In this document: in pieces, positions 1 to 64,000 of the stretch
How the letters are laid out: each line of letters starts with the position of its first letter
Position numbering within the stretch: the stretch's first letter is position 1
Origin: a virus
Length of the DNA stretch: 64,000 nucleotides
Direction: 5' to 3' (one strand)
Virus record (IMG/VR): IMGVR_UViG_3300009093_000036
Span: 124,001 to 188,000 of that record
Position numbers and translations under genes: made by a program
Notes under the pieces: generated by a model
What the model saw: the letters and a program-made list of their open reading frames with translations, nothing else
Told to the model about the DNA's origin: nothing
The model's database searches: none

Positions 1-493
1 CCGCCGCGCTGCGGTGAAGCGTCTTCAGGCGTACGACGGGGACCTCACCCGAGTCGATGAGGTCTCGAAGTACGCTGCCGGCGCCGACGCTTGGGAGCTG
101 ATCGGCGTCGCCGATGAGACGGATGCGAGCCCCCTTCTTCATGACGACCAGGAGGTGGTAGAGCATCTGCGCATCCACCATCGAGGCCTCATCCGCGATG
201 TAGACGTCGTGCGGCAACTGGTCGGTGCCGTACTGGTCTCCGTTAAAGCCGGTGAGACGGTGGATCGTGGACGCATCCATGCCCACCACCTCCGTCATTC
301 GCTTCGCTGCCTTGCCGGTCGGAGCGACCAAGACGACGTCCAGTCCCATCAGGCGCGTGTCGCGCAGTGCCTTCTTCAACGTCGTCGTCTTGCCGGTGCC
401 AGGACCGCCGGTGATGATGCCGATCGGCTCCTTCGAGCAGATCAGGTCGATCGCGCGTTCCTGGTCTTCGTCACGATCCTGCTGCTGTTCCAT
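1..493 (-). CDS. RecD2-type helicase, motor domain (partial, runs off left edge)
   Basis: Superfamily 1 DNA helicase motor, read right to left and still open at the window edge. The start ATG (493) lies inside the end of the upstream gene. The protein begins with a glutamine-rich stretch and a Q-motif-like DEDQERAI. A Walker A (GGPGTGKTT, about residues 28-36), an APTGKAAKRM segment and a Walker B DEASMVD follow, then GDADQLPSVGAGSVLRD. This is the order seen in RecD/RecD2. The neighbour at 471-1502 supplies the OB-fold and helical N-terminal half normally fused to this motor. I infer a two-gene RecD2 for replication or recombination. The C-terminal helicase motifs lie outside the window. Confidence 0.88.
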   Translation of the reverse strand, partial: MEQQQDRDEDQERAIDLICSKEPIGIITGGPGTGKTTTLKKALRDTRLMGLDVVLVAPTGKAAKRMTEVVGMDASTIHRLTGFNGDQYGTDQLPHDVYIADEASMVDAQMLYHLLVVMKKGARIRLIGDADQLPSVGAGSVLRDLIDSGEVPVVRLKTLHRSAA

Positions 494-1502
494 CGTCGTC
501 CTCGATGTCTTCGAGCTCGGGCGGCAGCGTCTGCACGCGACCAGTCACCACGAACTCCGAGATGCCTGCTTCGTAGCGGGCGTAAGGGGTGAGCTGCACC
601 ATCGTCGGCGAACCGTAGAGGGTGACGAACTCGGGGATGAGGGCATCGAAGTTGCTCATCAACTTCGTCGCACTGAACTCGGGGTACGTCTCCTCCACCA
701 AGTCGATGAAGTCGGAGTAGTACATCGCCGTGTGCCCCTCCTCCGTGCACAGGCGTAGTTCGTGGAGGCAGACCGCCTTGACGCGTCGGTCGTCCACCTT
801 CTTGTTCTCGGGCTGCGCGAGGTAGACCTTGTCGATCTTCGTGAAGGGGACGTTGTCGAGGTAGTAGAACACGACGTACGGGTCGGTTCGCAGCTCCTCC
901 ACTGCACGAGCGCCTCGGGCCACGAAGAGGGCGTGAGCCTCCTTCGTGTCGAGACCCATCTTCATCAGGCTGTCCACCGAGTTCTTGCGCTGGACGAAGA
1001 TCCGGATGTCGATGAACTCAGCGCTCAGCCCATGCTTGGCGAACACCTGCTGGGCGCCGGCTTGATCCGAGACGATCAAGTTCCACAACCTGATCAACTC
1101 GAAGTCACCAGGGCCTGTGAGAGGAGCAAGGGTACCTGCCCCCTTCATCTGTCCGAGCGTTGCGAAGTTCTCGTACCAGTCGTCGACCAGCGCGTTCGCG
1201 TTCTTCCACGGCGCCTGGAAGTGTCGCTGCATCCATTCGAGGAAAGCCTTCCGTGTCGCCGGGAACGTTGTAACAACACGCGATGCCCGCACCTGCATGC
1301 CGTGCGTCGGATGTTCTTGCTCGTAGCCAGAGACCTCGATGTAGTCGCCGGCACGGATGCCTTCGCACACACCGACGACCTTCTGACGGGCGCCATCCTT
1401 GTCCATGAGGGTGATGACGCCCATGCCCTCAGCGCTGCCGCGGAACCGCAGTACGTCGCGGACGACGCCGTAGAGCTCGACCTCAGTCCTTGCCGACTTC
1501 AT
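471..1502 (-). CDS. RecD2-like N-terminal half (OB fold and helical region)
   Basis: 343-residue protein. Its first ~85 residues match the N-terminal OB fold of RecD2-type helicases: VELYGVVRDVL, then VGVCEGIRAGDYIEVSGYEQEHPTHGMQVRASRV. The middle is helical, in the place of the HhH-containing linker of RecD2. It stops just before the point where the helicase motor would begin, and that motor starts at 493 in another frame. The two reading frames overlap by 23 bases. The longer open frame upstream of 1502 is low-complexity Arg/Ser and overlaps the next gene, so I start at the ATG giving MKSARTEVEL. A sequencing frameshift is possible, but the motor's own well-placed ATG favours two genes. Confidence 0.75.
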   Translation of the reverse strand: MKSARTEVELYGVVRDVLRFRGSAEGMGVITLMDKDGARQKVVGVCEGIRAGDYIEVSGYEQEHPTHGMQVRASRVVTTFPATRKAFLEWMQRHFQAPWKNANALVDDWYENFATLGQMKGAGTLAPLTGPGDFELIRLWNLIVSDQAGAQQVFAKHGLSAEFIDIRIFVQRKNSVDSLMKMGLDTKEAHALFVARGARAVEELRTDPYVVFYYLDNVPFTKIDKVYLAQPENKKVDDRRVKAVCLHELRLCTEEGHTAMYYSDFIDLVEETYPEFSATKLMSNFDALIPEFVTLYGSPTMVQLTPYARYEAGISEFVVTGRVQTLPPELEDIEDDDGTAAGS

Positions 1503-1503
1503 G

Positions 1504-1743
1504 TCAGTCCTCTTCTTCTTCGCAGAGCCCGCGCTTGGCGCCGATCCACTTCGAGATGATGAGCTTGCCCTTGTCACCGCGCTTCCAGACCTCCGAGTCC
1601 GCATGGATCTGCGACTGCGGGATCCAGTGCTCCGCCCCATCGATGACGACGAGGATGGCTTGGGTCGTCGAACGAATGCACTCCGCCACCGGGACCACGA
1701 TGTTCTTGTCGTCGTAGTCCCGGTACTGCTTCTTCGGAGGCAT
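1504..1743 (-). CDS. small hypothetical protein
   Basis: 79 residues starting MPPKKQYRDYDDKN and ending in a run of glutamates. It overlaps the upstream gene by one base (TGATG), a sign of translational coupling, and stops two bases before the helicase N-half starts. It has no motif I recognise. The middle (VPVAECIRSTTQAILVVID) looks like a small beta-rich domain. Its place directly before the RecD2-like pair suggests a role in DNA metabolism, by position only. Confidence 0.6.
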   Translation of the reverse strand: MPPKKQYRDYDDKNIVVPVAECIRSTTQAILVVIDGAEHWIPQSQIHADSEVWKRGDKGKLIISKWIGAKRGLCEEEED

Positions 1744-2672
1744 CAGACGAGGTTCTCCGGCATCAGGTAGGCGAGGAGGGCGGGGTCCCAGCGATGCGAC
1801 GCAGCACACGCGAGACGAACGTGGTCGTAGCGGCTGCTGTTGTCGGTGGTGTCGTGCCAGCGAGCGTAGTTCCGAAGCCCGAGACCACGGATGAGGGTCT
1901 GGGCGAACTGCTCGACGCTCTTCATCGCCATCGCTTTCGAGAGCTCGGTCGCCGCCGGCGCGGGCGCGTTGACGGTGAAGGCGTGATAGACGGCCATCGC
2001 GAGATCGAGATGCGGCCCGAGGTCGAGCTGCTTGGCGAACGAGAGGTAGTGCTCCACGTTCGAGGCCGTCACCGCCATCTTCGAGTACTTCGCGTACGCT
2101 GCGAACTCGGAGTCACGGTTGCCCTGAAGCAGCCACTGGATCGTGAAGTCGGTCTGCGCCTTGAAGGTCGCCGAATCCGAGAAGACGGCGTTGAACATCA
2201 ACGCGATGGTCCGAGCACGCTCGAACGCCACACCCTCGGGCGGAACGAGCCCCTGCGGAGCCGAAACGAACGCCCGGATGGCCTCCCCCGTGACGGGCTT
2301 GGCGTCCCTGCTGTTCACGAGAACACCACCCAGAGTGAGGGTCACCCCGTTCACGGTGAACCACTGACGAAGCTTGTCGACGTTGGTGCTCGTCCCCTCG
2401 GGGCACGCCGAGAAGATCATCGCGAGCATCTTCCAGAGGGCGCCCTGTGTCTTGCTGGAAGGAGAAAAGGCGATCGCGTGCAGCGGGCCTGCGGAGATGC
2501 CGGCACCGTCGTACGACTGCACCGTTCCCCAGAATGCAGCTTCGACTTGCGAGAGGACGTAGAACGCACCCTCCAGATGTGTGGCGTCGGGAGCCGGGGG
2601 CTGAACACGAACTTCCCCGCGAACGAGGAACCCGGCGTAGTTGCGGAACGTCTGATACTTGGCAGTGGGCAT
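1743..2672 (-). CDS. hypothetical protein, lysozyme-like candidate
   Basis: 309 residues. The start at 2672 is set by AAGGAGTCACC-ATG; the open frame upstream is a shadow. Near residues 43-60 is an E-x(8)-QSYDGAGISAGP pattern. It resembles the catalytic-Glu region of phage lysozyme-like domains, which often read Glu, then a YDxxGxSxG segment. The rest is mostly helical and alanine-rich, with no cell-wall-binding repeats and no signal peptide. It is the first gene after a hairpin terminator and a CCCTATCA promoter-like motif (2692-2699). The lysozyme assignment is tentative; it could also be a virion-associated or unrelated helical protein. Confidence 0.6.
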   Translation of the reverse strand: MPTAKYQTFRNYAGFLVRGEVRVQPPAPDATHLEGAFYVLSQVEAAFWGTVQSYDGAGISAGPLHAIAFSPSSKTQGALWKMLAMIFSACPEGTSTNVDKLRQWFTVNGVTLTLGGVLVNSRDAKPVTGEAIRAFVSAPQGLVPPEGVAFERARTIALMFNAVFSDSATFKAQTDFTIQWLLQGNRDSEFAAYAKYSKMAVTASNVEHYLSFAKQLDLGPHLDLAMAVYHAFTVNAPAPAATELSKAMAMKSVEQFAQTLIRGLGLRNYARWHDTTDNSSRYDHVRLACAASHRWDPALLAYLMPENLV

Positions 2673-2691
2673 GGTGACTCCTTCTTGTTGT

Positions 2692-2699
2692 TGATAGGG
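2692..2699 (-). promoter_or_regulatory. CTATCA promoter-like motif
   Basis: CCCTATCA on the minus strand, about 20 bases before the start at 2672 and just after a hairpin that ends the preceding unit. It is one of about ten copies of CTAT(C/A/G)A found just upstream of first genes in this window. A promoter role is inferred. Confidence 0.5.
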
Positions 2700-2704
2700 C
2701 AAAG

Positions 2705-2723
2705 GAACTGGGGTCGCCCCCAG
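2705..2723 (-). terminator. hairpin terminator after the 284-aa gene
   Basis: Minus-strand stem CTGGGG-GCGA-CCCCAG (2708-2723) followed by TTCCTTTG, directly after the stop at 2731. The T-tract is short. A new promoter-like motif begins a few bases further on. Confidence 0.6.
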
Positions 2724-2730
2724 CTCACTC

Positions 2731-3585
2731 TCAGAACTCGACGACGACGGTTCGACGAACCTTCGCTTCGCGTTTCGCCCAGAACTCGACCGAGCTCTGT
2801 GCAACTCCGGTCTCGACAAGCTGATCGACGAACGAGGAGACCTCGCTCTTCGGGACCGGCATGTACCCGCGCGCAGTGGAGTCGACGGCCTGCCACGACA
2901 CCAAGATCATCTCTTCGGCCATGGGAGTCTTCTCCACTTGAACTGGGGGAGGAACGGGTTTCGCAGGAACAGCCGCCTGCTTCGGAGGCGACACTGGAGC
3001 AGGAGGTCTCCCATAGCCACCAGGGTCACCAGGCCTGAAGCCGGGCTTGTTGTGGTACGGGCTGCGCGGGTCGTCGATGGGAAGATCTTGCGGCGCTACT
3101 TCCGGCTTCGGAAGAGCCGGCAGCTTCGCGAGCTGAGCGCCCAGAGCATTCCCGAGAAGCGAAGGCTCCCCGATCTTGTCTGGGGTCCGCGCCCACTTGT
3201 TGATGGCCTTGTTCTGCGCGACCATGTCGTGCGTCAACACGGTGACGAGAGTCGGTCGCCCCGGGTACTTCCGGTCCTCACGGAACAGACCAACGAGGTC
3301 TGCCTCGAAGGTGTCCTGAAGGTCACACACGAAGTTGCAGACGGGGCTCTTCCCATCCGCGACACTCGGAGGTGCGCCTCGCACTACCTCCCACCACTCT
3401 TCGATGAGATCTCCCCGCTTCGCATTCTTCCACCCATCTTCGACGCGCAAGATCAAGTCCTTGTCTGGCATCGCTCGGAAATGAGAGCCCGCAGGTAGGC
3501 GTTCTCTCAGTTTCTCCAGGGCGTGTTCCGACACGCTGATCCCAACTACATCTCGAAGGTTCGGTGCGTTCGCTGCTTTCGCCAT
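2731..3585 (-). CDS. hypothetical protein with proline-rich linker
   Basis: 284 residues with start MAKAANAPNL after GAGGAGGATGAC. The N-terminal ~130 residues look like a folded alpha/beta domain, with SEHALEKLRERLPAG and a Cys-containing CNFVCDLQD segment. A proline/glycine-rich linker (about 165-220) follows, then a C-terminal block (VSWQAVDSTARGYMP). I recognise no family. It is a single-gene unit, with a promoter-like motif about 90 bases upstream and a terminator hairpin just downstream. Confidence 0.65.
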   Translation of the reverse strand: MAKAANAPNLRDVVGISVSEHALEKLRERLPAGSHFRAMPDKDLILRVEDGWKNAKRGDLIEEWWEVVRGAPPSVADGKSPVCNFVCDLQDTFEADLVGLFREDRKYPGRPTLVTVLTHDMVAQNKAINKWARTPDKIGEPSLLGNALGAQLAKLPALPKPEVAPQDLPIDDPRSPYHNKPGFRPGDPGGYGRPPAPVSPPKQAAVPAKPVPPPVQVEKTPMAEEMILVSWQAVDSTARGYMPVPKSEVSSFVDQLVETGVAQSSVEFWAKREAKVRRTVVVEF

Positions 3586-3618
3586 GTCATCCTCCTCAAA
3601 AGGGGCTTCTGAAGGCTC

Positions 3619-3681
3619 GATTCGGTTTGGTACTATACGCGAGCCTTATGCGCCAAACGTCTCGCTCATCTTGCTGATAGC
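3619..3681 (-). promoter_or_regulatory. control region of the 284-aa gene: CTATCA motif and inverted repeat
   Basis: On the minus strand GCTATCAGCAAGATGAG (from 3681) is followed by a GTTTGG...CCAAAC inverted repeat enclosing a TATAGT hexamer. The first element matches the recurrent promoter-like motif. The flanked TATAGT could be a separate -10 element under repressor control. Nothing convincing sits at -35. Confidence 0.4.
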
Positions 3682-3693
3682 TCGTTGTGAGGC

Positions 3694-3725
3694 AAAAATA
3701 GAGGGAACGGCGTACCATTCCCTCT
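3694..3725 (-). terminator. rho-independent terminator after the RlaP-like gene
   Basis: Minus-strand stem AGAGGGAA / TTCCCTCT (3700-3725) with a ten-base loop, followed by ATTTTTG. It stands 20 bases after the stop of the nucleotidyltransferase gene. Confidence 0.8.
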
Positions 3726-3744
3726 ACGAGGCCTCCAAGAGCCT

Positions 3745-4701
3745 TCAATCCGGATTGCGGGCCCAGAACTGTTCGAGGAGCTGGACACAGAGGCCATCGA
3801 GGGCATCGTAGTCCGGTTCCTCCCGCAGCGTGGACGTCTTCACGAGCTCCTTGATCTGAACGCGCTCCGCCTCCGCCCACGCGACGAGAGCATCGTACGA
3901 CCACGCCCCACGCCGAATCGCGAGGAGCTCCTCAGCATCTGGACGGCGAACGAGGACGTAGCCGGTGGTGAGGATCTCCTTGCACATCCGCATCAGCCGG
4001 ACGAGGTGCATGGCATGCTTGGTGTCGTACCCGCTGCGAGCTTCGAGCTCGGCACGCACTGGGTTCCGCGACTTCACCCAGTGCATGTACTGGTTCCAGT
4101 GCTCGCTGGCTGCCTTGTACCGCTTCTCGTTCTGCACGAGCTCCATGACATTCGAGGAGACCTGGGTCCCCGACTCCGTCAGCTTGTCGAAGGCGCCCAT
4201 CATGTCAGGCGTGATCTTCATGTTGGGGGCGAGCCCGAACTGCTCGCGTGTCGGTGCAGCCTTCGGCGGCTCCAGCAGCCACTTCCGGTGCGTCTTGATG
4301 CGGTGGAGCTGCCCCATGGCGTAGCCGCTGAAGGTCTCCTCCGCCTTCTTCGAGACGAAGAGGTCGCGGTTGCGGCGGAGGAGGAACCCCTCGTCGGTCA
4401 TCCCTTGGATATCTTCATGCTCGACATACAGAGCTTCGACGATGTTCGGGTTGCATCCCGCGGCAAGCCGCATGAACTTCTGCAACCCGAAGATGACGAT
4501 GTCCTTGGCATCCTCATCAGGCTTCTCGGCCGCAGTCTTCGCCTCGTGCTGCTCGAACGTCTTGGCGAAGCCCAGGACGTACCGACGAGGCGGGATCGCG
4601 ACTCCCTTGAAGTCGAGGTCCGATTCCGGCATCGACGTTCCGTAGGAGTGGCTGCCCGCCTTCGCCAAGTAGATCGTGTGCTTCTCGATGTCGAAGTTCA
4701 C
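3745..4701 (-). CDS. RlaP-like predicted nucleotidyltransferase
   Basis: 318 residues with the polymerase-beta-type nucleotidyltransferase signature: GSHSYGT (residues 16-22), then D28-L-D30, and GVAIPPRRYVLG. This arrangement is typical of the PF10127 family. That family includes RlaP, which is found with RNA ligases and RNA-repair genes. Its substrate here is unknown; tRNA or other RNA ends are the obvious candidates from the family. It starts with GTG, and its start overlaps the stop of the VWA gene (GTGA), so the two are translationally coupled. A strong terminator follows. No RNA ligase is visible in the window. Confidence 0.8.
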   Translation of the reverse strand: MNFDIEKHTIYLAKAGSHSYGTSMPESDLDFKGVAIPPRRYVLGFAKTFEQHEAKTAAEKPDEDAKDIVIFGLQKFMRLAAGCNPNIVEALYVEHEDIQGMTDEGFLLRRNRDLFVSKKAEETFSGYAMGQLHRIKTHRKWLLEPPKAAPTREQFGLAPNMKITPDMMGAFDKLTESGTQVSSNVMELVQNEKRYKAASEHWNQYMHWVKSRNPVRAELEARSGYDTKHAMHLVRLMRMCKEILTTGYVLVRRPDAEELLAIRRGAWSYDALVAWAEAERVQIKELVKTSTLREEPDYDALDGLCVQLLEQFWARNPD

Positions 4702-5360
4702 CGAGAGCCCCTGCGCCCGCTCTCGATGCTCTTCTTGTCGGCCGTCGAGAGCAGACCATGGCTGCGCAGAGCACCTGCACTGCCACCACGTGCACGCGAC
4801 GTCGCCTGCGACAGGACGGCGTACGTCCCTTCCGTGGCGCCCTTCTGGTACTTCGCTGCCGCGTTCGCGCTGATGCCGAGGCTGGCCGCACCCTGCACGG
4901 CATCGATGTCGGCGCCGAGGAAGACGAAGGTCCAGGAGTACTTCTCGGACTGCTCCTTCACCATCTCGCGGACCTTCTTGCCGTCCTTGAACTCGATCGA
5001 CGAGTTCTCCTGGCCATCGGTGATGATGACGACGATGACCTTGTCCGGACGTTCCGCTTCCGGCTTCGCGGAGAGGCGCTGGCCGAGCTCGATGATGCCG
5101 CGGGCGACCGAGTCGTACAGCGCGGTGCCGGCGCCTCCGGGCTTGTAGCTGAGGGTCGTCAGCTCCGGGACCTCCGCCAGCGGCTTGTCGACGTACTCGA
5201 CCTTGTAGGCGCGGTCGAACTTGATGAGCGACATCGTCGCCGGCTTCGGGTCCTTCTTCTGCTCGTTGAGGTAGATGTTGAACCCGGCGATGGTCTCCAG
5301 CGTGCAGTTGTCCATGCTGGGGCTCTCGTCGAGGATGATCATGATCGCGGTCTGGTCCAT
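4698..5360 (-). CDS. von Willebrand factor A domain protein
   Basis: 220 residues, almost all one VWA domain. The metal-ion-dependent adhesion site is intact: D11-E-S13-P-S15, a threonine in GGAGTALYD, and an aspartate in VIITDGQE. SWTFVFLGADIDAV near residue 160 is common in VWA proteins of phages and actinobacteria. There is no signal peptide, so it should be cytoplasmic. The start MDQTAIM follows AAGGAGAAACGC. The gene runs into the RlaP-like gene through a GTGA overlap, suggesting the two act together. VWA domains usually scaffold complexes, so the partner is likely a protein assembly, not a small molecule. Confidence 0.82.
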   Translation of the reverse strand: MDQTAIMIILDESPSMDNCTLETIAGFNIYLNEQKKDPKPATMSLIKFDRAYKVEYVDKPLAEVPELTTLSYKPGGAGTALYDSVARGIIELGQRLSAKPEAERPDKVIVVIITDGQENSSIEFKDGKKVREMVKEQSEKYSWTFVFLGADIDAVQGAASLGISANAAAKYQKGATEGTYAVLSQATSRARGGSAGALRSHGLLSTADKKSIESGRRGSR

Positions 5361-5381
5361 CTGCGTTTCTCCTTGTTGGTT

Positions 5382-5413
5382 CAAAAGAAGAAGGGCTGCC
5401 GCAGCAGCCCTTC
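5382..5413 (-). terminator. rho-independent terminator downstream of tmRNA
   Basis: Minus-strand perfect 10-bp stem GAAGGGCTGC / GCAGCCCTTC with a TGCG loop (5390-5413), followed by TTCTTTTG. It ends the transcript carrying the tmRNA, just before the VWA gene's ribosome site. Confidence 0.85.
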
Positions 5414-5512
5414 TAGGTGATCCGTCGCGTGTTCGCGACACAGGTACGTCGGCTTTCGGCTACCACCCCGACCGACGCGGTTGCATAGAGCTACCCCTCC
5501 TTTCTTACTTGA

Positions 5513-5899
5513 TGGAGCTGTCGGGAATCGAACCCGAGTCCGCGGTGCCTTCTTCTGTGCGTCTACGTGCGTAGCACTTAACTTGATGTTCGCCTTGCGG
5601 CCCGCCATCTAGCTCCGTGTCGAGCTGCGGTTAGGGGCCTCACGGCCCTCCACCAGTTCCCAAGAGCGCCTTGCGGCCCCCGCTTGAGTACGGCCGGGGT
5701 TTGCCTAGCTCGATTACGCCAGTTCGAGAGAGCGCTAGGCGGCTCTCCCGGCTGACGGCTCAGGCCGCGTTCGCGAGAACGGGCTGGGCGTAGCTGCTGT
5801 CGTTCGCAGTTACTGATGGTCCGCTTTTTACGAGGCCTGCTGACCAACCTCGGCACGCAACACAGTCGTCGAACACCACGTCGAAACCATTACAGCCCC
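5513..5899 (-). ncRNA. ssrA: transfer-messenger RNA (tmRNA)
   Basis: About 387 nt with every hallmark of one-piece tmRNA. The 5' end GGGGCUG (5899-5893) pairs with the 3' end CAGCUCC (5520-5514) to form the acceptor stem. Its third pair is G-U, the alanyl-tRNA synthetase identity element. The 3' T-arm reads GGGTTCGATTCCC. Near the 5' end are GGTTTCGAC, GCCGAGG and GCCTCGTAAAAAGC, conserved in bacterial tmRNAs. The tag frame (5807-5760) encodes ANDSSYAQPVLANAA followed by TGA. The terminal CCA is not encoded; TCA follows the discriminator A. It would rescue stalled ribosomes and tag the products. A strong terminator follows at 5382-5413. It may be cut from a transcript starting before the 84-aa gene. 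Confidence 0.95.
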
Positions 5900-5921
5900 A
5901 GAACTAGAACTTGATGAACAG

Positions 5922-5946
5922 ACCCGGCGGATGGGACAACCGCCGG
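5922..5946 (-). terminator. GC-rich hairpin between small membrane gene and tmRNA
   Basis: Inverted repeat CCCGGCGG / CCGCCGGG with a nine-base loop, just upstream of the tmRNA 5' end. On the minus strand it is followed by TCTGTTC, a poor T-tract. It may be a weak terminator or a processing site for the tmRNA 5' end. Confidence 0.4.
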
Positions 5947-6020
5947 GCTTTGACTCCCGTCTTCGAGGATCTGTCCTCCCTCTTGAACCACAACATCCGA
6001 AGCCCACGTATGGACAATCA

Positions 6021-6275
6021 TCATGTTGGGCATGCGGGCGCTACCCGCTTGCGTTCATGTCCGTTCGCGCCGGTCCACCACCTCACGTGGAAGGGTTTCC
6101 CTGGCGTGTCCCAGACTACTCTCACCGGCGCGATTACGGGGACGCCGGCATCTCCCCATCCCATTGGCCCACTACGGGCGCTGCCCAGGAGGTCCCGCTC
6201 CTGAGACTCTGCATCCCCGCTGCACATGACGAGCGCGAGGAGAACCATGACGGAGAACATCAGGATGATGATCAC
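6021..6275 (-). CDS. small predicted membrane or lipoprotein-like protein
   Basis: 84 residues beginning with a strongly hydrophobic segment (IIILMFSVMVLLALVMC) and then a hydrophilic tail. This could be a single membrane anchor or a signal sequence. LVMC is a poor match to a lipobox. It starts with GTG at 6275 after AAGGATGG, within a CTATAAGG promoter-like context. Phage proteins of this size and shape can be lysis accessories (spanin or holin type) or inner-membrane proteins, but no specific family is recognised. The tmRNA lies directly downstream. Codon use is less regular than in neighbouring genes, so I am only moderately sure it is translated. Confidence 0.5.
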   Translation of the reverse strand: MIIILMFSVMVLLALVMCSGDAESQERDLLGSARSGPMGWGDAGVPVIAPVRVVWDTPGKPFHVRWWTGANGHERKRVAPACPT

Positions 6276-6284
6276 TGCACCATC

Positions 6285-6291
6285 CTTATAG
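6285..6291 (-). promoter_or_regulatory. CTATAAG promoter-like motif
   Basis: CTATAAG on the minus strand, about 10 bases before the GTG start at 6275. It is the CTATAAG variant of the recurrent motif. It could drive both the 84-aa gene and the tmRNA. Confidence 0.45.
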
Positions 6292-6309
6292 ATGAACTTC
6301 GCCGGCTTT

Positions 6310-7638
6310 TCAACGGGGGACCAGAGCTTCGATCGTCTGCAAGCCCCGTCGCGAGTCCCACGTGTCGGGGAACAAGTTGAGGTGCAGAGGGATCTCGCCG
6401 TGCGTCATCTCCATGAAGAGGTGGCCCTCCTTCTGTGCGATGCGGCGCAGCGTCGGGTGAACGCTCTGGCTGGTGCGGAGCTCGACACGATACGCCCATG
6501 CCGGCAGCGACTGCACGACGTGGCACGTCACCTGGAAGCCCATCGCGATGTACGACTGCCTCTCGACGTCGCTGACGTTGAGCTTCTTGATGCGCTCGGT
6601 CTGATCCGCCACGAGCTTCTTCGCATCCACTCGAAGCCCCTCCGGCATCTGCTCGTAGTACCAGGGATGGAAGCCCCAGTTCGTGGTGAGCAGAGGCATC
6701 TGCACGAAGCCGTTGCGATGACGCTGAAGATCCCGGAACGAGCCGAAGTCGAGCGAGAACGTCGAGTCGATGACGCCGTACTTCTGAAGGATGCTGGGCA
6801 TCGCCACCCTCGTCGGACGAGACACCAGAAGCTGCATCATCTTCCTGTCGTGCGGCCACTTGAACGCCGACAGGCTGACGTGCACACCCGATGGTGCCGT
6901 GACGGGGAGCTCCTCCGTGTACGCGTACGTCAGCATCACCTGCTTGCGCCACTCCCACTCCTCGGCCGACATCTTGTAGTCGAAGCCGCTGTGCGGGTAC
7001 TGACGATGCAGGGCACCGAGGATCTCGTACGCCATGCTGGATGTACTCGGCTCCGGATGAGCGACGAGCATGCGGATCTTGTCCCGCGCCTGACGCAGGT
7101 TCGTGTGCCACGACAAGTTCGTGTGCGTACCCGCCGGGATGAACGCACGCAGCACGTCGAAGACACGAGCCTTCACTGCCTTCTCGTACTGCTTGCTGTC
7201 TTCCCCGGTCCTCTGCGGGTACGTGCGCTGGACGTGCGCGAGCATCTCCGGGAACGCCCGATGATAGAAGGCCATCCAGTCGAGCTGGATGAGCTGCCCC
7301 TCGACGCCAGCGCTGCCAGGCGACTCGAACTTGGCGTTCGAGAAGTCCATGTAGCGAGTACTCGCCTCCTGACCCGAGTACATCGGATTGTCCTGGACGG
7401 CCTTGGCCATCAGCATCGAGACGCCCTCGATGAAGAGCGTGGTGGTCCCACAGTCTCCGATCGAGGCGTGCCCGTAGCCGACGTAGTAGTCGTCCATGAA
7501 CTTGCCGGAACCCTTGGCCTCCACCTTCGGGAGATGGTCCTCGACACTCGCAGGGCTGCGTGAGTACAGCGCCTGAAGCATCGCGTTGTCCTCCGGATGG
7601 AGGTTGTCCTTGATGATGATCTTGCGGGTCATGTTCAT
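6310..7638 (-). CDS. tandem ThyX-like (flavin-dependent thymidylate synthase family) protein
   Basis: 442 residues made of two ThyX-like halves. The first has GYGHASIGD (54-62), IEGVSMLMAKAV and QEASTRYMDF (90-99), the ThyX fold around the signature, but the RHR triad is absent. The second has DLQRHRNGF, with RHR at 306-308, and HVVQSLPAWAYRVELRTSQ near the C-terminus. ThyX makes dTMP from dUMP using folate and FAD. A double-length form with one degenerate half is known in some bacteria and phages. It may make dTMP or a modified pyrimidine. The dCTP deaminase two genes upstream fits a pyrimidine-deoxynucleotide role. It starts MNMTRKI after CTAGGAAC. Confidence 0.8.
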   Translation of the reverse strand: MNMTRKIIIKDNLHPEDNAMLQALYSRSPASVEDHLPKVEAKGSGKFMDDYYVGYGHASIGDCGTTTLFIEGVSMLMAKAVQDNPMYSGQEASTRYMDFSNAKFESPGSAGVEGQLIQLDWMAFYHRAFPEMLAHVQRTYPQRTGEDSKQYEKAVKARVFDVLRAFIPAGTHTNLSWHTNLRQARDKIRMLVAHPEPSTSSMAYEILGALHRQYPHSGFDYKMSAEEWEWRKQVMLTYAYTEELPVTAPSGVHVSLSAFKWPHDRKMMQLLVSRPTRVAMPSILQKYGVIDSTFSLDFGSFRDLQRHRNGFVQMPLLTTNWGFHPWYYEQMPEGLRVDAKKLVADQTERIKKLNVSDVERQSYIAMGFQVTCHVVQSLPAWAYRVELRTSQSVHPTLRRIAQKEGHLFMEMTHGEIPLHLNLFPDTWDSRRGLQTIEALVPR

Positions 7639-7662
7639 GTTCCTAGTGAGTGACCGCGAGGG

Positions 7663-8394
7663 TCAGGTGGGGATGCCATCCATGTCACGGATGGCCTTCA
7701 CCCACTCCGGATCGGTGATGACGATGTCGAAGACGACCCTGTACGGGTCGTCGCTGCTCTCGACTGGACGCACATCGTAGCCGGGCAGCACCTTCGCCCG
7801 CGGGAGCAGCAGCAAGAACTCCTCGATCGTCCGCCGCACCTGCTCGCGCTGCTCGGGAGTGTTGGTGAGCGAACGGAAGCGCTTGTTCAGGCTGCGCTGA
7901 AGGAAGGTCCCCATGCGTGCCAAGTTCTGGGTCTTCGCAGAGCTCCTCTTCTCTCCGAGCACCTTCCGCTCCGCTTCCGCGAAGCACTGCTCGAAGAAGT
8001 CCCACTGCCCGAGCTCCGGCCACGACGTGATGCGCGTCACCGATTCGAGAGCGGCATGGAACAGCGAGATGACCTTCTTCAGGTCCGTCGGCTTGATGTC
8101 GTTGCGCCCACTGAGGTAGGTGAGCTTCTCGTAGAGCGTGGCGGCCAGCTTCTTCGCGACCTCACGCTCCTCGACAACAGCAAGAGCGTCGTCGTTCGAG
8201 ATCTTCAGCCGCTTCTTCAGCGCCTCGACATCACCTTCGCTCTTGGCGAGGTCCTTCTCCAGACGGCGATTCTGCGTCACGAGGTTCTGGTTGTCGCGGA
8301 GGACTTGGTTGAACGCCGCCTCCTTCCTCGCCAGCAGCTCGCGCAGCTCGTCCGTGGTCATCGTCTCGATGTTGTCAGCCTCAAGTCTGCTCAC
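7663..8394 (-). CDS. coiled-coil hypothetical protein
   Basis: 243 residues. Residues ~10-85 form a long heptad-rich coiled coil rich in Glu, Lys and Leu. A helical domain follows, then a short beta-rich C-terminus (DPYRVVFDIVITDPEWV). No enzyme motif is seen. It overlaps the dCTP deaminase gene by four bases and lies 24 bases before the ThyX-like gene, so it sits within a nucleotide-metabolism cluster. Its role is unknown. Confidence 0.65.
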   Translation of the reverse strand: MSRLEADNIETMTTDELRELLARKEAAFNQVLRDNQNLVTQNRRLEKDLAKSEGDVEALKKRLKISNDDALAVVEEREVAKKLAATLYEKLTYLSGRNDIKPTDLKKVISLFHAALESVTRITSWPELGQWDFFEQCFAEAERKVLGEKRSSAKTQNLARMGTFLQRSLNKRFRSLTNTPEQREQVRRTIEEFLLLLPRAKVLPGYDVRPVESSDDPYRVVFDIVITDPEWVKAIRDMDGIPT

Positions 8395-8969
8395 TTCTCG
8401 CTCCGATCGTTGTGGGCCATGGATGCCGTAGGACCAACCTGGCCCTGGTACTTCGAGTTGGGCTTCACGCCGTAGGGCTTCTCAGCCGCATGATCGAGCA
8501 GCTCGAAGCTGAGCTGTCCGATGCGCCATCCGATCGGAATCTCCAGGGTGTGAGGCCCGACGTTCGCGAGCTCCAGCGTGATGGTTCCGCTGAACCCCGG
8601 GTCGATGTAGCCCGCGCTGTGGATGATGAGACCCAACCGGGCCAACGAGCTTCGTCCATGGAGCGTACCGAGGAGATCTGGTGGCAACGTCACTTTCTCG
8701 ACGGTCGAGGCCAGCCAAAACTCGTTCGGCTTGATGCGGAAGTAGTCGCCCTCCTCGACCACGACGTCCTTCATTCCTGTCGCCGCATCCCATGTGCTGA
8801 GGTTGACGACGTACGAGTGGGCGGAGAGCTCGCGGCTGAACCGCTTGAAGTGCCCGCTGAGACGAAGGTCCAGGCTCGCCGGCTGGATCTGCTCGTCGCT
8901 CGGAGCCGGGTCGCACTTCAGCCAACCGGAGTCCAGCGCTTTTCGGATGGAAGAGTCACACAAGATCAT
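8391..8969 (-). CDS. dcd: dCTP deaminase (Dcd family)
   Basis: 192 residues, the normal length for Dcd. It has QIQPASLDLRL near the N-terminus. The substrate-binding GRSSLARLG (R106) comes next, then HSAGYIDPGFSGTITLELAN carrying the catalytic glutamate (E133), and late GWRIGQLSFELL. Dcd converts dCTP to dUTP, or to dUMP in bifunctional forms; which applies here cannot be told. The product would feed the ThyX-like protein encoded two genes downstream. It starts MILCDSSIRK. Confidence 0.93.
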   Translation of the reverse strand: MILCDSSIRKALDSGWLKCDPAPSDEQIQPASLDLRLSGHFKRFSRELSAHSYVVNLSTWDAATGMKDVVVEEGDYFRIKPNEFWLASTVEKVTLPPDLLGTLHGRSSLARLGLIIHSAGYIDPGFSGTITLELANVGPHTLEIPIGWRIGQLSFELLDHAAEKPYGVKPNSKYQGQVGPTASMAHNDRSEK

Positions 8970-8977
8970 GTTGATTC

Positions 8978-9460
8978 CTACGCGTCGGAGATGGTCGGTC
9001 CGTAGACCTCGACCGGGATGAGGGAGGGGAGAAAGCTCGTAGCTGGGTGCGCAACCCCGAGGTCGCGGAAGAGGAGGTGCTCTCCCGTCTTCGGTGCGAT
9101 GTAGACTCGCATGCCCCCGTACTTCTGGTCCATGTAGAGGACGACCGACCTCTCCGGAGGGGCATCGTTCAGTGCGATGTCGAGCTCACAGAGGATGCCG
9201 GCGACGGTACCCTCCGACAACTTGACCCCAGCTCGAACCGCCACGGCGAACCTTCGCAGGTCGTCGAGCGAGTCGATCGGATTCGCGGCGTTGATGATGC
9301 CGCAGCTCGACCGCGGCTCCTCCGAGCTGTCCTCGGTCGCCGTCATCTTCTTCGTGCCGACCACGAACCCCGTACCGAGCATCTTGACCTGCTCTCGGTA
9401 GTTCTTGTCTGCACCTTGCATGAGCTGCTGAAGCAGCTCTTCGACTGTGAACTTGGCCAT
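8978..9460 (-). CDS. hypothetical protein
   Basis: 160 residues from the ATG at 9460 (MAKFTVEELL); the open frame extending upstream is shadow sequence across a terminator. It has a helical N-terminus, a middle segment GIINAANPIDSLDDLRRF, and a beta-rich C-terminus (VVLYMDQKYGGMRVYI). No family is recognised. It lies eight bases upstream of dcd, probably in the same transcript. Confidence 0.65.
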   Translation of the reverse strand: MAKFTVEELLQQLMQGADKNYREQVKMLGTGFVVGTKKMTATEDSSEEPRSSCGIINAANPIDSLDDLRRFAVAVRAGVKLSEGTVAGILCELDIALNDAPPERSVVLYMDQKYGGMRVYIAPKTGEHLLFRDLGVAHPATSFLPSLIPVEVYGPTISDA

Positions 9461-9473
9461 GTGTACATCCTGG

Positions 9474-9508
9474 CAAAGAGAAGGGAGAGGCGCGTGGCCC
9501 CTCCCTTC
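9474..9508 (-). terminator. hairpin terminator after the Gln-rich protein gene
   Basis: Stem GAAGGGAG / CTCCCTTC (9480-9508) just after the stop at 9516, followed on the minus strand by TCTTTG. The T-tract is weak but the stem is strong. Confidence 0.6.
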
Positions 9509-9515
9509 TTCTACC

Positions 9516-10115
9516 TCAGCCGATCGCGAGCAGCAGGAGCGACCGATGGTCACCCTGACGACCGCGCCGGTTCTTCTGCTTCCTCTGGTTCTGCTGCTGT
9601 TGCTCGTGCTGACGCTGCTGCTCCTGACGTCCACGATGGACTTCCGCCGACAGCTTGTTGGCGAAGGGGCGCTGCGTCAGTGGCTTCTTGCTCGGGGGAG
9701 GCAGGGCGGCCTGCTTCTTCGCGTACTCGTCGAGATGCACCAGCAGCTCTTCGAGCACCTTGCCGTGGTTGAACAGGTCGGCCGGAAGTGCGGTCTCGAC
9801 GATGTTGTTGGGGAGGATGTCCATGTCGTCGACGACCTCGACATCTCCTGCTTCGGTCTGCATCCGCTTCGCGATGCGAACCGTGAGGAACATGAGGAGG
9901 CGGAACCCCTTGTCCGGATGCTCCAGGACCATGACCCGCAGACGGGTGCGTCGGTCCTTCGTCCCTTCCGCGTCAGGCTCGATGACCTTGGCGGTCCAGC
10001 CCATCGGCAGATGCTGCATCACCTCGATCGCGCTGCGATTGAGCCGGTTCTCCTGACGCGGTCGCTGCTGCTGGTGATGGGGACGTTGGTTGTTGGGGTT
10101 CGTGTTCGTGTTCAT
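9516..10115 (-). CDS. basic, glutamine-rich hypothetical protein
   Basis: 199 residues starting MNTNTNPNNQ after GAGGAGGTCTTTC. Both ends are low-complexity. The N-terminus is rich in Asn, Gln, Pro and His, and the C-terminal ~40 residues in Gln, Arg and Lys. Between them lies an ordered domain (about 25-130) with WTAKVIEPDAEG and FRLLMFLTVRIAKRM. The basic Gln/Arg tail suggests nucleic-acid binding. It has its own CCTATCA promoter-like motif and a terminator hairpin, so it is probably transcribed alone. Confidence 0.65.
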   Translation of the reverse strand: MNTNTNPNNQRPHHQQQRPRQENRLNRSAIEVMQHLPMGWTAKVIEPDAEGTKDRRTRLRVMVLEHPDKGFRLLMFLTVRIAKRMQTEAGDVEVVDDMDILPNNIVETALPADLFNHGKVLEELLVHLDEYAKKQAALPPPSKKPLTQRPFANKLSAEVHRGRQEQQRQHEQQQQNQRKQKNRRGRQGDHRSLLLLAIG

Positions 10116-10135
10116 GAAAGACCTCCTCATCTCTC

Positions 10136-10142
10136 TGATAGG
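10136..10142 (-). promoter_or_regulatory. CTATCA promoter-like motif
   Basis: CCTATCA on the minus strand, followed by GAGAGATGAGGAGG and the start at 10115. It is a clear copy of the recurrent motif. Confidence 0.55.
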
Positions 10143-10158
10143 CGATTCATGAAGCGAA

Positions 10159-10644
10159 CTACGCGAGGAACGTACCTCGCACACCCCAGAAATCTTCGAG
10201 AGCTCGGACGTGCGAAGCAAGCAACTCGGAGATGAAGAGCGTGGGCATCGGTCCTGCACCACGAGCTCCACGCATCCTGCGCTGCAACTCCGCCGCGCTG
10301 TACTCCTTGTCGGGCTTGATGTGCTTGCGCCAGGGTCCCGTGATGGTGGAAGCAAGTCGTGTCGAGAAGAGCTGCGTCGTCTTGAAGGTTCCACGGTCTT
10401 CGTCGATCGCAGCAGCGTTCGCTGGAGGAGCGAGTTGGCTATCCGCCAGCAACACCATGATGTTCGCCAAGCAGTGCTTCTGTCGAACCTCCTCGCTCAG
10501 ACCAGAGAGCCCGCTGACGAGCTTCGCGTTACGACGCACCTCTTCGTCTGTCGTGATCGTGGTGAGGAAGTTGCGCAGGTCTTTCTGTCGGACGTCGTCG
10601 TCTTGGAGCTTCATCACAAGAAGCCCGAGCTCGTCCGGGCTCAT
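10159..10644 (-). CDS. hypothetical helical protein
   Basis: 161 residues from MSPDELGLLV. The start overlaps the upstream stop by four bases (ATGA). The protein is mostly helical, with KLQDDDVRQKDLRNFL and FISELLASHVRALEDFWGV. No enzyme motif or family is recognised. It is third in a run of small coupled genes (10,159-11,299). Confidence 0.6.
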   Translation of the reverse strand: MSPDELGLLVMKLQDDDVRQKDLRNFLTTITTDEEVRRNAKLVSGLSGLSEEVRQKHCLANIMVLLADSQLAPPANAAAIDEDRGTFKTTQLFSTRLASTITGPWRKHIKPDKEYSAAELQRRMRGARGAGPMPTLFISELLASHVRALEDFWGVRGTFLA

Positions 10645-10925
10645 GCTGCCCTGAGCTGCGACATCAGCACGAGGTCCCGAACCTGAACCTCCAGAACATC
10701 CTTCAGCTCCAGCGTGAAGGCGATGTCGGCGAGCTTGTGGCGCCGACCGTACTCCGCCCACGCGATGGTGACGGCGGACTTGTTCTTGAGGTCTTCCATC
10801 AGGTGCAGCAGCTCGACGTCGCGGAGCTGCGCGAGGATGGTGTTCAGGTTGAAGAGGGTGGTCGGTCGATAGAGCCAGGTGAAGAAACGGTAGAGCCGAG
10901 CGCGGTCCGGCACGTTGTTGTTCAT
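10641..10925 (-). CDS. small helical hypothetical protein
   Basis: 94 residues starting MNNNVPDRARLYRFF. It is helical, with LYRPTTLFNLNTILAQL and alternating leucines and charges, and no recognised domain. Its stop overlaps the next gene's start (ATGA), and it follows the 123-aa gene by two bases. The three were probably translated from one message. Confidence 0.55.
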   Translation of the reverse strand: MNNNVPDRARLYRFFTWLYRPTTLFNLNTILAQLRDVELLHLMEDLKNKSAVTIAWAEYGRRHKLADIAFTLELKDVLEVQVRDLVLMSQLRAA

Positions 10926-10927
10926 GT

Positions 10928-11299
10928 TCACACGTTCGCGTTGAAGTCCCATTGGTCGAGCTCGGTCCAGCCTACTTCGCCGAGCTCATCGTTCGTGACC
11001 GTCGGATAGACGGCGTCCTTAGCCTGCGTGCGCAGGACGTCATCGACATCCGAGCGCGTGATAGGCCGATCGAGCTGAAGGGTGAATGTCTGCGTCGGAG
11101 GCCACCCCAGACCGATGTCGATCCTCGAAGGCGCCTTGCCGCCGCGTTCCATCCACCTGATGAGGAGGAAGAAGCGGCGCACGCCGTTGGAGGAGTCGAT
11201 GCTCTTCTGGAGGGCAACGAGGCCGTCCCTGTCGGTGCGGCGCCCGAAGGCATAGTCGAGAAGAGCTTCGTACTGATCGCGGTTGATCGAGATGGCCAT
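10928..11299 (-). CDS. hypothetical protein
   Basis: 123 residues, MAISINRDQYEALLDYAFG. The first half is helical and the second carries beta-rich segments (TFTLQLDRPITRSDVDDVL). No motif is recognised. It is the first of three tightly packed small genes; the next unit upstream starts ten bases before it. Confidence 0.6.
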   Translation of the reverse strand: MAISINRDQYEALLDYAFGRRTDRDGLVALQKSIDSSNGVRRFFLLIRWMERGGKAPSRIDIGLGWPPTQTFTLQLDRPITRSDVDDVLRTQAKDAVYPTVTNDELGEVGWTELDQWDFNANV

Positions 11300-11308
11300 G
11301 CGCGGAGT

Positions 11309-11659
11309 CTACTCCGTTCCCTCGTCCCTTTCATTCTCGGTGCTGGGCGTCGATTCCGCGGCGAACGCTTCGTAGCCCTTCAGCAGAGCATCGGCGTACG
11401 TCATCTTCCGCAGCGAGGGGTTCAGCCCCTTCAGGTAGACGTGCTCCTCCAAGCAGTCACCGCAGACGATGGGGCCACGAATCATGCGCTCCTCGCGCTC
11501 GGGGTTCCCGCCCTCGTTGTCCCACCACGCCTTCAGGTCGGTCTGCTTCACGACGACGCCCTTGAGGTTGATCGTCCCGCCCTTCTTCGAGAGCGGCAGC
11601 GCGAGGCTGGCCTGGACGTGGCAGAGGAGGTTTTCAGACTTGCATCCTTGGCAGCGCAT
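11309..11659 (-). CDS. zinc-ribbon-like small protein
   Basis: 116 residues starting MRCQGCKSENLLCHV. The CxxC at the start and a second pair in VCGDCLEEH (about residues 66-71) make a split zinc-ribbon arrangement. The start at 11659 follows GAAGGAATCGAT; a longer frame to 11695 has no ribosome site. The acidic tail is rich in Thr, Glu and Ser. A binding or regulatory role is plausible. It is divergent from the plus-strand gene at 11722. Confidence 0.6.
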   Translation of the reverse strand: MRCQGCKSENLLCHVQASLALPLSKKGGTINLKGVVVKQTDLKAWWDNEGGNPEREERMIRGPIVCGDCLEEHVYLKGLNPSLRKMTYADALLKGYEAFAAESTPSTENERDEGTE

Positions 11660-11694
11660 ATCGATTCCTTCGGAAATACAGAGAGGTTTGGTCA

Positions 11695-11701
11695 CTATAA
11701 G
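11695..11701 (+). promoter_or_regulatory. CTATAAG promoter-like motif
   Basis: CACTATAAGGAAGATGAAAGGA directs the plus-strand gene at 11722, about 20 bases downstream. Together with the copy at 44,743 it best resembles a bacterial -10 (TATAAG), but no -35 hexamer is seen. Confidence 0.55.
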
Positions 11702-11721
11702 GAAGATGAAAGGACAACTTG

Positions 11722-12447
11722 ATGTTCACGAAACTCAAGGAAGAGAACCGAATCAAGCCGGTGAAGAGAATGCCGGCGGAGCACGAGCTCCGGGTGCAGC
11801 TCATCAACCCGGCAGGCATGACCCCCGACGACGAGGCCTTCCTCAGCCTGCTCGCCGAGCACCCGCCGAGGACGAACATGAAGGTGGGGGATCTCGCTCG
11901 ACTGCTGGAGGTGCCGAGGCATCTCGCAGGTCAGGGCCCGTACCCGAACATCTGGGAGGTGCGGCTGGTCATCAGTCGGTACCAGTTCGAGCTGCATCGG
12001 ATCGTGCATCAGACCGGAGGCATGTTCGACTTCGCGGTCGCACAGATCGAAGCGAGTCGTCGACTTCCGCCGTACAGGTACCACGACCCCGTGTTCTACG
12101 CGCACGCCTTCCCGCACGGCCAGTGGCCGTCGAGCGCGGAGTGGTTCCCAGGCTGGTGCCTGAAGAAGCTGGTGCTGCGAGCTCCGACCCAGGACTGGGA
12201 GCCCATCCTCGACGAGTTCAGTACGCCGTACATGGGGTACGACCCTCGCGACTTCGGCGCCGGCGTCGTCTTCGACCTCGCCCCCGACATCTACGCCGAC
12301 CAGAGGCAGAAGGCACGCCCCCTCGGCTTCGAGGAAGACAGCTTCCACCGAGCCTGTCTCCTCGGCCTCGAAGAGACGTGCATGGTGCCCTCCGTCGACG
12401 GCGACATCGACGTCACGGCGTCGGACATCATGGACATCTGGGGCTGA
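11722..12447 (+). CDS. hypothetical protein
   Basis: 241 residues starting MFTKLKEENR after AAAGGACAACTT. Rich in aromatic and charged residues, with PYRYHDPVFYAHAFPHG and EWFPGWCLKKLVLRAP in the centre. No catalytic motif or family is recognised. It is the first gene of a two-gene plus-strand unit with the DUF1653 protein, inside an otherwise minus-strand region. Confidence 0.65.
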   Translation: MFTKLKEENRIKPVKRMPAEHELRVQLINPAGMTPDDEAFLSLLAEHPPRTNMKVGDLARLLEVPRHLAGQGPYPNIWEVRLVISRYQFELHRIVHQTGGMFDFAVAQIEASRRLPPYRYHDPVFYAHAFPHGQWPSSAEWFPGWCLKKLVLRAPTQDWEPILDEFSTPYMGYDPRDFGAGVVFDLAPDIYADQRQKARPLGFEEDSFHRACLLGLEETCMVPSVDGDIDVTASDIMDIWG

Positions 12448-12466
12448 CATAAGACAAGGAGTTCTG

Positions 12467-12724
12467 ATGGATCTCGTCAACAAGTTCTTCCGGCACTACA
12501 AGGGCGGCCTCTATTTCGTGATCGCTGTGGCCACGGACTCAGACAGAAAGAAAGACGGAGATGACCTCGTCATCTATCGCGGAACCGACGGCCGAGTCTG
12601 GTATCGCCCTCTCACCGAGTTCACCGAGACCGTGTCTTATGGTCGGAACATCCAGAGCATCGGAGGACAGGACTTCGACCTCGGAGAGATGAAGGGCCCT
12701 CGCTTCACTCCCGAGCTCACTTGA
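12467..12724 (+). CDS. DUF1653-family small protein
   Basis: 85 residues matching the DUF1653 pattern: FRHYKGGLYFVI at the start, then VIYRGTDGRVWYRPLTEFTETV. The family is small, widespread in bacteria and phages, and without a known function. It starts after AAGGAGTTCTG. Its last eight bases overlap the end of the convergent DnaQ-like gene. Confidence 0.8.
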   Translation: MDLVNKFFRHYKGGLYFVIAVATDSDRKKDGDDLVIYRGTDGRVWYRPLTEFTETVSYGRNIQSIGGQDFDLGEMKGPRFTPELT

Positions 12725-13313
12725 TGTAGCTGTCCGCCCACTCACCTGTGGTCTTCGTGTAGTAGTTGGAGACGATCTGAGCACCGGCGAATCGACGAGC
12801 CAACCGTCCCGTGACGATGGCATCGTCGAGCGCCGCGTGCTCGGTCTCGTACTCCAAGTTGTAGTGCTCGGCGAGCTCGGTAAGCTTTGCCCTTCCCTTG
12901 TGCCCCATCTTCCGCGCCTCCACCATCGTGCAGAGGGTGAAGATATTGCGCGGCCACTGACGAGGGTCGACCTGCTGGGCGAGCATGCGCGAGTCGAAGC
13001 CGAAGTTGTGGGCGACGATGGGGTAGCCACGAAAGAGAAAGTTGTAGCACTCGCGAGCGACATCTCTCCAGCGCGGGGCGCTGGCGACCATGGAGTCGGT
13101 GATGTTGTGCACCTTCGTCGTCTCGGGAGGGATGGGCCGTCCGGGATTGATGATGTGGTGCATCGTGTCGACGACGCGGTTCCCCTCCATCAGCACTGCC
13201 CCGAACTCCACGATCTTGTCCTCCTTGCTGAAGCCCGTCGTCTCCAGGTCGTAGATGATGATGGGGACGCTCATCCACGTCATGGAGGCGATCTTCGTGA
13301 TGTCGATGTTCAT
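12717..13313 (-). CDS. DnaQ-like 3'-5' exonuclease (DEDDh)
   Basis: 198 residues with all DEDDh landmarks. Exo I is YDLETTGF (D22, E24). Exo II is AHNFGFDSRML (D107). Exo III is EHAALDDAIVTG (H159, D163/D164). INPGRPIPPETTKVHNIT is typical of DnaQ/epsilon-family enzymes. It removes 3' nucleotides from DNA or RNA. No DNA polymerase lies beside it in this window, so it may proofread in trans or degrade host nucleic acid. It overlaps the upstream gene by four bases. Confidence 0.92.
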   Translation of the reverse strand: MNIDITKIASMTWMSVPIIIYDLETTGFSKEDKIVEFGAVLMEGNRVVDTMHHIINPGRPIPPETTKVHNITDSMVASAPRWRDVARECYNFLFRGYPIVAHNFGFDSRMLAQQVDPRQWPRNIFTLCTMVEARKMGHKGRAKLTELAEHYNLEYETEHAALDDAIVTGRLARRFAGAQIVSNYYTKTTGEWADSYIK

Positions 13314-13921
13314 TCGTTCTCCTTGGGTACCTCACCATGCAACGTCTTGTGCACGGCAGCGTCCGGGTTGATGAAGGCTGCGTGCATCGCCTTCACAGCG
13401 ATCACGCAAAAGCCCTCTACCTCCTTCATAGGGAGGATGAGGCCCTCACCATCACTCGTCGTGGGGAGGCGTGCGAGGAGATCACGAACTGCCTGCGCAG
13501 CAACGGCTTGCCGTGCAATGAAGTCGGGGGAGACGTCCTCGACAAGATCATGATGTTCTTCGGGGTTGCGAAGCACCGACGAGAACTGATCCTCCCACAT
13601 CCGCAGGATGATCAGCATGAGCTGACCAGCGGGGAGGAACCCCTTCGCGACGAGGACACCACGCCTCGCATACTCTTCGGCGAGATGCTTCGCCGCATCA
13701 GCAGCACGAGCGTGGAGCTCTGCGGTCTTGACTCCCTGCGGCTCTGGCATCGTGTGCTCGACGAGAGCCTGATCGAAGAGGACCTTCGCCACTACCTCCG
13801 CTACTTCGAGGATCATCCCGATCTCGCAGTGGTGCTGAAGGATCTTCTGGACCTTCGGGTTGAGGAGACCAGCTCCCTTGACCGTACCGAGCAGATGCTG
13901 GAGGGACATGGCGGCGAGCAT
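13310..13921 (-). CDS. helical hypothetical protein upstream of the exonuclease
   Basis: 203 residues from ATG at 13921 (MLAAMSLQHLL). A TTG at 13975 or the ATG at 13909 are alternatives; none has a strong ribosome site. The protein is largely alpha-helical and alanine-rich (AELHARAADAAKHLAEEYARR), with no recognised motif. Its stop overlaps the exonuclease start by four bases, so the pair is co-translated. The repeat-bearing intergenic region lies upstream. Confidence 0.6.
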   Translation of the reverse strand: MLAAMSLQHLLGTVKGAGLLNPKVQKILQHHCEIGMILEVAEVVAKVLFDQALVEHTMPEPQGVKTAELHARAADAAKHLAEEYARRGVLVAKGFLPAGQLMLIILRMWEDQFSSVLRNPEEHHDLVEDVSPDFIARQAVAAQAVRDLLARLPTTSDGEGLILPMKEVEGFCVIAVKAMHAAFINPDAAVHKTLHGEVPKENE

Positions 13922-13946
13922 ACGCTCGTCTGCTGTCGGTAGCAAG

Positions 13947-14213
13947 AAGGAGTGAAAGGAGTGATTTTCGACCAACTTCGAGGTCGATGGTCTTCAGCCT
14001 TTCCTCCTATGGCTGAATCGAGTAAAAGGAGTGATCTTTGACACGACCCACCAACACTAACCCTTTTGACACCACAATACCATTACCCCTCACTCTACCC
14101 TTACACTACTTACTCTCTTTACTACTTTAATACTCTTCTGAGAATCAGAGGAAGGTGTGGAGAAGGGGAGGTGGTGATCCAAAATCACTCTCTTTACTCT
14201 TTCCAGCTATGAG
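13947..14213. promoter_or_regulatory. AT-rich divergent intergenic region with repeats
   Basis: About 310 bases (13,922-14,230) without a gene, clearly richer in A/T than its surroundings and strongly pyrimidine-biased on the plus strand. AAGGAGTGA occurs twice in tandem at 13947-13964. GTGAAAGGAGTGATTTT (13952) recurs as GTAAAAGGAGTGATCTT (14022). It appears again inverted at 14181-14197 (GTAAAGAGAGTGATTTT on the minus strand). TTTGACAC occurs twice, and TCTGA-GAA-TCAGA (14137-14149) is a perfect inverted repeat. CTATGAG at 14207, just before the HTH gene, resembles the recurrent promoter motif. It could be an operator set, a replication origin, or both. Confidence 0.55.
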
Positions 14214-14230
14214 GTAGAAGAGGAGACGCG

Positions 14231-14788
14231 ATGCCCCAAGACAAGCGAACCCACTTCACGGACAAGGAGAAGGATGAACTCCTCGACCCTCTCCGCATGG
14301 ACATGGCGAACGGCATGACCGACGATCAAGCTGCGACGCTGACCGGCATACCTCTTCGTTCGGTGCAGCGCTGGAGGTTGCAGCATGGTCTGAAGAGACC
14401 GAGAGGCTTCGAGTCGAAGGAGCTCGCCGACATCTACGCGATCAGCACTCTCGGAGAAGCTCTCGGTGATGTCCGGCATCGTGTTCAACACAGTCCGGTC
14501 TCGGGGACATGGGAGCCTCCGATGTTCGTGGTGCGCGAGCACCTCGACTACTCGCTCTTCCTTCGGCTCATCGATGCAGCGCATCGTGTCCTCGGCCTCT
14601 CCCCCTCCGACATCAGCTCCGCCATGGGCGTCAGCCCTCGCAGCGTTGAGCAAGGTCTTGAGATCTACACCCGGCACCTCAACACCACCACGAAGAAGTG
14701 CCTGATGTGCGAGTCGTTGGTGGACCCGAATGTCAACTCGAACTTCTGCACCCAGCTCTGTGAGGAACTCTATGTCCGGTCTCGCTGA
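14231..14788 (+). CDS. double helix-turn-helix DNA-binding protein with C-terminal zinc site
   Basis: 185 residues starting after AGAGGAGACGCG. Residues 31-50 form an HTH (DDQAATLTGIPLRSVQRW). A second HTH-like segment lies at 124-142 (SPSDISSAMGVSPRSVEQ). The C-terminus has a CxxC...CxxxC site (C157, C160, C173, C177). This is the build of a transcription or replication regulator. It is the first gene right of the repeat-rich intergenic region, so those repeats are its natural candidate targets. It overlaps the next gene by 17 bases. Confidence 0.75.
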   Translation: MPQDKRTHFTDKEKDELLDPLRMDMANGMTDDQAATLTGIPLRSVQRWRLQHGLKRPRGFESKELADIYAISTLGEALGDVRHRVQHSPVSGTWEPPMFVVREHLDYSLFLRLIDAAHRVLGLSPSDISSAMGVSPRSVEQGLEIYTRHLNTTTKKCLMCESLVDPNVNSNFCTQLCEELYVRSR

Positions 14789-15347
14789 TACCCTCGAACA
14801 TCAACTTCTGCTCCTCACCCGTCCGGTGCGTGCACTGAAGCGCTTCGGAGTGAAGGATGCATTGAAGGAACGCTTCGAGCACACCTGGCACCAGCGTCCG
14901 CTCTCCTCACACTGGGCGGCAACGATCGGTATGTGGGGAGGTGTCCACAGCCACACCGAGATCATGCAGCGCTCGAACACGGACTATGTAGCCCTGAAGA
15001 ACTTCAAGGCGCAGAACGCCCTCATCACGAGGGTCGGCAACATGGCTGCGCGCAAGCCACAGTGGACGCTCGCCGTCGACGTCTTCGTGAAGTGGCAGGC
15101 GGAGAAGGAGCGCAAGGTCCCGCTGGAGGAGAAGGTCTTTTCGATCTCCAGTCACTTCGGCATCCTTCCGATCGAGGCACGCATCTACATCGACCACGTC
15201 ACGGACATCTGCAAGGACGTCGGCTTCACGCCCGTCGAGCTCCTCGACAACTATGACGTCATCGAGTTGGTGTGGGATCAGCACCTCGCGATGATCGACG
15301 CGGCTGTCGTTTCGTCGTACCGTCCAACAAGCCATGCCGACACCTAA
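14772..15347 (+). CDS. hypothetical protein
   Basis: 191 residues starting MSGLADTLEHQLLLL after TGAGGAACTCT; the longer frame to 14730 lies inside the HTH gene. It is helical, with two tryptophan-containing segments (HTWHQRPLSSHWAATIGMWGG). The second half (VKWQAEKERKVPLEEKVFSI, then YIDHVTDICKDVGFTPVELLDNYD) could be a helical binding domain. No family is recognised. It overlaps both neighbours, so the three genes form one unit. Confidence 0.65.
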   Translation: MSGLADTLEHQLLLLTRPVRALKRFGVKDALKERFEHTWHQRPLSSHWAATIGMWGGVHSHTEIMQRSNTDYVALKNFKAQNALITRVGNMAARKPQWTLAVDVFVKWQAEKERKVPLEEKVFSISSHFGILPIEARIYIDHVTDICKDVGFTPVELLDNYDVIELVWDQHLAMIDAAVVSSYRPTSHADT

Positions 15348-15834
15348 GAAGCCGTACGAGGACTTCCTCAAGGCGCATCTTCCGAAGCTGCCGGACTTCA
15401 TCGAGACGAACAAGCCTCGGCTGACCCCGACGTTCGAGCTCGGCCCGCCGGTCACAGCGATCCACGACAAGTCCCTGATCGAGGTGTACTTCCCCGACCT
15501 CCGCCCGCTCGTCGCAGATGTGTTCGGTCGCCCCGAGCACTACAGCGACGCCCAGAAGGCGATCGTGAGTGCGCTCGAACAGAAGAAGCCTCTCCCTCAC
15601 GGGACGACGAAGCAGGACCTCGCCGACATCGTGTTCCGCTTCACGGAGAAGACGGAGCATCGGAAGAAGCGGGAAGCTCTCATCCAGACCGCCCAGAAGA
15701 AGATCGAGAAGGCGATCGCGGAAGAGGAAGACCCCACCATCAAGAAGATCTTGGAGCGTGACCTCCCGACGTTCGAGAAGCAGGACTTCCCGGCGATGAT
15801 CGGGACGTCCGGCAAGGACATCAAGATCATCTAA
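15334..15834 (+). CDS. hypothetical protein with charged helical C-terminus
   Basis: 166 residues starting MPTPKKPYEDFLKAH, overlapping the upstream gene by 14 bases. The C-terminal half is a lysine/glutamate-rich helix (FTEKTEHRKKREALIQTA). No enzymatic motif is recognised. It ends the plus-strand unit; a shared hairpin follows before the convergent 722-aa gene. Confidence 0.6.
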   Translation: MPTPKKPYEDFLKAHLPKLPDFIETNKPRLTPTFELGPPVTAIHDKSLIEVYFPDLRPLVADVFGRPEHYSDAQKAIVSALEQKKPLPHGTTKQDLADIVFRFTEKTEHRKKREALIQTAQKKIEKAIAEEEDPTIKKILERDLPTFEKQDFPAMIGTSGKDIKII

Positions 15835-15866
15835 AACAAAAGGCTCCGAGGTTCATCCTCGGAGCC
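15833..15866 (-). terminator. rho-independent terminator of the 722-aa gene
   Basis: Perfect 10-bp stem GGCTCCGAGG / CCTCGGAGCC with a five-base loop (15842-15866), followed on the minus strand by TTTTGTTTT. The plus-strand side has no T-tract, so it mainly serves the minus gene. Confidence 0.8.
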
Positions 15867-15891
15867 CCCTGCCCCCGCGCCTCTTCCGGAA

Positions 15892-18060
15892 CTACATGCC
15901 CGCCGGCGACGGCGGACGCATACCCGGCTGGACGCCAGCGTACCGAAGGGGAGTGGGTGTGGCGGTCGCCAGATGCTGGACGGCATCCACCCCTTTCTTT
16001 GCCCCCACGAGACCAGCACCGACAGCACCGACGGCACCAAGACCCAGCGCGAGACGGCCGTAGCCGCTGTGCTTGACCTGGTAGTCAGGATTCGCGAGAG
16101 CTCGGCCGAGCTCGGCGGCGGCCTTCAGGCTGCCCTGGTTGCCGATCATGTCACTCTGCCCTGCGACGATCGGCTCCTGAACCTTCGGCGCCGTCACACG
16201 TGCGATCGGCTTCGCGAGGGCGTGCGTGATGCCGGGGGCGACCAGACCCAGACCACCGATCTCGACGGCCGGATGATGCAGGGCGTGAGCGAGACCTTCG
16301 GCGACGGTGTGGCCCTCAGCAGCAAGAGCACCCATCCGCCCACCACGCAGCATCAGACGCTTCAGTCCGCCGGCGGCAGCATCGGCGAGGTACGGTGACG
16401 CGAGCGTCGCGATGCCGACGTCGTCAATGCGATCGGCGATGCGTCCAGTGCGGGGGTCCTCCGAGGCCGTCTTGCCCGGCATCGGACCGACGCCGCCGTA
16501 CTGGTGCGGCACCGCCATGTACCCCATCAAGCCCGTGCCGGCAGCCGCACCGACGAGACCGGCACGGTTCAGCCCCTGGTTCATCACGTTGTGCTGCTGT
16601 TCGAGACGGCCTGCTGCCTGCCGGAGCGCCTCTGCCTGCCCACCACGCGATGCCGCCACCGATTGAGCGAGCTCGGGCTTCATGGTCGCTGCCGGCGTCG
16701 AGGAGCCACCCCAGGCCGTCGGGGACATGACCTGCTTCTGCTGGGTGTTGAGGGCGATGCCTCCCGCCCCGCCTGCCCCGCCCGCGGCCCCGGGCTTGGC
16801 GGCGAGGGTGCCACGACCCAGCGCCGGCGGAGCTCCGGCGTGCATCGTCCCAGCGAGAGCGGGATCCGCGATCGTCTTGCCGGCGATCTGGTGAGCCTCC
16901 CGAGCCGCGATCTCCGCCTGACCCGCCTGAGCTCGCAGCGTGTTGAGCTGATGAGCCCCCTGCGTCTTGAGCGCCGAGATGCCAGCGCCGCCGGCGGCAC
17001 CAAGCCCAGCCCCAACGAGAGCTCCGCGAAGAGCTCCCTGTTGCCGCTGGCCTGGATCGGCGTGCATCAGACCGCCGAGACCGCCGGCGACGGCGCCGAT
17101 GCCTGCACCCACCCCAGCATGACCGAGGTGACTGATCGCTGTTGGCGAGACCGCGAGCGCGATCTTCTGGCCATGGTTGTCCTTGTCGAGCACCTTCATC
17201 TTGAACTCCTCGAAGGGCATCTCCTTCATCGAACCGAAGAAGCGGGGGTCGTTGTACTGCTTGAGGTAGGCAGCCTTCGCCTCCTCTGCGGAGTCGAACC
17301 CGAGCATCACCTTCTGCTCGTCGAACTTCGTCCAGGCGACACCGTCCTTCTTGATCTCACCCTCGGGCTTCTTCATCTGGTCGACCAAGAAGACCTTGTC
17401 CGACTCCTCGTTGGGGCCGAGGTAGACATCGACGTGGTCGCCATCGGTGCCCTTCGTCATACGGATGTAGCCGTAGTCGAAGTGCATGAAGGTGGAGCCC
17501 TTCTCCTTGCCGTGCGGGTCGTACCAGGAGCGCTTGCTGCCCTTGCGGTTCTCGATCGCGATGTCGAGGCCCTTGAACATCCGCTCGCCGTGGAGCTTGA
17601 AGTTCGAGAGCTTCGCCCCATCAGCGAAGCGGATGTCGTCCGTCGCTGACTTCTTCTCGGCGCGGTCCCGCTCCTGCTTCTCCTTGAGCTTCTTGGGGTT
17701 GTCCATGAAGTACTGGATCATGTCCCCGCACGACTTCTTCTCGCTCTCACCTTCGACCTTCTTCAGGCGGATGTAGTAGTCGGGCCGCTCGCGCAGATGA
17801 TCGATCGCGATCTGCTTGGCGACGGCGGGATGATCGGTGTGCTCCATCTCCACCTTCTCGCCGGCGTGGAGCTGAACCTTCGGTACCCCAGAGCCACTGT
17901 CGTGGGCGTGAGCGAGCAGGCCGCTCTTCTTGACGTGCTCGGGCAACGCCTTGATGTCCTTCGTCTCGTGAGCCCAGGCGATCGCAGTTCCCTTGGGGAG
18001 CTTCCCCTCCGCTTCCATCGCGAAGAACTTGCGCTGCTGTGCCTTGCTCTTGAAGGGCAT
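15892..18060 (-). CDS. polyvalent virion protein with InPase-like domain
   Basis: 722 residues. The N-terminus MPFKSKAQQRKFFAM is common at the start of phage capsid-associated proteins. Around 165-290 is a domain matching the phage inorganic-pyrophosphatase-like family of polyvalent proteins: FMHFDYGYIRMTKGTDGDHVDV with a DGD, then LVDQMKK, FDEQKVMLGFDSAEEAK and FEEFKMKV. The remainder is Gly/Ala-rich with glycine-zipper helices, as in internal or ejected proteins. KTAS appears near residue 520. Polyvalent proteins are usually packaged and injected, so a role at early infection is inferred. It is flanked by plus-strand genes on both sides. Confidence 0.7.
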   Translation of the reverse strand: MPFKSKAQQRKFFAMEAEGKLPKGTAIAWAHETKDIKALPEHVKKSGLLAHAHDSGSGVPKVQLHAGEKVEMEHTDHPAVAKQIAIDHLRERPDYYIRLKKVEGESEKKSCGDMIQYFMDNPKKLKEKQERDRAEKKSATDDIRFADGAKLSNFKLHGERMFKGLDIAIENRKGSKRSWYDPHGKEKGSTFMHFDYGYIRMTKGTDGDHVDVYLGPNEESDKVFLVDQMKKPEGEIKKDGVAWTKFDEQKVMLGFDSAEEAKAAYLKQYNDPRFFGSMKEMPFEEFKMKVLDKDNHGQKIALAVSPTAISHLGHAGVGAGIGAVAGGLGGLMHADPGQRQQGALRGALVGAGLGAAGGAGISALKTQGAHQLNTLRAQAGQAEIAAREAHQIAGKTIADPALAGTMHAGAPPALGRGTLAAKPGAAGGAGGAGGIALNTQQKQVMSPTAWGGSSTPAATMKPELAQSVAASRGGQAEALRQAAGRLEQQHNVMNQGLNRAGLVGAAAGTGLMGYMAVPHQYGGVGPMPGKTASEDPRTGRIADRIDDVGIATLASPYLADAAAGGLKRLMLRGGRMGALAAEGHTVAEGLAHALHHPAVEIGGLGLVAPGITHALAKPIARVTAPKVQEPIVAGQSDMIGNQGSLKAAAELGRALANPDYQVKHSGYGRLALGLGAVGAVGAGLVGAKKGVDAVQHLATATPTPLRYAGVQPGMRPPSPAGM

Positions 18061-18082
18061 GCCGCGATCCTAGCGCATTTCG

Positions 18083-18090
18083 CCCTATCA
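18083..18090 (+). promoter_or_regulatory. CTATCA promoter-like motif
   Basis: CCCTATCA followed by GCGAAGAGAAGGAG and the start at 18112. It directs the single plus-strand gene between two minus-strand units. Confidence 0.55.
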
Positions 18091-18111
18091 GCGAAGAGAA
18101 GGAGACACATC

Positions 18112-18645
18112 ATGGGCGAGAGCATTCACTGCCGACAAGACGACGACGGCACCTACCGTTTCCGCATCTGGGGAAGCACCGTCGATAGCTACCTCACCAC
18201 CGACCTCACGGAAGAGGAAGTTCATCGCTACGTCCGGCAACGTGGCATGGAGTCAGCACTGTCGACGTTCGAGATCGATCGGGGCATCGAGCGAGCGAAG
18301 AGCGTGGGCTCCTCCGACTACTACACGACGAAGCCGGCATCCCCACTTAGTCAGCCGTGGAGGAAGGAACGGATCACCCACGAGGAAGCCACCAACGCCA
18401 CCGATCTCAGCGACATGTTCTTCTTGCTGGCTCACGAGAAGTACATCGACAACGACGAGGAGGACACCATCTTCGAGGGTCCGTTCCTGCTGGAGAGGAT
18501 GAAGACCGATACAGTCGAGCCCAACCAGCGCATCTTCTCTCCGAAGACTGTCGAGAGCTTCGAGGCGTGGGCGGACCTCTCGTGCTTCGGGGAGGTCTTC
18601 CGTGGTGAGGGCTTTCAGATCGTGCGGGTCCTCCCGCCGAAGTGA
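18112..18645 (+). CDS. hypothetical protein (monocistronic)
   Basis: 177 residues starting MGESIHCRQDDDGTYRF after GAAGGAGACACATC; the longer open frame to the left runs antisense through the 722-aa gene. It opens with a small beta-rich part (RFRIWGSTVDSYLTTDLTEE). A helical, acidic segment follows (MFFLLAHEKYIDNDEEDTIFEG). No family is recognised. It has its own promoter-like motif and terminator, so it is an independently expressed accessory gene. Confidence 0.65.
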   Translation: MGESIHCRQDDDGTYRFRIWGSTVDSYLTTDLTEEEVHRYVRQRGMESALSTFEIDRGIERAKSVGSSDYYTTKPASPLSQPWRKERITHEEATNATDLSDMFFLLAHEKYIDNDEEDTIFEGPFLLERMKTDTVEPNQRIFSPKTVESFEAWADLSCFGEVFRGEGFQIVRVLPPK

Positions 18646-18646
18646 G

Positions 18647-18674
18647 GAGAGGGGCTGCGAGGCCCCTCTCTTTT
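18647..18674 (+). terminator. rho-independent terminator
   Basis: Stem GAGAGGGGC / GCCCCTCTC with a six-base loop, followed by TTTTG, right after the stop of the 177-aa gene. Confidence 0.85.
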
Positions 18675-18698
18675 GCTCCCAACACCAACTCCGAATCA

Positions 18699-18808
18699 CC
18701 TATCAATACAATAGGAGATGGGGATTTTCCTGAAGGGGATTCCGAAACAACAACAAGCCAGAGAAATCTGTTGTGTGGCCCCGAAAGGGGCCGCTGCTTT
18801 GCTCTGAA
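18699..18808 (+). other. candidate small transcript or micro-ORF
   Basis: A CCTATCA motif (18699-18705) stands in a 180-base gap with no ordinary plus-strand gene after it. Downstream is AATAGGAG immediately followed by ATG and a 29-codon frame (MGIFLKGIPKQQQ...) ending at 18808. A tight GGCCCCGAAAGGGGCC hairpin lies at 18777-18792. AGGAG touches the ATG, which is too close for good initiation. A short regulatory RNA ending at or after the hairpin is as likely as a peptide. The hairpin may also end the convergent adhesin gene. Confidence 0.3.
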
Positions 18809-18827
18809 CTTGATGTCGTTTTGCCTG

Positions 18828-20594
18828 TCAGACCGACGTCATGATCTTGCCGATTCGGCCAGAGAACGTGGTGTTCGTACCAGTGAACCCATTACCTCCG
18901 ACGAAGGCGTTGGCGCTGGCGGCACGAGACCATGGCCCACCACTGAGCGGGAAGCGAGAGATCGACGGGCCTGCGGTGTAGCCACGTACGCGGAGAGCAC
19001 CGCGATAAGCCTCCTCATCGAACGTGAGCAGCGTTCCACGCGACCAGGCGAACAAGGGGCTGCGGTGGTTCGGTGCGCCGATGCTTTCGCCCGAGCTGCT
19101 AAACGCTCGATAGTTCTGCTGAATGTACATGGACAAGCCTGCACGTTCTGCGGTCCCCAACCCCAACACCACCTGGAGGGAAGAGAGCGACGCATTGAAC
19201 GCACCGGTGGCGTTGTAGAGGGACGTCTGCCAAGACACGATTGTCCAGCCAACAACCGCTGATCCACCAACGCCAGAGGTCGCGAACTCATCCACGGAGA
19301 AGTCCGGCGCCATTTGAATCGAGTAGCCACGTGCTCCGAACGACGCCGGGAATGGGTTGGCGTTCGTGATCGAAAAGGTTTCTCCGGTCCGTGCCGCAGT
19401 CGCGGCGATCGTCTTGATTGGTGACGTGGGAAACGAGCGTCCCGTCTCAAACTGAGGACGCCAGACCTGGATCGTGCGAGCCGCTGCGTCGCTCGCGTTG
19501 ATGATTCGGAACTCGAATGCGCCGGAGGTGTTCACGGCTCCGGTGTCGAGCACGAACAAGTCGTAGCGTGCCCACGTCGTCGTCAGGTTCAGGTCGGCCG
19601 ACGTGTAGATGCGGCCATCCTTGGCGAGCACCTGAAGACGGAACTTCTGCGTGCCGGATGCGCAGCGGGCCCACACGCTCGCTGAGCCGTTCGTCTGTGT
19701 TGCGACGCCCGTGAGGCTCTGCTTCACACCATCGGAAGCGGAGGCCGTCATCGTGATCGAACAGACGGTCGCGTCGCCCTTGGGTGATCCACCCAACACA
19801 CCGAGCCCGGTGGCGCTGCCCATCGCAACCCACGGCGACGTGATGACACCGACGTTGCTGAACAGGGTCTCGTTCTGGAGCACCTGGTTCGTTGCGGCCA
19901 CCTCGAACAGGATCATCGGACCGTTGCCATCACCGCGATCTTCGATCGTGACCGTGTTGTTGACACGATCGGCCATGAACGCTGCGCCGTCGGAGCGAGG
20001 AGCCCCCGTGAAGTATGCGCTCACGCCAGCATTGCCGGAGTAGCCGGTGGCTCCAGCCACGCTCAGGTCGTACGTGTCGCCTGCACCCGTCGTAGGTGCT
20101 GCGATCGTCGGCTCTAGAGCGCCCTTCACTAGAGGCATCACTCGAATGATCTTGTTCGGACCATCGATGTAGATGCGCCAGCCGACGTTGAGGCCGTCGT
20201 ACGAGAACGGCAGGATGTAGTCCTGGTTCAGACCTGCGGGAGTCGTCCAGAGGCCACCGCCGTTCGTCGTCACATCGAGCTTGATGCCGAAGTACGTCCT
20301 GACGTTCTTGTGAACTTCGAGTACTGACGACGTCGTCGTGTCCCAGGCGCTCGAACCGCTCCCTGGAACGTCGATGACGACCTCGGCGGACGGCTGGAAC
20401 CGAAGCAGCCCCAGAGCCGTGAGGCTCCGAGCTGTGACAGTTCCAGTGGTGATCGGAGTTCCCGGATTCGTCACCTTGTTAGCGAACAAGGAGTCGATCG
20501 CATCGGCAACCTGCGAGCGCAGGTAGGAGATCTCTCCTGCAAGTCCTCCTGGGCGTGTCAGGTGTTCCCGAAGACTCGTACGAGGAAAACCCAT
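18828..20594 (-). CDS. tail fibre or surface adhesin with carbohydrate-binding-like domains
   Basis: 588 residues, beta-rich and full of Gly, Ser, Thr and Asn. After a helical N-terminus come repeated beta-sandwich-like regions. The central part (TWARYDLFVLDTGAVNTSG, then QVWRPQFETGRSFPTSPI) resembles the jelly-roll carbohydrate-binding modules frequent in phage tail proteins. The C-terminal part (about 440-588) resembles a lectin/laminin-G-type domain. I infer receptor or glycan binding at the virion surface. It starts after ACAAGGAGCGATC and is the last gene of the main structural block. Confidence 0.65.
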   Translation of the reverse strand: MGFPRTSLREHLTRPGGLAGEISYLRSQVADAIDSLFANKVTNPGTPITTGTVTARSLTALGLLRFQPSAEVVIDVPGSGSSAWDTTTSSVLEVHKNVRTYFGIKLDVTTNGGGLWTTPAGLNQDYILPFSYDGLNVGWRIYIDGPNKIIRVMPLVKGALEPTIAAPTTGAGDTYDLSVAGATGYSGNAGVSAYFTGAPRSDGAAFMADRVNNTVTIEDRGDGNGPMILFEVAATNQVLQNETLFSNVGVITSPWVAMGSATGLGVLGGSPKGDATVCSITMTASASDGVKQSLTGVATQTNGSASVWARCASGTQKFRLQVLAKDGRIYTSADLNLTTTWARYDLFVLDTGAVNTSGAFEFRIINASDAAARTIQVWRPQFETGRSFPTSPIKTIAATAARTGETFSITNANPFPASFGARGYSIQMAPDFSVDEFATSGVGGSAVVGWTIVSWQTSLYNATGAFNASLSSLQVVLGLGTAERAGLSMYIQQNYRAFSSSGESIGAPNHRSPLFAWSRGTLLTFDEEAYRGALRVRGYTAGPSISRFPLSGGPWSRAASANAFVGGNGFTGTNTTFSGRIGKIMTSV

Positions 20595-20641
20595 GATCGC
20601 TCCTTGTGCGGTTCAACATCAACTACGGACGGAGACCTGGA

Positions 20642-21352
20642 TCAGGTCGTGAGTTCGATGCTCTCCAACGCGATCGGCACCGCCATCTCGAACTGGAGGG
20701 CCACCGACTCCTGGATGATGACGCCCTGAGCATCCGTCGCCCACGTGTGATTCGGCAGGACGCAGCTCTCGAAGTAGCAGGAGCCGTAGGCGTCCTGGTT
20801 CACGTCCTGGACGACCATCAGCAGACCGATGGGCTGCGAGAAGAGGTCGGACGCCAGGTTGATGAAGAAGTTCTCGAAGCCCGGCGGGATGACGACGTCG
20901 TGCGGGTTCGGCATCGCCGCAGCACCGACGTTCGGGAACACGGCCGGGACGACGACGTCCGGCACGAGGTCCTGGTAGTACGCGTACAGGACGCGCAGGA
21001 TCGAGGGGCCGTGGTACAGGACGCGAGCGAGTGCGAGCTGACCCATCGTGCGGCCCGAGATGAAGTACGACCGCTCCGAGCCGAGCTCGAAGATGCGGTT
21101 GAACTGCCGGTTGTGGGAGATGTTGATCGACTGCGTGAGGCCGACCGGGTACACGATCTGTGAGGCCTCGTCGGGAGCCGCGGAGATCGCAGCACCGAGG
21201 CTGAGGGCGCCACCGATCGACGCGAGACGCGGCGGACCGGCGAAGAGCCCGGTGTAGGCGCCGGTGATGAACCGACCGTCCACCATGCCCGGGCCGACGC
21301 CGCCCGACTGCACGTAGTTCTTGTAGGTGTTCCAGTTCGCGAACGATGCCAT
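20642..21352 (-). CDS. probable tail tube protein
   Basis: 236 residues, beta-rich. SINISHNRQFNRIFELGSERSYFISGRTMGQLALARVL in the middle has the look of tail-tube proteins, where a strand is followed by a 'graph-like' Gly-rich turn. It is encoded close to the tail sheath, separated only by two small genes, as tube genes usually are. Good AAGGAA ribosome site before MASFANWNTY. Another virion protein with a tube-like fold is possible. Confidence 0.55.
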   Translation of the reverse strand: MASFANWNTYKNYVQSGGVGPGMVDGRFITGAYTGLFAGPPRLASIGGALSLGAAISAAPDEASQIVYPVGLTQSINISHNRQFNRIFELGSERSYFISGRTMGQLALARVLYHGPSILRVLYAYYQDLVPDVVVPAVFPNVGAAAMPNPHDVVIPPGFENFFINLASDLFSQPIGLLMVVQDVNQDAYGSCYFESCVLPNHTWATDAQGVIIQESVALQFEMAVPIALESIELTT

Positions 21353-21374
21353 GGCGTGTTCCTTCCTTCAGCTC

Positions 21375-21761
21375 TCAGGCGAGAGCCCGACGAGCGGCTT
21401 CCTGGGGGTCCACACCCTGACGAATCAGCTCCTGCGCGGTCTTCACGGGGTCGACCACCGTGAGCTCGCTGGAAGCCGTCTTCAGCGTGTCGAGGAAGGA
21501 GTCGAAGCGTTCCGACTTCTCCTCGATGAGGTGGTCGATGTGCTCGCCGGCCCGCACGACGTTGAGGTCGGTCGCGAACTTCGAGTTGTCGATGGCGGCG
21601 ATCTCCTCGGCGATCGAGGGGCGCTGCACGAAGGCCTGAAGGCCCGACTCCTGCACCGCAGGGGTCGAGCTCGTCTTGGCCGTGGGCTGGTGGCTCTCCA
21701 TCACCTTCTCCAGGCGACTGTCGAGATCCGAGCCCGTGTTGTAGATGTCGCGGTCGGTCAT
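21375..21761 (-). CDS. hypothetical protein between tube and sheath
   Basis: 128 residues, helical and charged. The N-terminal half is low-complexity (ESHQPTAKTSSTPAVQESG). The second half is alpha-helical, ending VDPQEAARRALA. The position next to the tube gene suits a tail-assembly helper, but there is no sequence proof. Its AKTSS is close to the KTAS tetrapeptide recurrent in virion proteins. Its start overlaps the upstream HNH gene by four bases. Confidence 0.6.
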   Translation of the reverse strand: MTDRDIYNTGSDLDSRLEKVMESHQPTAKTSSTPAVQESGLQAFVQRPSIAEEIAAIDNSKFATDLNVVRAGEHIDHLIEEKSERFDSFLDTLKTASSELTVVDPVKTAQELIRQGVDPQEAARRALA

Positions 21762-22201
21762 GTTCCCTTCCTCAGCATGGCGGCTTTCAGGTCGTGGAGG
21801 AACAGCTCGAAGTCTTCGAGCTTCGCGTCACGTCGCCCGAGGTTCGCCGCCTGCGACGTCAGGACCACGTTGGTCTTGCAGTACCCGACTTCGAGGTCGA
21901 GGCGATCAAGTGAGACTTGCCAGGGGCCGGAGCTCCTGGTGGTCCTCATTGGCACCCCAAGCCAGAAGCACTTGCCCTCCTGGGCCGTGAACTGCTCGTT
22001 GAGCCAAGTCTCGTCGAGATCGAAGATGGTGTGAGGATGGTGCTTCTCGTTTCGGATCCTCGCGTGAGTGAGCAGGTACCTCATCCACACGCCCGGCTTG
22101 GCCAGGTACTTCTGCATGTACCGATGGTTGCGGGCAGACCGCTCCTCCGCGGTGAGAGGCACCGAAGAAGGAGCAGTCTTGATGTGATGAAGGCTGCCCA
22201 T
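21758..22201 (-). CDS. HNH-like endonuclease (probable homing endonuclease)
   Basis: 147 residues. The C-terminal half carries the nuclease signature of phage HNH-like proteins: GKCFWLGVPM, then SLDRLDLEVGYCKTNVVL (97-114) and an Asn in SQAANLGRRDAKLED. In this type the first His is often replaced and the SLDRxD...GY...NV core is retained. It stands between the sheath gene and the tube-adjacent gene. This is typical of a free-standing homing endonuclease inserted into a structural operon. One base separates it from the sheath stop. Confidence 0.75.
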   Translation of the reverse strand: MGSLHHIKTAPSSVPLTAEERSARNHRYMQKYLAKPGVWMRYLLTHARIRNEKHHPHTIFDLDETWLNEQFTAQEGKCFWLGVPMRTTRSSGPWQVSLDRLDLEVGYCKTNVVLTSQAANLGRRDAKLEDFELFLHDLKAAMLRKGT

Positions 22202-22202
22202 G

Positions 22203-25200
22203 TCAGACGATCAGCGTGATTTTGATCTCGTTGCAAGGATAGAAAACGCCCACGTCGATGTCGAGGAGCAGCGAGTCCGGCTGATCCGGGTTCTGCACGA
22301 GGCGCGAGACGTGGAAGCTCGCGAGGACCTTCTGGACGGTCAGGAAGCTGCCGAGCCCGTCGAGCGTCGTGCTGATCGAGCTCTGGAGGTTCTGCGAGAT
22401 GTTGAACCGGCCGATGTAGTTCCGCAGACCGCCGCGGAGGAACTTCGCCGTGAAGTCGAGCGCCGTGAGGATCGAGAACTCGCGCTCTTCGATCGTGTCG
22501 ATGGCGGACGTGAGCTGGTGCCGCGTCTGGATGGACTGGCCTGCGGCTTCCTGGAACATGTTCCAGAGGCCACCGCCGTCCATGATGCGGTACTGGATCT
22601 CACCGTAGCGATCGCTCGCACCGATGAGGCCCGTGAAGCCCTTGATGCCGACGTTCGTGAGCGGATCGGACGGGTTCTTCGACGCCGTCTTGCCGGCGAG
22701 CGCGGCGCAGACGTAGAAGCCCTCGATCTCCTGCTCTAGCCCATCGACCGTCGCCTTCGCCTTGTCGGGCGTGACGAAGATCATGCGGCGGTTCTTGTAG
22801 CCCTGCGGGATCGCGGCGTACGCGATCGCTTCCTCGGTGAGGTCCGCGAGCACGGTGCCGCGGATGAAGACCGAGAAGGGACGATCGACGATCGGGTTGG
22901 CGAACGCCGGCGAGCTGCCAGCGAAATAGAACCCGTCGGCGTTGTCCTCGCTGGTGCCGGCCGCGAGAGCGCCCGTGCTGACCGTGACGATCGAACCCGC
23001 CACCCCGGTGATGAGGTAGTTGTTCGTGTCGTCTTCGAGCTTGAGCACGATGCGATCGTCGATGGTGTACGGCGGGGCCGGGTGACCAGCCGCAGCGAGG
23101 AGAGCCGGCAGGTTCGCGAGACCCGTGTCGAACGTCGACACGCCGCCCGTGCTGTTGCCGAGCGAGCCCGAGCCGATGAGGTTGTTCGCCGTGCGCTCCG
23201 GACGGGGCGGGTTGTTGAAGACGACGCGTTCGAGACCGACCTCGGGGTCGCTCATCGCCGTGACGTGGGCATCCGCGAGGTCCGAGACCGTCGCGTCGTG
23301 CGTGAGCTGCGCGATCGCGTACACGTCCTTCGACTCGATGAACGTGTAGGCCTCCGCCCACGCCCCGAGCGTGCCGAAGGGCTCCGTCACCGTCGCCTCG
23401 CCGATGCCGAGACCGAACGTCTCCAGGCCCGAGGCGTTGAGCATCGCGAAGTACATGCCGAGGCCCAGGGGGTTCTCGGGGTTGATGGGCGACAGCTTCG
23501 ACTCCAGCGTGGTGAGGTCACCGATGCGGAGCAGGTTGCTGTTCGTGCCGGCGGCGGACACGTCGCGACGAAGCGCCGTGTAGCCGAGGTACAAGCCCAG
23601 GTCGACCGCGGCCGTGGGGGTGCCGTCAGGAGCACGGAAGATCTCGTGCTTCACGACGACTTCGCCAGAGGTCGCGTCGACCTGGAGATCGGCACTCGGA
23701 CGAGTCGTCGTCTGCGGACCCGTGAGACCGAGCGCGCGGATGTAGAAGTTGACCCACGTGGCGGTCAACTGGTACTCCGTGTCGAGACGAAGCCGCGTCA
23801 CGACGCCCGCCGGAGCGACCTCCGTGATGAGGCCGAGACGGAGACCGTTGCCGTAGACCTCGTCGCCCACCATCGGAGCGTACGGGTTGCCGACGTAGCG
23901 GTTCGCCGTGAGGCCGAGCGTGGTGAGTGCCGTCGAGAGCGAGTTGATGCGGATCACGCTCTCCTCGCCGCCCTCGGTCGTGGGCGAGCGGAGGACGAGC
24001 TTGTTCGCCCCGTTCAGCGACGCGACCGCAGCGCCTGCGGGCACCTGCCACTTCGTGTTGATGGCAGCCACTAGCGCCGCAGCGTTCGCGATCGTCGGAC
24101 CGATGATGAGCGTCTGCTCCGCCTCGCCGTCGATGCTCATGATGAGCGACTGACCGGGCGTCGCGAACGGGCCGCCGGCACCGTACGTGATGGTCGTGAG
24201 GTCCACGGTGGCCTGGACGCGAGCACGGCTGCGACGGCCTGCCGCGTAGTCGCCGACGACCAGGCCGAGGTTGCCGGACGTCGCGGTGCCGCCCGTGCGC
24301 TCGAACGACGAGCCCGGGCCGGTCGTGCCGGAGGTGAGGACGAGGTGGTTGCTCGCCCCGAGCGACGCGACGGTCGTACCGAAGGCCGCGTTGATCTGCG
24401 AGATGATGTCCGCCGCCGAGGCTGCCGCCGAGAAGTTGACGGTGACCGGGCCGGCGCCGTCCTTCGAGAAGATGGCGCTCGTGCTGTTCAGCGCGGAGAA
24501 CGTCGTCGAGAGGTCGGCGGTACCCGTGAGGACCGCGGCACCATCCGTGAAGTTCTGGCCGGCGAACGTGAGGTACGGCGAGAGGTTGTCGCCATCACCA
24601 TCGTTGAAGACGCTGACCGCCGCGGTCGCACCACGCAGGAACGTGGTCGTGCGGCTGACCTCGACGAAGTTGCCGCCACCGATCGCCGCGAACACGCGCA
24701 CCGTCGAGAAGTCGAGCGTGAGCTCGTCGAGGTTGCTGCGCGGATCCGGGTAGTTCTCCAGGCCGACGTCGACCTTGAAGTTGTTGTTGTAGCCGCCACG
24801 GCCCGTCTCCGTGTAGCCACCACCACGCAAGTTCAGCACGGTGAGGCCGGTGCCGCCCATGATCGAGAGCGTCGCGAACGGACCCGTGGCCACCGAGTGG
24901 AGAACGATGCGCTGCTGCGCACCGCTCGTCTCGATCGCGACGAGCAATCCGACGATGTCGAGCGAGTCGATGTACGCCTTCACCTCTTCGACCGTCGGGT
25001 TCGCCGGCGAAGCCGGGAACGTGATGGTCTGGGTGGGGCCGTTGTTCACGCTGAGCTGGAGGGTGAGGCCCCCGAGCGTCGCGTACTGGAACGGCGTCGA
25101 GACGTACGGGAACTCGATCCGTGCCGGCAGCGCGAGCAGCGCCTGGCTGTTCAGCACGCCGGTGTCCAGGACAGCCTGAACGACCTCCTTCGCGACACCC

Positions 25201-25304
25201 ATCACGCAGGCGGGCATCGTGGGAACGAAGATCGTGGGGGTGACCTGACGGAACTCGGTGAAAACCTTGACGCCCGGCCGGGGAAGCATGTTCGGAGTGG
25301 TCAT
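22203..25304 (-). CDS. tail sheath protein with inserted IN-like domains
   Basis: 1033 residues, about twice the usual length of a sheath subunit. The C-terminal ~150 residues have sheath character: YGEIQYRIMDGGGLWNMFQE, EREFSILTALDFTAKFLRGG, and a final strand LLLDIDVGVFYPCNEIKI. Residues ~75-160, 260-345 and 370-480 hold repeats with the IN-domain pattern of flagellar hook proteins (DIISQINAAFG, LVAAINTKW, each followed by a vasl...nkLvLrS strand). These would decorate the outer surface of the tail. KTAS occurs in LAGKTASKNPS. Strong start AAGGAGATTCTCGCG-ATG. Confidence 0.85.
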   Translation of the reverse strand: MTTPNMLPRPGVKVFTEFRQVTPTIFVPTMPACVMGVAKEVVQAVLDTGVLNSQALLALPARIEFPYVSTPFQYATLGGLTLQLSVNNGPTQTITFPASPANPTVEEVKAYIDSLDIVGLLVAIETSGAQQRIVLHSVATGPFATLSIMGGTGLTVLNLRGGGYTETGRGGYNNNFKVDVGLENYPDPRSNLDELTLDFSTVRVFAAIGGGNFVEVSRTTTFLRGATAAVSVFNDGDGDNLSPYLTFAGQNFTDGAAVLTGTADLSTTFSALNSTSAIFSKDGAGPVTVNFSAAASAADIISQINAAFGTTVASLGASNHLVLTSGTTGPGSSFERTGGTATSGNLGLVVGDYAAGRRSRARVQATVDLTTITYGAGGPFATPGQSLIMSIDGEAEQTLIIGPTIANAAALVAAINTKWQVPAGAAVASLNGANKLVLRSPTTEGGEESVIRINSLSTALTTLGLTANRYVGNPYAPMVGDEVYGNGLRLGLITEVAPAGVVTRLRLDTEYQLTATWVNFYIRALGLTGPQTTTRPSADLQVDATSGEVVVKHEIFRAPDGTPTAAVDLGLYLGYTALRRDVSAAGTNSNLLRIGDLTTLESKLSPINPENPLGLGMYFAMLNASGLETFGLGIGEATVTEPFGTLGAWAEAYTFIESKDVYAIAQLTHDATVSDLADAHVTAMSDPEVGLERVVFNNPPRPERTANNLIGSGSLGNSTGGVSTFDTGLANLPALLAAAGHPAPPYTIDDRIVLKLEDDTNNYLITGVAGSIVTVSTGALAAGTSEDNADGFYFAGSSPAFANPIVDRPFSVFIRGTVLADLTEEAIAYAAIPQGYKNRRMIFVTPDKAKATVDGLEQEIEGFYVCAALAGKTASKNPSDPLTNVGIKGFTGLIGASDRYGEIQYRIMDGGGLWNMFQEAAGQSIQTRHQLTSAIDTIEEREFSILTALDFTAKFLRGGLRNYIGRFNISQNLQSSISTTLDGLGSFLTVQKVLASFHVSRLVQNPDQPDSLLLDIDVGVFYPCNEIKITLIV

Positions 25305-25320
25305 CGCGAGAATCTCCTTC

Positions 25321-26157
25321 TCAGGTCTTGAAGCGGACCGTCAGAGGCTTCGACGATTGTGCCTCGGACAGGTCGTTTTGGGGAAGGGCGGGCGCTTCTT
25401 TCGACAGCACCGGCGAAACCGGACGAGTCGGGACCTTCACCGGCTCCTCCGATAGCACCGTCGTTCCCACCAGGGCGCGACGAGGACGAAGCTTCTGACG
25501 AGGCCCTGTTGCCGTCGCAACAGTCACCACTTCACGAAGCACCGGCTTGTTCAACGGGCTCGCCACCGTCATGTGCTGAAGGTAGACAGGCATGTTGATG
25601 CTGACGCAGATCCAGTTCTCCTCAGAGTCTGGGCCCGAGATCAAAGATCCGGCTGGCGTCGGTGGGGCCAGCGATGGACGCTGACCCAAGTACAAGATGA
25701 AGGTGTTCCCGCGCATGAGCTCGTTGCGCAGGTTCCAGATGTTCTCGGTGACGAACCAAGCCAGCTCCTCCGCCTCGAACTTGTTCCGAGACAAGACGTT
25801 GATGCTGCTGGTCGTGGGGATCATGTCCATCTTGACGTGAGCCCCCGTCTTCACATCGACGTAGGCTTGATCACCAAGACCGACTCCGTGGAAGGCCGCA
25901 GGGCCTCGACCGACGGTGATGGCTGGACGATTCGCGACGATCTCGGGATCGACCGGATTCTCCGTACCGATCCAGATCTCGGAACCCTCTTGGTCTTGCG
26001 ATGTCCCCGAGCTCTGCATCCAGTGGTAGGCGCCCGGAGGACACTGAGCGAACAGACCGCGGACGAACCCCACCACAACCCGCTGGAGAGCTACCAGCGG
26101 ACTGCTCGTCTCATCCGAGGGCTGCCCCTCGGGAGTCTGTGCACCCATGATCGTCAT
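25321..26157 (-). CDS. probable neck or tail-completion protein
   Basis: 278 residues. Residues ~75-180 have RPAITVGRGPAAFHGVGLGD, then HVKMDMIPTTSSINVLSRNKFEAEELAWFV. This resembles tail-completion and connector proteins, which begin with a RPAI-V-R strand and have an EAE-LA helix. The C-terminal 80 residues are low-complexity, with Pro, Val and Ser. It precedes the sheath by 16 bases, as expected for a head-tail joining protein. Its start overlaps the previous gene (ATGA). The assignment rests on pattern and position. Confidence 0.5.
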   Translation of the reverse strand: MTIMGAQTPEGQPSDETSSPLVALQRVVVGFVRGLFAQCPPGAYHWMQSSGTSQDQEGSEIWIGTENPVDPEIVANRPAITVGRGPAAFHGVGLGDQAYVDVKTGAHVKMDMIPTTSSINVLSRNKFEAEELAWFVTENIWNLRNELMRGNTFILYLGQRPSLAPPTPAGSLISGPDSEENWICVSINMPVYLQHMTVASPLNKPVLREVVTVATATGPRQKLRPRRALVGTTVLSEEPVKVPTRPVSPVLSKEAPALPQNDLSEAQSSKPLTVRFKT

Positions 26158-26672
26158 CGGAAGATCTTGTACCGGCTGTCCTCACGCCAGGGGTCCTGAC
26201 GACGTGCCTGGATCATCGGAGTCGGAGCTCCGCCCAGCTTCGGCGGAGGAGAGTTCACCGGAGTCTGAGGCTCCTGCTCGCGCTCAGCCGTCATCGTGCC
26301 ACCAGCTTCGCGGTCCACCTTCTTGTCGTTCAGTGAAGCAGTGTCACGACGCTCCTTCATCTTGTTCCGCTGAACGGACAGCAGGTACGTGCCGAGACCG
26401 CCGGTTGCGGCAACAGCCGCCGGCAACATCCTCTTGAGCCCCTCCTGTGAAGAGGGGGTGTTGAAGATCTTGGGCGCCAGGTACTCCGCCCCAGTGCGTC
26501 CGAGAGCGTAGCCCCCGGCAGTGCCGAGGACAGCGAGGGGCAAGTCCTTCAGGACCTGCTTCCACTTCGCCTTGTCCATCTCCTCGTACGTGTGCGGTGA
26601 AGACCCGTAGCCCTCGGTGCTGAGCTTCATGAGCTCCGCGTGCATCGCACGCAGCGAGAGCGGGGTCGTCAT
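26154..26672 (-). CDS. virion-block protein with glycine-zipper membrane-like segments
   Basis: 172 residues starting MTTPLSLRAMHAELMKL; the upstream frame is an antisense shadow. Two hydrophobic Gly/Ala segments (LPLAVLGTAGGYALGRTGAEYL and LPAAVAATGGLGTYLLSV, about residues 45-100) look like glycine-zipper helices. The C-terminal half is charged and disordered. The type fits small internal or ejected virion proteins that contact membranes. No family is recognised. Confidence 0.6.
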   Translation of the reverse strand: MTTPLSLRAMHAELMKLSTEGYGSSPHTYEEMDKAKWKQVLKDLPLAVLGTAGGYALGRTGAEYLAPKIFNTPSSQEGLKRMLPAAVAATGGLGTYLLSVQRNKMKERRDTASLNDKKVDREAGGTMTAEREQEPQTPVNSPPPKLGGAPTPMIQARRQDPWREDSRYKIFR

Positions 26673-26673
26673 C

Positions 26674-26994
26674 TCAGTACCTCCGCCCGCCGCCGGTGAG
26701 GGCCGAGCCCGCAGCGAGAGCTCCTGCGCCGGCGAGACCGCCGCCCACGAGCTTCGAGAGGTTGGCACCCCCACCGACAGCCTGGCCAGCACGGAGGAGA
26801 CCCCCGCTGACAGCCTGACCGATCGCCGGCGACGCCCGACCGGCAAGCGTCGTCGCGCCCGTGAGTGCCTTCGATCCGAGCTGCCCGAGCATGTTGCCCA
26901 CGGGAGCCAGGTTGATGGCGGTCTTGATGTGAGCGAGCTCGTCGCCCATGGCCGCCAGAACGGCGCCGTCGAAGGTGGATGCCTGCTTCTTCAT
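26674..26994 (-). CDS. small Gly/Ala-rich virion-block protein
   Basis: 106 residues, about half Gly, Ala and Leu. It starts MKKQASTFDGAVLAAM and ends in a glycine-zipper stretch (GGGLAGAGALAAGSALTGGG). One base separates it from the next gene. Similar small proteins occur several times in this block, at 26,154, 41,082 and 27,913. They may be internal virion proteins that form helical membrane assemblies during DNA entry. Confidence 0.55.
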   Translation of the reverse strand: MKKQASTFDGAVLAAMGDELAHIKTAINLAPVGNMLGQLGSKALTGATTLAGRASPAIGQAVSGGLLRAGQAVGGGANLSKLVGGGLAGAGALAAGSALTGGGRRY

Positions 26995-27001
26995 CGTGTC
27001 C

Positions 27002-27913
27002 TCAGCTCTCGTTCGGGTCGTAGGGCGTGGTGCCGTAGTACGCGAACACGTTCGGCGTCTTCTCGTCGACCGTGTTGTTGAAGTTGTGCGGGTTCGTGTA
27101 CATGCGACCCGGACTTGCTTGGATGTCCTTCAGTGGCGACTGAAGATTGAGTGGCAACTTGTATTCTACGTCGGTCGGCATGATTGCGCGAAGCGTGAGC
27201 TCCTGCTTGATCGGGGCTCGAAGGCGCTCCGATGTCACGACATTCACGACTCGCCAGCGCTGGTTCTCCAGCTCGGTGAGGACGTCCCCTACCTTCACCA
27301 CGGGGTAGAAGGTGAGACGACCCGTCGTCATCTGGTCCTGGTTCTTCTGCAACGACTGGAGCTGAACGGCCTTGCCCACCGGGTCGATCTGCGCCCACAC
27401 CTCGATCGGGTTGAGGTAGCCACGCACGAAGCTGGTGTCGTAGCAAGAGATGCAGTTCGAGCGCTTCTTCGCCGAGAGCTTGGAGTCCCAGCAGTTCTTG
27501 CAGCGCATCCCGAAGGTGCGTCGCGGGAACAGCCAGCACATGCGGCCGATGACCTGTGTGAAGGCGGTCTGCTCCAGACGACGAATCGCCGAAGCGATGA
27601 GGTCAGGTTCCGCTTCCTGGATGACCGGGCCGAAGATCGCGGTCTCGTTGCTCGCCTTGTGACGAACACGAAGTTGGTACCAGAACTGCCGGAACTTGTA
27701 CGACGTCGGGACACGACGGTCGACGAAGATGAAGCGGTCCTCGAACTCCTCGGTGATCGGATCGAAGGGACCTTCGCCGCTCTCGGAGCGGAACACCTGG
27801 AAGGTGTAGTCCAGCACCTCGACGTCGGTGACACTCGTCTCCCACGTCACTTCCTGGACCGCGATGTCCAGAGACCGCACACGAAGCCGATCGATTTTCA
27901 GCGCGACAGGCAT
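27002..27913 (-). CDS. virion-block protein with fibronectin-like start and zinc ribbon
   Basis: 303 residues. The first ~120 form a beta-sandwich-like region (VLDYTFQVFRSESGEGPF, YKFRQFWYQLRVRH), similar to fibronectin type III repeats. Residues ~137-160 contain a four-cysteine ribbon, MRCKNCWDSKLS and NCISCYDTSF. The C-terminal part is beta-rich (FYPVVKVGDVLTELENQRWRVV). The position between internal proteins and the neck-like gene suggests a head-tail or neck structural role. Zinc sites are unusual in such proteins. No named family is recognised. Confidence 0.6.
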   Translation of the reverse strand: MPVALKIDRLRVRSLDIAVQEVTWETSVTDVEVLDYTFQVFRSESGEGPFDPITEEFEDRFIFVDRRVPTSYKFRQFWYQLRVRHKASNETAIFGPVIQEAEPDLIASAIRRLEQTAFTQVIGRMCWLFPRRTFGMRCKNCWDSKLSAKKRSNCISCYDTSFVRGYLNPIEVWAQIDPVGKAVQLQSLQKNQDQMTTGRLTFYPVVKVGDVLTELENQRWRVVNVVTSERLRAPIKQELTLRAIMPTDVEYKLPLNLQSPLKDIQASPGRMYTNPHNFNNTVDEKTPNVFAYYGTTPYDPNES

Positions 27914-28809
27914 CAGCGAGAAGATCCCACGGCAGCGCCCATCTGTCGTGCGTCATACCGGGCCTTCTGCACTGCGGACTCCCCGGCCTTTGCCAGGCGC
28001 TTGGCTGCCGAGCTCTGGCGAAGCGCTTCGAGGGTCTCCGTGACGCTCTTCGGCGTCAGCGTGTTCGGCGGGTTGAACGCCGCCGTCTTCTTGGGGAGCA
28101 GCCCCGCTTGCTGGGCGAGCTGTTCGAGGAGCTCGGGAACGGTGACTCCGTTCACCTTGAGCTTCTTGGTCTTCTTCACCGGATCGGCAGCACCGAACAC
28201 GTTGGGCGTGCCGTAGCCGACCTCGTTCCGGGGCTGGTTCTTCATCCGCCCCATCGAGACTTCGACTTCCTTCGGCAAGGACTGCGAGTACTCACGCTCG
28301 ATCGCAGCAGCCAGCTTGCCGAACGGCATCTGGGAGAGGTGATCGAGGACGCTTGCACTTCCGATGACCGGAGCTCCGTGCTGGACGGCGCCCTGGATGA
28401 CCTTCTGTGGGCCGAGCTGCTGAGCAGCATGCTGGAGCACTGACCCTTGAGAGAACGCCATCGTGGGCGTCTTCTTGGCGACGACTCCTGCCACCTGCGA
28501 GGCCGCAGCTTGGGCCTTCTGAGCGGAGAGCGTCAGCGCATGCTGAGCGGCCTGCGTCCCTGCCGACGACCCCAAGTTCTTGTAGTAGCCGGCGAGCTCG
28601 GCGACTGCGGCACGACGAGCAGGATCGACACCCTGCTGTGCGATGCGAGCAGCCTGGTTGACGTGCTTGCCGACCTGACCCGCTTCGAGCCCGATGGTGC
28701 TCATCAGGTTCGACTTCTTGACCTTGCCGAGGGCAGTCCACGGCGCACGCCGTACGTGAGGACGTACGGCCACCGCGGCTGCCTTCGTGATGAGGTCGAG
28801 GTCGAACAT
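27913..28809 (-). CDS. alanine-rich virion-block protein
   Basis: 298 residues. The start MFDLDLITKAAAV overlaps the upstream stop (TGATG) and follows GAGGAAG. It is almost wholly helical and Ala/Gln-rich (SAGTQAAQHALTLSAQKAQ). A positive patch (DPVKKTKKLKVNG) and KKTAAFNPP lie toward the C-terminus. A scaffold-like or internal virion protein is likely. No motif gives a definite function. Confidence 0.6.
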   Translation of the reverse strand: MFDLDLITKAAAVAVRPHVRRAPWTALGKVKKSNLMSTIGLEAGQVGKHVNQAARIAQQGVDPARRAAVAELAGYYKNLGSSAGTQAAQHALTLSAQKAQAAASQVAGVVAKKTPTMAFSQGSVLQHAAQQLGPQKVIQGAVQHGAPVIGSASVLDHLSQMPFGKLAAAIEREYSQSLPKEVEVSMGRMKNQPRNEVGYGTPNVFGAADPVKKTKKLKVNGVTVPELLEQLAQQAGLLPKKTAAFNPPNTLTPKSVTETLEALRQSSAAKRLAKAGESAVQKARYDARQMGAAVGSSR

Positions 28810-29750
28810 CACTTCCTCAGCGAGGACTGGATGAGCTCGGCGAGGCTGGCGGTCTTCCCGTCCTGCACCTGCCGAAGGGCACGACCACCCTCGACTGCGA
28901 TCGGAGCGCCGTACGCGGCACCGATCATCGAGCCGATGCCACGAGCGAAGCCGGGGTCGTGCATCTTGAGCACCTTCGCGGCGCCGTGTCCGACGAGAGC
29001 ACCCATCGCGGCACCGCCGCCGGCACCCGCGGCGCCCATGAGAGCGCCCTGGCCACCGTCAGCCAGCGAACCACCGAGACCGCCACCGATCGCGGAGCCG
29101 ATCATCGACTTGGGGGTGAAGTCCAGCGAGTGACCGAAGCCGGGGGAGCCGAGGAAGTGACCGGCGGTCGCGCCGATGCTCGCCCTGTCGAAGCGCTTCT
29201 TCTGATCCGTCTGCTCCTTGGTCTTCTCCTTGGCCGCGAACTTCGTGATGAGCGAAGCGAGCTTGCCAGCGGCCGGCTCCTGCACCGGAGCACCGCCCGC
29301 AGCGCCGCCACCGATCTCCGCACCGAGCTGACCGCCGGCTGCGGGATCGGGGGTACCGATCACGGCCTGCCCCGGAGGAGTCGGCTGACCGACACCCATC
29401 ACCTTCATCTTGTGAAGCTGGATGGTGAGCCCGAGCTTCTGGAGACGCATCGCCTCGCGCTCGTCGCACTCCTTCGAGTAGTCGTACATCGGCTGCTGAG
29501 CAGACCGAGCCATGCGCTCCTGGAGATGGCGCTGCTCCATCGCGAGCTCCTGCTCGCAGAGAGCGATCGCCTGCGGAGCGAGGGGCGAGCCATCGAAGGC
29601 TTGGAGGAACTTCTCGTCCATGGCGCCCTCGTGGAAGGCACGCTTGAACGCGAAGCGGTCGTACGCGTTCGGTTCGACCACCTCGATCGGAGTGGCCGAG
29701 GCCGTCTTCGCGCCGAAGGTGCTGATCAAGAATGCGTTGAGCTCGTCCAT
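28809..29750 (-). CDS. virion-block protein with KTAS motifs and glycine-zipper core
   Basis: 313 residues from MDELNAFLISTFGAKTAS after AAGGAGCAACC. The N-terminal ~130 residues form a charged helical region with PNAYDRFAFKRAFHEGAM. A Gly/Ala-rich core follows (SAIGGGLGGSLADGGQ, GAAGAGGGAAMGALVGHG, GIGSMIGAAYG). KTAS occurs twice, near the N-terminus (AKTASATP) and near the C-terminus (GKTASLAEL). These bracket the protein and would suit processing near both ends. Internal or ejected virion protein is the best guess. Confidence 0.6.
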   Translation of the reverse strand: MDELNAFLISTFGAKTASATPIEVVEPNAYDRFAFKRAFHEGAMDEKFLQAFDGSPLAPQAIALCEQELAMEQRHLQERMARSAQQPMYDYSKECDEREAMRLQKLGLTIQLHKMKVMGVGQPTPPGQAVIGTPDPAAGGQLGAEIGGGAAGGAPVQEPAAGKLASLITKFAAKEKTKEQTDQKKRFDRASIGATAGHFLGSPGFGHSLDFTPKSMIGSAIGGGLGGSLADGGQGALMGAAGAGGGAAMGALVGHGAAKVLKMHDPGFARGIGSMIGAAYGAPIAVEGGRALRQVQDGKTASLAELIQSSLRK

Positions 29751-29760
29751 GGTTGCTCCT

Positions 29761-32280
29761 TCAGTATTGCGACGGATCGTTGGGGGAAGCGGTGAGCGCC
29801 TTCGTACCGAGGATGCCGGTACCGAGGCCAGCGACGAACGCCGGCAGGTGCTCGCGAAGATGCGGGCCGAGAGCCTGAACACCGCGATGTGCAGAGGCGA
29901 CGCCGTGGTTGACGGCGGCGTTCACCGCAGCTTCGACAGTGTCGCCGGCACGATGCGAGCTCGTCTTCGCACGACGGATCCCCTCGGCCACGGACTCCGC
30001 CATGTCGGACTTGCGCTGAGCGCGATCGTGCATGCCCTTGGCGGCGAGGAGGCCTCCGCCGGCGAGAGCCGCGGCGCCCGCGTTCGGAGCGTGCTTCGCA
30101 AAAGCCTCGGTCGCCGCCTCGCCCATGCCGTGAGCGATGCTGCGTCCGGTCGCACGACCCACGGAGTCGACGACTCCCGCGCTCTTGTCGCGGTTCGCCA
30201 TCGCACCGCCGGCGAGAGCGAGGCCACCAGCCGCCGCACCCGCCGCCGGCAGGTACGGACGAGCCTTCTGGATGAGAGCTCCGAGGCCGCTCGCAGCAGG
30301 CGCAGCAGCCGCACCGACGGCGCCACGCACACCACGCTTGCCCACGATCGTCGCGACGTCGACCGAGGTTTTCACCGTGACGTGCGTGCCGGGCTTGCCG
30401 CCCTTGTCGTCGCCCTTGGCCTCACCACCGCCGGAGTCACCCGACGGCTGCTGTTCCTGGCCTCCTGCGGCCTGCTCCTGACCCCCCGGTGCAGAACCCT
30501 GGGAATCCTGCCCCGGGGTTCCTTCTTGACCGGGAGCGACGCCCGTCTGTGCAGCGAGCTCGGCCTCCGCCTGCTGCTGCGGAGTGGCCGGCATCCCCTG
30601 AGCGGCGAGGTCGCTGACCGTGGCTGCGGACTCGGCGACCGGGTCCTGCATCACGAAGTTGGCGAGCTCCTGACGCATCTGATTGACGCGCATGCCGAGC
30701 TGCATCTTCTGGATGGAGTGATCCGCCGCACGGCCTTCCGCTTCCGCGGCCTGCTGCGTCGCCATCATCGCCTGCTGCGAGTCCATCTGGGACTGCTGCG
30801 TGAGCTGCTCGACCTGCTGCTGGGCCTGCATGAGCTGCTGCTGGGCAGCCTGGGCTTCCGCCTGCGCCTGCTGAGCTGCCTGCGAGGCCTGCATCGCGAC
30901 GGTCTTGGCGTGCGAAGCCTCGGCCATCGCCTGCGCCGCACCGAGCTGCTGCTCACGCTCGATGTACGCCTCGGGGGAGTCGGCGTTCGGCATCACCATA
31001 TCCGACTTCTTCTCCTGCTCCTTGTGCTTCTTGAAGAAGTCGGTGCCGTTCGACAGCACGGCACCTCCGACGTAGGCCGCGGACTTCGCCTTCTCGATGA
31101 GGTCGACCAGCGACACCGGAGCCTCGACCGGCTTGACCGAGACGTCCTTCGGCGACTTCGTGTTGGGCGACGTCTTCTGGACGTCCGGCTTCTCGGAGCG
31201 CAGAGCCGCGGGCGACAGAGGCGTCAGCTCCACACGGACCTGGTCCTTGTGGTGGATGACGTCCATGTCCTTGTTGAGGTCGGCGATGCGCTTCTGGAGG
31301 AAGCCCTTCATCGCCGCCTTCTTCTCGTGCTCGGCGTGGATGCCGGGGAACTTCTTCTCCACGGCGGCACGCACCTTCGCCTTCTCGTCGGAGGTGCCGT
31401 GCATGCCCACCATCCCGAGAGCAGCGAGAGCGTGATCCTTGTCATGGATGGGGTACTTGCGTTCCGCGGGGAACACGAAGTTGCTGTCCTTGATCTCGGA
31501 CCGGGCGCCGGCGGTGAGGTCGGCGGCCTTCTTGTCCTTCTCCTTGCCGGAGTAGGAGGGGTCCATGCCGGCACGACGGAGCTGCTCGTACGTCGCGACC
31601 GCAGCGGCCTTCGGCTGCTCGGGCGTCGTCTCGACCTGCACCTTCGTCGACGCCGGCTGCGCCTGAGCGGGCTGCTCGGTCTCGGCCGGAGCTTCGGCCG
31701 TGGGCATGGCAGGCAGAGCCGTGGGCTCGACGAGCTGCCAGAGCTCGTCCTGGTGCTCCTCCTCGCGCTGGAGGAACTGCTCGATCGTGAACTTCATGGG
31801 CGTGTCGCCGCAGATGCTGTGGAGCTGCTTCCACAGCGTGAGCCCCATCTGCTCGACGACGATCATCGCCTGCACGATCTCGTTCGGATCGTGAAGCGGC
31901 TCCGGCGGCGGGTACGGCGGGATCGAGACACCACCGGGCGACAGCACGCTCATGCGGCGCAGCAGGTAGTCGGCATGCTCCAGCTCGTGGCTGGCGTGCT
32001 CCATGAACTCCTCCGCGATCCCCTCGTGCGAGAGACCACGCATCATGTTCGCGTAGTAGACGTAGTACGTCTGCGTCTTGAACTCGTTCGAGACCATCTG
32101 CGCGATGAGCTCGACGGCCTGCGGAAGCGGAACGAGGAACGGGCCCTCGACCTCGCCGCCAGGTGCCGGCATCTCGCCCTCTGCCATCTTCCGGATCCCG
32201 GCGATGAACAGCGAGCCGTCGACGAGCCCGATGGGGTTCGTCGGCTTGAAGGACATGATCAGGGTCTTGTCGAGGTCCAT
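29761..32280 (-). CDS. virion-block protein with N-terminal ferritin-like di-iron domain
   Basis: 839 residues from the ATG at 32280, chosen because AGGGG stands eight bases before it. Residues ~50-185 are a four-helix ferritin-like domain. All six di-iron ligands of the bacterioferritin pattern are in place: E66, E99-x-x-H102, E143, E173-x-x-H176. After it come a proline-rich linker, a charged segment with YPIHDKDHALAALG, a long Gln/Ala coiled coil (about 425-545), and a Gly/Ala-rich C-terminus with AKTSSHRAGD. The domain could bind iron or protect against oxidation, or have been recruited as a structural bundle. The neighbours suggest it is packaged in the virion. This fusion is unusual. 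Confidence 0.75.
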   Translation of the reverse strand: MDLDKTLIMSFKPTNPIGLVDGSLFIAGIRKMAEGEMPAPGGEVEGPFLVPLPQAVELIAQMVSNEFKTQTYYVYYANMMRGLSHEGIAEEFMEHASHELEHADYLLRRMSVLSPGGVSIPPYPPPEPLHDPNEIVQAMIVVEQMGLTLWKQLHSICGDTPMKFTIEQFLQREEEHQDELWQLVEPTALPAMPTAEAPAETEQPAQAQPASTKVQVETTPEQPKAAAVATYEQLRRAGMDPSYSGKEKDKKAADLTAGARSEIKDSNFVFPAERKYPIHDKDHALAALGMVGMHGTSDEKAKVRAAVEKKFPGIHAEHEKKAAMKGFLQKRIADLNKDMDVIHHKDQVRVELTPLSPAALRSEKPDVQKTSPNTKSPKDVSVKPVEAPVSLVDLIEKAKSAAYVGGAVLSNGTDFFKKHKEQEKKSDMVMPNADSPEAYIEREQQLGAAQAMAEASHAKTVAMQASQAAQQAQAEAQAAQQQLMQAQQQVEQLTQQSQMDSQQAMMATQQAAEAEGRAADHSIQKMQLGMRVNQMRQELANFVMQDPVAESAATVSDLAAQGMPATPQQQAEAELAAQTGVAPGQEGTPGQDSQGSAPGGQEQAAGGQEQQPSGDSGGGEAKGDDKGGKPGTHVTVKTSVDVATIVGKRGVRGAVGAAAAPAASGLGALIQKARPYLPAAGAAAGGLALAGGAMANRDKSAGVVDSVGRATGRSIAHGMGEAATEAFAKHAPNAGAAALAGGGLLAAKGMHDRAQRKSDMAESVAEGIRRAKTSSHRAGDTVEAAVNAAVNHGVASAHRGVQALGPHLREHLPAFVAGLGTGILGTKALTASPNDPSQY

Positions 32281-32285
32281 GATGC

Positions 32286-32765
32286 TCACCCCTGGATGAA
32301 GGCGACGTACTGACGGCTGAGAGGCTCGATGAGGATCTCGATGATGTCGGTCGGGTTGGTGGGCGACTGCGTCAGCTTTGGGTCCGCCGTCGTCGTCGAG
32401 AACCCGAAGTACGAGTTGGCCGTCCCCGTTTCGAGCAGAACGACGGGTGTCGTGTCGTTCCAGAGAACGAGGACCTGCCCACCGTTGTCGTCGGACTTCA
32501 TGAGATGGGCGACCACGGAACCCACCGCAGCGTTGATCTCTGAGACGATGTGGTGGAGATCGAGGTTGGCGGAGAACGTGACCGTCCCCGCCGGAGTAGC
32601 GAAGTTCAGGGTGAGGCCGCCGACCGGGTGCTTGTAGAGGTCACCCGTCACAGCGAGCGGACCTTGGTCACGCCCCACCGAGAGGTTCGTCTTGCTGGAC
32701 ACCAGCCCGTTCAGGAGACGGGAGAGCTGCTCCGGATCCTTGGCCTTGATGAAAGAGATCGTCAT
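32286..32765 (-). CDS. stand-alone IN-like virion-block protein
   Basis: 159 residues. The body (GLTLNFATPAGTVTFSANLD, then HHIVSEINAAVGSVVAHLM, VLVLWNDTTPVVLLE and ANSYFGFS) follows the same strand-helix-strand pattern as the IN-like domains in the tail sheath. They may share ancestry. It could be an outer decoration or a baseplate part. Its stop lies just before the ferritin-fusion start. Confidence 0.55.
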   Translation of the reverse strand: MTISFIKAKDPEQLSRLLNGLVSSKTNLSVGRDQGPLAVTGDLYKHPVGGLTLNFATPAGTVTFSANLDLHHIVSEINAAVGSVVAHLMKSDDNGGQVLVLWNDTTPVVLLETGTANSYFGFSTTTADPKLTQSPTNPTDIIEILIEPLSRQYVAFIQG

Positions 32766-32792
32766 GAGGTCATCCTCTCACGGAAGGGGCTG

Positions 32793-33302
32793 TCACCAGA
32801 ACCCGAGGGCGTAGAGCCCGAAGTAGTCGGAGTGGACTCCGCTCGGACCAAGGTCGAGGAGTTGTTCGATGTTCAGCGCGGTCTTCACCTGGCGCTTGTT
32901 CTGCTCGTACCCGGCTTGGAAGAGCTGGAGCATGGACTGGATGATCGGAGCCTTGTCGTTGATCGCCACCGACATGCCGCCATCCGAGAACGGCAAGTAG
33001 TTGCGGGCGTGGAGGATCATCACGCTCTGTAGAAGCGTGATGACCGTCCCACGGACCATCAGGTTCTGGAGGCTCCTCGATGCGAGCTCGTTCAGGGCGT
33101 ACCCGGTGAAGGGCGGCGTCCCGTTGAAGTCGGACAGGAAGTCCTGCGTCGCCCAGACGATCATGCGATCCGAGCTCTCCTCCCCACGGATGAGGAGGTT
33201 GAGCTCGGCGAAGTCGCGCATGAAGAGCCGGACCGACTCGATGTGACCTCGAAGCACCGATCGCGGATCGAAAGGCTGTCCGAGTCCCTGAACGAACGGC
33301 AT
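32793..33302 (-). CDS. hypothetical virion-block protein
   Basis: 169 residues starting MPFVQGLGQPFDPRSVLRGH. Helical, with LFMRDFAELNLLIRGEESSDR and ALNELASRSLQNLMVRGTV. No conserved motif is known to me. It overlaps the upstream gene by one base. Small proteins of this kind next to the capsid gene may be head-completion or assembly factors. Confidence 0.55.
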   Translation of the reverse strand: MPFVQGLGQPFDPRSVLRGHIESVRLFMRDFAELNLLIRGEESSDRMIVWATQDFLSDFNGTPPFTGYALNELASRSLQNLMVRGTVITLLQSVMILHARNYLPFSDGGMSVAINDKAPIIQSMLQLFQAGYEQNKRQVKTALNIEQLLDLGPSGVHSDYFGLYALGFW

Positions 33303-34384
33303 CAGTTACCTCCCAGCCACGCCTCCAGCGCCGAGATGAGGTTCGCCTTGCTGACCTGGTCGGGCATCTTGGCGCCCGACGTGGTGATGAGCTCCTTGAG
33401 CTTCGGGTTGGAGAGGCCACGCCAGCCCTCGGGCAGCGTGCGGCCCGTGGACGGCTTCGCCTCGGCGACGTCGTCACTCTTCGCTTCCTCGACCTTCGCT
33501 TCCTCGACCTTCGTCTCTTCGACGACGGGTGTGGTCTCCTCGGGCTTCGAGAAGTCCATCTGCTCGGGGCTCGTCTTCGACGGGATGCCGGCTTCGGCCT
33601 CGACGTGCGGGGGAGCATCGGCATCCGACGGGGGCGGAGCGTCGTCGTGCGGAGGCTCGTTGGTCTCCTCGACCTTCGGAGCTTCCTGCGTCTCCTCGAC
33701 GACCGGCTTCTTCGCATCTTCGGCCTTCTGGGCTTCGATGCGAGCTGCCTCTTCGTCGGCCTTCTGCTTCTCCAGCTCGGCCTGAGCACGAGCCTGCTCT
33801 TCCTCTTGCGCCTTGACGGCTTCGCGAGCTGCCTTCACCACCAGCTCCTCGGCCTCGATGTCGGCCTTCACCTTGGCGAGGGCTTCCGAGAGGACGAGAT
33901 CCGTTGCGCTCGTGTCGAGCCCGAGCTGGGCGACGCGGGGCGAGTAGTCCATGAGGTGATGAACGCGGGTCTCGATGCTCGGCAGATCCGAGTCCGTCGA
34001 CGAGAGCGAGCGAGAGACGAACGCCTCCCAGACCTCTTGTGTCGGACGCTCGGTGCGCATCAGCTCCATGAGCTGAGCGAGCGGCATCGTGGTGTAGTCC
34101 GGGGCGTCGGGGGTGCCGACGAGCGCCGCGAACGCTTCGTTGATCTCCACGACCGTGTAGACGTTGTCGTCTCCACTGCGGAGCTGGAGGATCCCCTGCG
34201 AGATCTTGTGGAGCAGCTCGTCCTTGTGGGGCGCGAGCCGCGGGAACTCGACGGGCACGCTGCGAGCGGGACGCACCGTCCACGGCCCGAGGCGGAACAC
34301 CATCTGGCGGGGCTTGGCGGCATGCCGGAGCGTCCTCGTTTCCGAGTCGCGACCCGAGCCGTACAGATACACGATCTTGTCCAT
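33302..34384 (-). CDS. coiled-coil acidic protein with SAP/HeH-like C-terminus
   Basis: 360 residues. An N-terminal domain of ~165 residues has a beta-rich start (YLYGSGRDSETRTLRHAAK). A long Glu/Ala coiled coil follows (LVVKAAREAVKAQEEEQARAQ). A Pro/Glu-rich disordered segment carries near-identical ETKVEEAKVEEAK repeats, visible as 15-base DNA repeats near 33,480-33,520. The C-terminal ~35 residues (LSNPKLKELITTSG, ISALEAWL) look like a small HeH or SAP-type helical domain, which may bind DNA. It is just downstream of the major capsid gene, past a hairpin pair. Confidence 0.6.
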   Translation of the reverse strand: MDKIVYLYGSGRDSETRTLRHAAKPRQMVFRLGPWTVRPARSVPVEFPRLAPHKDELLHKISQGILQLRSGDDNVYTVVEINEAFAALVGTPDAPDYTTMPLAQLMELMRTERPTQEVWEAFVSRSLSSTDSDLPSIETRVHHLMDYSPRVAQLGLDTSATDLVLSEALAKVKADIEAEELVVKAAREAVKAQEEEQARAQAELEKQKADEEAARIEAQKAEDAKKPVVEETQEAPKVEETNEPPHDDAPPPSDADAPPHVEAEAGIPSKTSPEQMDFSKPEETTPVVEETKVEEAKVEEAKSDDVAEAKPSTGRTLPEGWRGLSNPKLKELITTSGAKMPDQVSKANLISALEAWLGGN

Positions 34385-34423
34385 GTCTCTCCTCGTTCGT
34401 TTTCAGGTTCATCAACACAATGG

Positions 34424-34485
34424 GCCGGAAGGCCGTCTCCAGCCAACCGGCCCATCGTAGCTGGTCCCAGCCCGAGCCGGGCTCC
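34424..34485 (-). terminator. hairpins after the capsid gene (attenuator candidate)
   Basis: After the capsid stop, the minus strand has a small stem AGCCCG / CGGGCT and then a larger TGGGCCGG / CCGGCCCA (34424-34455), with only TTGTGTTG afterwards. A partial terminator here would raise capsid transcript over downstream genes, as is common in tailed phages. Confidence 0.5.
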
Positions 34486-34489
34486 TCGA

Positions 34490-35602
34490 TCAGAAGGAGA
34501 CGACGCCCGGGAAGAACGTGCGATCCGCGGCGCGGTTGTTCGGCGCCCCGAGATCCTCCTCCACCTTCGGCGAGACCGAGGAGAGGATCGAGTCCGTGTT
34601 CAGCGACGTCGCGTCACCGGAGTAGAGCTCCAGCTTGCGGACCGACGCCACGTTGACGATCGACATGCCGACGTCCTTCCACGCGACGAACTTGATCAGG
34701 TTGATCACCTTGTCGATGTAGAACTTGACGTTGTTCAGGATGTAGAAGCGACCCAGGAACTCCGGCGACGTGTACGCGTACACGTTGCCCGGACGGAGGA
34801 TGTCCGTCTTGATGGTCCGGATCAGCTTCTTGCCGAGCAGGGTGTTGAACTGCCAGCCCTGAACGGTGGTCTCGCTCTGCACCTTCGAGCCCTGGTCCTC
34901 GATCGTCCACTGGAGGACGTCGTCGAGATCCTTGCTCGTGATGAGGATGAGCTCGCACTCCAAGCGGTTGCCGTCGAGTAGCTTCATCAGGTTGACGATG
35001 TCCGGGCGCTGGATCGGACGAACGATCGCGTCGTTCGTCGAAGCCGCACGCGCGAGCTCGCCCTTGATGACCGAGAACTCCACCGGCGGCGTGCCGCTCT
35101 GGAGACCCGTCGCGTTGAGCGCCGTCGTCGAGCCGTTGGCCTCGGTCTGGAGCGCCTGCACCGCGGCCTCGGAGTAGATCAGGAACTGACGGTCCTGGAT
35201 CTCGCCGATGTCGCGGATCGAGTTCTGCTCGACCACCTTCCCGAGCGGGTACGGGTAAGCCAGGAACTCCTGCTCCGGCTTCTGGTACATCTCGCTCATG
35301 ATGGTGATGAACGGCACCTCGACGCGCTCGCCGCGGAGCAGCCGAGCCGAGGGCTCGCCACGGAAGGTGACCACCATGGCGCGCGAACGCGGCTCCAGGT
35401 GCTCGATCTTCACGAGCGAGTCGTGGTTGACCGAGATCTGGCAGTCGCTGCGCGTGACGGTCTGGGGCGGGAGGACCCGCTCCAGGAACGACGCCTCGCG
35501 CAGGCGATCTCGGATGTAGCCCCCGACCTCCGCCGCGAGCTTCGTCTTCGCGTCGGGGTTCGAGAGGTGCTGAATGGTCAGCTCCTTTGCATCGTGCAGC
35601 AT
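34490..35602 (-). CDS. probable major capsid protein
   Basis: 370 residues. The segment YIRDRLREASFLERVLPPQT, SVNHDSLVKIEHLEPRSRAM, and later PSARLLRGERVEVPFITIMS has the feel of HK97-fold capsid proteins, with an N-terminal arm, E-loop and long helix. The C-terminal half is beta-rich (LGRFYILNNVKFYIDKVI). Its neighbours are decoration-like protein, scaffold-like protein and protease, the usual capsid gene group. It lies at the right distance from the hairpin attenuator. No catalytic motif is expected or found. I rate this as the best capsid candidate in the window. Confidence 0.7.
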   Translation of the reverse strand: MLHDAKELTIQHLSNPDAKTKLAAEVGGYIRDRLREASFLERVLPPQTVTRSDCQISVNHDSLVKIEHLEPRSRAMVVTFRGEPSARLLRGERVEVPFITIMSEMYQKPEQEFLAYPYPLGKVVEQNSIRDIGEIQDRQFLIYSEAAVQALQTEANGSTTALNATGLQSGTPPVEFSVIKGELARAASTNDAIVRPIQRPDIVNLMKLLDGNRLECELILITSKDLDDVLQWTIEDQGSKVQSETTVQGWQFNTLLGKKLIRTIKTDILRPGNVYAYTSPEFLGRFYILNNVKFYIDKVINLIKFVAWKDVGMSIVNVASVRKLELYSGDATSLNTDSILSSVSPKVEEDLGAPNNRAADRTFFPGVVSF

Positions 35603-35657
35603 GATGTTCTCCTATCTCCTTTTCTGTCTGTCCGTCCGTCCCGACTTGCCGTCCGGA

Positions 35658-36134
35658 TCAGACCGCCGTCTGAAGGAAGCGGAGACGACCACCGTTGGTG
35701 ATCGCCAGCCGCGTCACGTAGCCGATGATGAGGTTGGAGCCCGTGCGGAGGATGAGCCCCGAACGCGTCTGCCCACCGACCGTGCACGCGCCCGTCATGA
35801 GCGGGCTGTGGAGGACGAGCGACGTCGTGTCGTACACGATCGTGTCCGCCTCGTACGTGCCGCCCTTGAGGATGGCCGCCTTGCCGGTCGCCTGCATCCC
35901 GAGGTCACCGCGCCACTCCAGGAAGGCGTAGGCGGGGACGAGCGGGCCCTGGTCCGTCGCGCGGACGAGCTTGTACGTGCTGTCCTCCGTGACGAACTCA
36001 CCGTCCATCAGCGGGACCTTGCCCGAGATGTTGGGGTTGAGAAGGTCCTTGTCCGCGACCTCCATCGCCGGGCGCATCAGGCGATCCCAGGACGTCGGGA
36101 ACACCACCTCGAACTTCCGATCGTTCGTGCTCAT
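35658..36134 (-). CDS. probable capsid decoration protein
   Basis: 158 residues starting MSTNDRKFEVVFPT, where AGGAGAG is six bases upstream of the second ATG. It is beta-rich, with GTYEADTIVYDTTSLVLHSP, then RSGLILRTGSNLIIGYVTRLA. This pattern is shared by phage head-stabilising and decoration proteins. It is encoded directly upstream of the capsid gene. It has no KTAS motif or coiled coil. Confidence 0.6.
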   Translation of the reverse strand: MSTNDRKFEVVFPTSWDRLMRPAMEVADKDLLNPNISGKVPLMDGEFVTEDSTYKLVRATDQGPLVPAYAFLEWRGDLGMQATGKAAILKGGTYEADTIVYDTTSLVLHSPLMTGACTVGGQTRSGLILRTGSNLIIGYVTRLAITNGGRLRFLQTAV

Positions 36135-36167
36135 GATCATCTCTCCTGTCTGGTTCCTCGGTGTGGA

Positions 36168-36572
36168 TCAGCCAATCGCCTGAACGAGCGCGTCCAGGTG
36201 ATTGTAGTTCGCCGAGGAACCGAGCTCCCCGGACAACGTCGTCGACCCCGCACCGTGCGAAGACGAGGTCTCCTCGTCGGTGCGGAGCGTCGCCAGCTTG
36301 AAGCCGCCTGCGCTCATCTCGACGGCGGCTTCGATGCCGTCGAGCTTCGAGGGATCGACGGCGCTGAGCATCGCGACCTTCTCGGTCAGCGACAGAGCGG
36401 GCTCCAGGCCGCGCTCGTGCATCCGCATCGCGAGCTTGTGCACGTGAAGCTCACGCTCCACGGCCGTGTTGGTGGCCTGGAGCTCCAGGTTGTCGGACGC
36501 GAGCTTCCGGATCGTCTTGGCGCCCTCCAGGAGGACGGCCGGCGAATCGGAAGCGAGCTTCGTGAGGTCCAT
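36168..36572 (-). CDS. small helical virion-block protein
   Basis: 134 residues. The N-terminal half is a leucine-rich coiled coil (KLASDNLELQATNTAVERELHVHKLAMRM). The C-terminal half is low-complexity with many Ser, Gly and Thr. It starts MDLTKLASDSPAVLL. Position between scaffold-like and decoration-like genes suggests a capsid-assembly part. Confidence 0.55.
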   Translation of the reverse strand: MDLTKLASDSPAVLLEGAKTIRKLASDNLELQATNTAVERELHVHKLAMRMHERGLEPALSLTEKVAMLSAVDPSKLDGIEAAVEMSAGGFKLATLRTDEETSSSHGAGSTTLSGELGSSANYNHLDALVQAIG

Positions 36573-36584
36573 GTTCGTCTCCCT

Positions 36585-37490
36585 TCAGGCGGCCGTGCTG
36601 GCCGCCGCCTTGCGTGCTGCCGCGGTGTTGAGGATGGAGGCGATCTTCGCCCCTTCGATGTGGTCGAGGTTGTCGGAGAGGCCCTTGTCGGTCTTCGCCG
36701 AGAGGGCGGTCTCCGAGACGTGCTTGCCGGCCTCGGTGCGGACGTCCTTCGTCTTGGCGTCGCGCTTGGTCATCGAGATCATACCCGCGTTGTCGCGGAC
36801 CGGACCCGTGGGGACCGGGAGGTCGCCCTGGTTGCGGTTCGTCGGCAGCGTCTTGGGGTTGCCGTGGACGAGCTTCGTGGAGGCGTCCTCCTCCTCGTAC
36901 GCCTTCTTGGCGCGATCGAAGTCGGCGCGAGCCGCGTTCGCGAGGTCGGTGGCTTCCTTCGCACGGCCGACCGCGAGCAGAGCATTGCTCTGAGCGATCT
37001 TCGCCATGAGGACTTCCTCGGCCGCGCTCTTGGACTTGCTCCAGTTCGCGTCGTTCTTGTTCGTCTCGATGTGCATGCCGCTGCCCGGGCCACCGCCCGA
37101 GTGCGCACGCTGCGCCGGGATCGACGACGCGGACGTCATCGTGTCCTTCGTCGGGCCCTTGTCGGGCGAGACGAGGACCTCGGGGCCGCTGCGGTCCTGC
37201 ACGTTCGTGCTGCCGCCGCCCCGATTCGTGCCCATCTCGGCGAGCTTGGGCATCACGAGCGCGAGGTGTTCCATCACCTCGACGACCTTCACGGCCTCGG
37301 CCGCCGTCGAGACCACGCTGGCGCGCTTCTCGGCTTCCTTCGTGCGGACCGGAACGGCGGCTGCCGCTGCGGCGCGCTTCTCGGCTGCGGCGACCTTCGC
37401 GGCCTCCGCTGCCTTCGCATCGACCGTCGAAGCGATCTTCTCGCTTGCCGACTCGATGGCGGAACTCACCAATGCACTGAGCTTTCGCAT
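36585..37490 (-). CDS. alanine/lysine-rich virion-block protein
   Basis: 301 residues starting MRKLSALVSSAIESASEKIA. The first ~80 residues form a highly Ala/Lys helix. The middle is low-complexity (GGGPGSGMHIETNKNDANWSK), then helical (AKIAQSNALLAVGRAKEATDL), then a flexible tail. The composition is typical of scaffold or internal core proteins. It starts eleven bases after the next-upstream gene ends. Confidence 0.6.
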   Translation of the reverse strand: MRKLSALVSSAIESASEKIASTVDAKAAEAAKVAAAEKRAAAAAAVPVRTKEAEKRASVVSTAAEAVKVVEVMEHLALVMPKLAEMGTNRGGGSTNVQDRSGPEVLVSPDKGPTKDTMTSASSIPAQRAHSGGGPGSGMHIETNKNDANWSKSKSAAEEVLMAKIAQSNALLAVGRAKEATDLANAARADFDRAKKAYEEEDASTKLVHGNPKTLPTNRNQGDLPVPTGPVRDNAGMISMTKRDAKTKDVRTEAGKHVSETALSAKTDKGLSDNLDHIEGAKIASILNTAAARKAAASTAA

Positions 37491-37500
37491 GACGTCTTCC

Positions 37501-37731
37501 TCACTGCACCGGCGGAGGCGGTGCGTTCTTCTGCGCCAACGAGCTATCGCTGGGGGTTGCTTGGGACGGGTTCGGCGACGACCACTGCGACTTGCTGGGT
37601 GCGTTGGTCGACTTGAGCTTCTGTGACGCATCACCCATCCCAGACGAGGCGTACGACGAGCTCGGCCTGATGGAGGCGGTGGACGCCGTCTTCAGGAAGC
37701 TGTCGAACATCAAGTTGGGATGGGTGCTCAT
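37501..37731 (-). CDS. small Ser/Pro-rich virion-block protein
   Basis: 76 residues, MSTHPNLMFDSFLKTASTASI, then almost wholly Ser, Pro, Gln and Asn with no predicted fold. KTAS is at residues 14-17. It may be a processed internal peptide precursor: short, disordered, and carrying the recurrent tetrapeptide. Translation is supported by spacing between neighbours but not by any homologous domain. Confidence 0.5.
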   Translation of the reverse strand: MSTHPNLMFDSFLKTASTASIRPSSSYASSGMGDASQKLKSTNAPSKSQWSSPNPSQATPSDSSLAQKNAPPPPVQ

Positions 37732-37755
37732 CACGGTGTTGCTCAGGTGCCGGGC

Positions 37756-38589
37756 TCAGCCGACCTTGTAGCCCTTCAGGGCGAGGAGGTTGATGGCGGC
37801 GGCGTCGACCTGCTCTTCGGCGGAAGCGAACTTCGCGCTCGTGGCCGGGTTGACCCCGTTCTCGATGAGGATCTGAGCGGCGCGGAGCTCCGCGACCTTG
37901 GCGAAGTTGGCCTTCTTCTCGGCCTCTTCCTTCTCCTTCTTCTCGTCCTCGTCCTTCTTCTCGTTCTTCTCGTCCTTGCCCTTGCCGTGCATGTGCTCGG
38001 CGAACTGCGGGGGCATGCCACCGGCGGTCTTCGCGCGGAGCTCACGAACGAGAGCGGCCTTCTTCTCGTTCTTCTCTTCCTCGCGCTTCTCCTCGTCGGT
38101 CTTGCCGGCGGCGACCTTGTTCGCCTCGGCGATCTTCGAGAGCTCGTCGACGTAGGAGTGCGCCATCACGCGACCGATCGCATCGGCCTCCGCGAGCTTC
38201 TCCTGGAACGCGGCCTGCTTCGTCGCGTAGGTGGGGTCGCTCATGAGCTCCGCCATCTTCACGACGGCATCGTTGAGCTCCGCCGGCGACGCCTTCGTCA
38301 GGTCGTACCCGTTCGCCGCGGCGACCTTCACGACCTCGGCCATCGCCATGCCGTAGTCGACCTGCGGCTGCTCGCCCGCCACCTTCTCGGGCTGCGCCGC
38401 CGGGGCCGCTGCCTGGGGAGCCGTACCCGCCGGGGGCGTGGTCTCGGTCGCGACCTTGGGCTCGTTCATGAGCATCTCCAGGAGGTCCATCGACTCCTGC
38501 TCCGTGAAGTCGCTCAGCGTGAGGCCGCGGTCCGCCGCCAGCTTCACCAGAGCATCACCTGCCGCTGCGATCTTCGTCTCGAAATCCAT
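37756..38589 (-). CDS. probable scaffold or core protein
   Basis: 277 residues, strongly charged and helical. It has an Ala/Gln/Pro-rich linker (~50-75) and a long Lys/Glu coiled coil (KEKEEAEKKANFAKVAELRAA) in the second half. DNA in this region is correspondingly repetitive. It is encoded between the protease and the capsid genes. This is the place of scaffolding proteins in tailed phages. KTAGG and KASP segments resemble the tetrapeptide seen elsewhere. Confidence 0.6.
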   Translation of the reverse strand: MDFETKIAAAGDALVKLAADRGLTLSDFTEQESMDLLEMLMNEPKVATETTPPAGTAPQAAAPAAQPEKVAGEQPQVDYGMAMAEVVKVAAANGYDLTKASPAELNDAVVKMAELMSDPTYATKQAAFQEKLAEADAIGRVMAHSYVDELSKIAEANKVAAGKTDEEKREEEKNEKKAALVRELRAKTAGGMPPQFAEHMHGKGKDEKNEKKDEDEKKEKEEAEKKANFAKVAELRAAQILIENGVNPATSAKFASAEEQVDAAAINLLALKGYKVG

Positions 38590-38655
38590 GATCTACCTCG
38601 TCGTTCGTCGTTGCCCGATCGTCGGTGGCCGCGCGAAGCAGCCTCGGAAGGGGAG

Positions 38656-40461
38656 TTACAGAGCAACCTGCACTGCGTTCCGGAGACCGGAGATGAAGTT
38701 GGTGTTCCGATTCATCGTGGAGCAGACCTCGTCACCGAGAGCGCTGAGCTTGCGGTAATCGGGGCTTGTCATCACGTACTCCACAGCAACACCAAGTTCC
38801 TCTTCGACCTCTGCCACCTTTTCGAGGTGAGCCGAAATCCAATGTACCACGGTGGATGAAGACAGGAGAAGACCCGCCAGGGAAGATGTCTTCGTCAACT
38901 CCCTGAAGTCGGGCGGGCACGCCTCGTGGTACTTGGGCATCAGATGCTCCGCCTGCTTCAGCAGAGAAGCCCGGTACCCGTTGTAGAGAGCCGCGACATC
39001 ATGAACGAAGACGGCGTCGAGTAGTTGTGGAACAGGGGCCGAAGCCGTCTTCGACATCATGCCCAGCCGGTAGTGCAGATGCGGGGCAAACGAAGAGCGA
39101 TGCTCCACGTACGGCATGAGCCTCTCGGCCAGCTTCAACGAGAAGAGCTGGGGGTCCACGGCATACCCAGTCTCGTACTCCGGCAACGACGTTTTGAACG
39201 TCATGTTGTGGTCGGCGGCCATCGACGCGACCTTCGCGTGGAACGGGTGCTCGGTGCCGACGACGCCATGGAACTCGTTCGGCTTGAGCATGATGCCCAG
39301 ACCCGCGAGTGTGGACAGCAGAGTGCGAGCACCGACCTCCTTCGAGAAGTCAGCCAGCTCTCCGAACGGGATGTCCATCTCTCCGTTGGCACAGAGCTCG
39401 ACCTTGCGAGCGATGCCACCAGGGATCTCCTTCTCCATCGCCGTCTTCTTGATGTTCCTGATGTGCTCTCGGGTAAGAAGGGTTCCAGGGCCTGCCTTCT
39501 CACTGGCCGTCTTCGACATGTCTGAGGCCCCCTTCAAGAGCTCACCGATGCTCTGCGGACGCTGACGAGCTCCGGCACGACTGCCGCTTGCACTCATGAA
39601 GAACATGACTCGTGCAGTACGGTCCGCACCGATCCACACGAAGCTGATGTCGAAGAAGCGCGGGTAGTCGTTGTAGACGAAGACCTTCTGGCCGTCGTCG
39701 AGCACCTGACCGCGCTGCTTGACCATGTGGTCGCAGTAGTCGGCCTTCGTGATCGCAAGACCACGAATGGGCTTCACGGTCCGGTGGTACACGAGGATGG
39801 CGACGCCGGGGCTGGCGTGACGCTTCGGGTCGTACGCCTTCTTCGCCTTCTTGACGGTCTCCCAGTCCGTGCAGATCGAGCAGAAGTCGAAAGGCACCTT
39901 GCAGCCCATCGAGACATCGACTCGATCACCCCGGCCGATCCTATCAAGAATCGCAGAGTGACCCCGTTGCATGGCGAGGTCGACATCGACCCGCATCACG
40001 AGCTCGATGCGCTTCTGCGCCTCGTTGCGTGCGACGAAAACGACGTCACCGAAGCCCAGCGACGTGGGGTCCGTGTTCTTGTGGTGGGCGTAGACGGTCG
40101 CGCCGTAGTAGCTGGGGTAGCCGAAGGGCCAGCTCTTCGCGATGCGAGCCTGAACGACGGGATCCGTCTCCCAGTTCTCGTACTCGCCATGGAGGTGACA
40201 CGTCTCGGGGGCGTGCAGCAGACCGTTGAAGTCGAGGTGCGGGTTGTACCCGTAGTAGTCGACGTTCGAGTTCGGCCCGTAGTACTCCGAGTACCCCATC
40301 GCGTTCACGTGCGTGAACATGTACTTGGGGTCCGGGCGAAGACGCGAGATGAAGTCCTCGACGAGCGGCAGAGCGCCGGCCACTTTCGTCATGTGGCCGG
40401 CCTCGATGAGATGAACCGGCGGCTCGCCTTCAGCCGACGAGAACGCGCGCTTCAGCATCAT
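38656..40461 (-). CDS. probable capsid-maturation protease with long C-terminal extension
   Basis: 601 residues. Residues ~115-290 look like a prohead protease of the Ser-His type. A His pair (H126/H127) in VYAHHKNT is followed by GDVVFVARNEAQKRIELVM. Then comes ILDRIGRGDRVDVSMGCKVP, with S184 the likely nucleophile, and CSICTDWE. FFDISFVWIGADRTARVM follows, a line often found after this domain in large phages. The C-terminal ~300 residues are helical and carry KTAS twice (MSKTASEKA, MSKTASAPV) plus LTKTSSLAG, which may be self-cleavage sites. Capsid, scaffold and decoration genes are adjacent downstream. Confidence 0.6.
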   Translation of the reverse strand: MMLKRAFSSAEGEPPVHLIEAGHMTKVAGALPLVEDFISRLRPDPKYMFTHVNAMGYSEYYGPNSNVDYYGYNPHLDFNGLLHAPETCHLHGEYENWETDPVVQARIAKSWPFGYPSYYGATVYAHHKNTDPTSLGFGDVVFVARNEAQKRIELVMRVDVDLAMQRGHSAILDRIGRGDRVDVSMGCKVPFDFCSICTDWETVKKAKKAYDPKRHASPGVAILVYHRTVKPIRGLAITKADYCDHMVKQRGQVLDDGQKVFVYNDYPRFFDISFVWIGADRTARVMFFMSASGSRAGARQRPQSIGELLKGASDMSKTASEKAGPGTLLTREHIRNIKKTAMEKEIPGGIARKVELCANGEMDIPFGELADFSKEVGARTLLSTLAGLGIMLKPNEFHGVVGTEHPFHAKVASMAADHNMTFKTSLPEYETGYAVDPQLFSLKLAERLMPYVEHRSSFAPHLHYRLGMMSKTASAPVPQLLDAVFVHDVAALYNGYRASLLKQAEHLMPKYHEACPPDFRELTKTSSLAGLLLSSSTVVHWISAHLEKVAEVEEELGVAVEYVMTSPDYRKLSALGDEVCSTMNRNTNFISGLRNAVQVAL

Positions 40462-40464
40462 GGA

Positions 40465-41082
40465 TCAGGTCTCGGGAGTGCTGCTGCTGGCGTTTCGGCG
40501 CATCCTCTGAACGTGGCTCTTGAGCATGCGGTTGTGCCGCTGCGAGACGTTGAGGTCGTGGCGCAGGCCTTCCGACTTGTCCTTCTTCGAGGCATCGCCC
40601 ATGCGGAGGATGACGTCGCTGAGGTCCTTGCCGAAGTGACCCGGCTCCGGACGCTTGAGGGCGCTGAGCTGACGAGCCTGCTCGAACAACGCGGCGTGGG
40701 GGTTCGTCGGGTTGTTCATAGTCGCCATGTTGTTCACGAAGCTGGCCGCGACCGTGGGGTCGTTGGCGAGCTCCGGGTTCAGGCGATGCAGCGTGTTGAA
40801 GTAGCGCTGGACGTCCTCCGCGTTCCTGTCGTGCAGGTGCGGGTTCTGCGCCATCATCGTCTTGTAGGCGTCGGCCTTGCGGGTGGCTTCGGTCATCTTC
40901 GAGATGACGGCCCCGATGCCCTGAGCTGCGAGCGTGGCGAGCGGAACGGCGATCGGAGCCACCTCCATCATCGTGCGCCCCAGGCCCTTCAGGTGCTGAA
41001 GGTCACCGGGACCGACGAGAGCGGAGGTCTTGGCGACGACACCGACGTACTCGCGAGCGCTTGCATGCTTGGAGATCAACAT
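40465..41082 (-). CDS. helical virion-block protein
   Basis: 205 residues, MLISKHASAREYVGVVAKTSALV, with a hydrophobic helix (VAPIAVPLATLAAQGIGAVI) at about residues 40-60. The basic C-terminus (RHNRMLKSHVQRMRRNAS) could contact DNA. Its start overlaps the stop of the small Gly-rich gene. Probably an internal virion protein. Confidence 0.55.
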   Translation of the reverse strand: MLISKHASAREYVGVVAKTSALVGPGDLQHLKGLGRTMMEVAPIAVPLATLAAQGIGAVISKMTEATRKADAYKTMMAQNPHLHDRNAEDVQRYFNTLHRLNPELANDPTVAASFVNNMATMNNPTNPHAALFEQARQLSALKRPEPGHFGKDLSDVILRMGDASKKDKSEGLRHDLNVSQRHNRMLKSHVQRMRRNASSSTPET

Positions 41083-41417
41083 CAGTAGTACCCTCCTCCA
41101 CCGCTACCGAAGTCGCCAGGGCGAGAACCGAAGTCCCTCGGGATGAGGGCGGACCCGACCGCGTTGCCGGCAGCACCCATCTGCTGACCGAGCCACGCCT
41201 TGCCGCGACGGGTGGGAGCGTACTGGTTGGCGGCGTGGTTGGCGACCAGAACGGGAGCTGCATAGCCCACCGTCTTGCCGATCGCCTCCGAGCCGAGGTT
41301 CTTGCCGATGGCTCCCCCCACGCTTCCAGCGGCCTGGAACACCTTGCCGGTAGCCTTGCCTACGGTCTTCGCAGCCTCGGCAAGGCCGGCCAGCTTCAGA
41401 AGCGTGATGGGGTTCAT
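41082..41417 (-). CDS. small Gly/Ala-rich virion-block protein
   Basis: 111 residues, beginning MNPITLLKLAGLAEAAKTV. Glycine-zipper-like helices (AAGSVGGAIGKNLGSEAIGK) and a Gly/Ser/Tyr-rich tail follow. It overlaps both neighbours, so it is part of the translated array. It resembles the small proteins at 26,674 and 26,154. Confidence 0.55.
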   Translation of the reverse strand: MNPITLLKLAGLAEAAKTVGKATGKVFQAAGSVGGAIGKNLGSEAIGKTVGYAAPVLVANHAANQYAPTRRGKAWLGQQMGAAGNAVGSALIPRDFGSRPGDFGSGGGGYY

Positions 41418-42220
41418 CGGTGACTCCGCAGGAAGTCCGACACGCGGACGAGCTCGCTCTCGACTTCACGAAGCGCCTCGCAGGCGACCTCGTAGTCGTG
41501 AGCATGCTTCACGAACGCAGCGAACGTCGAGCGGATCGGGTGACCTTCCGAGATCACCCGGCTTGCCGTCTTCACGCCGTGAGGCGCACGAGTGGGGTTG
41601 AGCGCCGAGAGGAGCTCGACGGCGTGCTTGGGGGAAACGCTGCCCCAGGCTCGCTCGAAGTCCTCGAAGAACGCCCCATCGAGACAGGCGCTCTTCACGA
41701 GCCCTGCCAGCTTCTGGACGTCCTCGGTGACGTAGTAGCTGCTCACGGTGACCCGCTCTGCGAGGTCGACGTGCGTAGCCTGGAGCTGCTCGCGCAGCTC
41801 GCTGATGTCGGCGAGGGCTGCCCGCTTCTCCGAGACGTCGTGGACGCCCGACTGCGACGAGACGCTCGCGGTCTTGCGAACGGGCTCCATCGAGTACTCC
41901 GACATGCTGCGTGCACGTGCCGGGGCCGAGGCCGCCTTGAGGCGCTCGATGACGGCGCTCGCATCGGCCGGACCGCCGTCGAGCTCGACCACACGCATGG
42001 ACGGGTCCATGGAGGCGAACTTCCGGTGGAAGGCCTCGTGATTCGCGGCCTCGACGACGCGACGGATCTGCTGCTCGTTGAGCTTCGTCATGCCGATCGA
42101 ACGCACTGCGGCGTCCGTCAGGGACATGCCCGACGTCTCCGCAGTCTGAGCGGCCGTCTTGCCGAGCTGCGTGAGCTGCTCTGCCGAAGTCGTGTGCCAG
42201 GTGTTTGCTTCGAGGTTCAT
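41414..42220 (-). CDS. first gene of the main structural block; KTAS-rich helical protein
   Basis: 268 residues. The start MNLEANTWHTTSAEQ is followed by KTAAQTAETSGMSL. The pattern LNEQQIRRVVEAANHEAFHRKF, then RVVELDGGPADA is common in helical phage head proteins. KTAS occurs twice (RKTASVSSQ, VKTASRVIS). The remainder is coiled coil. It is divergent from the plus-strand gene at 42,301. No CTATCA motif stands upstream, unlike the non-structural units. Confidence 0.6.
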   Translation of the reverse strand: MNLEANTWHTTSAEQLTQLGKTAAQTAETSGMSLTDAAVRSIGMTKLNEQQIRRVVEAANHEAFHRKFASMDPSMRVVELDGGPADASAVIERLKAASAPARARSMSEYSMEPVRKTASVSSQSGVHDVSEKRAALADISELREQLQATHVDLAERVTVSSYYVTEDVQKLAGLVKSACLDGAFFEDFERAWGSVSPKHAVELLSALNPTRAPHGVKTASRVISEGHPIRSTFAAFVKHAHDYEVACEALREVESELVRVSDFLRSHR

Positions 42221-42300
42221 CTTCGTGCTCCTGTTGATGCAGGGGCCCAGGTCAGTGCCTAGGATAGCTCAGGATCCTGCAAGTAGGGAAGGAAACACAC

Positions 42301-42756
42301 ATGAACCATGCCAGGCTCCTCGATCTCGAAGTTGACGTCGTCACTCTGCGGCGTCGTCTTGATGCTCTGGAGGCCCGTCTCACCGGCTCTGTGCAGGACC
42401 TCAACGGGCCGCAGCCGTTGTTCGACTTGTACTCCCACCTGCTGCTGGACGGCCTAGAACCAAGCCCCGATGCTGTCGCTCTGCTGCGCACCTGTGTGAT
42501 GTTGATGACGCCTCGTGCGTTGCTCGACCTCGCACGACTGACCGGCGACATGTTCGCGTGGAGGCCGTTCCTCTCCGCGCTCGACGTCATGCACACCCGT
42601 GGCTACGACGTCACAGAAGCGTCAGAGTGGCTCGTGAGCTCTGCGCAGGACCTCCTGCGAGCCCAAGGCCTCGGGATGCTGCGGCCCGAGGATGTCCTTC
42701 GTTCACCCATGGGACCGATCGCTACGATGAAGCGGATCGCCCTATCAGGAAGGTGA
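42301..42756 (+). CDS. hypothetical helical protein
   Basis: 151 residues starting MNHARLLDLEVDVVTLRRRL after GGGAAGGAAACACAC. A leucine-zipper-like coiled coil (VTLRRRLDALEARL) opens it. A helical domain follows. No family is recognised. It precedes gyrB by 13 bases. The gyrB promoter-like motif lies inside its last codons. Confidence 0.6.
   Translation: MNHARLLDLEVDVVTLRRRLDALEARLTGSVQDLNGPQPLFDLYSHLLLDGLEPSPDAVALLRTCVMLMTPRALLDLARLTGDMFAWRPFLSALDVMHTRGYDVTEASEWLVSSAQDLLRAQGLGMLRPEDVLRSPMGPIATMKRIALSGR
42741..42747 (+). promoter_or_regulatory. CTATCA promoter-like motif before gyrB
   Basis: CCTATCA followed by GGAAGGTGAAGGG and the gyrB start at 42770. It lies within the end of the upstream gene, so gyrB can be expressed on its own. 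Confidence 0.5.
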
Positions 42757-42769
42757 AGGGATCACTTCT

Positions 42770-44719
42770 ATGACGAAGACGACCGCCAGCAAGAACAAGT
42801 ACGACGCCTCCAGCATCCGCCAGCTCAAGGGGCTGGAAGCTGTCCGGGAGCGTCCCGGCATGTACCTCGGTGACCCTACGAGCGGTGATGCCCTCCACCA
42901 CTGCGTGTGGGAGGCAGTCGACAACGCCGTCGATGAGCACCTGGGTGGTCATGCCTCGAACATCGCCGTCTCCCTGATGCCCGACGGCTGGGTCAGCGTG
43001 GAGGACGATGGCCGTGGCATCCCCGTGGGGATCCATCCCGAGGAGGGGATCTCCGCCCTCCAGATGGTGATGACCTCCCTGCACGCCGGCGGGAAGTTCG
43101 ACCACAACAGCTACGACCAGAGCGCCGGCCTCCACGGCGTCGGCATCTCCGCGGTGAACGCTGTGAGCTCGGAGATGCAGGTCTTCGTGAACCGCGACGG
43201 GCACAGCTACATGCAGAGCTACGCGCGCGGCGTCCCCACGAGCGGAGTCGAGACCGTGGGGAAGTCGAAGCTGACGGGAACGAAGGTAGCGTTCCAGCGC
43301 GACCTCGACATCTTCCACGGCGTCATCGACTACGACTACGACATCATCGACACCCGGCTCCAGGAGCTCGCGTTCCTGAACCCCGGGCTCGTCATCACGT
43401 TCTCCGACACCCGCGGTAAGAAGCCGAAGCAGGTGCGCTACCACTACCAGGGCGGCATCAAGGAGTATGTCGAGGACTTGGTCTCGAAGAAGAAGCCGCT
43501 GATCCCCGTCCTCCACCTCCAGTCGTTCACGAAGAAGGTGGGCGCCGAGGTTGCCCTGACATGGACGGATGTTGCGAGCGACGACATCCGCTGCTTCGCC
43601 AACAACACGAAGAACCGCGACGGAGGGACCCACCTCACCGGGTTCAAGGCCGGCATCACGAAGGTCGTCACCGACTACATCAAGACCCACGAGCTCGGGA
43701 AGTCGCTCGAAGACGGTGTCACCGGGGAGGACATCCGCACCGGGCTCGTCGCGGTCGTCAGCATCCGTATCCCCGACATCAGTTTCAGCTCGCAGACGAA
43801 GGACAAGCTCGTCACCGCCAGCGCCCGCAAGCTGGTCGAGGACCTCCTCACCGAGAAGCTCGAAGACTGGATGTCCGGCCACACCGATGCCGCCAAGCGC
43901 ATCGCCGACCGAGCCGTCCTGAACGCGAAGGCGCGAGAGGCAGCCCGCCGTGCTCGGGAGGGCGTCTACCGCAAGTCCGAGATGGACATGCTCTCGCTGC
44001 CGGGGAAGCTGGCCGACTGCCAGAACAAGAACCCGGCGGAGTGCGAGATCTACATCGTCGAGGGCGAGTCCGCCGGCGGGAGTGCGAAGGCGGGCAGAGA
44101 CCGGAAGTATCAGGCCATCCTGCCGTTGCGCGGCAAGGTCCTGAACGTGGAGCGTGCTTCGTTGGAGGCGGTGGCAGAGAACGCCGAGCTCGGCACCCTC
44201 ATCACGGCACTCGGCTGCGGGATGGAGGCGACCCGCAACTTCAACGTGAAGAACCTCCGCTACCACAAGATCGTCATCATGACCGACGCTGACGTCGATG
44301 GGTCGCACATCCGGACCCTCCTGCTGACGTTCTTCTATCGGTACACCCCCAGGCTCGTGTACGAGGGCTTCCTCTACATCGCGGTCCCGCCACTCTTCAA
44401 GTTGAAGAAGGGCTCGGTCGAGCGCTTCTTCACGGACGAGCAAGAGCTGCGGGCGTACTTCGTCTCGCAGGGGCTGTCCCCGCAGGAAGCTGGCGACCGC
44501 GGGTATCGGATCACCCGGTACAAGGGCCTCGGGGAGATGAACCCCGAGACGCTGTGGGCGACCACGATGAATCCGGAGGTCCGTGTGCTCAAGCAGGTGA
44601 CGGTCGAGGACGCCCTGGAGAGCGAGCGCATGTTCGACTTGCTCATGGGGGCCGACGTCGACAGCCGCCGCAGCTACATCGAGGCCAACGCCCTGGCTGT
44701 GCAGAACCTCGACATCTAG
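42770..44719 (+). CDS. gyrB: DNA gyrase/topoisomerase IV subunit B homologue
   Basis: 649 residues, full length. The N-terminal GHKL ATPase has GLEAVRERPGMYLGD, HHCVWEAVDNAVDE (E48, N52), VEDDGRGIPVG (D80) and QSAGLHGVGIS. The C-terminal Toprim domain has EGESAGGSAK (~430), LPLRGKVLNVE and TDADVDGSHIRTLLLTF (~505), and GYRITRYKGLGEMNP. With a GyrA partner it would introduce or relax supercoils using ATP. No gyrA is in this window. The enzyme could pair with host GyrA or with a phage GyrA encoded elsewhere. It looks intact; GyrB is a little more likely than ParE. Confidence 0.95.
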   Translation: MTKTTASKNKYDASSIRQLKGLEAVRERPGMYLGDPTSGDALHHCVWEAVDNAVDEHLGGHASNIAVSLMPDGWVSVEDDGRGIPVGIHPEEGISALQMVMTSLHAGGKFDHNSYDQSAGLHGVGISAVNAVSSEMQVFVNRDGHSYMQSYARGVPTSGVETVGKSKLTGTKVAFQRDLDIFHGVIDYDYDIIDTRLQELAFLNPGLVITFSDTRGKKPKQVRYHYQGGIKEYVEDLVSKKKPLIPVLHLQSFTKKVGAEVALTWTDVASDDIRCFANNTKNRDGGTHLTGFKAGITKVVTDYIKTHELGKSLEDGVTGEDIRTGLVAVVSIRIPDISFSSQTKDKLVTASARKLVEDLLTEKLEDWMSGHTDAAKRIADRAVLNAKAREAARRAREGVYRKSEMDMLSLPGKLADCQNKNPAECEIYIVEGESAGGSAKAGRDRKYQAILPLRGKVLNVERASLEAVAENAELGTLITALGCGMEATRNFNVKNLRYHKIVIMTDADVDGSHIRTLLLTFFYRYTPRLVYEGFLYIAVPPLFKLKKGSVERFFTDEQELRAYFVSQGLSPQEAGDRGYRITRYKGLGEMNPETLWATTMNPEVRVLKQVTVEDALESERMFDLLMGADVDSRRSYIEANALAVQNLDI

Positions 44720-44742
44720 GTGAGAAAACGGCGCAGAACCCC

Positions 44743-44749
44743 CTATAAG
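44743..44749 (+). promoter_or_regulatory. CTATAAG promoter-like motif
   Basis: CCCTATAAGTAAGATGAACGAG, about 75 bases before the start at 44822. It is close to the copy at 11,695 over 17 bases and may leave a longer leader. Confidence 0.5.
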
Positions 44750-44821
44750 TAAGATGAACGAGAAGATGCCGCTCGTTCAGCATGGGCCCAGGCATTGAGT
44801 TCGATACGGAGAAACAGGAAC

Positions 44822-45253
44822 ATGAACACCCAGCAGCACGGCGAGACGAACGAGAACGAGCGACCCCACGGCGGCACCGAGCACGGCGACCGTGCTTGGG
44901 CGGCGCGCATGAGCAAGGAGAAGGAGGACCGGGATATCGAGCGCCACAAGCAGGTCCTCGGCAGCATCGAGGAGATCGCCTCGGGCATGGCCCGCAGCGC
45001 GGTCGAGAACGATGCGAAGCTGAAGGCCATCTTCGACACGGTGGTCCCGCCGGTGCCGACGTCGGCGTTCGGCCGCGCCATCGTGCAGGCGGACAACCTG
45101 CTGAAGCGCGCGCTCCCGGCGCTGCGGGTGACCGCCGCCGCCGCGGTGGTCATCGGCGGCAGCATGCAGGGCGTGGCGAGCGCGCAGCGGTACTTCGAGC
45201 GTCGTGAGGCGGCGAAGAACGCCGCGGCGCATCCGGCGAAGAAGACCCAGTAG
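44822..45253 (+). CDS. small protein with one membrane-like segment
   Basis: 143 residues starting MNTQQHGETNENERPHGG after ACAGGAAC. Hydrophilic, His/Glu/Asn-rich N-terminus, a charged helix, then one hydrophobic segment (LRVTAAAAVVIGGSMQGVASA, about residues 100-120) and a basic tail. It may be a membrane-attached accessory protein. It ends in a strong terminator shared with the convergent TerL gene. Confidence 0.6.
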   Translation: MNTQQHGETNENERPHGGTEHGDRAWAARMSKEKEDRDIERHKQVLGSIEEIASGMARSAVENDAKLKAIFDTVVPPVPTSAFGRAIVQADNLLKRALPALRVTAAAAVVIGGSMQGVASAQRYFERREAAKNAAAHPAKKTQ

Positions 45254-45258
45254 GTCGG

Positions 45259-45294
45259 GAAGGGGATGGTGCGAAAGCACTGTCCCTTTTCTTT
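45259..45294 (+). terminator. rho-independent terminator
   Basis: Imperfect stem AAGGGGATGGTGC / GCACTGTCCCTT around a GAAA tetraloop (45272-45275), then TTTTCTTTTG. It follows the 143-aa gene and abuts the TerL stop. Confidence 0.85.
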
Positions 45295-45298
45295 TGCC

Positions 45299-47131
45299 CT
45301 ACGTGTTGTTGAAGCCGTCGCCCGGATCGCCGTACGAGACGGGGATGTCCCCGTCGTAGGCGTCATCGCTGACGAAGCCGGCGAGCCGCGACTCTTCCTC
45401 CTCCTTGAACGGAGCGATGATGTCGGGCCGCTTGTGCTCCAGCATCGAGGCGAGGAGGCAGTACAGCGAGGCGTGGAACGAATCGTCGGTCTTCCCCTTC
45501 GGCTTGTCGTACTTGATCATGCGGAGGTTCTCGGAGTCCTCGGCATGGATGTTCAAGATGTCCTCGCCGTACGGACGCTCGATGGACGACCACTTCGGAA
45601 GGCGCACCTTCCGGCGCTTCAGCGCAACGAACATGTCCGACATCAGCGGCGTACGGAACGCGATGGTTCGGTGCAGGGTGCGGACGTACTTCAGCTTCAT
45701 GTTCAGACGCGGGGCGTACTCGAACGGGAAGATGCGGTGCATGCCGAACCGAGAGAGCAGCCGCTTGTTCTGGTAGAAGCCGAAGCCGAAGTCGGTGCCG
45801 ACGTACTTCGGACGGAACTTCTGGATGAGAGCTTCGATCTCATCCATCTGAGCGAGCGGGTCGGTCAGCGGGCCCGTGAAGCGCATCATGAAGAAGATCT
45901 GGAACGCCGCATCATCACGGCAGTAGGCGCCCATGGTGAGGACGGTGAAGGCCCTCTCGCCGCTGCCCCAGTCGATGCCGAAGAACGTGGTGTTGTTCTG
46001 CGCGATCTTGTACGCGACCTCCAGGTTGTTCTCGATCTTCGGCTCGCAGGCCTGGATGAGCTCCAGCTTGGAGATCGGCTTCGAGGCGGAGTCGTACGAG
46101 ATCGCGAGGACCTCGTTCATGAACTGCGCCGTGGGGTAGCGCTCGCGGGCGGCGAGAATCTCCTTCCACTTCTTCGGAGACTTCCAGAACCAGGGCACCA
46201 TCAGACGGCAGACGCGGTAGCCCTCGAAGGTGATGCGCTCGTTGTCGAGCTTCTGCATCTCCACCCAGCGAGCGTACGGATGCTCGGGGTTGATGGGTTT
46301 GCCACAGCGATCACAGATGGGTCCTTCCTTGCCCAGGTTCTTCTCGCTGAGGATGTTCCAGTGCCACGTCGCCGGCATGTTCGGCAGGCCGTGGTGCTCG
46401 CACGGAATGCACCACTCGCTGGCGGTCGAGTTGTCCGCCCAGTAGTGGTGGATGTTGTTGTCCATGCTCTTGGGCGTGCCCGAGTACACGAACAAGGTGT
46501 CCTGGTGGTGGGACGTCGTCTCTTCGATGACGGGCATGGTCGTGGAGACCAAGTCCTGGATCTCGTCGAGGAAGAGGTCGTTCACGGACAGACCGCGGAT
46601 ACGATCGGCGGTGAGGAAGGCGTACCGGAGGTAGATCTTCGAGCCGTTCGCGAAGTGCTTCTCGAACAGGTTGTTCGTGAGAGCCTCGTGGGTCTGTGCC
46701 TTGATGAGCGGACTGATGTCGATGATCTCGTTCAGGCGGGTCTTCGAGAAGACGGCCGTCTGCATCGCAGAGGGAGAGACGAACAGCGACGTGTGCCCAG
46801 GCCGCATCCCGGCGCGGCCGAAGATGCGGTTGCCGATCGTCGTGCTCTTCTCGGTCTGACGAGACGTGAAGAGCAGCACCTTGCGGGCCGGCGTGTCGTA
46901 GATGCGCTTGAGGTACTTGCGCTCGTCGAACACGAGAGGGACTGCTGTGCCGGTGTCACCGTCCTTGATGCGGATGAAGGCGGTCACCCACTCGGAGGTC
47001 AGGAGCTGGATCCTTCCGGTCTGGGCTTGCTTCGCGGAGCTCAGCTTGTACTCCAGGTCGTTGACACGTACACCGTACTCCACGGCCATGTCGCGATCTT
47101 CATCTTCCCCGAAGCCAACCCTGACAGCCAT
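45299..47131 (-). CDS. terminase large subunit (TerL)
   Basis: 610 residues from MAVRVGFGED, chosen because AGGA stands about 11 bases upstream. The ATPase has a variant Walker A SRQTEKST (90-97) and Walker B LFLDEIQD (D189, E190), with SGTPKSM as coupling motif. A four-cysteine zinc knuckle (C241, C244, C273, C276) is inserted between ATPase and nuclease. The RNase H-type nuclease has FFGIDWGSG (D387), VGTDFGFG (D447) and KTDDSFHAS (D549/D550). TerL packages DNA into the head and cuts the concatemer. No small terminase was recognised nearby. Confidence 0.93.
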   Translation of the reverse strand: MAVRVGFGEDEDRDMAVEYGVRVNDLEYKLSSAKQAQTGRIQLLTSEWVTAFIRIKDGDTGTAVPLVFDERKYLKRIYDTPARKVLLFTSRQTEKSTTIGNRIFGRAGMRPGHTSLFVSPSAMQTAVFSKTRLNEIIDISPLIKAQTHEALTNNLFEKHFANGSKIYLRYAFLTADRIRGLSVNDLFLDEIQDLVSTTMPVIEETTSHHQDTLFVYSGTPKSMDNNIHHYWADNSTASEWCIPCEHHGLPNMPATWHWNILSEKNLGKEGPICDRCGKPINPEHPYARWVEMQKLDNERITFEGYRVCRLMVPWFWKSPKKWKEILAARERYPTAQFMNEVLAISYDSASKPISKLELIQACEPKIENNLEVAYKIAQNNTTFFGIDWGSGERAFTVLTMGAYCRDDAAFQIFFMMRFTGPLTDPLAQMDEIEALIQKFRPKYVGTDFGFGFYQNKRLLSRFGMHRIFPFEYAPRLNMKLKYVRTLHRTIAFRTPLMSDMFVALKRRKVRLPKWSSIERPYGEDILNIHAEDSENLRMIKYDKPKGKTDDSFHASLYCLLASMLEHKRPDIIAPFKEEEESRLAGFVSDDAYDGDIPVSYGDPGDGFNNT

Positions 47132-47414
47132 CTCTGGAACCATCCTGAAGGCGCTCGACGCCCTCGTCGTTCAATCTGCCACCACTACCGAAGGCGTGTG
47201 GCACCGCGTGTCGCGTTCACACTCTCCTGAGCTCAAGGATGCGCTCAGGAACTACGTGAAGGCAAACAACAAGTACTACCACACGCGCTTCGAGGTCCAC
47301 TTCCCGAAGCCCTTCGTGCTCCGGATCAGTGAGAGACCGGAGCCCCCTCGATCTGCTCCAGGAACCGCTGGACGAGCAGCCGAAGGTCCGGCGCGATCAC
47401 GCCCTGCACGATGA
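47088..47414 (+). CDS. possible small plus-strand gene overlapping TerL start
   Basis: 108-codon frame starting at ATG 47088. It fills an otherwise empty gap of about 190 bases (47,132-47,325) and overlaps the minus genes on both sides. The middle (GVWHRVSRSHSPELKDALRNY, HTRFEVHFPKPFVLRIS) looks protein-like with sensible residue use, whereas both ends look like antisense shadow. No ribosome site precedes the ATG. It may be a real short gene with another start, or a remnant. Confidence 0.3.
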   Translation: MSRSSSSPKPTLTAISGTILKALDALVVQSATTTEGVWHRVSRSHSPELKDALRNYVKANNKYYHTRFEVHFPKPFVLRISERPEPPRSAPGTAGRAAEGPARSRPAR

Positions 47415-47718
47415 TGAAGAACGAGTTGAACTCGGTCTCGAACCCGGCGTGCACGTTGCTGACCTCGAACGACTGCGGGATGGCGTAGTCGAGACGCTTG
47501 TCCATCGCGAAGGAGTCGTCCCAGCGCTCGGAGACGTTGTCGCCCTCGATGTGCGGGAAGATGTGGATGACCAGCGCGTTGTCGCGCTCCCGAACACCCC
47601 ACTCGATGGTGTAGCGGGGGCGGGCGATCGCCTGCATCTCGGGGAGGTCGGGGCGGATGCGCTCCTCCTCGCTGAGGTTCGTGATGTTCTGGAGCTCGAT
47701 GCGGTGCGGGGTGGTCAT
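47326..47718 (-). CDS. hypothetical protein
   Basis: 130 residues starting MTTPHRIELQNITNLSEEER. The centre is beta-rich (VRERDNALVIHIFPHIEGD) and a C-terminal helix follows (APDLRLLVQRFLEQIEG). No family is known to me. It overlaps the upstream gene by four bases. Between TerL and large virion genes, it may be a packaging or virion protein. Confidence 0.6.
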   Translation of the reverse strand: MTTPHRIELQNITNLSEEERIRPDLPEMQAIARPRYTIEWGVRERDNALVIHIFPHIEGDNVSERWDDSFAMDKRLDYAIPQSFEVSNVHAGFETEFNSFFIIVQGVIAPDLRLLVQRFLEQIEGAPVSH

Positions 47719-48614
47719 GATGCGTTTCCTTTTTCTGTGTTCTGCGCCTCCAGCATGTTGTAGAGGGGCAGCTCCTCGACGCTCGTCAAGCGCTTGGGAT
47801 CGTACTTGGTGTCCATCTTCCGAAGCTCATCGAGGAGCTCGGCGCTACCACCGCGACGCATGTCGACCTGCTCCTGTGCAGCGATGAGGGCGTTCACGAG
47901 CGCTTGCATCGCGGTCGCCTTCTGCATGCCGGGGTAGCGGGTGGCGGTCAGCTTGATGAACTCCATGAACGTGGTGTCCCGGGCGTACCGGAACATGATC
48001 GACTCCTTGGGGATGCCGCCGGCGCCACGTGACGCGACGAACACGCTCATCGCCGCACCGACCTGGCTGCGTGGAGCGAGGAACACGGTCTGGTAGTCGT
48101 GAGACGCCGGGATGCTCTCCAGCAGCGCCGGCCACTTCGTCATCGGGACAGCCTCGATGTTCCAGAAGAAGTGCGCGTAGTAGCGGACCGTCGAGATGTT
48201 CATCACCTCGGGGTCGAGGCCATGGCCGATCGCGAGGCGCTTGGCGATGTCTCGGTAGTTGAGGGGACCGAGCAACATGATCTCCAGCTCGCGGCGTACC
48301 GAAGGCTGGTCGAGGATGTCGATCGCGAACATTGCGTGGGGCTCGCGGGCCCACAGGTCGTAGATGCGATGCGAGTGAAGGAACAGCGCAGTCGGCTTGT
48401 GCTTCAGGTTGGACGGGTCGTAGCCCGCCGGGAACTGAAGCTGGCGTTGCGCGAGCTGAAGCGTCTCCATGAAGGCGCTGAGCACCTTCTCCTCCTTCGA
48501 CACCGGCATGTTCTGTCGCATGAGCTGGGCGATCAGCTCATTGACCTTGTACCGGCGCTGCGAGAGGAGGAAGACGATGTAGTTGCGGGCGGGGTGTTCG
48601 ATGTTGATGTTCAT
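47715..48614 (-). CDS. hypothetical helical protein
   Basis: 299 residues starting MNINIEHPARNYIVFLLSQ. Helical through most of its length, with TALFLHSHRIYDLWAREPHA and YYAHFFWNIEAVPMTKWPAL. No signal, zinc site or known motif. It is set in the TerL-spike array and overlaps its neighbour by four bases. A head or connector part is possible, on position only. Confidence 0.6.
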   Translation of the reverse strand: MNINIEHPARNYIVFLLSQRRYKVNELIAQLMRQNMPVSKEEKVLSAFMETLQLAQRQLQFPAGYDPSNLKHKPTALFLHSHRIYDLWAREPHAMFAIDILDQPSVRRELEIMLLGPLNYRDIAKRLAIGHGLDPEVMNISTVRYYAHFFWNIEAVPMTKWPALLESIPASHDYQTVFLAPRSQVGAAMSVFVASRGAGGIPKESIMFRYARDTTFMEFIKLTATRYPGMQKATAMQALVNALIAAQEQVDMRRGGSAELLDELRKMDTKYDPKRLTSVEELPLYNMLEAQNTEKGNAS

Positions 48615-48617
48615 GTT

Positions 48618-50687
48618 TCACGATGCGGCGGCAGCCGACGGAGTCCCGTCGGTCTCTGCGGTGCGCATCGCGAGGCCCTTGAGGCCCTGGATGACCTCGT
48701 CGAGAGCACGAGCCGCACGAGCCGCCGCCGTCTCCGGAACCTCGGTCATGCCGAGGCGAGAGAACAGCGTGAGCTCGCAGACGGTGTTGAGCGCTCGATC
48801 GAGGTACGGCAGCTTGCCGACGTACACCCGCAGGTTCTCGGGGTTCAGGAAGTTCAGCGAGAGGACGCTGTCGACGGTCTGGATGTCGGGCAGCACCGAA
48901 GCCTCCTTGATGAGGTCCTTCCGGAGAGCGCGGACCTGGGCGACCTTCTCGGACGCCGTCTTCTCGATGTCGCGCATGAACGTCTCGACGGGGCGGACGT
49001 CGTGGACACCGATCACGTGCTCGGTGCGCATCGTGTGCGACGCGTGCTTGATGATCTCGTGCGCCTTCAGCGGAGCCATGCCTGCCGCACAGAGCACGAA
49101 GACCGCATCGTCGATCGACGCGACCTTCGGGGCCGTCGCCTCCAAGCCGGGCAGCTTGTGGAAGGTGAGGTCGATGATGTCCCCGCCGTGACGCAGAGCG
49201 ATGAACGGCTGCGCGAAGGCGGACGTCTTGACGGCTTCGAGGTCGTCGACGAGCGGGACGGCCGTCTCCTTGTTCAGCGCGAGGAAGCGCGCCGAAGCAG
49301 GCAGCGAGCACTCCTCGTCGCCCGGCATCATGTGCTGGAGGCCGGGCACGAGGCGGACGACGTGCGGCTGGCCGGTGAGGGTGGTGACGTGCACGAGGTC
49401 TCCGCCGTCCATCGAGGCTTCACGTCCCTCGATCTTGAACGGCACGGTCGCCTCGATGCCGCTCGGGGTCACGACGTAGAAGAGACCCGAACCCGCCGGC
49501 TTGTCCTCGGGGAGCCCCATCGTGGCGTCGGAGATCTTCGCTCCGACGATCGAGCCCTGGACCGCAGCCGTCGCGCCGTTCGTGAACACGGCCATGGGGA
49601 CACGAGTCCCATCGAAGTCGACGAGCGAGGGGAGAACCCAGCCCATCATCTCCTGGCCGTCGATGTTGCGGACACGATAGACGCCGGGCTTCTCGATGAC
49701 CTCCCAGCGATCGTTCGTCGTGTCGAGCGGAGCCGTGTCCTTCGCGGGCTCGGAGATCGTGACGGTCCCCTCCGTGTCGACCTTCTTCGTGATGTCGGGG
49801 CCGGCGAGCTTGAGCATCTGCCCGCGATCGATGTCGTCGCGGTTGATGCCGAAGATCGAGCGCGACGCCGTCTTCATCCAGTACGTCCCACGGATCTCGT
49901 CCCAGCCGAACTGAGCGACTTCGACCGGAGCGTAGCTGGCCGCCTTGTCCATGAGGAGGTCGGCATCCCCTTCCGTGAGGAGGCGGCCGTCGAAGCTGGC
50001 CAAGTGCGACATGACCGCGAGGAAGGCCGGGTTCTGCTGAAGCTGCGGCTCCAGCCCCATCGACGAGATCTTCTCGCCGAGCGCATCCAGGTCGAGCTGC
50101 GACAGCGTCGGGGCGATGTGGTGGAGCAGCGACTCCTCGACGGCGAGGGAGGCCTGCTTCATGCCCGGGCCGTAGACGTAGCCGACGTTGTCTCCCGAGC
50201 CTGCGGAGAAGCCCGAGGTCGGGGAGTTCGAGGCGCGGCCCGGCGGGTAGAACATCGAGTAGAGGCTCTGGTCTCCCGAGTCGTCCGTCATCATGTCGAA
50301 CGTGTTCGGACGGAACAGCGCCTCACGAAGGCGGATGCCGTTGAGCGGGTACACCTTCTTGTCCTGCGTCATCACGATGTCGAGCGGGCAGAGCTCGGTG
50401 TTCTTGATGATGACGGGGATCAGCGCCTTCTTCGACGTCGGCTGCTCGTTGCCGGCCATCGAGAGTGCGGAGTCGGTCTGCCCCGAGATGACGATGACAC
50501 CCAAGGCGAAGCCCTGTTCGTCATCCTGCCGCAGCATCACGACCTGCGGGTTGTACTCGGAAGCCTCCGGCACCTGGCGGAAGAGCTCTTGGAGGATCTG
50601 CGGCCCCCACTTCGCCGCATCTTCGTCGAGCGGGACGGCAGCGACCTTGTCCTGGAAGATGGGGGCGACGTTCGTGAAGAGGTCCAT
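48618..50687 (-). CDS. large KTAS-bearing virion-block protein
   Basis: 689 residues. I start at MDLFTNVAPIFQDK, where TTAGGA is nine bases upstream. The N-terminal ~280 residues are mostly helical (PIFQDKVAAVPLDEDAAKWGP). A beta-rich middle follows (WEVIEKPGVYRVRNIDGQEMM, VVTPSGIEATVPFKIEGREAS). A helical C-terminus comes last (PVETFMRDIEKTASEKVAQVR). KTAS occurs twice (MKTASRSIF, EKTASEKV), plus VKTSAFA and MKQASL. No named family is recognised. The neighbours (spike, RNA polymerase) suggest a baseplate, tail or internal protein. Confidence 0.6.
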   Translation of the reverse strand: MDLFTNVAPIFQDKVAAVPLDEDAAKWGPQILQELFRQVPEASEYNPQVVMLRQDDEQGFALGVIVISGQTDSALSMAGNEQPTSKKALIPVIIKNTELCPLDIVMTQDKKVYPLNGIRLREALFRPNTFDMMTDDSGDQSLYSMFYPPGRASNSPTSGFSAGSGDNVGYVYGPGMKQASLAVEESLLHHIAPTLSQLDLDALGEKISSMGLEPQLQQNPAFLAVMSHLASFDGRLLTEGDADLLMDKAASYAPVEVAQFGWDEIRGTYWMKTASRSIFGINRDDIDRGQMLKLAGPDITKKVDTEGTVTISEPAKDTAPLDTTNDRWEVIEKPGVYRVRNIDGQEMMGWVLPSLVDFDGTRVPMAVFTNGATAAVQGSIVGAKISDATMGLPEDKPAGSGLFYVVTPSGIEATVPFKIEGREASMDGGDLVHVTTLTGQPHVVRLVPGLQHMMPGDEECSLPASARFLALNKETAVPLVDDLEAVKTSAFAQPFIALRHGGDIIDLTFHKLPGLEATAPKVASIDDAVFVLCAAGMAPLKAHEIIKHASHTMRTEHVIGVHDVRPVETFMRDIEKTASEKVAQVRALRKDLIKEASVLPDIQTVDSVLSLNFLNPENLRVYVGKLPYLDRALNTVCELTLFSRLGMTEVPETAAARAARALDEVIQGLKGLAMRTAETDGTPSAAAAS

Positions 50688-50732
50688 GGTGTGCATCCTA
50701 ACATCGAAAACGCGTTCAGGAGGAGAGCTGCT

Positions 50733-51833
50733 TCAGACGAGCTTGAACTTCTGAGCCAAGATCGAAGGAGGCGGAGGGCCCACACCCGCGGCGGTGCCAA
50801 GAGTGGTCAGGTACGTCATGAGCTGGTTGCCACAGACTCCAGGCTCGATCGCCGTAGCACCGCCAGCCAGGACGCTGCCATCGAGGATGACCTGGGCGCC
50901 CTTCACGCGGGCCTCGGAGCCACCCTCGACCTTCGCCTTGCCGTTGGCCTTCATGCTGAGGTCGCCATCGACCTGGACGTCGTAGTTGCCCTTCACGCGG
51001 AGGGAGTAGTTCGAGCCGACCATCTCGGTCTTCGTCCCGTCCATCTTCAAGAGCATGCTGTAGGTGGCGTTCGTGACCTCGCCCGTCTCCGTGTTGATGC
51101 CCTGAGCGGCAACCATCACCTCCCAGACCTGTGCATCACCGCCGTCGGGTCCACGCAGCGGGAAGTGACGGACACGGAACGAAGCCTTCGCGTCCTGCGC
51201 GTACTCGTTCATGTGGAAGACGTACGAGGACGGGGCATTGCCTCCCGCATCGTTCTCTTGGCGCTCGGTCGTCCAGCGGATGTTCCCGCCGAACGTGTCC
51301 ATCGTGTAGTTCTCGGCGAAGTCCCGCACGTAGTTGTTGATGGGGATGTAGATGCGTTGAGCGAGCTCGGTCGAGCCGAGCTGAAGGACACCACCACGCC
51401 GAAGCAAGATGAAGTTCTCGTCTCGCGTCGTCAGGAAGATGTCCCCGGGCTGCATGTCGAGACGACGTCCGCGGAACGAGACGTCGGTCGTGCTGCCACC
51501 TGCGGACGTGCTGTGGGTGGGGGTGCCATCGTCGCTCTCGACGGACGACGGGATGGCGATGAAGCCGAGGATGAACGGCGGGGTTGTGTCGTTGCCTCGG
51601 AAGATCTGACAGCGAGCTCCTACCTCGGGGAGAAAGGAGATCCCCTCCCCGTTGTCGTTGTGGAAGTACGGCAGCGCGCACTGAAGGTCCTGGAAGGGCT
51701 TCTGCGTGTGACGGGTGACGACGTCCACGGTGAAGTTCGCCTTGTTGACGTTCGTCACCATCGCTTCCTCGATGACGGCGGGGAAGAACTCGGACGTCGA
51801 GGGTCCGCTTGCGCTGTAGTGACCGTCGCCCAT
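50733..51833 (-). CDS. baseplate spike (membrane-puncturing) protein
   Basis: 366 residues. The N-terminal region has an OB-fold-like part (FTVDVVTRHTQKPFQDLQCAL, ISFLPEVGARCQIFRGND), as in gpV and gp5 hub/spike proteins. The C-terminal part is a short-period beta repeat (LRVKGNYDVQVDGDLSMKA, KAKVEGGSEARVKGAQVI), the trimeric beta-helix of a spike. It would sit at the tip of the tube and pierce the host envelope. Its start overlaps the RNA polymerase stop (TGATG), so the two are translationally coupled. Confidence 0.8.
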   Translation of the reverse strand: MGDGHYSASGPSTSEFFPAVIEEAMVTNVNKANFTVDVVTRHTQKPFQDLQCALPYFHNDNGEGISFLPEVGARCQIFRGNDTTPPFILGFIAIPSSVESDDGTPTHSTSAGGSTTDVSFRGRRLDMQPGDIFLTTRDENFILLRRGGVLQLGSTELAQRIYIPINNYVRDFAENYTMDTFGGNIRWTTERQENDAGGNAPSSYVFHMNEYAQDAKASFRVRHFPLRGPDGGDAQVWEVMVAAQGINTETGEVTNATYSMLLKMDGTKTEMVGSNYSLRVKGNYDVQVDGDLSMKANGKAKVEGGSEARVKGAQVILDGSVLAGGATAIEPGVCGNQLMTYLTTLGTAAGVGPPPPSILAQKFKLV

Positions 51834-54800
51834 CAGTACCTGGAGACCCCACGACCGTTGCCGAACTCGGCCCCGTGCGCAAGCCCAGGGATCGGATGCA
51901 GGCCGTGGATGTCCGACTTCTCGTTGAGCGCCGCCGCCGTCATGATGTGCTCCTGGAGGCGGTTCGACTGAAGTCGCGCCATCCAGTCGTGCTGCTTCAG
52001 CGCCGTCGTGGTCTCCGTGGCCTTCAGCACCGGACGCACCTCGATCGGCTTTTGGTTCTTGAGCACGGTGCGGTTGATCTCCTCGACCACCGGGAACTGC
52101 ATGTGGTCCCCGCGGAGGATGGTCGGGTGGTCACCGGGGTCCGAGACCTCGACGGTGCTCGTTGCGTTGCGCACCGTGAGCTCGACGTGACGACGAAGGA
52201 CATCCTCCTTCTCGTAGATCTTGCCGATGCGATCGACCATGTGGTCCTGCGTCGCTTCGAGGCCACGGGTCTTGAGCAGCATGTTGAGGTTCGGGTCTCC
52301 CTCGGAGAGCTGCTCGCCACGCTGGAACTTGTAGCCGGCCTTCACGTGCGGAAGGAGGGGCTGACGAGAGTAGAGATCGACCTTGCTCTCTGCGAAGCGG
52401 ACCTTGTGACCGCCCTGCGGCTGAGCCTCGACACGAGTGACGACGCCTGCACGCGGAGCGATGATGGCGTCGACCGGCGACCGCTTCGCGACACCGAACA
52501 CGCGCTCGACGGTGCTGAACTCGTCGACGGCTCCACGCTGCGTCGGGACGATGCCCTGGTTGTGGGTCTGCTTCAGCATGAGCTGTGCAGCGCGCTCTCC
52601 GATCGCCTGCGCCGCCATGATGCCGACGTTGTCGCCCAAGTCGTAGTTGACGCCGGACGGGTGCTTGCCCATGCAGGTCGAGCACACCCCGTGCGGCATG
52701 CGGCACTTCAGGGGCGAGCGAACGAACAGGTTCGTGACGCCAGCCTTCGAGAAGGTCTGCTGGAGGCCGGGGGTGATGACGGTGCCCGCAGGGATCGTCT
52801 TGCCTCCGGCGGTGACGGGAGAGGCGAGATAGCGGTCGACGAGGTCGCGGTCGTTGACGCCCAGGCTGATGCCCGAGTGCGTCCCGCAATCCATCGCCGT
52901 GATGGGCGAGTCGATGTTGGACTGAATGAGCTCCTTCGTGAGGACGCCCGGGTCTCGAACTGCGTCGACCTTCTGGATCGTGCCCTTTCGTGCTCCAGCC
53001 GCCTGGAGGAAGTAGCCGCCAACGTCGACACCCTCGGAGAACGACCGCGTGATCGGAACCTTCGAGGCGTGGCCGAGGTGGTTCTCGACGAGCATCGGGG
53101 CGATCACGAGGCCCTGGAACTGCTCCTTCTTCGCCTTGATGCCCGAGGACCGCATGTCCGAGATGTTCGTCGGATGCTTCTTGAAGTGCTCGTCGTAGGT
53201 CTCGTGCAGCTTCTTGGTGGCGTCCACCCAGATCTGCGTGCGCTCTGCGTCGGGCTTCCCTTCGGCACGGCTCTTCGCCGCCGCGATGATCTTCGCCCGC
53301 TCCACGCGCATCGGCTCCAGGTCCGAAAGACGAACGGTGTGTCCGCTCTCGAAAGCCATCTTGAAGCCGAGCTGGGTGAGGTTGCGGGTGAACGGCTCGA
53401 AGATCGCCGGGGCATGCTGTGCGGTCTGCCGAAGCATGTCCGTGACGAACTTCTTCGAGATGGGGGTATCGATGCCGGTGAGGACCTGCGCCTTGTACTG
53501 GTCGGGCACGATGTGAGAGATGCGGACACGGCCGAGCGTCGTGCGGTCCTTACCGACCGTGATGACGTCGTCGAGGTTGATCTTGTTGTTGACGAACGCC
53601 GCCTCCGCTTCCTTCGCGGAAGCGAACGTCTGGTTGGTCTCCCGCTTCTTCAACGACATGCGGTAGAGAGCGAGCATCGATTCGTTCGTCGGCGTGAACA
53701 GGACTTCACCCGTGCTCGCCGAGATGGAACGGTTCGACGGCAAGAGCTTGTAGGCCTCCTGCACCGCGGCATGCTGGATGGGGAGCATGAGCGCGACCGT
53801 GTCGCCGTCGATGTCTCCGCCGAGCGGGGGAAGAACGAGAGGACTCACCTTGATGGCTCGCGAGTCCGTGAGCTTCACCTTCTGACCGATGATGCCGTAC
53901 TGATGGAGCACGGGGTCGCGCTTCATCAGGACCGGGCGCTCCTCGATCTCACGCCGCAGAGCAGCCTCGGCGACAGCGGAGCGCTTCGAGATCTCCTGCT
54001 GTGCCTGGATCGGGTTGTAGCCCATCTGCGTGAGGCGATGACCCACCATCGGTCGGAAGAGCTCGAACGCGATCTTCTTCGGTACGCCGATCTCGTCGGC
54101 CCCGAGCCCGGGGTCTGCGACGATCGTGGCTCGCGCCGTGTAGTCCTGCTTCTTGCCGATGACCTTGTCCTGGAAGAAGCCGTCCTTCGGCGAGTCGCCG
54201 GCGATCGTGTGCAGGATGCCGGGGAGGAAGCGGCCTCGCACCGGGTTGCCTTGGAAGTCGATGTCGAGAGCCTTCTTCCCCTTCGGGGTCGTACCGAAGA
54301 GGTTCTGGATCTCCTGGTAGAGATCTCCCTGTGCCTGAAGAAGACGGCGATCGGGGATGCCCTCCTTCTTCGAGGTCTCCAGGGACGAGTTCACCATGCC
54401 GAGCCGGCGATAGAGCTGATTCAGCGGATCGATGCGGTCCGTACCTTCCGCGCTCTCCTGGAAGGGGCGGTAGATCGGAGGCAGCACCGGCAGCAGCTTC
54501 ATCGTGTACGCCTCGGAGGGCGTCTTGCCGTGCTCCTTCAGCGCACGCAGCGACTTGTACGCGAAGACCGCGTTGTTGAGCTCGCTGCTCTTCACCTTCG
54601 GGTCGTCGATCATCGACTTGTAGTGCTTCAGCCTCTGCTCGACATTGATCTTGGCGAGTCCGTCACGGATCGCCTCGCCTCCCGTCTTGCCGTTCAGCTT
54701 CATCTCACCCGAGACGATCTTCTGGATGTCCTGCTTCTGGATGCCCAGCAGCGACGAGATCGAGTCCGCGAAGATCGGATTCGGCATCGGGGCCGCGAGC

Positions 54801-57800
54801 TCGATGTAGCCCCAGCGCTGCTTGTCCGGACCGAAGATGTGCGGATCGAAGATGCCTCCGCTCTTGGGCTTCATGTTCTTGGCGGCAACCGTCAGCGAAG
54901 GCTCGGTGACCTTGCCGCTCTTGCCACCCGCCCACTTCAGCGTCTCCTCGTCCGTCTGCGGGACGAGGCTGAGCATGCTGCCCTTTTTCTCCAGGTTCAG
55001 GCCCGTGGCCTGGAGAAGAGCACCGAACTTGTTGTAGACGTACGGAACCTGCGGAGGAGGGATCATCCGACCGTTCGCAAGAGCTGCCCACAGTGCCTCA
55101 GCCTGCGGCCGATCGGACTTGAGGGTCTGCATCTCGCCCAGGTTCTGACGGAGACCAGCAGCGAGTGCGCCGTACACACCGAGAGAGCCCAGGCTCTGAG
55201 CGCCACTCTCACCACCGCCACGAGGGACGAGGTTCGTGTCGTACTGGATGTGCGGCATCCCGGTTGACTTGATGTAGGCGCCGCCGTGACGAACGTGCGT
55301 CTTCTTGTCGATCTGGTGTTCGAGCTGGAACACGTAGTGCGGGCCGACGGTCACCTCGCCGAGCTTGCGATCGGTCTTGGGGTCGACGAGGAGCTCAGTC
55401 TCCTTGAGGCCGTGGTGCTTCAGCTCGTCCTGGATCTTCTTCAGGTAGTCGGTCTGCCCGTCGAAGTTCTTGACGATGTAGGGCTGTCCCGTCTTCTCCG
55501 CGATCTTGCCCGCTGCCGTCTCCAGGATCTGCCCCGGGTTCATGCGGCCCGGCACGGAGACCGGGTTGATCAGCATCTCGACGTGCTCGTGCTTGCCGTT
55601 CTTCGTGTAGTACGGCATCTCGTTGTCGGGCAGGATCTGCGTGACGATGCCCTTCGCGCTGTGGCGGGTCGAGACCTTCGAGCCAACGATCATCGGCTCC
55701 TTCGTCTTGACGTGAACGGTGATGTTCTTGCCCGAGCGAACGACACGCACGACCTCGCCGGTGTGCTCGTGGTCCCACGTCAGAGCCGCGTTCGTGTAGT
55801 CGAGGCGGCCCTTCTTGGTGAGCCGGTCGAGCATCTTCGCGTCGATCGTGTCGGGGTTCTTCTCTTCACGAAGAGCGAGAACGAGCGGGTCGCCGGGATG
55901 AACCGTGGCTCCCTCCTTCACAACACCATCATCACCGATGTGGTTGTACTGCGTGGGCTGGAAGGCCGTGCCCTTGTGCGCGACGAAGCGGTTCTTGTCG
56001 ATGACGTGGTCATCCGTCACGTAGAACGACGGCTTCAGGAGATGCTCGGTCCCCATCTTCTTGGCCGCGGACTCGGAGAGCGCGATGCCATCCTCGTGGT
56101 TCGCCCCGTTCGCCAAGTACGCGACGCGGACGTTCGTCCCCAGGGCGAGCGTCCCGTTCTTCGTGAAGGAGTGATCGGCAAGTACCTGACCTGTGTGAAC
56201 TCGGTCGCCCACCTTCACGAGGGGCTTCGAGTTCAACATCGTCTTCTTTTCGTTGAGCGGGTAGTGGTCGTAGATGTGAACGGAGTGTTCATGACCCGCC
56301 GGATCTCGCACCACGATCTCGTCCGACAGCACCTTCGTCACGAAGCCCGCCACCGGGGCCTTGTGGGAGAGGAACGTCTCACCAATCCGCTTCTCGAACG
56401 AAGCCCCAGGTGCCGCCTGCACCTGCACGAGAGGAGCTTCGCGCCCCGTCAGTGAGAGCGCCTGCGCCATGTGACGCGCCGACATCGTCGTGCGTCCTGC
56501 TGCGTCGTTGCCCATGAACGGGACGAGGTTAGTCTCGGTGGAGAACACCTGCGTCGGAGAGATGAGTGCGTACTGCGCTTCCTTCAGCGGACGCTCTTCG
56601 ATGTCGCCGTGCTGGTTCGAGACACGGACCTTCTCGTTGATGGCGCGCGGAACACCGCCATGCCACGTGATCTGGTCGGGCAGCACCACGATCGACTTCG
56701 CTGCTTCCGCGGGTGTGAGCTCCTCGACCTTCCCCGTCTTGAGGTTGTAGAGCTTCGTGTACGGCTTGCGATCACGGACCACGATGCCGGACGTGAGGTG
56801 GGTGGTCGTGCCCGGGGAGCCCTCGGGGGTGAAGACGGGGTCGACGAAGCCGAGCTGAGAGGGATCCACGCTCGTGTTCGAGAGCGTGACCTGATGTTCG
56901 GACTTGATGCCTCCCGGGCCCATGATCGTCGTCTGGCTACGGTCGGCCAGCATCGACACGGGGTTCGTCTGCTTCGGGGTCGAGGTCAGCCCCGTGATGC
57001 CGAAGACGTGGTTGATCGGCTTCTGGATGAGGTCCGGCATCACGATGTCGCGCAGCACCGACTGCGAGCCCGCAGTGAGCGCTTCCTGCGTCGACTTCTT
57101 GCCGAGGGACTTCAGGACACGACCGTGGATGTCGTTCTTCGAGGCATGCAGCCGCTCGATGAAGTGGTCCGCCGGCGTCCACAGCTCCTTGAACTCCAGG
57201 GAGTCGATGGGATCGGGCCGCGTACGCTCCGCGCTGACGTCGATGAGCTTGCCACTCGCTCGAAGGAGCGCCTCTCCCGAGACCTGATCGAAGCCCTTCC
57301 CCAGCGTCGTCTTCGTGACGGCCGGATCCATCTTCGTCTCGCTGAAGTACTTCACGATCGCAGCCGGCAGGTCGGTACCCGTCGGAACGTTCGCATCCTT
57401 CATCGCCGTGTAGAACGAGTTGAGGTCCTGCGAGTACCGGGACTTCTTCAAGTTGGCGTCGAAGTTCTTGTCGCCCCAGGCCTTCTTCATCTCGTCGTCG
57501 GTGATGCCCGTGGCCTTGAGGACCGAGTAGAGGGGGATCTTGCGGGCCCCCGTCTTCACGAAGAGGTAGCCGCTGCCAGGCTCCATCTGCACATCGAAGG
57601 GACGGCCCTTCGCGAGCTGGAACTGCGCCTCGAACTCTCCGGCCTTCTCGGTCGCTTTCACGTAGGCACCCGGACGGAGACGCCACTGGTTCGTGACCGA
57701 CTTCTCCTGGCCACCGTGGATGAAGGTGTAGTGGCGCGTCAGCTTCGGGATGTCGGCGATCTTCATCCGACGACCGACCAAGGTCTTGCCGGCGCGATCG

Positions 57801-58030
57801 ACCACCTCGACGTCAGCGACGACCGGCGCCGTGTACGACCGACCAGAGAGGCGGGCCTGCATCTGACCCTTGATGTCGTCGGTCCCGAGCGTGGAGTCCG
57901 ACACCTCCAAGTTCTTCACCCGAACCTCGATCCCCGTCTTCGGGTCCGAGACCGGGAACGTGGCCTGGATCTCCGCGAGGAACCTCGACTTCAGGTCCTC
58001 GTACTGACGGTTCGGGTCGGTGTTCAGCAC
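51833..58030 (-). CDS. single-chain multisubunit-type RNA polymerase (beta-beta' fusion)
   Basis: 2065 residues with both catalytic subunits in bacterial order. Beta, about 1-1015, has FIHGGQEKSVTNQWRLRPG; NVRVAYLANGANHEDGIALSE; VSTRHSAKGIVTQILPDNEMPYY; YVFQLEHQIDKKTHVRHGG; and a C-terminus GEMQTLKSDR...LLQATGLNLE. Beta-prime, from ~1020, has FDPHIFGPDKQRWGYIELA; PPIYRPF...LYRRLG; DYTARATIVADPG; RDPVLHQYGIIG; catalytic GGDIDGDT (~1405); trigger loop AGARKGTIQKVDAVRDPGVLT (~1677); and a zinc site from AMDCGTHSG and CRMPHGVCSTCMG. The N-terminal zinc ribbon of beta-prime is missing. It starts with GTG. No alpha, omega or sigma gene is seen. Coupling to the spike gene suggests a virion polymerase. 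Confidence 0.93.
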   Translation of the reverse strand: MLNTDPNRQYEDLKSRFLAEIQATFPVSDPKTGIEVRVKNLEVSDSTLGTDDIKGQMQARLSGRSYTAPVVADVEVVDRAGKTLVGRRMKIADIPKLTRHYTFIHGGQEKSVTNQWRLRPGAYVKATEKAGEFEAQFQLAKGRPFDVQMEPGSGYLFVKTGARKIPLYSVLKATGITDDEMKKAWGDKNFDANLKKSRYSQDLNSFYTAMKDANVPTGTDLPAAIVKYFSETKMDPAVTKTTLGKGFDQVSGEALLRASGKLIDVSAERTRPDPIDSLEFKELWTPADHFIERLHASKNDIHGRVLKSLGKKSTQEALTAGSQSVLRDIVMPDLIQKPINHVFGITGLTSTPKQTNPVSMLADRSQTTIMGPGGIKSEHQVTLSNTSVDPSQLGFVDPVFTPEGSPGTTTHLTSGIVVRDRKPYTKLYNLKTGKVEELTPAEAAKSIVVLPDQITWHGGVPRAINEKVRVSNQHGDIEERPLKEAQYALISPTQVFSTETNLVPFMGNDAAGRTTMSARHMAQALSLTGREAPLVQVQAAPGASFEKRIGETFLSHKAPVAGFVTKVLSDEIVVRDPAGHEHSVHIYDHYPLNEKKTMLNSKPLVKVGDRVHTGQVLADHSFTKNGTLALGTNVRVAYLANGANHEDGIALSESAAKKMGTEHLLKPSFYVTDDHVIDKNRFVAHKGTAFQPTQYNHIGDDGVVKEGATVHPGDPLVLALREEKNPDTIDAKMLDRLTKKGRLDYTNAALTWDHEHTGEVVRVVRSGKNITVHVKTKEPMIVGSKVSTRHSAKGIVTQILPDNEMPYYTKNGKHEHVEMLINPVSVPGRMNPGQILETAAGKIAEKTGQPYIVKNFDGQTDYLKKIQDELKHHGLKETELLVDPKTDRKLGEVTVGPHYVFQLEHQIDKKTHVRHGGAYIKSTGMPHIQYDTNLVPRGGGESGAQSLGSLGVYGALAAGLRQNLGEMQTLKSDRPQAEALWAALANGRMIPPPQVPYVYNKFGALLQATGLNLEKKGSMLSLVPQTDEETLKWAGGKSGKVTEPSLTVAAKNMKPKSGGIFDPHIFGPDKQRWGYIELAAPMPNPIFADSISSLLGIQKQDIQKIVSGEMKLNGKTGGEAIRDGLAKINVEQRLKHYKSMIDDPKVKSSELNNAVFAYKSLRALKEHGKTPSEAYTMKLLPVLPPIYRPFQESAEGTDRIDPLNQLYRRLGMVNSSLETSKKEGIPDRRLLQAQGDLYQEIQNLFGTTPKGKKALDIDFQGNPVRGRFLPGILHTIAGDSPKDGFFQDKVIGKKQDYTARATIVADPGLGADEIGVPKKIAFELFRPMVGHRLTQMGYNPIQAQQEISKRSAVAEAALRREIEERPVLMKRDPVLHQYGIIGQKVKLTDSRAIKVSPLVLPPLGGDIDGDTVALMLPIQHAAVQEAYKLLPSNRSISASTGEVLFTPTNESMLALYRMSLKKRETNQTFASAKEAEAAFVNNKINLDDVITVGKDRTTLGRVRISHIVPDQYKAQVLTGIDTPISKKFVTDMLRQTAQHAPAIFEPFTRNLTQLGFKMAFESGHTVRLSDLEPMRVERAKIIAAAKSRAEGKPDAERTQIWVDATKKLHETYDEHFKKHPTNISDMRSSGIKAKKEQFQGLVIAPMLVENHLGHASKVPITRSFSEGVDVGGYFLQAAGARKGTIQKVDAVRDPGVLTKELIQSNIDSPITAMDCGTHSGISLGVNDRDLVDRYLASPVTAGGKTIPAGTVITPGLQQTFSKAGVTNLFVRSPLKCRMPHGVCSTCMGKHPSGVNYDLGDNVGIMAAQAIGERAAQLMLKQTHNQGIVPTQRGAVDEFSTVERVFGVAKRSPVDAIIAPRAGVVTRVEAQPQGGHKVRFAESKVDLYSRQPLLPHVKAGYKFQRGEQLSEGDPNLNMLLKTRGLEATQDHMVDRIGKIYEKEDVLRRHVELTVRNATSTVEVSDPGDHPTILRGDHMQFPVVEEINRTVLKNQKPIEVRPVLKATETTTALKQHDWMARLQSNRLQEHIMTAAALNEKSDIHGLHPIPGLAHGAEFGNGRGVSRY

Positions 58031-58096
58031 CGGGGAAGTCTACGCGCTGCCCTCGTAGTGGGTCAACGAACCCCGCGGAAATAGCCTCTCCGCAGA

Positions 58097-58103
58097 CCTA
58101 TCA
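58097..58103 (+). promoter_or_regulatory. CTATCA promoter-like motif of the MoxR unit
   Basis: CCTATCA followed by ACATGAAGGAGAGAGCC and the start at 58121. It is divergent from the RNA polymerase gene, which has no such motif on its side. Confidence 0.55.
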
Positions 58104-58120
58104 ACATGAAGGAGAGAGCC

Positions 58121-58243
58121 ATGCCCAACAAAGAAGACGAAGACGCCAGGGACACCCTCACGCAGTACGAGGACTTCGTCCAAGAGGCGATCACCGAATC
58201 CATTCAGGAGAACGAGACGGATGTGGAGTCTGTTGCTGCTTAG
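58121..58243 (+). CDS. 40-residue acidic small protein
   Basis: Starts MPNKEDEDARDTLTQYEDF after GAAGGAGAGAGCC, a strong ribosome site. About a third of residues are Asp or Glu. Too short for family assignment. It leads the unit that contains the MoxR and VWA proteins. The next gene starts inside its last 23 bases. Confidence 0.6.
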   Translation: MPNKEDEDARDTLTQYEDFVQEAITESIQENETDVESVAA

Positions 58244-58331
58244 CGTTGCGACCGGCTTCGTTCTCGGCCTTCACGCCTATCTGTCGATGCTCCTCGCGCG
58301 AGCACAGGCACAGGCGGCGGTGTCCGCATGA
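58221..58331 (+). CDS. 36-residue predicted single-span membrane protein
   Basis: MWSLLLLSVATGFVLGLHAYLSM... is almost entirely one hydrophobic helix, followed by an Ala/Gln-rich tail. The start overlaps the previous gene and the stop overlaps the next gene's ATG (ATGA). The nested arrangement and hydrophobic content argue it is translated. A membrane anchor or small holin-like protein is possible. Confidence 0.5.
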   Translation: MWSLLLLSVATGFVLGLHAYLSMLLARAQAQAAVSA

Positions 58332-58807
58332 GAAGAAAGCCCACCTACCATCCCAGAGTCATCGTGGAGGCACACGTGAGTGAGAACGACGGCGAGACGC
58401 CGCTTTGTGCGATCTGTAGCGAGCACGTCGGTGAACACACCGACGGGATGCTCATGCTCCGAGGCCAGTTCTTCTACGTGAAGAACGAGGGCTACTCGAT
58501 GTTCGTGCTCGACCCCGACACGAAGCTCCAGTTCATCGAGCTGCCGGACGCCCTCGGGCCCGGGCAGCCGCAGTTCGCGTTGGTGATCAACCCGACGACC
58601 CCCGAGCCGATTGTCCCGGCGCACGCCGAGTGCGTAACGGATGAGCTTTCGCTCGATGACGACGATGACGACGATGTGCTCCCACCAGACGACCACCTCG
58701 ATGAGCTGAGTGCCGAGATGCACGACGCCATGGAGCGCGACTTCGACCGCGAGCTCGAAGAAGCCGAAGTCGAGTGGAACAAAGACGACACCCTGACCTT
58801 GAGGTAG
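58328..58807 (+). CDS. acidic protein with putative zinc site
   Basis: 159 residues. Residues ~25-40 have PLCAICSEHVGEH, and a later HAECVTDEL segment could complete a zinc site. The second half is highly acidic, with a run of seven aspartates and repeated Glu (LDELSAEMHDAMERDF). Such proteins often mimic or bind nucleic-acid-binding partners. Its stop is three bases before the MoxR gene. Family unknown. Confidence 0.6.
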   Translation: MRRKPTYHPRVIVEAHVSENDGETPLCAICSEHVGEHTDGMLMLRGQFFYVKNEGYSMFVLDPDTKLQFIELPDALGPGQPQFALVINPTTPEPIVPAHAECVTDELSLDDDDDDDVLPPDDHLDELSAEMHDAMERDFDRELEEAEVEWNKDDTLTLR

Positions 58808-58810
58808 ACG

Positions 58811-59959
58811 ATGCCGAAGTTCTCAGAAGCCAGACAGGAAGCTCTTCAAGAGCTGACGGTGCAGTACAAGCACCGCTACCTCAGCATCCCGTGCCTGCTT
58901 GGAGGCGTCGGCCTCGGCAAGACCGAGATGGCTGCCGAGCTCGCCATCGAGATGGGTGAGAAGGTCATCGAGGACAGCCTCATCTTCGAGGCGATTCCCA
59001 CAGGGGAAGCCTCCGACCCCACCGACACCGCCGGCATCCCGTGGGTCATCCCTGTGGAAGGGACCAACATCTCCAAGAAGGACTTCCGAGTCCTGTGGGC
59101 GCTGAACCGAGCCGCGTTCGATGCCTGCCACCGCCCGACGATGTTGCTCTTCGACGACATCGACAAGGCCACGCCTATCGTCACGAACTCGCTGCTGCAC
59201 CTCTTCGTGCACCGGCGGTTCAAGGACTTCGCCCTGCACGAGAAGTCGTTGATGATGTGCGCGGGCAACCGCACCACCGATGACATTCATGCCAACGCGA
59301 TGTCGGAGTCCCTCAAGACGCGTGTCACGGCCATCGAGGTGGAGGCCGACTTCGACGACTTCTCGAAGTGGGCACTGAGCGTCGAGGAGGACAAGCCCTC
59401 TCGCATCCACCCTGTGCTTCTCGGGTTCTTGAACCACAAGCCCGAGCTCCTGCACAAGCACGAGGAGAACGTCATCCGCTTCCCTACGCCTCGTGGCTAC
59501 AGGGAGACCTCGCTGCACATGATGGAGTTCCCCGACCCGAAGACGTGGCTTCGCACGCTGACGCGAAAGATCGGCCAGGGTGCCGCGAACGACTTCTGGG
59601 CCTGGTACACCGTCCTCTCGAAGGTGGACGTCGACTACATCCTCGAACACGGGACGTTCAAGGAGCCCATCAAGAGCGACAACCCGAAGACTCCTCTGGA
59701 GGTCGTGCAGAAGATGGCGGAGTTCGCTGCCGTCTTCGCAGTCACGGACCGCCTCAACAAGAAGATGTCTCCGAAGTACTCGGGGCTCGAAACCTTCATC
59801 GCGTCCCTGGCTCCGGAGCTGCGCGTCGCGTTCCTCCTTCAGATGCGGGATGGGACGAAGCGCGAGTTCAGGAACTTCTACCCGAAAGCGTCAGGCAAGA
59901 TCATGGGCACCATCATCAAGGACGCCAGCTCTTCGCCGGCGAACGGAACTGGGCCGTGA
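58811..59959 (+). CDS. MoxR-type AAA ATPase
   Basis: 382 residues. Walker A is GGVGLGKTEM (31-40) and Walker B is MLLFDDIDKA (D115, D116). The sensor-1 Asn is in MMCAGNRTTDD (N153), with arginines in SLKTRVTAIEV after it. Substrate pore segments follow the MoxR order. MoxR ATPases work with VWA partners as chaperones that insert cofactors or remodel protein complexes. Its stop overlaps the VWA partner gene start (GTGA). The two are therefore probably made in fixed ratio and work together. Confidence 0.88.
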   Translation: MPKFSEARQEALQELTVQYKHRYLSIPCLLGGVGLGKTEMAAELAIEMGEKVIEDSLIFEAIPTGEASDPTDTAGIPWVIPVEGTNISKKDFRVLWALNRAAFDACHRPTMLLFDDIDKATPIVTNSLLHLFVHRRFKDFALHEKSLMMCAGNRTTDDIHANAMSESLKTRVTAIEVEADFDDFSKWALSVEEDKPSRIHPVLLGFLNHKPELLHKHEENVIRFPTPRGYRETSLHMMEFPDPKTWLRTLTRKIGQGAANDFWAWYTVLSKVDVDYILEHGTFKEPIKSDNPKTPLEVVQKMAEFAAVFAVTDRLNKKMSPKYSGLETFIASLAPELRVAFLLQMRDGTKREFRNFYPKASGKIMGTIIKDASSSPANGTGP

Positions 59960-61197
59960 TCCTCAGCGACGCGGACCAGGTGTACAACAACCGGATGACG
60001 AAAGCGGCCACGTCGCTCGTCATCCGGTTTCCTTTTTTCGGCTACTTGTTGTTCGGCAGCTCCGTGCGAGTGCAGGCAGACGACTGCGCCACCATGGAGA
60101 CCGACGGCATCGGCATCTTCTGCGGGAGGAAGTTCGCGGCCACCGAGGACTTCGAGATCTTGATGTTCGGGTTGCTGCACGAGCTCTTGCATGTCTACTT
60201 CAACCACCACGGCCGCAGAGAGAACCGCGACCCGAAGCTCTGGAACATCGCTGCCGACATCTTCGTCAACGGGCAGTGCGGTGAACTGCTCGGCTCCCTC
60301 GACGTCCGTGGTCAGCTCGTTCGTTGGCCGGTACCGAAGCGCTTCATCCAGTACGTCTTCTGGGCGGACGGGAAGACCGTCGAGGAAATCTACACCGTCC
60401 TGAAGAAGGAAGAAGAAGCCAAGGCCGGGTCGACCAAGCAGTACCTCCCCGAGGGCGGTGAGAACGACGAGGTCGGCAACGGGACCGATATGCGTGAGCC
60501 ACCGTCAGCCCCCGCTGGCGAAGAGGAAGGCGTCGACAGCGGCCCGCAGCAGATGAACAAGGACTTCCAGGAAGCCTTTCGTCAGGATGTCGCTCACGCC
60601 AAGACGATGTCGGAGCACAGCCCACTGCACAAGGACCTCTCCCAGATCGTTCGAGAGAGGATGGACAAGGTTCTGCGGCCGACGCTTCCGTGGGGCTCCT
60701 TGGTGCGTGGAGGTCTCAGCACGGACTTGGGCTGGGACGAGGCGACGTATGCGCCACCCAAGATGAAGTACTACCCGATCATCCTTCCGCAGACGCGGGT
60801 GGTGAAGGAGCGTGTTCTTCTTCTCGGCATCGATGTCAGCACGAGCGTCACGGATGCCCTCATCCGTATCTTCATCACGAACGTGCAAGCTGCGGCGCAT
60901 CGAGCCACGAAGGTGATCGTCGTCACCTTCGACGCCATTGTTCGAGAGCAGTACACGACTACCCAGCCCCGCCACATCTTCGACCATGTCAAGTTCAAGA
61001 GCGGAGCTCACTCATACACGTCGGCCATCGAGCTGTTCGAGATCGCGGCGAAGGAGAAGCCGAGCGCGATCTGCATCCTGACGGATGGCCACATCAAGTT
61101 GCCGGACAAGCCGGTCAAGAAGACGACGTTCGTGATCCCCACAGGAGGCCTGAAGCCTCCATGGGGGACGACGTACGTCATGGAGTATCCCTGGTGA
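59956..61197 (+). CDS. DUF2201-like metallopeptidase/VWA-like protein
   Basis: 413 residues, starting with GTG (VILSDADQVY); the longer open frame is shadow. The N-terminal half has a zinc-protease-like HELLHVYFNHHGRR (HExxH at 75-79), then WNIAADIFVNGQ. This is the DUF2201 N-terminal pattern. A charged linker follows. The C-terminal half is VWA-like, with GIDVSTSVTD (DxSxS) and CILTDGHIK. The family usually sits beside MoxR ATPases, as here. Whether the HExxH is catalytic is not settled. Stop and next start overlap (TGATG). Confidence 0.82.
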   Translation: MILSDADQVYNNRMTKAATSLVIRFPFFGYLLFGSSVRVQADDCATMETDGIGIFCGRKFAATEDFEILMFGLLHELLHVYFNHHGRRENRDPKLWNIAADIFVNGQCGELLGSLDVRGQLVRWPVPKRFIQYVFWADGKTVEEIYTVLKKEEEAKAGSTKQYLPEGGENDEVGNGTDMREPPSAPAGEEEGVDSGPQQMNKDFQEAFRQDVAHAKTMSEHSPLHKDLSQIVRERMDKVLRPTLPWGSLVRGGLSTDLGWDEATYAPPKMKYYPIILPQTRVVKERVLLLGIDVSTSVTDALIRIFITNVQAAAHRATKVIVVTFDAIVREQYTTTQPRHIFDHVKFKSGAHSYTSAIELFEIAAKEKPSAICILTDGHIKLPDKPVKKTTFVIPTGGLKPPWGTTYVMEYPW

Positions 61198-62618
61198 TGA
61201 CGATCTACGAGTCCCTCGCCCACGCCCTCATCAACGAGCACGGGCGAGGACTCTTCACTGGCTCGAACTTCAGCAGCCTCACCCATGGCTTCGCCCCGAA
61301 GGTGTGGAGGTGGCTGCTCATCGCCTACGGAGAAAAGCTCGAAGAGCTGCCGACCCAGATGGGGCTGCCTCCGATCCCGAAGCGACCGGCCCCCTACAAC
61401 TTCCCGGCGTACACGATCGGCAAGGTCATGCACCTTGGAATCCCGCTGAAGGAGGCGATGCAGTTCAAGGCCATCCGCGGATACACGGCCAATCACACCC
61501 CCATCCAGCTCGCTACGGCGCTGCTGGAGCACGGGACAGCGATCGAGGCTCTGGAGGCCGAGGACATCCTTCAGTTCGAGTTCTTGCGGAAGTTCTACGA
61601 AGACCACACCCCGCACAAGTTCATCGACTCCATCACCCTCAACCCGTACGCACCGTCGCGGTACAACCTCAACCCGTATCCGATCGAGTTGTTGTTGGAC
61701 CACGACCAGAAGCCCATCCCCCTCGACACGCTAGGGAGCGCGATGTGGTTCCCCAAGGAGTACATCAAGAAGCTCCTTCAGCAGACCGAGCCTCCGATGT
61801 GGTACTCCCACCTCTGCCGCCTCAACACCTTCTTCGGAGGGAAGTGGACCGACATGGTGGAGTCTGCTTCGTACAAGATGTTGTACGGAGCGAACCCTCC
61901 GAAGGAGGTGACCAACGCGGCAAGGTACGTACGGAACCTGTCGTCGGCGCAAGCTCATGCTTATCTCGCCAGGCTCACCGGAGTGCGTGAAGGGCTTCGT
62001 GTTGTGCGTCACGATGCCTCAGCGGAGACGATGGCCTCCGGCCTCAAGGCGATCTCGGGGTCGGCGAAGAACGACGAGTACTACAGGCTCATTGGTCGAG
62101 CCCTGACGATCGAGGACTTCCGAAAGATGTCGCCGAAGGCAGCACTACGGACCCTCTACTCTGTGAACCATGAGACCGTGAGGGCGGTCATCGAGTCCCA
62201 CAGCGAAGAGCTCGGGGCACTGTTCTTCACGCTGACGGGCAAGGAGGACCTGCCGATGGTGATGAACTCGATGTCGCCTCACACCAGCCGAACGGACAAG
62301 TGGCACCCGGACACCACCGAAGGGAACGTGGCAGCCTTCGAGTCCTTCAACAAGACCCCCAAGGAGTCCTGGGACGCGCAGATGAAGCCGTTGGTCGAGT
62401 CCTACATCCGAGCCCGAGACTGGAGAGACACCGCCATCGAGCTCGGGGAGCCCGCCGTCATTTTCCTCGCGCTGATGCTGTGGGCCTCCAAGCCCGAGGA
62501 CCCTGTGCCGCGTCCAGCGATCGAGAGTGTGCTGCGGTCACACCACAGCATCAGCATCATCGAAGAGCGCTGCAAGGAGATGCCCGAGTTCTACAAGAAC
62601 ACGGAGTCGTATCTGTGA
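61197..62618 (+). CDS. third component of the MoxR-VWA unit (unknown function)
   Basis: 473 residues, starting MTIYESLAHALINEH. Helical throughout, with HFGI/GIPLKEAMQFKAIRGY and FRKMSPKAALRTLYSVNHE segments. No enzymatic motif and no known family come to mind. It is translationally coupled to the metallopeptidase/VWA gene and precedes a strong terminator. It is probably the client or adaptor of that pair. Confidence 0.65.
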   Translation: MTIYESLAHALINEHGRGLFTGSNFSSLTHGFAPKVWRWLLIAYGEKLEELPTQMGLPPIPKRPAPYNFPAYTIGKVMHLGIPLKEAMQFKAIRGYTANHTPIQLATALLEHGTAIEALEAEDILQFEFLRKFYEDHTPHKFIDSITLNPYAPSRYNLNPYPIELLLDHDQKPIPLDTLGSAMWFPKEYIKKLLQQTEPPMWYSHLCRLNTFFGGKWTDMVESASYKMLYGANPPKEVTNAARYVRNLSSAQAHAYLARLTGVREGLRVVRHDASAETMASGLKAISGSAKNDEYYRLIGRALTIEDFRKMSPKAALRTLYSVNHETVRAVIESHSEELGALFFTLTGKEDLPMVMNSMSPHTSRTDKWHPDTTEGNVAAFESFNKTPKESWDAQMKPLVESYIRARDWRDTAIELGEPAVIFLALMLWASKPEDPVPRPAIESVLRSHHSISIIEERCKEMPEFYKNTESYL

Positions 62619-62621
62619 GAG

Positions 62622-62647
62622 GAGGGGCCGCAAGCCCCTCTTCTTTT
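62622..62647 (+). terminator. rho-independent terminator
   Basis: Stem GAGGGGC / GCCCCTC with a five-base loop, followed by TTCTTTTA. It ends the MoxR unit and touches the stop of the convergent portal gene. Confidence 0.85.
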
Positions 62648-64000
62648 ACCCGCCAGCTCCGCCGAGGGAGAGACGGCGGGGCGGCTTCTGGCTCGGCAGC
62701 GGTCGCATGTCCACGCCACCAGTGTCGGGGGATGCCGACTGACCGACGATGTGCTGCTTCACGAGCTCGGCGAGCTCGGGCTGCGTCTGAGCGAGGTGAT
62801 CGATCGACTGCGTCTGCATGTCGCGCGGCTGCGCCGAGATCTGATTCGCCAAGCCCGCGGCCACCTGATCGAGCGGAATGCCCGTCGGAGCGGCCGTCAG
62901 TCCCGAGCCCATCTCGTCGGAGAACGGGGTCGAAGGTGCGGCCCCCATCCCACCACCGGCAGCTCCAGCCGCTGCACCCGGGTTGTTGGGATCCATGGGC
63001 ATCGGCATCAGGCCCTTCTGCTGCAACTTCAACTGGGCCTCCGCCATGATCTCCTGCGCCTGCGCCTGGTAGCGCGCCTGCACGACCATCGCCTCGCCCT
63101 GGATCTCGGCCTGGATGAGCTGCTGCTTCTTCAGCGCCTCGGCACGGATCTGCGTCTCCTTCACCTGGAGGCTCGACTCGTCCTCGACGTTGAAGTCCAT
63201 CATCGCGAGCAGCGACGTGTCGCTGATCTTCGACTGCTGGTTCATCGACGCCGCGAGCGCCATGCGCTGAAGGTCGTCCGCCATCTTGAACGGCTTGAAG
63301 CGAGCAGTCGGAACGCTCCAGTTCAAGTAGTGGCCGGTGCGACCCATGAACCAGTGGATGAGCCGGTAGTGGTTCTGCACGTTCGACAAGAAGAAGTTCT
63401 CGACCATACGCATCGAGACCGACGTTCCTGCGTACGTCCCCTGACCGAAGACGAGGTCGGACGGGAAGCCCATGCCGATCGCGATGAGCTCCGCGATCAT
63501 GCGGATCTCCTGCATCAGCAGCAGAGCCTTGCCGTTCTCTCCGATGATCTGATGGCCGAGCGGGAACGGCAGGATGCCGTAGTAGCTGGGGTCGACGCGC
63601 TGACGAGCGAGCTCGCGCTGGATGTGCCCACGCCAGTCGGCGAGGTTGATCGTGCTGAACGGATCGGCGCCGGCGGTCGCCGGCTGCGGGTACAAGAAGA
63701 TCTGCGGGACCATGTGCGTGAGCAACACGGTCTCCTGGGACTTCTTCATCAACTGCATGTAGAAGGCGTCCTTCATGACCGGCATGAGGAGCGGAACACC
63801 CCAGCCCTGGTCCATGCTGGACAGCGCCGGACGGCGCATGTGGAACACCTCGCGCTTGTCGAAGACGAGGGAGCGCTTCTCCTTGACGGCCTGGAGGAAG
63901 AGCTGAGGAGTCGTGGCGATGATGTCCTTGCGACCCATCGCCACGAGGCTGCGGAACTTCGCAGAGAGGTCGAGGGAGTAGTCCATCCTCCCGGTCGCCT
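62646..64000 (-). CDS. portal protein (partial, start beyond right edge)
   Basis: C-terminal 451 or more residues; the frame is open to the edge. The ATG at 63986 is directly against GGGAGG and lies inside the fold, so it is not the start. FHMRRPALSSMDQGWGVPLLM, then SYYGILPFPLGHQIIGENGKALLLMQEIRM and GMGFPSDLVFGQGTYAGTSVSM are portal landmarks of large myoviruses. A Gln/Ala coiled coil and Pro/Gly-rich tail follow. The portal forms the dodecameric DNA gate with TerL during packaging. Confidence 0.85.
   Translation of the reverse strand, partial: ATGRMDYSLDLSAKFRSLVAMGRKDIIATTPQLFLQAVKEKRSLVFDKREVFHMRRPALSSMDQGWGVPLLMPVMKDAFYMQLMKKSQETVLLTHMVPQIFLYPQPATAGADPFSTINLADWRGHIQRELARQRVDPSYYGILPFPLGHQIIGENGKALLLMQEIRMIAELIAIGMGFPSDLVFGQGTYAGTSVSMRMVENFFLSNVQNHYRLIHWFMGRTGHYLNWSVPTARFKPFKMADDLQRMALAASMNQQSKISDTSLLAMMDFNVEDESSLQVKETQIRAEALKKQQLIQAEIQGEAMVVQARYQAQAQEIMAEAQLKLQQKGLMPMPMDPNNPGAAAGAAGGGMGAAPSTPFSDEMGSGLTAAPTGIPLDQVAAGLANQISAQPRDMQTQSIDHLAQTQPELAELVKQHIVGQSASPDTGGVDMRPLPSQKPPRRLSLGGAGG

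Follow-up and report, generated by a model that had tools for sequence, protein, structure and literature searches.

tmRNA releases stalled ribosomes and tags incomplete proteins for destruction, and phage-encoded tmRNA as a kind is already well known. A list compiled in 2014 comprised mycobacteriophages and Bacillus phage G (PMC4131195). The mycobacteriophages of cluster C (Bxz1, Cali, Catera, and others) and Wildcat also encode their own tmRNA but belong to a different lineage from the phage studied here (PMC4131195), and in Wildcat the tmRNA is the most highly expressed lytic gene (PMC7474061). By 2021, a data set of 18,146 phage genomes held 402 (2.3%) that carry one, with 133 unique structures (PMC9004378), and in IMG/VR we recovered at least 120 stretches with a single 5'-end pattern, many of which are tmRNA genes. 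Huge phages carry tmRNA together with SmpB among their translation genes (PMC7162821), whereas we found no SmpB in our phage. The Methylophilales phage Melnitz also encodes ssrA, for which upkeep of the hijacked machinery or recycling of host proteins was proposed (PMC9004378); its tmRNA differs from ours in being two-piece, circularly permuted, of the alphaproteobacterial type, and associated with a glutamine riboswitch.

In the annotated phage collection we found no near match to the tmRNA described here beyond 42 bases in Myxococcus phage Mx1, which cover the PK1 region and are 93% identical. Like ours, the Mx1 tmRNA is one-piece and does not have an encoded CCA; unlike ours, it has the ARAGORN tag VNTNVFGSQMMAAA and lies within a large tRNA array. 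It is unannotated in OR576727.2 (L002:2959-3335), where a short "Hef-like endonuclease" CDS overlaps its 3' part. Chromosomal tmRNAs of Sandaracinaceae (Myxococcota) resemble the phage RNA in the start of the tag (ANDSTYA), its end (GCGGCCTGA), a TTTCGAC box and the absence of an encoded CCA, but their tags have 10 residues (ANDSTYAVAA or ANDSTYALAA) and only short sequence matches connect them to the phage gene. What is new in the present case is a documented lineage that keeps tmRNA as its main RNA gene and in which the end of the tag varies.

The stretch of DNA that we analyzed, called the window below, is 64,000 nucleotides long and spans positions 124001 to 188000 of a virus record of 195,355 bp (G000), from a large, uncultured phage. 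The features discussed are as follows, in window coordinates.

5510-5899, minus strand: ssrA, a complete one-piece tmRNA, mature part 5513-5899 (ARAGORN, Rfam RF00023, covariation)
5893-5899, minus strand: acceptor stem P1, 5' strand GGGGCTG with G3, 7 of 7 pairs formed with 5514-5520
5514-5520, minus strand: acceptor stem P1, 3' strand CAGCTCC, with the discriminator A at 5513
5521-5537, minus strand: T-arm TCGGG-TTCGATT-CCCGA, 5 of 5 paired, loop TTCGATT
5818-5852, minus strand: pseudoknot PK1, CGAGG/CCTCG and GGTC.GC/GC.GACC, five pairs changed on both sides
5760-5807, minus strand: tag frame ANDSSYAQPVLANAA followed by TGA (ARAGORN coding part 93-140), preceded by the resume context GTAACT
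6310-7638, minus strand: thyX (thymidylate synthase X), upstream of the tmRNA (Pfam Thy1, E 1.4e-12; synteny)
4698-5360, minus strand: gene downstream of the tmRNA, PHROG 7371 (function unknown), likely start ATG at 5360
3745-4701, minus strand: RlaP-family nucleotidyltransferase (RNA repair; Pfam RlaP, E 1.6e-20)
5389-5414, minus strand: terminator-like hairpin of 11 pairs followed by TCTTTT, some 100 bases past the tmRNA on its downstream side

An earlier note on this DNA had called the locus a phage-encoded tmRNA and named an Infernal search as one of its checks. Both programs applied here agree with that identification. ARAGORN reports a single RNA gene in the window, a minus-strand tmRNA at 5513-5899 (the note left the strand out) with the same tag frame as noted, ANDSSYAQPVLANAA. 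RF00023, the sole Rfam match within the window, covers 5510-5899 (minus) over the full model (1-374) and scores 154.1 bits (E 1e-60), where the gathering score is 47. The G3-U acceptor stem, the T-arm and the GCCTCGTAAAAAGC box that the note described are all present, the box forming the 3' part of PK1. That the gene is phage-encoded is borne out by the record, where genes for a terminase large subunit, a tail sheath protein, a major head protein and a phage RNA polymerase are also present; the remark that tmRNA genes are rare in phages finds no support in the 2021 count or in the IMG/VR stretches. The 3' end is encoded as ...CTCCA-TCA, that is, A-TCA, and the gene lacks CCA, which must therefore be added to the transcript.

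Searches of IMG/VR with the terminase and the RNA polymerase gathered relatives of this phage, and five further records carry the tmRNA: G001 and G005, whose large terminase subunits are 95% and 77% identical to that of G000, and G011, G012 and G013 (RNA polymerase, 54%). Comparison of these RNAs supports the structure. The G3-U alanine identity pair is kept in all six family sequences; pairs 4 and 5 of the acceptor stem covary among relatives (G-C to C-G and C-G to A-U), the T-arm shows a compensatory change from T-A to C-G, and both helices of PK1, which lies upstream of the tag, contain pairs altered on both sides. When the structure of PK1, of the T-arm and of part of P2 was written out for the five distinct family sequences, 98.3% of the cells were paired and 6 pairs were changed on both sides; 0 of 500 shuffles reach this covariation score, and the signal is lost when the partners are slid. 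Arms of a putative PK2 can be read in the sequences (GCCTAGC/GCTAGGC, and CCGAC/GTCGG in G005). Folding the complete RNA as a single strand gives a z of -2.67, a value that carries no weight here because the method cannot show pseudoknots. A chance match or a mis-call is excluded because of the E value together with the compensatory changes across the five family sequences, and we conclude that window positions 5510-5899 on the minus strand hold a real, conserved phage tmRNA.

The position of the gene is conserved as well. In G000 the tmRNA has thyX on one side and the gene at 4698-5360 on the other; the three share the minus strand and belong to a region of nucleotide and DNA metabolism. In all four of the other records examined for this (G001, G005, G011 and G012) it comes immediately after thyX and points the same way, within the order dcd ... 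thyX - tmRNA ... recD2-like helicase. The placement is shared by phages whose ThyX proteins are about 50% identical. Two RNA polymerase relatives, G004 (177 kb) and G016 (161 kb), showed neither a tmRNA nor a thyX match in records that may be incomplete; a candidate in G016 for a tmRNA reduced to its tRNA-like domain was rejected and is tRNA-Lys. Among the records examined for synteny, the 4698-5360 gene and the RlaP gene, the second one downstream of the tmRNA, are near it in G000 and G001 only. The product of 4698-5360 appears von Willebrand A-like by eye (a DESPSMD motif) and has no Pfam match, and RlaP nucleotidyltransferases usually accompany RNA ligases (PMC7824862). The hairpin at 5389-5414 resembles an intrinsic terminator, a suggestive likeness only, since shuffles of the 1.2-kb region give 0.7 such hairpins by chance. 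A scan limited to sigma-70 types, in a phage with its own RNA polymerase, found no promoter-like site for the tmRNA. In that polymerase (window 51833-58030, minus strand), a single chain of 2,065 residues unites the Rpb2 domains of beta with the Rpb1 domains of beta', and a catalytic-type DIDGD motif occurs at about residue 1406; among named phages it comes closest to Vibrio phage D69 and Salmonella phage Arash, with identities of about 30%. At megablast sensitivity, the annotated phage collection contains no DNA relative of the first 12 kb of the window, and the best terminase matches there are about 25% identical.

The tag frame begins with alanine, ends in a small or hydrophobic residue and is followed by a stop, as a tmRNA tag does. 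G000 and G001 share ANDSSYAQPVLANAA, their frames differing by one synonymous change; G005 has ANDSSYAPAALAA, G012 has ANDNSYAPAALAA, and G011 and G013 both have ANDSSYAQARAA. ARAGORN gave ATPSPFSRTRPEPSAGRVA for G001; we set this call aside as read in the wrong frame, since after alignment the frame yields the same peptide as in G000. The start AND[S/N]SYA and the terminal -AA are fixed in all family tags. Because Ser4 is written AGC or TCG among relatives while the start and the -AA are conserved, the peptide itself seems to be under selection, and both RNA structure and peptide are thus maintained. The conserved start includes an SspB-type box, (A)ANDSSY (AAND..Y), and the SspB requirement has been given as AANDENY (PMC8512704).

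The reading that we favor, and hold to be probable, is that the phages carry a functional, vertically inherited ssrA which performs trans-translation with phage RNA and host proteins, keeping ribosomes available during infection. The transcript would be processed by the host, with CCA added afterwards, and charged with alanine via the G3-U pair; the charged RNA would bind host SmpB and EF-Tu and enter ribosomes stalled on broken or nonstop mRNA during infection. A-ANDSSYAQPVLANAA would then be appended to the unfinished protein and the ribosome released at TGA. Since the SspB-type box and the terminal Ala-Ala are kept, the probable destination of the tagged products would be the ClpXP of the host or an AAA+ protease like it, on the assumption that the host enzyme and adaptor have this specificity. 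The most likely benefit would be free ribosomes at a time when mRNAs of host and phage undergo cleavage or decay. SmpB (PF01668) was not found in G000-G005 or G011-G013, and SspB had no match in the six tmRNA-bearing records, each search including positive controls. Because SmpB is missing from the phages, the tmRNA probably depends on the host, whose SmpB is the likely partner.

A different fate for the tagged products has to be considered, since the tag has the terminal Ala-Ala of an ssrA degron but has Asn instead of the usual Leu at position -3. The earlier note had drawn attention to NAA in place of LAA and suggested that the peptides might be steered elsewhere. The ending was noted correctly, and it is uncommon: among 72 distinct viral tags, sampled with a 5'-end pattern that is blind to the tag, 42 end in LAA and 30 do not, 59 end in AA, and none ends in NAA. 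G000 and G001 share an identical tail, VLANAA, which a six-base indel separates from the ALAA of G005, and G011 and G013 have another atypical end, RAA. It could therefore be that rescue proceeds in the same way but the LANAA tail leads to slower turnover, to another protease or to no degradation at all. We think this unlikely, because Ala-Ala, the main element for E. coli ClpXP, is present at the C terminus of every family member, and replacement of the antepenultimate Leu brings no more than a modest rise in KM in E. coli (PMC7652416). Moreover, the residue at -3 is variable, being N, L or R in close relatives and L, M, V, A, Y, I, K or Q across the sampled viral tags, and the SspB-type box is kept. 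Asn at -3 is thus unusual but of doubtful weight, and the inference of another fate is weak. That the LANAA and RAA tails are both phage adaptations which alter the fate or rate of product destruction, with the host adaptor box retained, is similarly improbable; if true, it would mean that the phage frees ribosomes without the usual host degradation of the tagged products.

Two further readings deny the RNA its usual role. It might act as a regulator or decoy that competes with host tmRNA for SmpB, or that senses stalled ribosomes to time lysis. The tmRNA of phage DS6A, which consists of a tRNA-like domain only, does inhibit tmRNA in E. coli (PMC4131195, PMC11915505), phage tmRNA has been said to sense the state of the host (PMC7162821), and the failure to find SmpB in the phage would fit a competitor; but a decoy has no need of a tag frame or pseudoknots, both of which are kept by selection here, and we regard this as very unlikely. 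The gene could also be a passenger, a host ssrA captured, as by imprecise excision of an element integrated at that gene, and without function in the phage, given that host ssrA is a common integration site (PMC11915505) and that ssrA fragments are known in prophages (PMC9004378). What is present here, however, is a whole gene and not a 3' fragment, the sampled bacterial tmRNAs give short matches only, and the placement next to thyX has stayed constant through the divergence of ThyX, alongside compensatory evolution of the RNA. Synteny and covariation thus largely exclude a passenger, which we consider scarcely credible.

Trans-translation with host proteins, the reading we prefer, invites the question of which host supplies them. 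Several features, none of them conclusive, suggest a member of the Myxococcota: the absence of an encoded CCA, the similar start of the tag, the near-identical PK1 of Mx1, and a lipoprotein match. The lipoprotein-like gene lies just upstream of the window (genome 118080-119336, minus strand), contains a DAGVDA-rich stretch and has a Myxococcota-like composition. Its product matches Myxococcota proteins weakly and gives no match in the Burkholderiales: of 56 genomes from the order to which a Sandaracinaceae genome belongs, 18 have a match, as against 0 of 60 from the order of a Rhizobacter genome. This is a hint only, because the protein is compositionally biased. A host in the Burkholderiales, which ANDSSYALAA tags had brought up, is not favored, because the sampled Burkholderiales genes encode the CCA that the phage gene lacks and because of this distribution of lipoprotein matches. 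Among candidate hosts, SmpB is present in three genomes of the Sandaracinaceae group, and SspB matches occur in 25 of 28 genomes of the Sandaracinaceae genome's order, 16 of them over the cut-off.

Why phages keep tmRNA is an unsettled question, for which this lineage offers a clean case. The tmRNA is the only RNA gene that ARAGORN finds in G011 and G012 and one of two in G000, G001 and G005; being kept beside thyX in phages with zero or one tRNA, it is not simply part of a tRNA array. Its interest is modestly increased because the location is stable, tRNAs are nearly absent and the tails form a natural series; this series (LANAA, LAA and RAA on a conserved start) bears on the weight of the residue before Ala-Ala. 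The sole tRNA of G000 (genome 43675-43747) has a CUA anticodon, of the amber suppressor type; a copy 79% identical, likewise with CUA, is present in G001 and there is none in G005, G011 or G012. Amber read-through and rescue by tmRNA could interact. Stop-codon recoding tied to this tRNA was considered, and TAG use gives no clear sign of it: TAG ends 12-13% of the long frames in G000 and G001, versus 15-22% in the relatives without the CUA tRNA. TTA codons are nearly absent throughout, with 1 among 45,092 codons in the long frames of G000 and 3-6 per genome in the relatives.

Follow-up and report, generated by a model that had tools for sequence, protein, structure and literature searches.

Does a long protein from the capsid-to-sheath interval of a phage genome genuinely contain a ferritin-like di-iron domain, and what would such a domain do there? 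The question is raised by a gene at positions 29761–32280 (minus strand) of the window, by which we mean the whole 64,000-nucleotide stretch analysed, corresponding to bases 124001–188000 of a virus record of 195,355 bases. Among the genes of the window are those for the terminase large subunit, the major capsid protein (MCP), a tail sheath-like protein and an RNA polymerase of fused multisubunit type, which together indicate that the source is a large tailed phage. The polymerase is a single 2065-residue protein (51833–58030, minus strand) comprising a beta-like portion with Rpb2 domains and a beta'-like one with Rpb1 domains, and a tmRNA gene with the tag ANDSSYAQPVLANAA is called by ARAGORN at 5513–5899 (minus strand).

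Starting from the ATG at 32280, which has a good ribosome-binding sequence (GGGGTGA) close upstream, the gene encodes 839 amino acids, and the coordinates and start given in the original prediction are right. An in-frame GTG at 32289 is a possible alternative start; residues are numbered here with the ATG as 1, and the profile and structure tools began at the GTG, which raises their numbers by three. The Pfam Ferritin profile (PF00210) matches the protein with an E-value of 4e-12 and 46.7 bits (gathering cut-off 24.5) and is found at E 0.01 or better in 19 of 24 family members. Searches of the PDB with phmmer retrieve DPS-like proteins and bacterioferritins with the ligands in register, and a profile of the family reaches both groups at 1e-8 to 1e-10, including the bacterioferritin 4am2 at 7.6e-10. 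The intrasubunit ligand set of bacterioferritin (E, ExxH, E, ExxH) is present in full in the window protein, where alignment to bacterioferritins equates E66 (32083–32085) with E18, E99xxH102 (31975–31986) with E51xxH54, E143 (31852–31854) with E94 and E173xxH176 (31753–31764) with E127xxH130, all on the minus strand. Thus, the predicted order and spacing hold, and each of the six residues has its aligned counterpart among the ligands of bacterioferritins of solved structure.

The AlphaFold model of the window domain, predicted with 24 relatives in support, contains four long helices with a pLDDT of about 97 in the helices, which are predicted to span residues 52–79, 83–113, 132–156 and 161–183. 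A Foldseek comparison with ferritins, proposed alongside the prediction, returned ferritin-superfamily proteins as the top structural matches of the window model, the best being a DPS-like protein and a mini-bacterioferritin. VIA-align superposes the model on the mini-bacterioferritin with a Z of 19.2 (rmsd 1.8 Å over 132 residues), on a scale where chance helical bundles reach Z up to about 13 according to the tool's note. The rubredoxin domain, a trait of rubrerythrins, was absent from a Pfam scan of the full 839-residue protein, with the Rubrerythrin profile below its cut-off. In addition, the heme methionine of bacterioferritin (Met52) is absent, the position being Leu in the window domain and Leu, Ile or Thr in all full-ligand members, and the cysteine pair near the metal site of DpsL/thioferritin is also missing, as the window domain has one Cys. 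Judged by sequence and model, the ferritin-type domain of this protein is genuine, with a complete predicted two-iron site.

The bundle itself (31720–32157, tool residues 45–190; delimited by PF00210, AlphaFold and the mini-bacterioferritin match) follows an N-terminal 'head' peptide (32170–32280) bearing an equivalent of the motif IP[LFW]..AA.FF..LK, recognized by eye and by pattern matching. Further along the chain, which is encoded throughout on the minus strand, residues 253–314 (31339–31524) form a DUF6582-like segment defined by profile matches (phrog_16160 at 1.1e-10; Pfam DUF6582 at 0.0014 only, below its cut-off). The Q/A-rich coiled coil (30565–31002, with a repeat array at 30793–30846) has a conserved KMQLGMRVNQMRQELAN..QDP motif at its end, and the Gly/Ala-rich C-terminus (29764–30369) includes three weakly hydrophobic 19-residue stretches that are possible membrane-active or packing segments. 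The earlier description of the remainder as linkers, coiled coil and glycine-rich C-terminus therefore stands, with the DUF6582-like segment having been overlooked. Polyvalent proteins are recognized by several unrelated catalytic domains within one packaged polypeptide; the 839-residue protein has the ferritin-like and DUF6582-like segments only. Elsewhere in the window, a 722-residue protein (15892–18060, minus strand) with InPase (1.2e-36) and DUF5661 domains is akin to injected polyvalent proteins, of which InPase is typical (PMC5512222).

Between the window protein and its 89% identical orthologue in the related locus L001, dN/dS is 0.045 in the ferritin domain, 0.037 in the coiled coil and 0.044 in the DUF6582-like segment, compared with 0.30 in the linker adjacent to the ferritin domain and 0.24 in the other linker. 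Compared with the adjacent linker, the ferritin domain is under strong purifying selection in this pair. In the comparison with L006, the most constrained parts are once more the domain (0.34) and the coil (0.37), yet the value for the domain is not especially low. The ferritin domain is therefore a functional part of the protein.

The gene lies between those of the MCP (34490–35602, minus strand; phrog_2522 at 1.2e-8, Arash major capsid at 27%) and the tail sheath-like protein (22203–25304, minus strand; phrog_2839 at 1.3e-7). Directly upstream is g159 (32286–32765, minus strand), a small protein gene in a conserved position, preceded by the conserved neighbour g169 (32793–33302, minus strand), which has a homologue in Salmonella phage Arash that carries the annotation 'structural protein'. 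Scanning with the MCP and with g169 gave 23 and 80 related uncultured phage loci, respectively. Near relatives display the order MCP – (SAP-like) – g169 – g159 – ferritin gene – g319 – g299 – g303 – g230 – g278 – sheath, and in distant relatives a long Q/A-rich or Gly-rich protein is again encoded after g169 and a protein of roughly 155 residues. The place of the ferritin gene, just downstream of a conserved structural gene within the capsid-to-sheath interval, is kept in about 30 related uncultured phages. The cultured phage Arash has homologues of the MCP, g169, g303 and the sheath, and those of g169 and g303 adjoin and are both annotated 'structural protein'; a ferritin match is absent from the Arash stretch compared. 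Thus, the 839-residue protein is likely, from its gene position, to be a virion protein, and the fusion of a ferritin-like di-iron domain to a head/tail-block protein is supported by sequence, predicted fold and synteny, as originally proposed.

Among 50,697 records of cultured phages, no match was found to the whole protein, to its ferritin domain or to the domains of L143 and L016. Bacterial genomes yielded a single match, on a contig of a Deltaproteobacteria MAG, which we consider phage-derived because g169 is present on the same contig. We note that g169, for which neither Pfam nor PHROG gave a match, ranks with the most conserved of the virion-block proteins across a broad group of large phages, its homologues extending to Bacillus phage G gp165 and to Vibrio phage D69. 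In L001, an extra 161-residue ORF (7035–7520), absent from the window, lies between g169 and g159 and by eye looks like an HNH-type homing endonuclease. A separate observation is that, across the 27 proteins that the window encodes in its head/tail block, KTAS is the top 4-mer (10 copies versus 0.26 expected from shuffles, with a maximum of 4 in 500) and K[TL]AS occurs 13 times versus 0.67 expected. The KTAS-bearing genes, all on the minus strand, are at 28809–29768, 22203–25304, 15892–18060, 36168–36572, 38656–40461, 41414–42220 and 48618–50696, and the tetrapeptide may serve as a site for a maturation protease or as an interaction motif.

On balance, we favour a modular head/tail-block protein in which a tethered, Fe(II)-oxidizing di-iron bundle would act near DNA without forming a storage cage, and which may be internal to the particle or ejected from it. 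The parts would run from a docking-like N-terminal peptide through the bacterioferritin-type bundle and the DUF6582-like segment to the long coiled coil and the Gly-rich tail. In the window lineage, the bundle would bind two irons within one subunit and turn over Fe(II) with O2 or H2O2, as bacterioferritins and DPS-like proteins do; the window domain is likely to bind iron and to act as a ferroxidase or peroxidase. Such a small tethered site would most likely clear reactive iron or peroxide near packaged or entering DNA. One step further removed, the coiled coil and Gly-rich tail, which we presume to be broadly similar to their counterparts in ejected phage proteins, would make the protein particle-internal or ejected, and bundles that have lost ligands would persist as spacers or contact surfaces with a structural role. 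Iron storage, as first suggested, is disfavoured, since nothing points to a cage, the domain sits tethered within a chain of 839 residues and the heme methionine is lacking; a cage-forming or heme-type bacterioferritin was likewise considered and is unsupported on the latter two grounds.

How far the predicted metal site matters can be judged from its relatives. The full six-ligand set is present in 13 of 28 distinct full domains (the window, L029/L001, L030/L006, L073, L077, L093, L124/L103, L126/L066, L134, L137, L141, L142 and L143), with identity to the window, and pairwise identity among the intact members compared, falling to about 46%. Retention in 13 members so diverged supports a functional metal site in the window lineage, where the site looks to be under selection. 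In the other 15 domains the set is incomplete, reading (in the order E66-E99-H102-E143-E173-H176) S/N-E-E-E-A-H in five, E-E-D-E-E-H in two and K-[EH]-x-E-D-H in three, with near-complete loss in the remaining five. Across these degenerate members, E143 and H176 are kept at 0.80 and E99 at 0.60, compared with 0.07–0.13 for E66, H102 and E173. The positions that persist correspond to the surroundings of iron site 2 in bacterioferritin, which would make a single-metal site possible in some degenerate members, a suggestion that we offer as speculation. His85, His95 and Trp150 are invariant in the intact domains and mostly lost in the degenerate ones; taken as a group, the ligand columns have relaxed further in the degenerate members than the other conserved columns have, at p 0.056, which is suggestive only.

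On an unrooted tree of the ferritin domains built without the ligand columns, the intact and degenerate labels need three changes, two of them forced by well-supported branches. By these sequences, the degenerate domains are of at least two lineages, and ancestral presence of the ligands followed by repeated loss fits the unrooted tree best. The domain of L067, with no ligand left (states AYIGVL), keeps the predicted ferritin fold, its model reaching a Z of 17.8 to the mini-bacterioferritin and 18.0 to 2qqy. Loss of ligands in 15 of 28 members implies that the activity is unnecessary to the carrier protein as such, and the metal site is, as far as sequence can tell, not essential to the family.

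The domain as a whole also comes and goes. It is present at this locus in about 30 distinct loci and missing from roughly as many, a tally that is not a frequency since the last ten loci were found using the ferritin domain itself. Several of the domain-less proteins at the same locus (L065, L070, L075, L079, L100 and L104) share the N-terminal IP[LFW]..AA.FF..LK peptide and a coiled coil ending R..M..... QDP. A coiled-coil match alone is weak evidence of orthology, because the sequence is of low complexity; what makes orthology of these domain-less proteins likely is the combination of the N-terminal peptide, the position of the gene and the Gly-rich tail at the C-terminus. In L016 and L018, the counterpart of the DUF6582-like segment sits in the following gene, indicating that modules move between neighbouring genes. 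As the domain is often without its iron site or missing in related phages, it is best described as an optional module; the protein that carries it is itself modular and probably virion-associated, and the domain is an add-on to the particle, not a core part of it. The earlier suggestion that the particle uses iron is correspondingly weakened as a general trait, with ligands lost in 15 of 28 relatives and others lacking the domain.

The main rival to the catalytic reading is a purely structural bundle, serving only as a spacer or assembly surface, in which the ligands of the window lineage are an inherited, non-catalytic relic. The ligand-free L067 model, the loss of ligands in at least two lineages and the existence of orthologues lacking the domain all speak for it. 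However, a relic would be expected to decay residue by residue, whereas 13 diverged members hold all six ligands and His85, His95 and Trp150 tend to be kept or lost along with them, which leads us to regard this explanation as rather unlikely. Still less probable, in our judgement, is a late scaffold or maturation factor absent from the finished virion, whose di-iron site protects the infected cell in the manner of stand-alone phage Dps. Gene position is no proof of virion presence, and phage Dps and Mn-catalase genes have been proposed to raise the oxidative tolerance of infected cells (PMC8008677; PMC6669764), but a domain that is fused to a coiled coil and a Gly-rich tail, and whose gene is strictly linked to head and tail genes, is unlike the product of a free metabolic gene. 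Iron carried on the particle exterior for entry through host iron uptake, the 'Ferrojan Horse' hypothesis, has a precedent in the ferritin-like gp217 found by mass spectrometry of Kuttervirus Sajous1, yet appears very improbable here, given that infection by Sajous1-type phages is independent of TonB or FeoB (PMC10892097) and that the coiled coil, Gly-rich tail and capsid-gene neighbours suggest an internal or neck protein over a tail fibre. Returning to the tethered Fe(II)-oxidizing bundle, a bolder form, in which a packaged di-iron oxidase is delivered with the genome and acts as a ferroxidase/peroxidase to shield the incoming DNA or disarm an oxidative host response, and is repeatedly gained and lost while its carrier is kept, is a tentative possibility.

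Compared with known systems, the window domain shares with bacterioferritin and mini-bacterioferritin (PDB 9qq4/9qq5, 4am2, 1bcf) the four-helix bundle and the six intrasubunit di-iron ligands in register, but is tethered in a long chain, lacks the heme methionine and carries no evidence of a 24-mer cage. DPS-like/DpsL proteins (PDB 2clb from Sulfolobus, 8w1d-f for PA4880, 2vzb for Bacteroides thioferritin), which figure among the top matches by sequence and by Foldseek, have a bacterioferritin-like intrasubunit site as well; the window domain differs in having no cysteine pair and in not being free-standing. Models of uncultured Caudovirales proteins in BFVD (A0A6J7WVS4 and A0A6J7WIS1, named Dps or prohead protease) include ferritin-fold segments, some of them long, at a sequence identity of only 15–16%. 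Stand-alone Dps and Mn-catalase genes are known from 'Gratiaviridae' and Lactobacillus phages (PMC8008677, PMC6669764); these too are phage-encoded ferritin-superfamily proteins, but separate cell-protecting enzymes, whereas that of the window is a module inside a head/tail-block protein. A further description is that of Sajous1 gp217, ferritin-like by Phyre, detected by mass spectrometry and proposed to assist entry through iron (PMC10892097), which likewise is a predicted ferritin fold in a phage protein with a proposed use of iron, but is encoded by a separate gene beside a tail-completion gene and known as a Phyre model only. In the part of the literature covered, no ferritin-like module in a conserved capsid/tail-block or phage virion protein was found beyond this suggestion.

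New, at the level of sequence, are the gene place kept in about 30 phages, the division into 13 intact and 15 degenerate domains, and the domain-less orthologues. Ferritin-type proteins of phages have so far been described as free metabolic genes that guard the infected cell; here, a bacterioferritin-type domain with a predicted di-iron site lies inside a conserved capsid/tail-block protein, is swappable, and has its metal site kept or lost by lineage. The same carrier with and without an iron site thus offers a natural comparison through which to ask if there is iron chemistry in phage particles and what purpose it serves.

Follow-up and report, generated by a model that had tools for sequence, protein, structure and literature searches.

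This locus raises the question of whether one phage polypeptide can contain the entire catalytic core of a bacterial-type RNA polymerase (RNAP), and if so, with which partner, at which promoters and at which stage of infection the enzyme works. Cellular RNA polymerase requires alpha for bringing beta and beta' together. To our knowledge, the virion-packaged phage RNAPs studied to date have no classical sigma. We analyzed a 64,000-nt window (positions 124,001 to 188,000) of the 195,355-base viral record IMGVR_UViG_3300009093_000036. The best explanation of the results as a whole, to which we give a probability of roughly 0.6, is a minimal cellular-type holoenzyme consisting of one core chain and a sigma factor, probably packaged in the virion.

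A single-chain RNA polymerase gene

An uninterrupted frame of 2065 codons, with a GTG start and a TGA stop, occupies window positions 51833..58030 on the minus strand; the plus strand over the same interval has no open frame, being closed by stops. An initial annotation of this DNA had the frame at the right place but left out the strand. Pfam domains followed one another along the chain as Rpb2_3, Rpb2_6 (E 8e-51), Rpb1_1, Rpb1_2 and Rpb1_5, that is, beta then beta', and PDB matches were to bacterial beta' (E ~1e-84) and bacterial beta (E ~1e-65). The initial annotation had read a series of beta motifs followed by beta' motifs in bacterial order, and had proposed an Rpb1/Rpb2 domain search as a check; that search, the PDB matches and alignment to RpoB and RpoC all bear out the reading.

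The same alignment to bacterial RpoB and RpoC placed the join at about residue 1014/1015, where E. coli beta 1339 passes to beta' ~15. The RpoB-like part (residues 1-1014, containing the two Rpb2 domains) spans 54989..58030 and the RpoC-like part (residues 1015-2065, containing the three Rpb1 domains) spans 51836..54988, both on the minus strand, in agreement with the compact chain and ~1015-residue beta part estimated earlier. About 1970 of the 2065 residues could be aligned to B. subtilis RpoB plus RpoC, at 25% identity. The conserved domains of beta and beta' are all present and in order, except for the first zinc domain and small pieces. Relative to E. coli, the absent segments are mainly lineage-specific inserts (beta 229-310, 937-1048 and 1126-1179; beta' 947-1133); two other missing segments are present in B. 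subtilis too, namely a piece of the clamp (146-176) and the first beta' zinc-binding domain (E. coli beta' 65-97). A predicted model of residues 870-2065, of low confidence (mean pLDDT 62, pTM 0.37) and used for fold matching only, gave RpoC chains as its best Foldseek matches (E 4e-42).

The same single chain recurred in 15 or more viral contigs at 53–96% identity and in two others at 36%. A search for closely similar sequences gave sixteen viral loci, none of whose matched frames is broken by a stop, and a profile scan added further family members, down to 36% identity. Where these independent viral contigs hold the 5' end of the gene, it is intact and starts with GTG. Comparison with a 96% identical relative yielded a dN/dS of 0.042, indicating strong purifying selection. 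The initial annotation had named a frameshift or stop separating beta from beta' as grounds for abandoning its interpretation, and the unbroken frames of the relatives, with the low dN/dS, tell against any such break. The frame is a complete beta–beta' fusion; chance and assembly error are excluded. A frameshift or assembly artefact, considered as a separate candidate, was ruled out by the intact relatives and the dN/dS.

Active site and other functional residues

The catalytic DxDGD motif, read as GGDIDGD (D1406, D1408 and D1410), lies at 53801..53815. The beta catalytic lysines K785 and K793, in the counterpart of the bacterial GDKxxxRHGNKG motif, are at 55652..55678, and the N-terminal helix of the trigger loop, with catalytic histidine H1823 (E. 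coli H936), is at 52550..52594. Claims of a trigger loop and a second zinc site both held: besides the histidine we located four cysteines, three of them (Cys1776, Cys1783 and Cys1786) at 52673..52705 and the fourth ligand being Cys1715. All these features are on the minus strand and were placed by family and bacterial alignments. The three Asp, two Lys, H1823 and the cysteines of the second zinc site show no variation across the family alignment.

One position in the motif departs from the bacterial pattern. Bacterial NADFDGD reads GGDIDGD here, with Gly in place of an Asn that in bacteria touches the NTP ribose, and this alteration could be taken as a mark of an enzymatically dead or purely structural protein. 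We consider such a protein very improbable, given the invariance of every one of the catalytic and zinc-site residues just listed, the retention of NAD by family members L004, L046 and L047, and the dN/dS value. On these grounds the fused chain is very likely an active DNA-dependent RNAP. In the region of the rifampicin pocket (56909..57004, minus strand), the drug-contacting residues differ from those of E. coli (Q513S, D516K, H526D, R529Q and S531T), and we therefore predict that the fused RNAP is rifampicin-insensitive.

Two further open frames stood out. The RNAP ORF of a related phage (L047, IMGVR_UViG_3300017971_000006) is 2476 aa long, and at its motif of beta catalytic lysines it has an in-frame insert of ~327 aa (L047:4380-5390); the insert has intein-like ends and LAGLIDADG-like motifs, and is likely an intein in the RNAP active site. 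A 2424-aa open frame at L157:3632-10903 (minus strand) has an archaeo-eukaryotic-type NADFDGDEMN motif and is unusually long for Rpb1.

Relatives and phylogeny

The nearest isolates are Salmonella phage Arash and Vibrio phage D69, whose RNAPs are 28-30% identical to the window protein. Arash (gp206 + gp216) and D69 resemble the present phage in having beta fused to N-terminal beta', a companion sigma and homologous virion proteins, but their C-terminal beta', from the trigger loop onward, is a separate gene, with the break near window-protein residue 1493-1524. Arash gp206 (L029:11956-16533) is annotated in the Arash record just as 'RNA polymerase subunit beta', yet is actually beta plus the N-terminal half of beta', DYDGD motif included; the sections available to us of the Arash report carry no remark on fusion (PMC10585845).

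The concatenated tree, made by a quick method and containing long branches, showed the single-chain family as one clade, sister to Arash plus D69, with the 12 sampled bacteria on the other side at full support. In a beta' tree whose root was set with giant-virus sequences of the archaeo-eukaryotic type, all sampled phage RNAPs, whether fused, split or two-gene, fell in one clade (100/99) beside the bacteria, whose own unity was only moderately supported (70/95). Arash and D69 fell in the same clade as the single-chain family (100/100). Judged by these trees, the phage lineage of the fused RNAP is old, branching deep beside bacteria. A tree of phage and cellular polymerases had been called for, and the deep phage clade is its outcome.

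Clear similarity to bacterial RpoB and RpoC, ~25% identity over ~1970 positions, would also suit a recently captured host rpoBC, or a prophage or host contig misread as a virus. Capture was the second finding that the initial annotation considered fatal to its reading. However, the sampled bacteria are grouped, fully supported, on one side of the tree, opposite the phages; terminase, portal, capsid and sheath genes share the record with the RNAP gene; and two conserved patterns run against 84,980 cellular genomes, a scan that distant relatives could escape, hit no relative of the family. The trees and the empty scan rule out recent capture for practical purposes, and we rate it, together with misread host or prophage DNA, as extremely improbable. 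A prophage in sequenced bacteria was rejected as a candidate on the same scan. Separately, several unannotated phage-collection records (H5, H6, H12-H14 and similar; Enterococcus, Listeria, Staphylococcus and fecal clones) appear to contain ordinary bacterial rpoB/rpoC, i.e. host DNA.

Relation to known RNA polymerases

Natural rpoB-rpoC fusions, with the beta-beta' order in one chain, are found in Helicobacter and Wolbachia. Likened here by description and standing outside our trees, these are normal bacterial polymerases whose partners include alpha, omega and sigma. The initial annotation had taken phiKZ and YonO as its reference systems. It was right that the enzyme is recognizably of cellular type although in a phage genome, as shown by the strong Pfam and PDB matches to bacterial beta and beta' and by the place in the tree, but the closest systems are instead the mReC enzymes and the partly fused RNAPs of Arash and D69.

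The mReC (multimeric-RNAP-encoding Caudovirales) have deep-branching phage beta/beta' enzymes, described by Weinheimer & Aylward in 2020 (PMC7481178). Like the present enzyme, theirs are alignable to cellular beta/beta', and a deep clade apart from bacteria is reported for them. They are described as beta and beta' subunits, whereas the present enzyme is one chain. The mReC were selected for NADxDGD, where the window protein has GGDIDGD (though NAD occurs in L004, L046 and L047), and their capsids match Pfam Gp23 (PMC7481178), whereas the capsid of the present phage does not: PF07068 had no match in its record or capsid protein, in a search whose control set held no positive. Sigma is not mentioned in the sections of the mReC paper available to us (PMC7481178). 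Our deep phage clade is distinct from cellular RNAPs (100/99) in a tree whose taxa do not include the published mReC sequences. Because the NADxDGD and Gp23 features fail and the published sequences were not compared, we do not file the family as mReC, although its relatives could be in the published mReC set. The present RNAP is related to these known deep-branching phage RNAPs, yet is a new fused variant.

Other phage systems are further removed. Cobetia phage Carin-5 and Yersinia GN1 have phage beta and beta' in the same phage clade of the beta' tree, but each has a gene of its own, with beta' preceding beta, and identity is ~20%; in Carin-5 a sigma gene adjoins them. The phiKZ and AR9 phages share with this one a cellular-type double-barrel RNAP, one of their two being virion-packaged; their cores consist of four or five polypeptides, without classical sigma and much more divergent, where here a single chain is accompanied by a sigma. 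YonO, crAss phi14:2 gp66 and P23-45 gp64/gp96 have both barrels in a single polypeptide, and P23-45 gp96 is a virion RNAP, but they belong to the other major two-barrel RNAP clade (PMC10770324). They are without most of the cellular beta/beta' domains alignable in the window protein, which has strong bacterial beta/beta' matches and is placed beside bacteria (in a tree built without YonO or crAss sequences).

In a literature search of incomplete coverage, we came upon no account of a phage RNAP that is both cellular-type and single-chain, nor any of a strict sigma pairing of such an enzyme or the two promoter classes given below. The single-chain reading of the initial annotation stands; the phage sigma, the virion link and the promoter classes, which hold most of the functional interest, were not seen there.

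A companion sigma factor

A sigma-70-like protein of 262 aa is encoded on the minus strand at record positions 34875-35663 (L020:14875-15663). All 20 of its 20 phmmer matches in PDB were sigma factors. Its family profile matched RpoD/SigB in PDB over sigma2-sigma4 (E 1.6e-6), and a model of modest quality (pLDDT 69, pTM 0.36) had sigma chains as its top Foldseek matches (E 9e-6). The protein scores below the Pfam cut-off and is a divergent sigma-70. Every record of 149 kb or more that carries this RNAP group has it (12/12); it was not found in the searched fragments shorter than 75 kb. With one Pfam model (PF01000), alpha was detected in none of the same 12 records, and omega (PF01192) was not found in the phage's own record. 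Rather than the bacterial core composition alpha2 beta beta' omega, we observed a fused chain alongside which neither alpha nor omega was detected. Recruitment of host alpha by the fused chain is possible.

The 262-aa sigma is a likely partner of the fused RNAP. A phage sigma can also serve the host enzyme, as T4 gp55 does; phages commonly use a sigma factor of their own to redirect host RNAP (PMC7824862), and the phiKZ and AR9 enzymes rely on non-sigma factors, so that a working single-chain core could use another promoter factor. We judge this improbable, because sigma and RNAP occur strictly together in all 12 records, both are present in Arash particles according to the available sections of the virion report (PMC10585845), and the beta' clamp coiled-coil region (54281..54427, minus strand), which binds sigma in bacteria, is kept.

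Two promoter classes

Six nucleotides ahead of the GTG start of the RNAP gene is a -10 box, TAGACT (58037..58042, minus strand), making this a leaderless promoter, and its -35 box, TTGACC, is at 58061..58066 (minus strand). Both are conserved in relatives: TTGACC-N18-TA(G/A)ACT-N5/6-GTG was present at 13/13 loci, with spacers just 40% identical. On the virion-gene strand, TANNNT boxes were concentrated 6-9 nt ahead of start codons (in 8 of 77 spaced genes), with few at other offsets. An actinobacterium is a candidate host, going by the leaderless TANNNT promoters and a GC content of 63%.

The other motif, class A, is CTATMAG followed by (A)AGATRA. It occurred 16 times in the genome versus 1.05 in shuffles (maximum 3 in 20 shuffles). 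Most copies were 7-63 nt before starts, and one of the genes so preceded is the immediate upstream neighbor of sigma. Divergent from the RNAP gene, positions 58098..58112 on the plus strand read CTATCAACATGAAGG, a class-A promoter-like motif; its reverse-strand core, CTGATAG, recurs at the same place, beside the RNAP promoter, in many relatives. Under the reading favored here, the CTATMAG class would most likely be the one read by the fused RNAP and its sigma.

Virion genes and probable packaging

The next gene of the operon (50733..51833, minus strand) shares one base with the RNAP stop and has a weak baseplate/tail match (PHROG phrog_9992, E 6e-5). Farther downstream, in a same-strand module, is the terminase large subunit (45299..47131, minus strand; phrog_675, E 1e-48; homologue of Arash gp1), and a portal gene homologous to Arash gp204 (62646..63999, minus strand; E 4e-41) runs off the window. 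Terminase, capsid, sheath and portal are all on the strand of the RNAP gene, and MCP, TerL, portal, sheath, helicase and sigma are homologous between Arash and the present phage. Genes of the genome were called by an ad hoc caller, and their starts are approximate. A 195,774-base relative (96%) is circularly permuted with respect to the present genome and has a similar sigma-to-RNAP distance (48.2 versus 48.8 kb), so the present genome is probably complete.

Virion RNAP and sigma of Arash were reported in 2023 (PMC10585845). In the available sections of that report, the RNAP protein gp206 tops the spectra of purified virions (3516 spectra, 128 unique peptides), with 1210 spectra for gp216, 1148 for the helicase gp217, and 467 spectra and 24 unique peptides for the orthologous sigma gp10; a second sigma, gp196, is not named there among virion proteins. 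The preparation also contained metabolic enzymes such as ribonucleotide reductase, as well as RNA ligases, and the authors allow for carry-over (PMC10585845), so for the present phage we infer packaging from the Arash orthologues.

Carry-over would leave room for an enzyme that works outside the virion, its gene transcribed after infection by host RNAP and the product, with the phage sigma, transcribing middle and late genes. The conserved TTGACC-N18-TAGACT promoter immediately before the RNAP start has the look of a host sigma-70 promoter, and the enzyme could therefore be made early and act outside the particle; ribonucleotide reductase and RNA ligases were likewise in the Arash preparations. 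Yet among the Arash proteins in the available sections it is the RNAP that has the highest spectral count, with its 128 unique peptides, and sigma is present too, and the RNAP gene lies among same-strand virion genes here and near virion genes in Arash. A non-virion enzyme is thus rather unlikely, though less so than the other alternatives, and we favor packaging of the fused RNAP in the virion as the somewhat better-than-even reading.

Proposed mechanism

We propose that a single chain would supply the whole bacterial-type catalytic core and pair with the 262-aa phage sigma, so that two proteins would make up a holoenzyme having neither alpha nor omega. The scaffolding role of the alpha dimer in assembly is probably taken over by the fusion of beta and beta' in cis. 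Core and sigma would be packed into particles late in infection and be injected along with the DNA; phage-specific promoters, most likely CTATMAG, could therefore be transcribed at once, early use of CTATMAG being a proposal. In its full version, this scheme describes a cellular-type holoenzyme that is complete and smaller than any other known, assembles by itself with no alpha or omega, travels in the virion and has its own CTATMAG promoter class; we put it forward tentatively, with slightly more doubt than confidence. Such an enzyme would be a free-standing transcription system outside cells, made of two genes and programmed by sigma.

If true, a one-chain core with a strictly co-occurring sigma-70 would show to what extent the bacterial holoenzyme can be pared down. 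Mechanistic work and synthetic biology would gain a tractable system of two proteins, and ideas on how the deep phage RNAP lineage arose would become testable. The two conserved promoter classes, one of them leaderless, lead to concrete predictions.

Other features of the genome

Within the head/tail module, an 842-aa protein (window:29761-32289, minus strand) has an N-terminal ferritin-like domain (Pfam E 4e-12). A 722-aa protein (window:15892-18060, minus strand) has an inorganic-pyrophosphatase-like domain, and also matches several large phage virion/antirestriction protein families. Divergent from the RNAP gene, an AAA ATPase adjoins a DUF2201 metallopeptidase/VWA protein (window:58811-61197, plus strand), a MoxR-VWA-like pair. 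A 143-aa ORF ending in TAG is in frame with the ATPase ORF 3 nt on (window:58376-59959, plus strand), a possible amber readthrough fusion. Thirty-one predicted genes of the genome terminate in TAG, and a CUA-anticodon tRNA (ARAGORN: tRNA-Pyl), possibly an amber suppressor, was found at L021:3675-3747 (record 43675-43747, plus strand). The phage also encodes a tmRNA (window:5510-5899, minus strand; Rfam RF00023, 154 bits), with the predicted tag ANDSSYAQPVLANAA.
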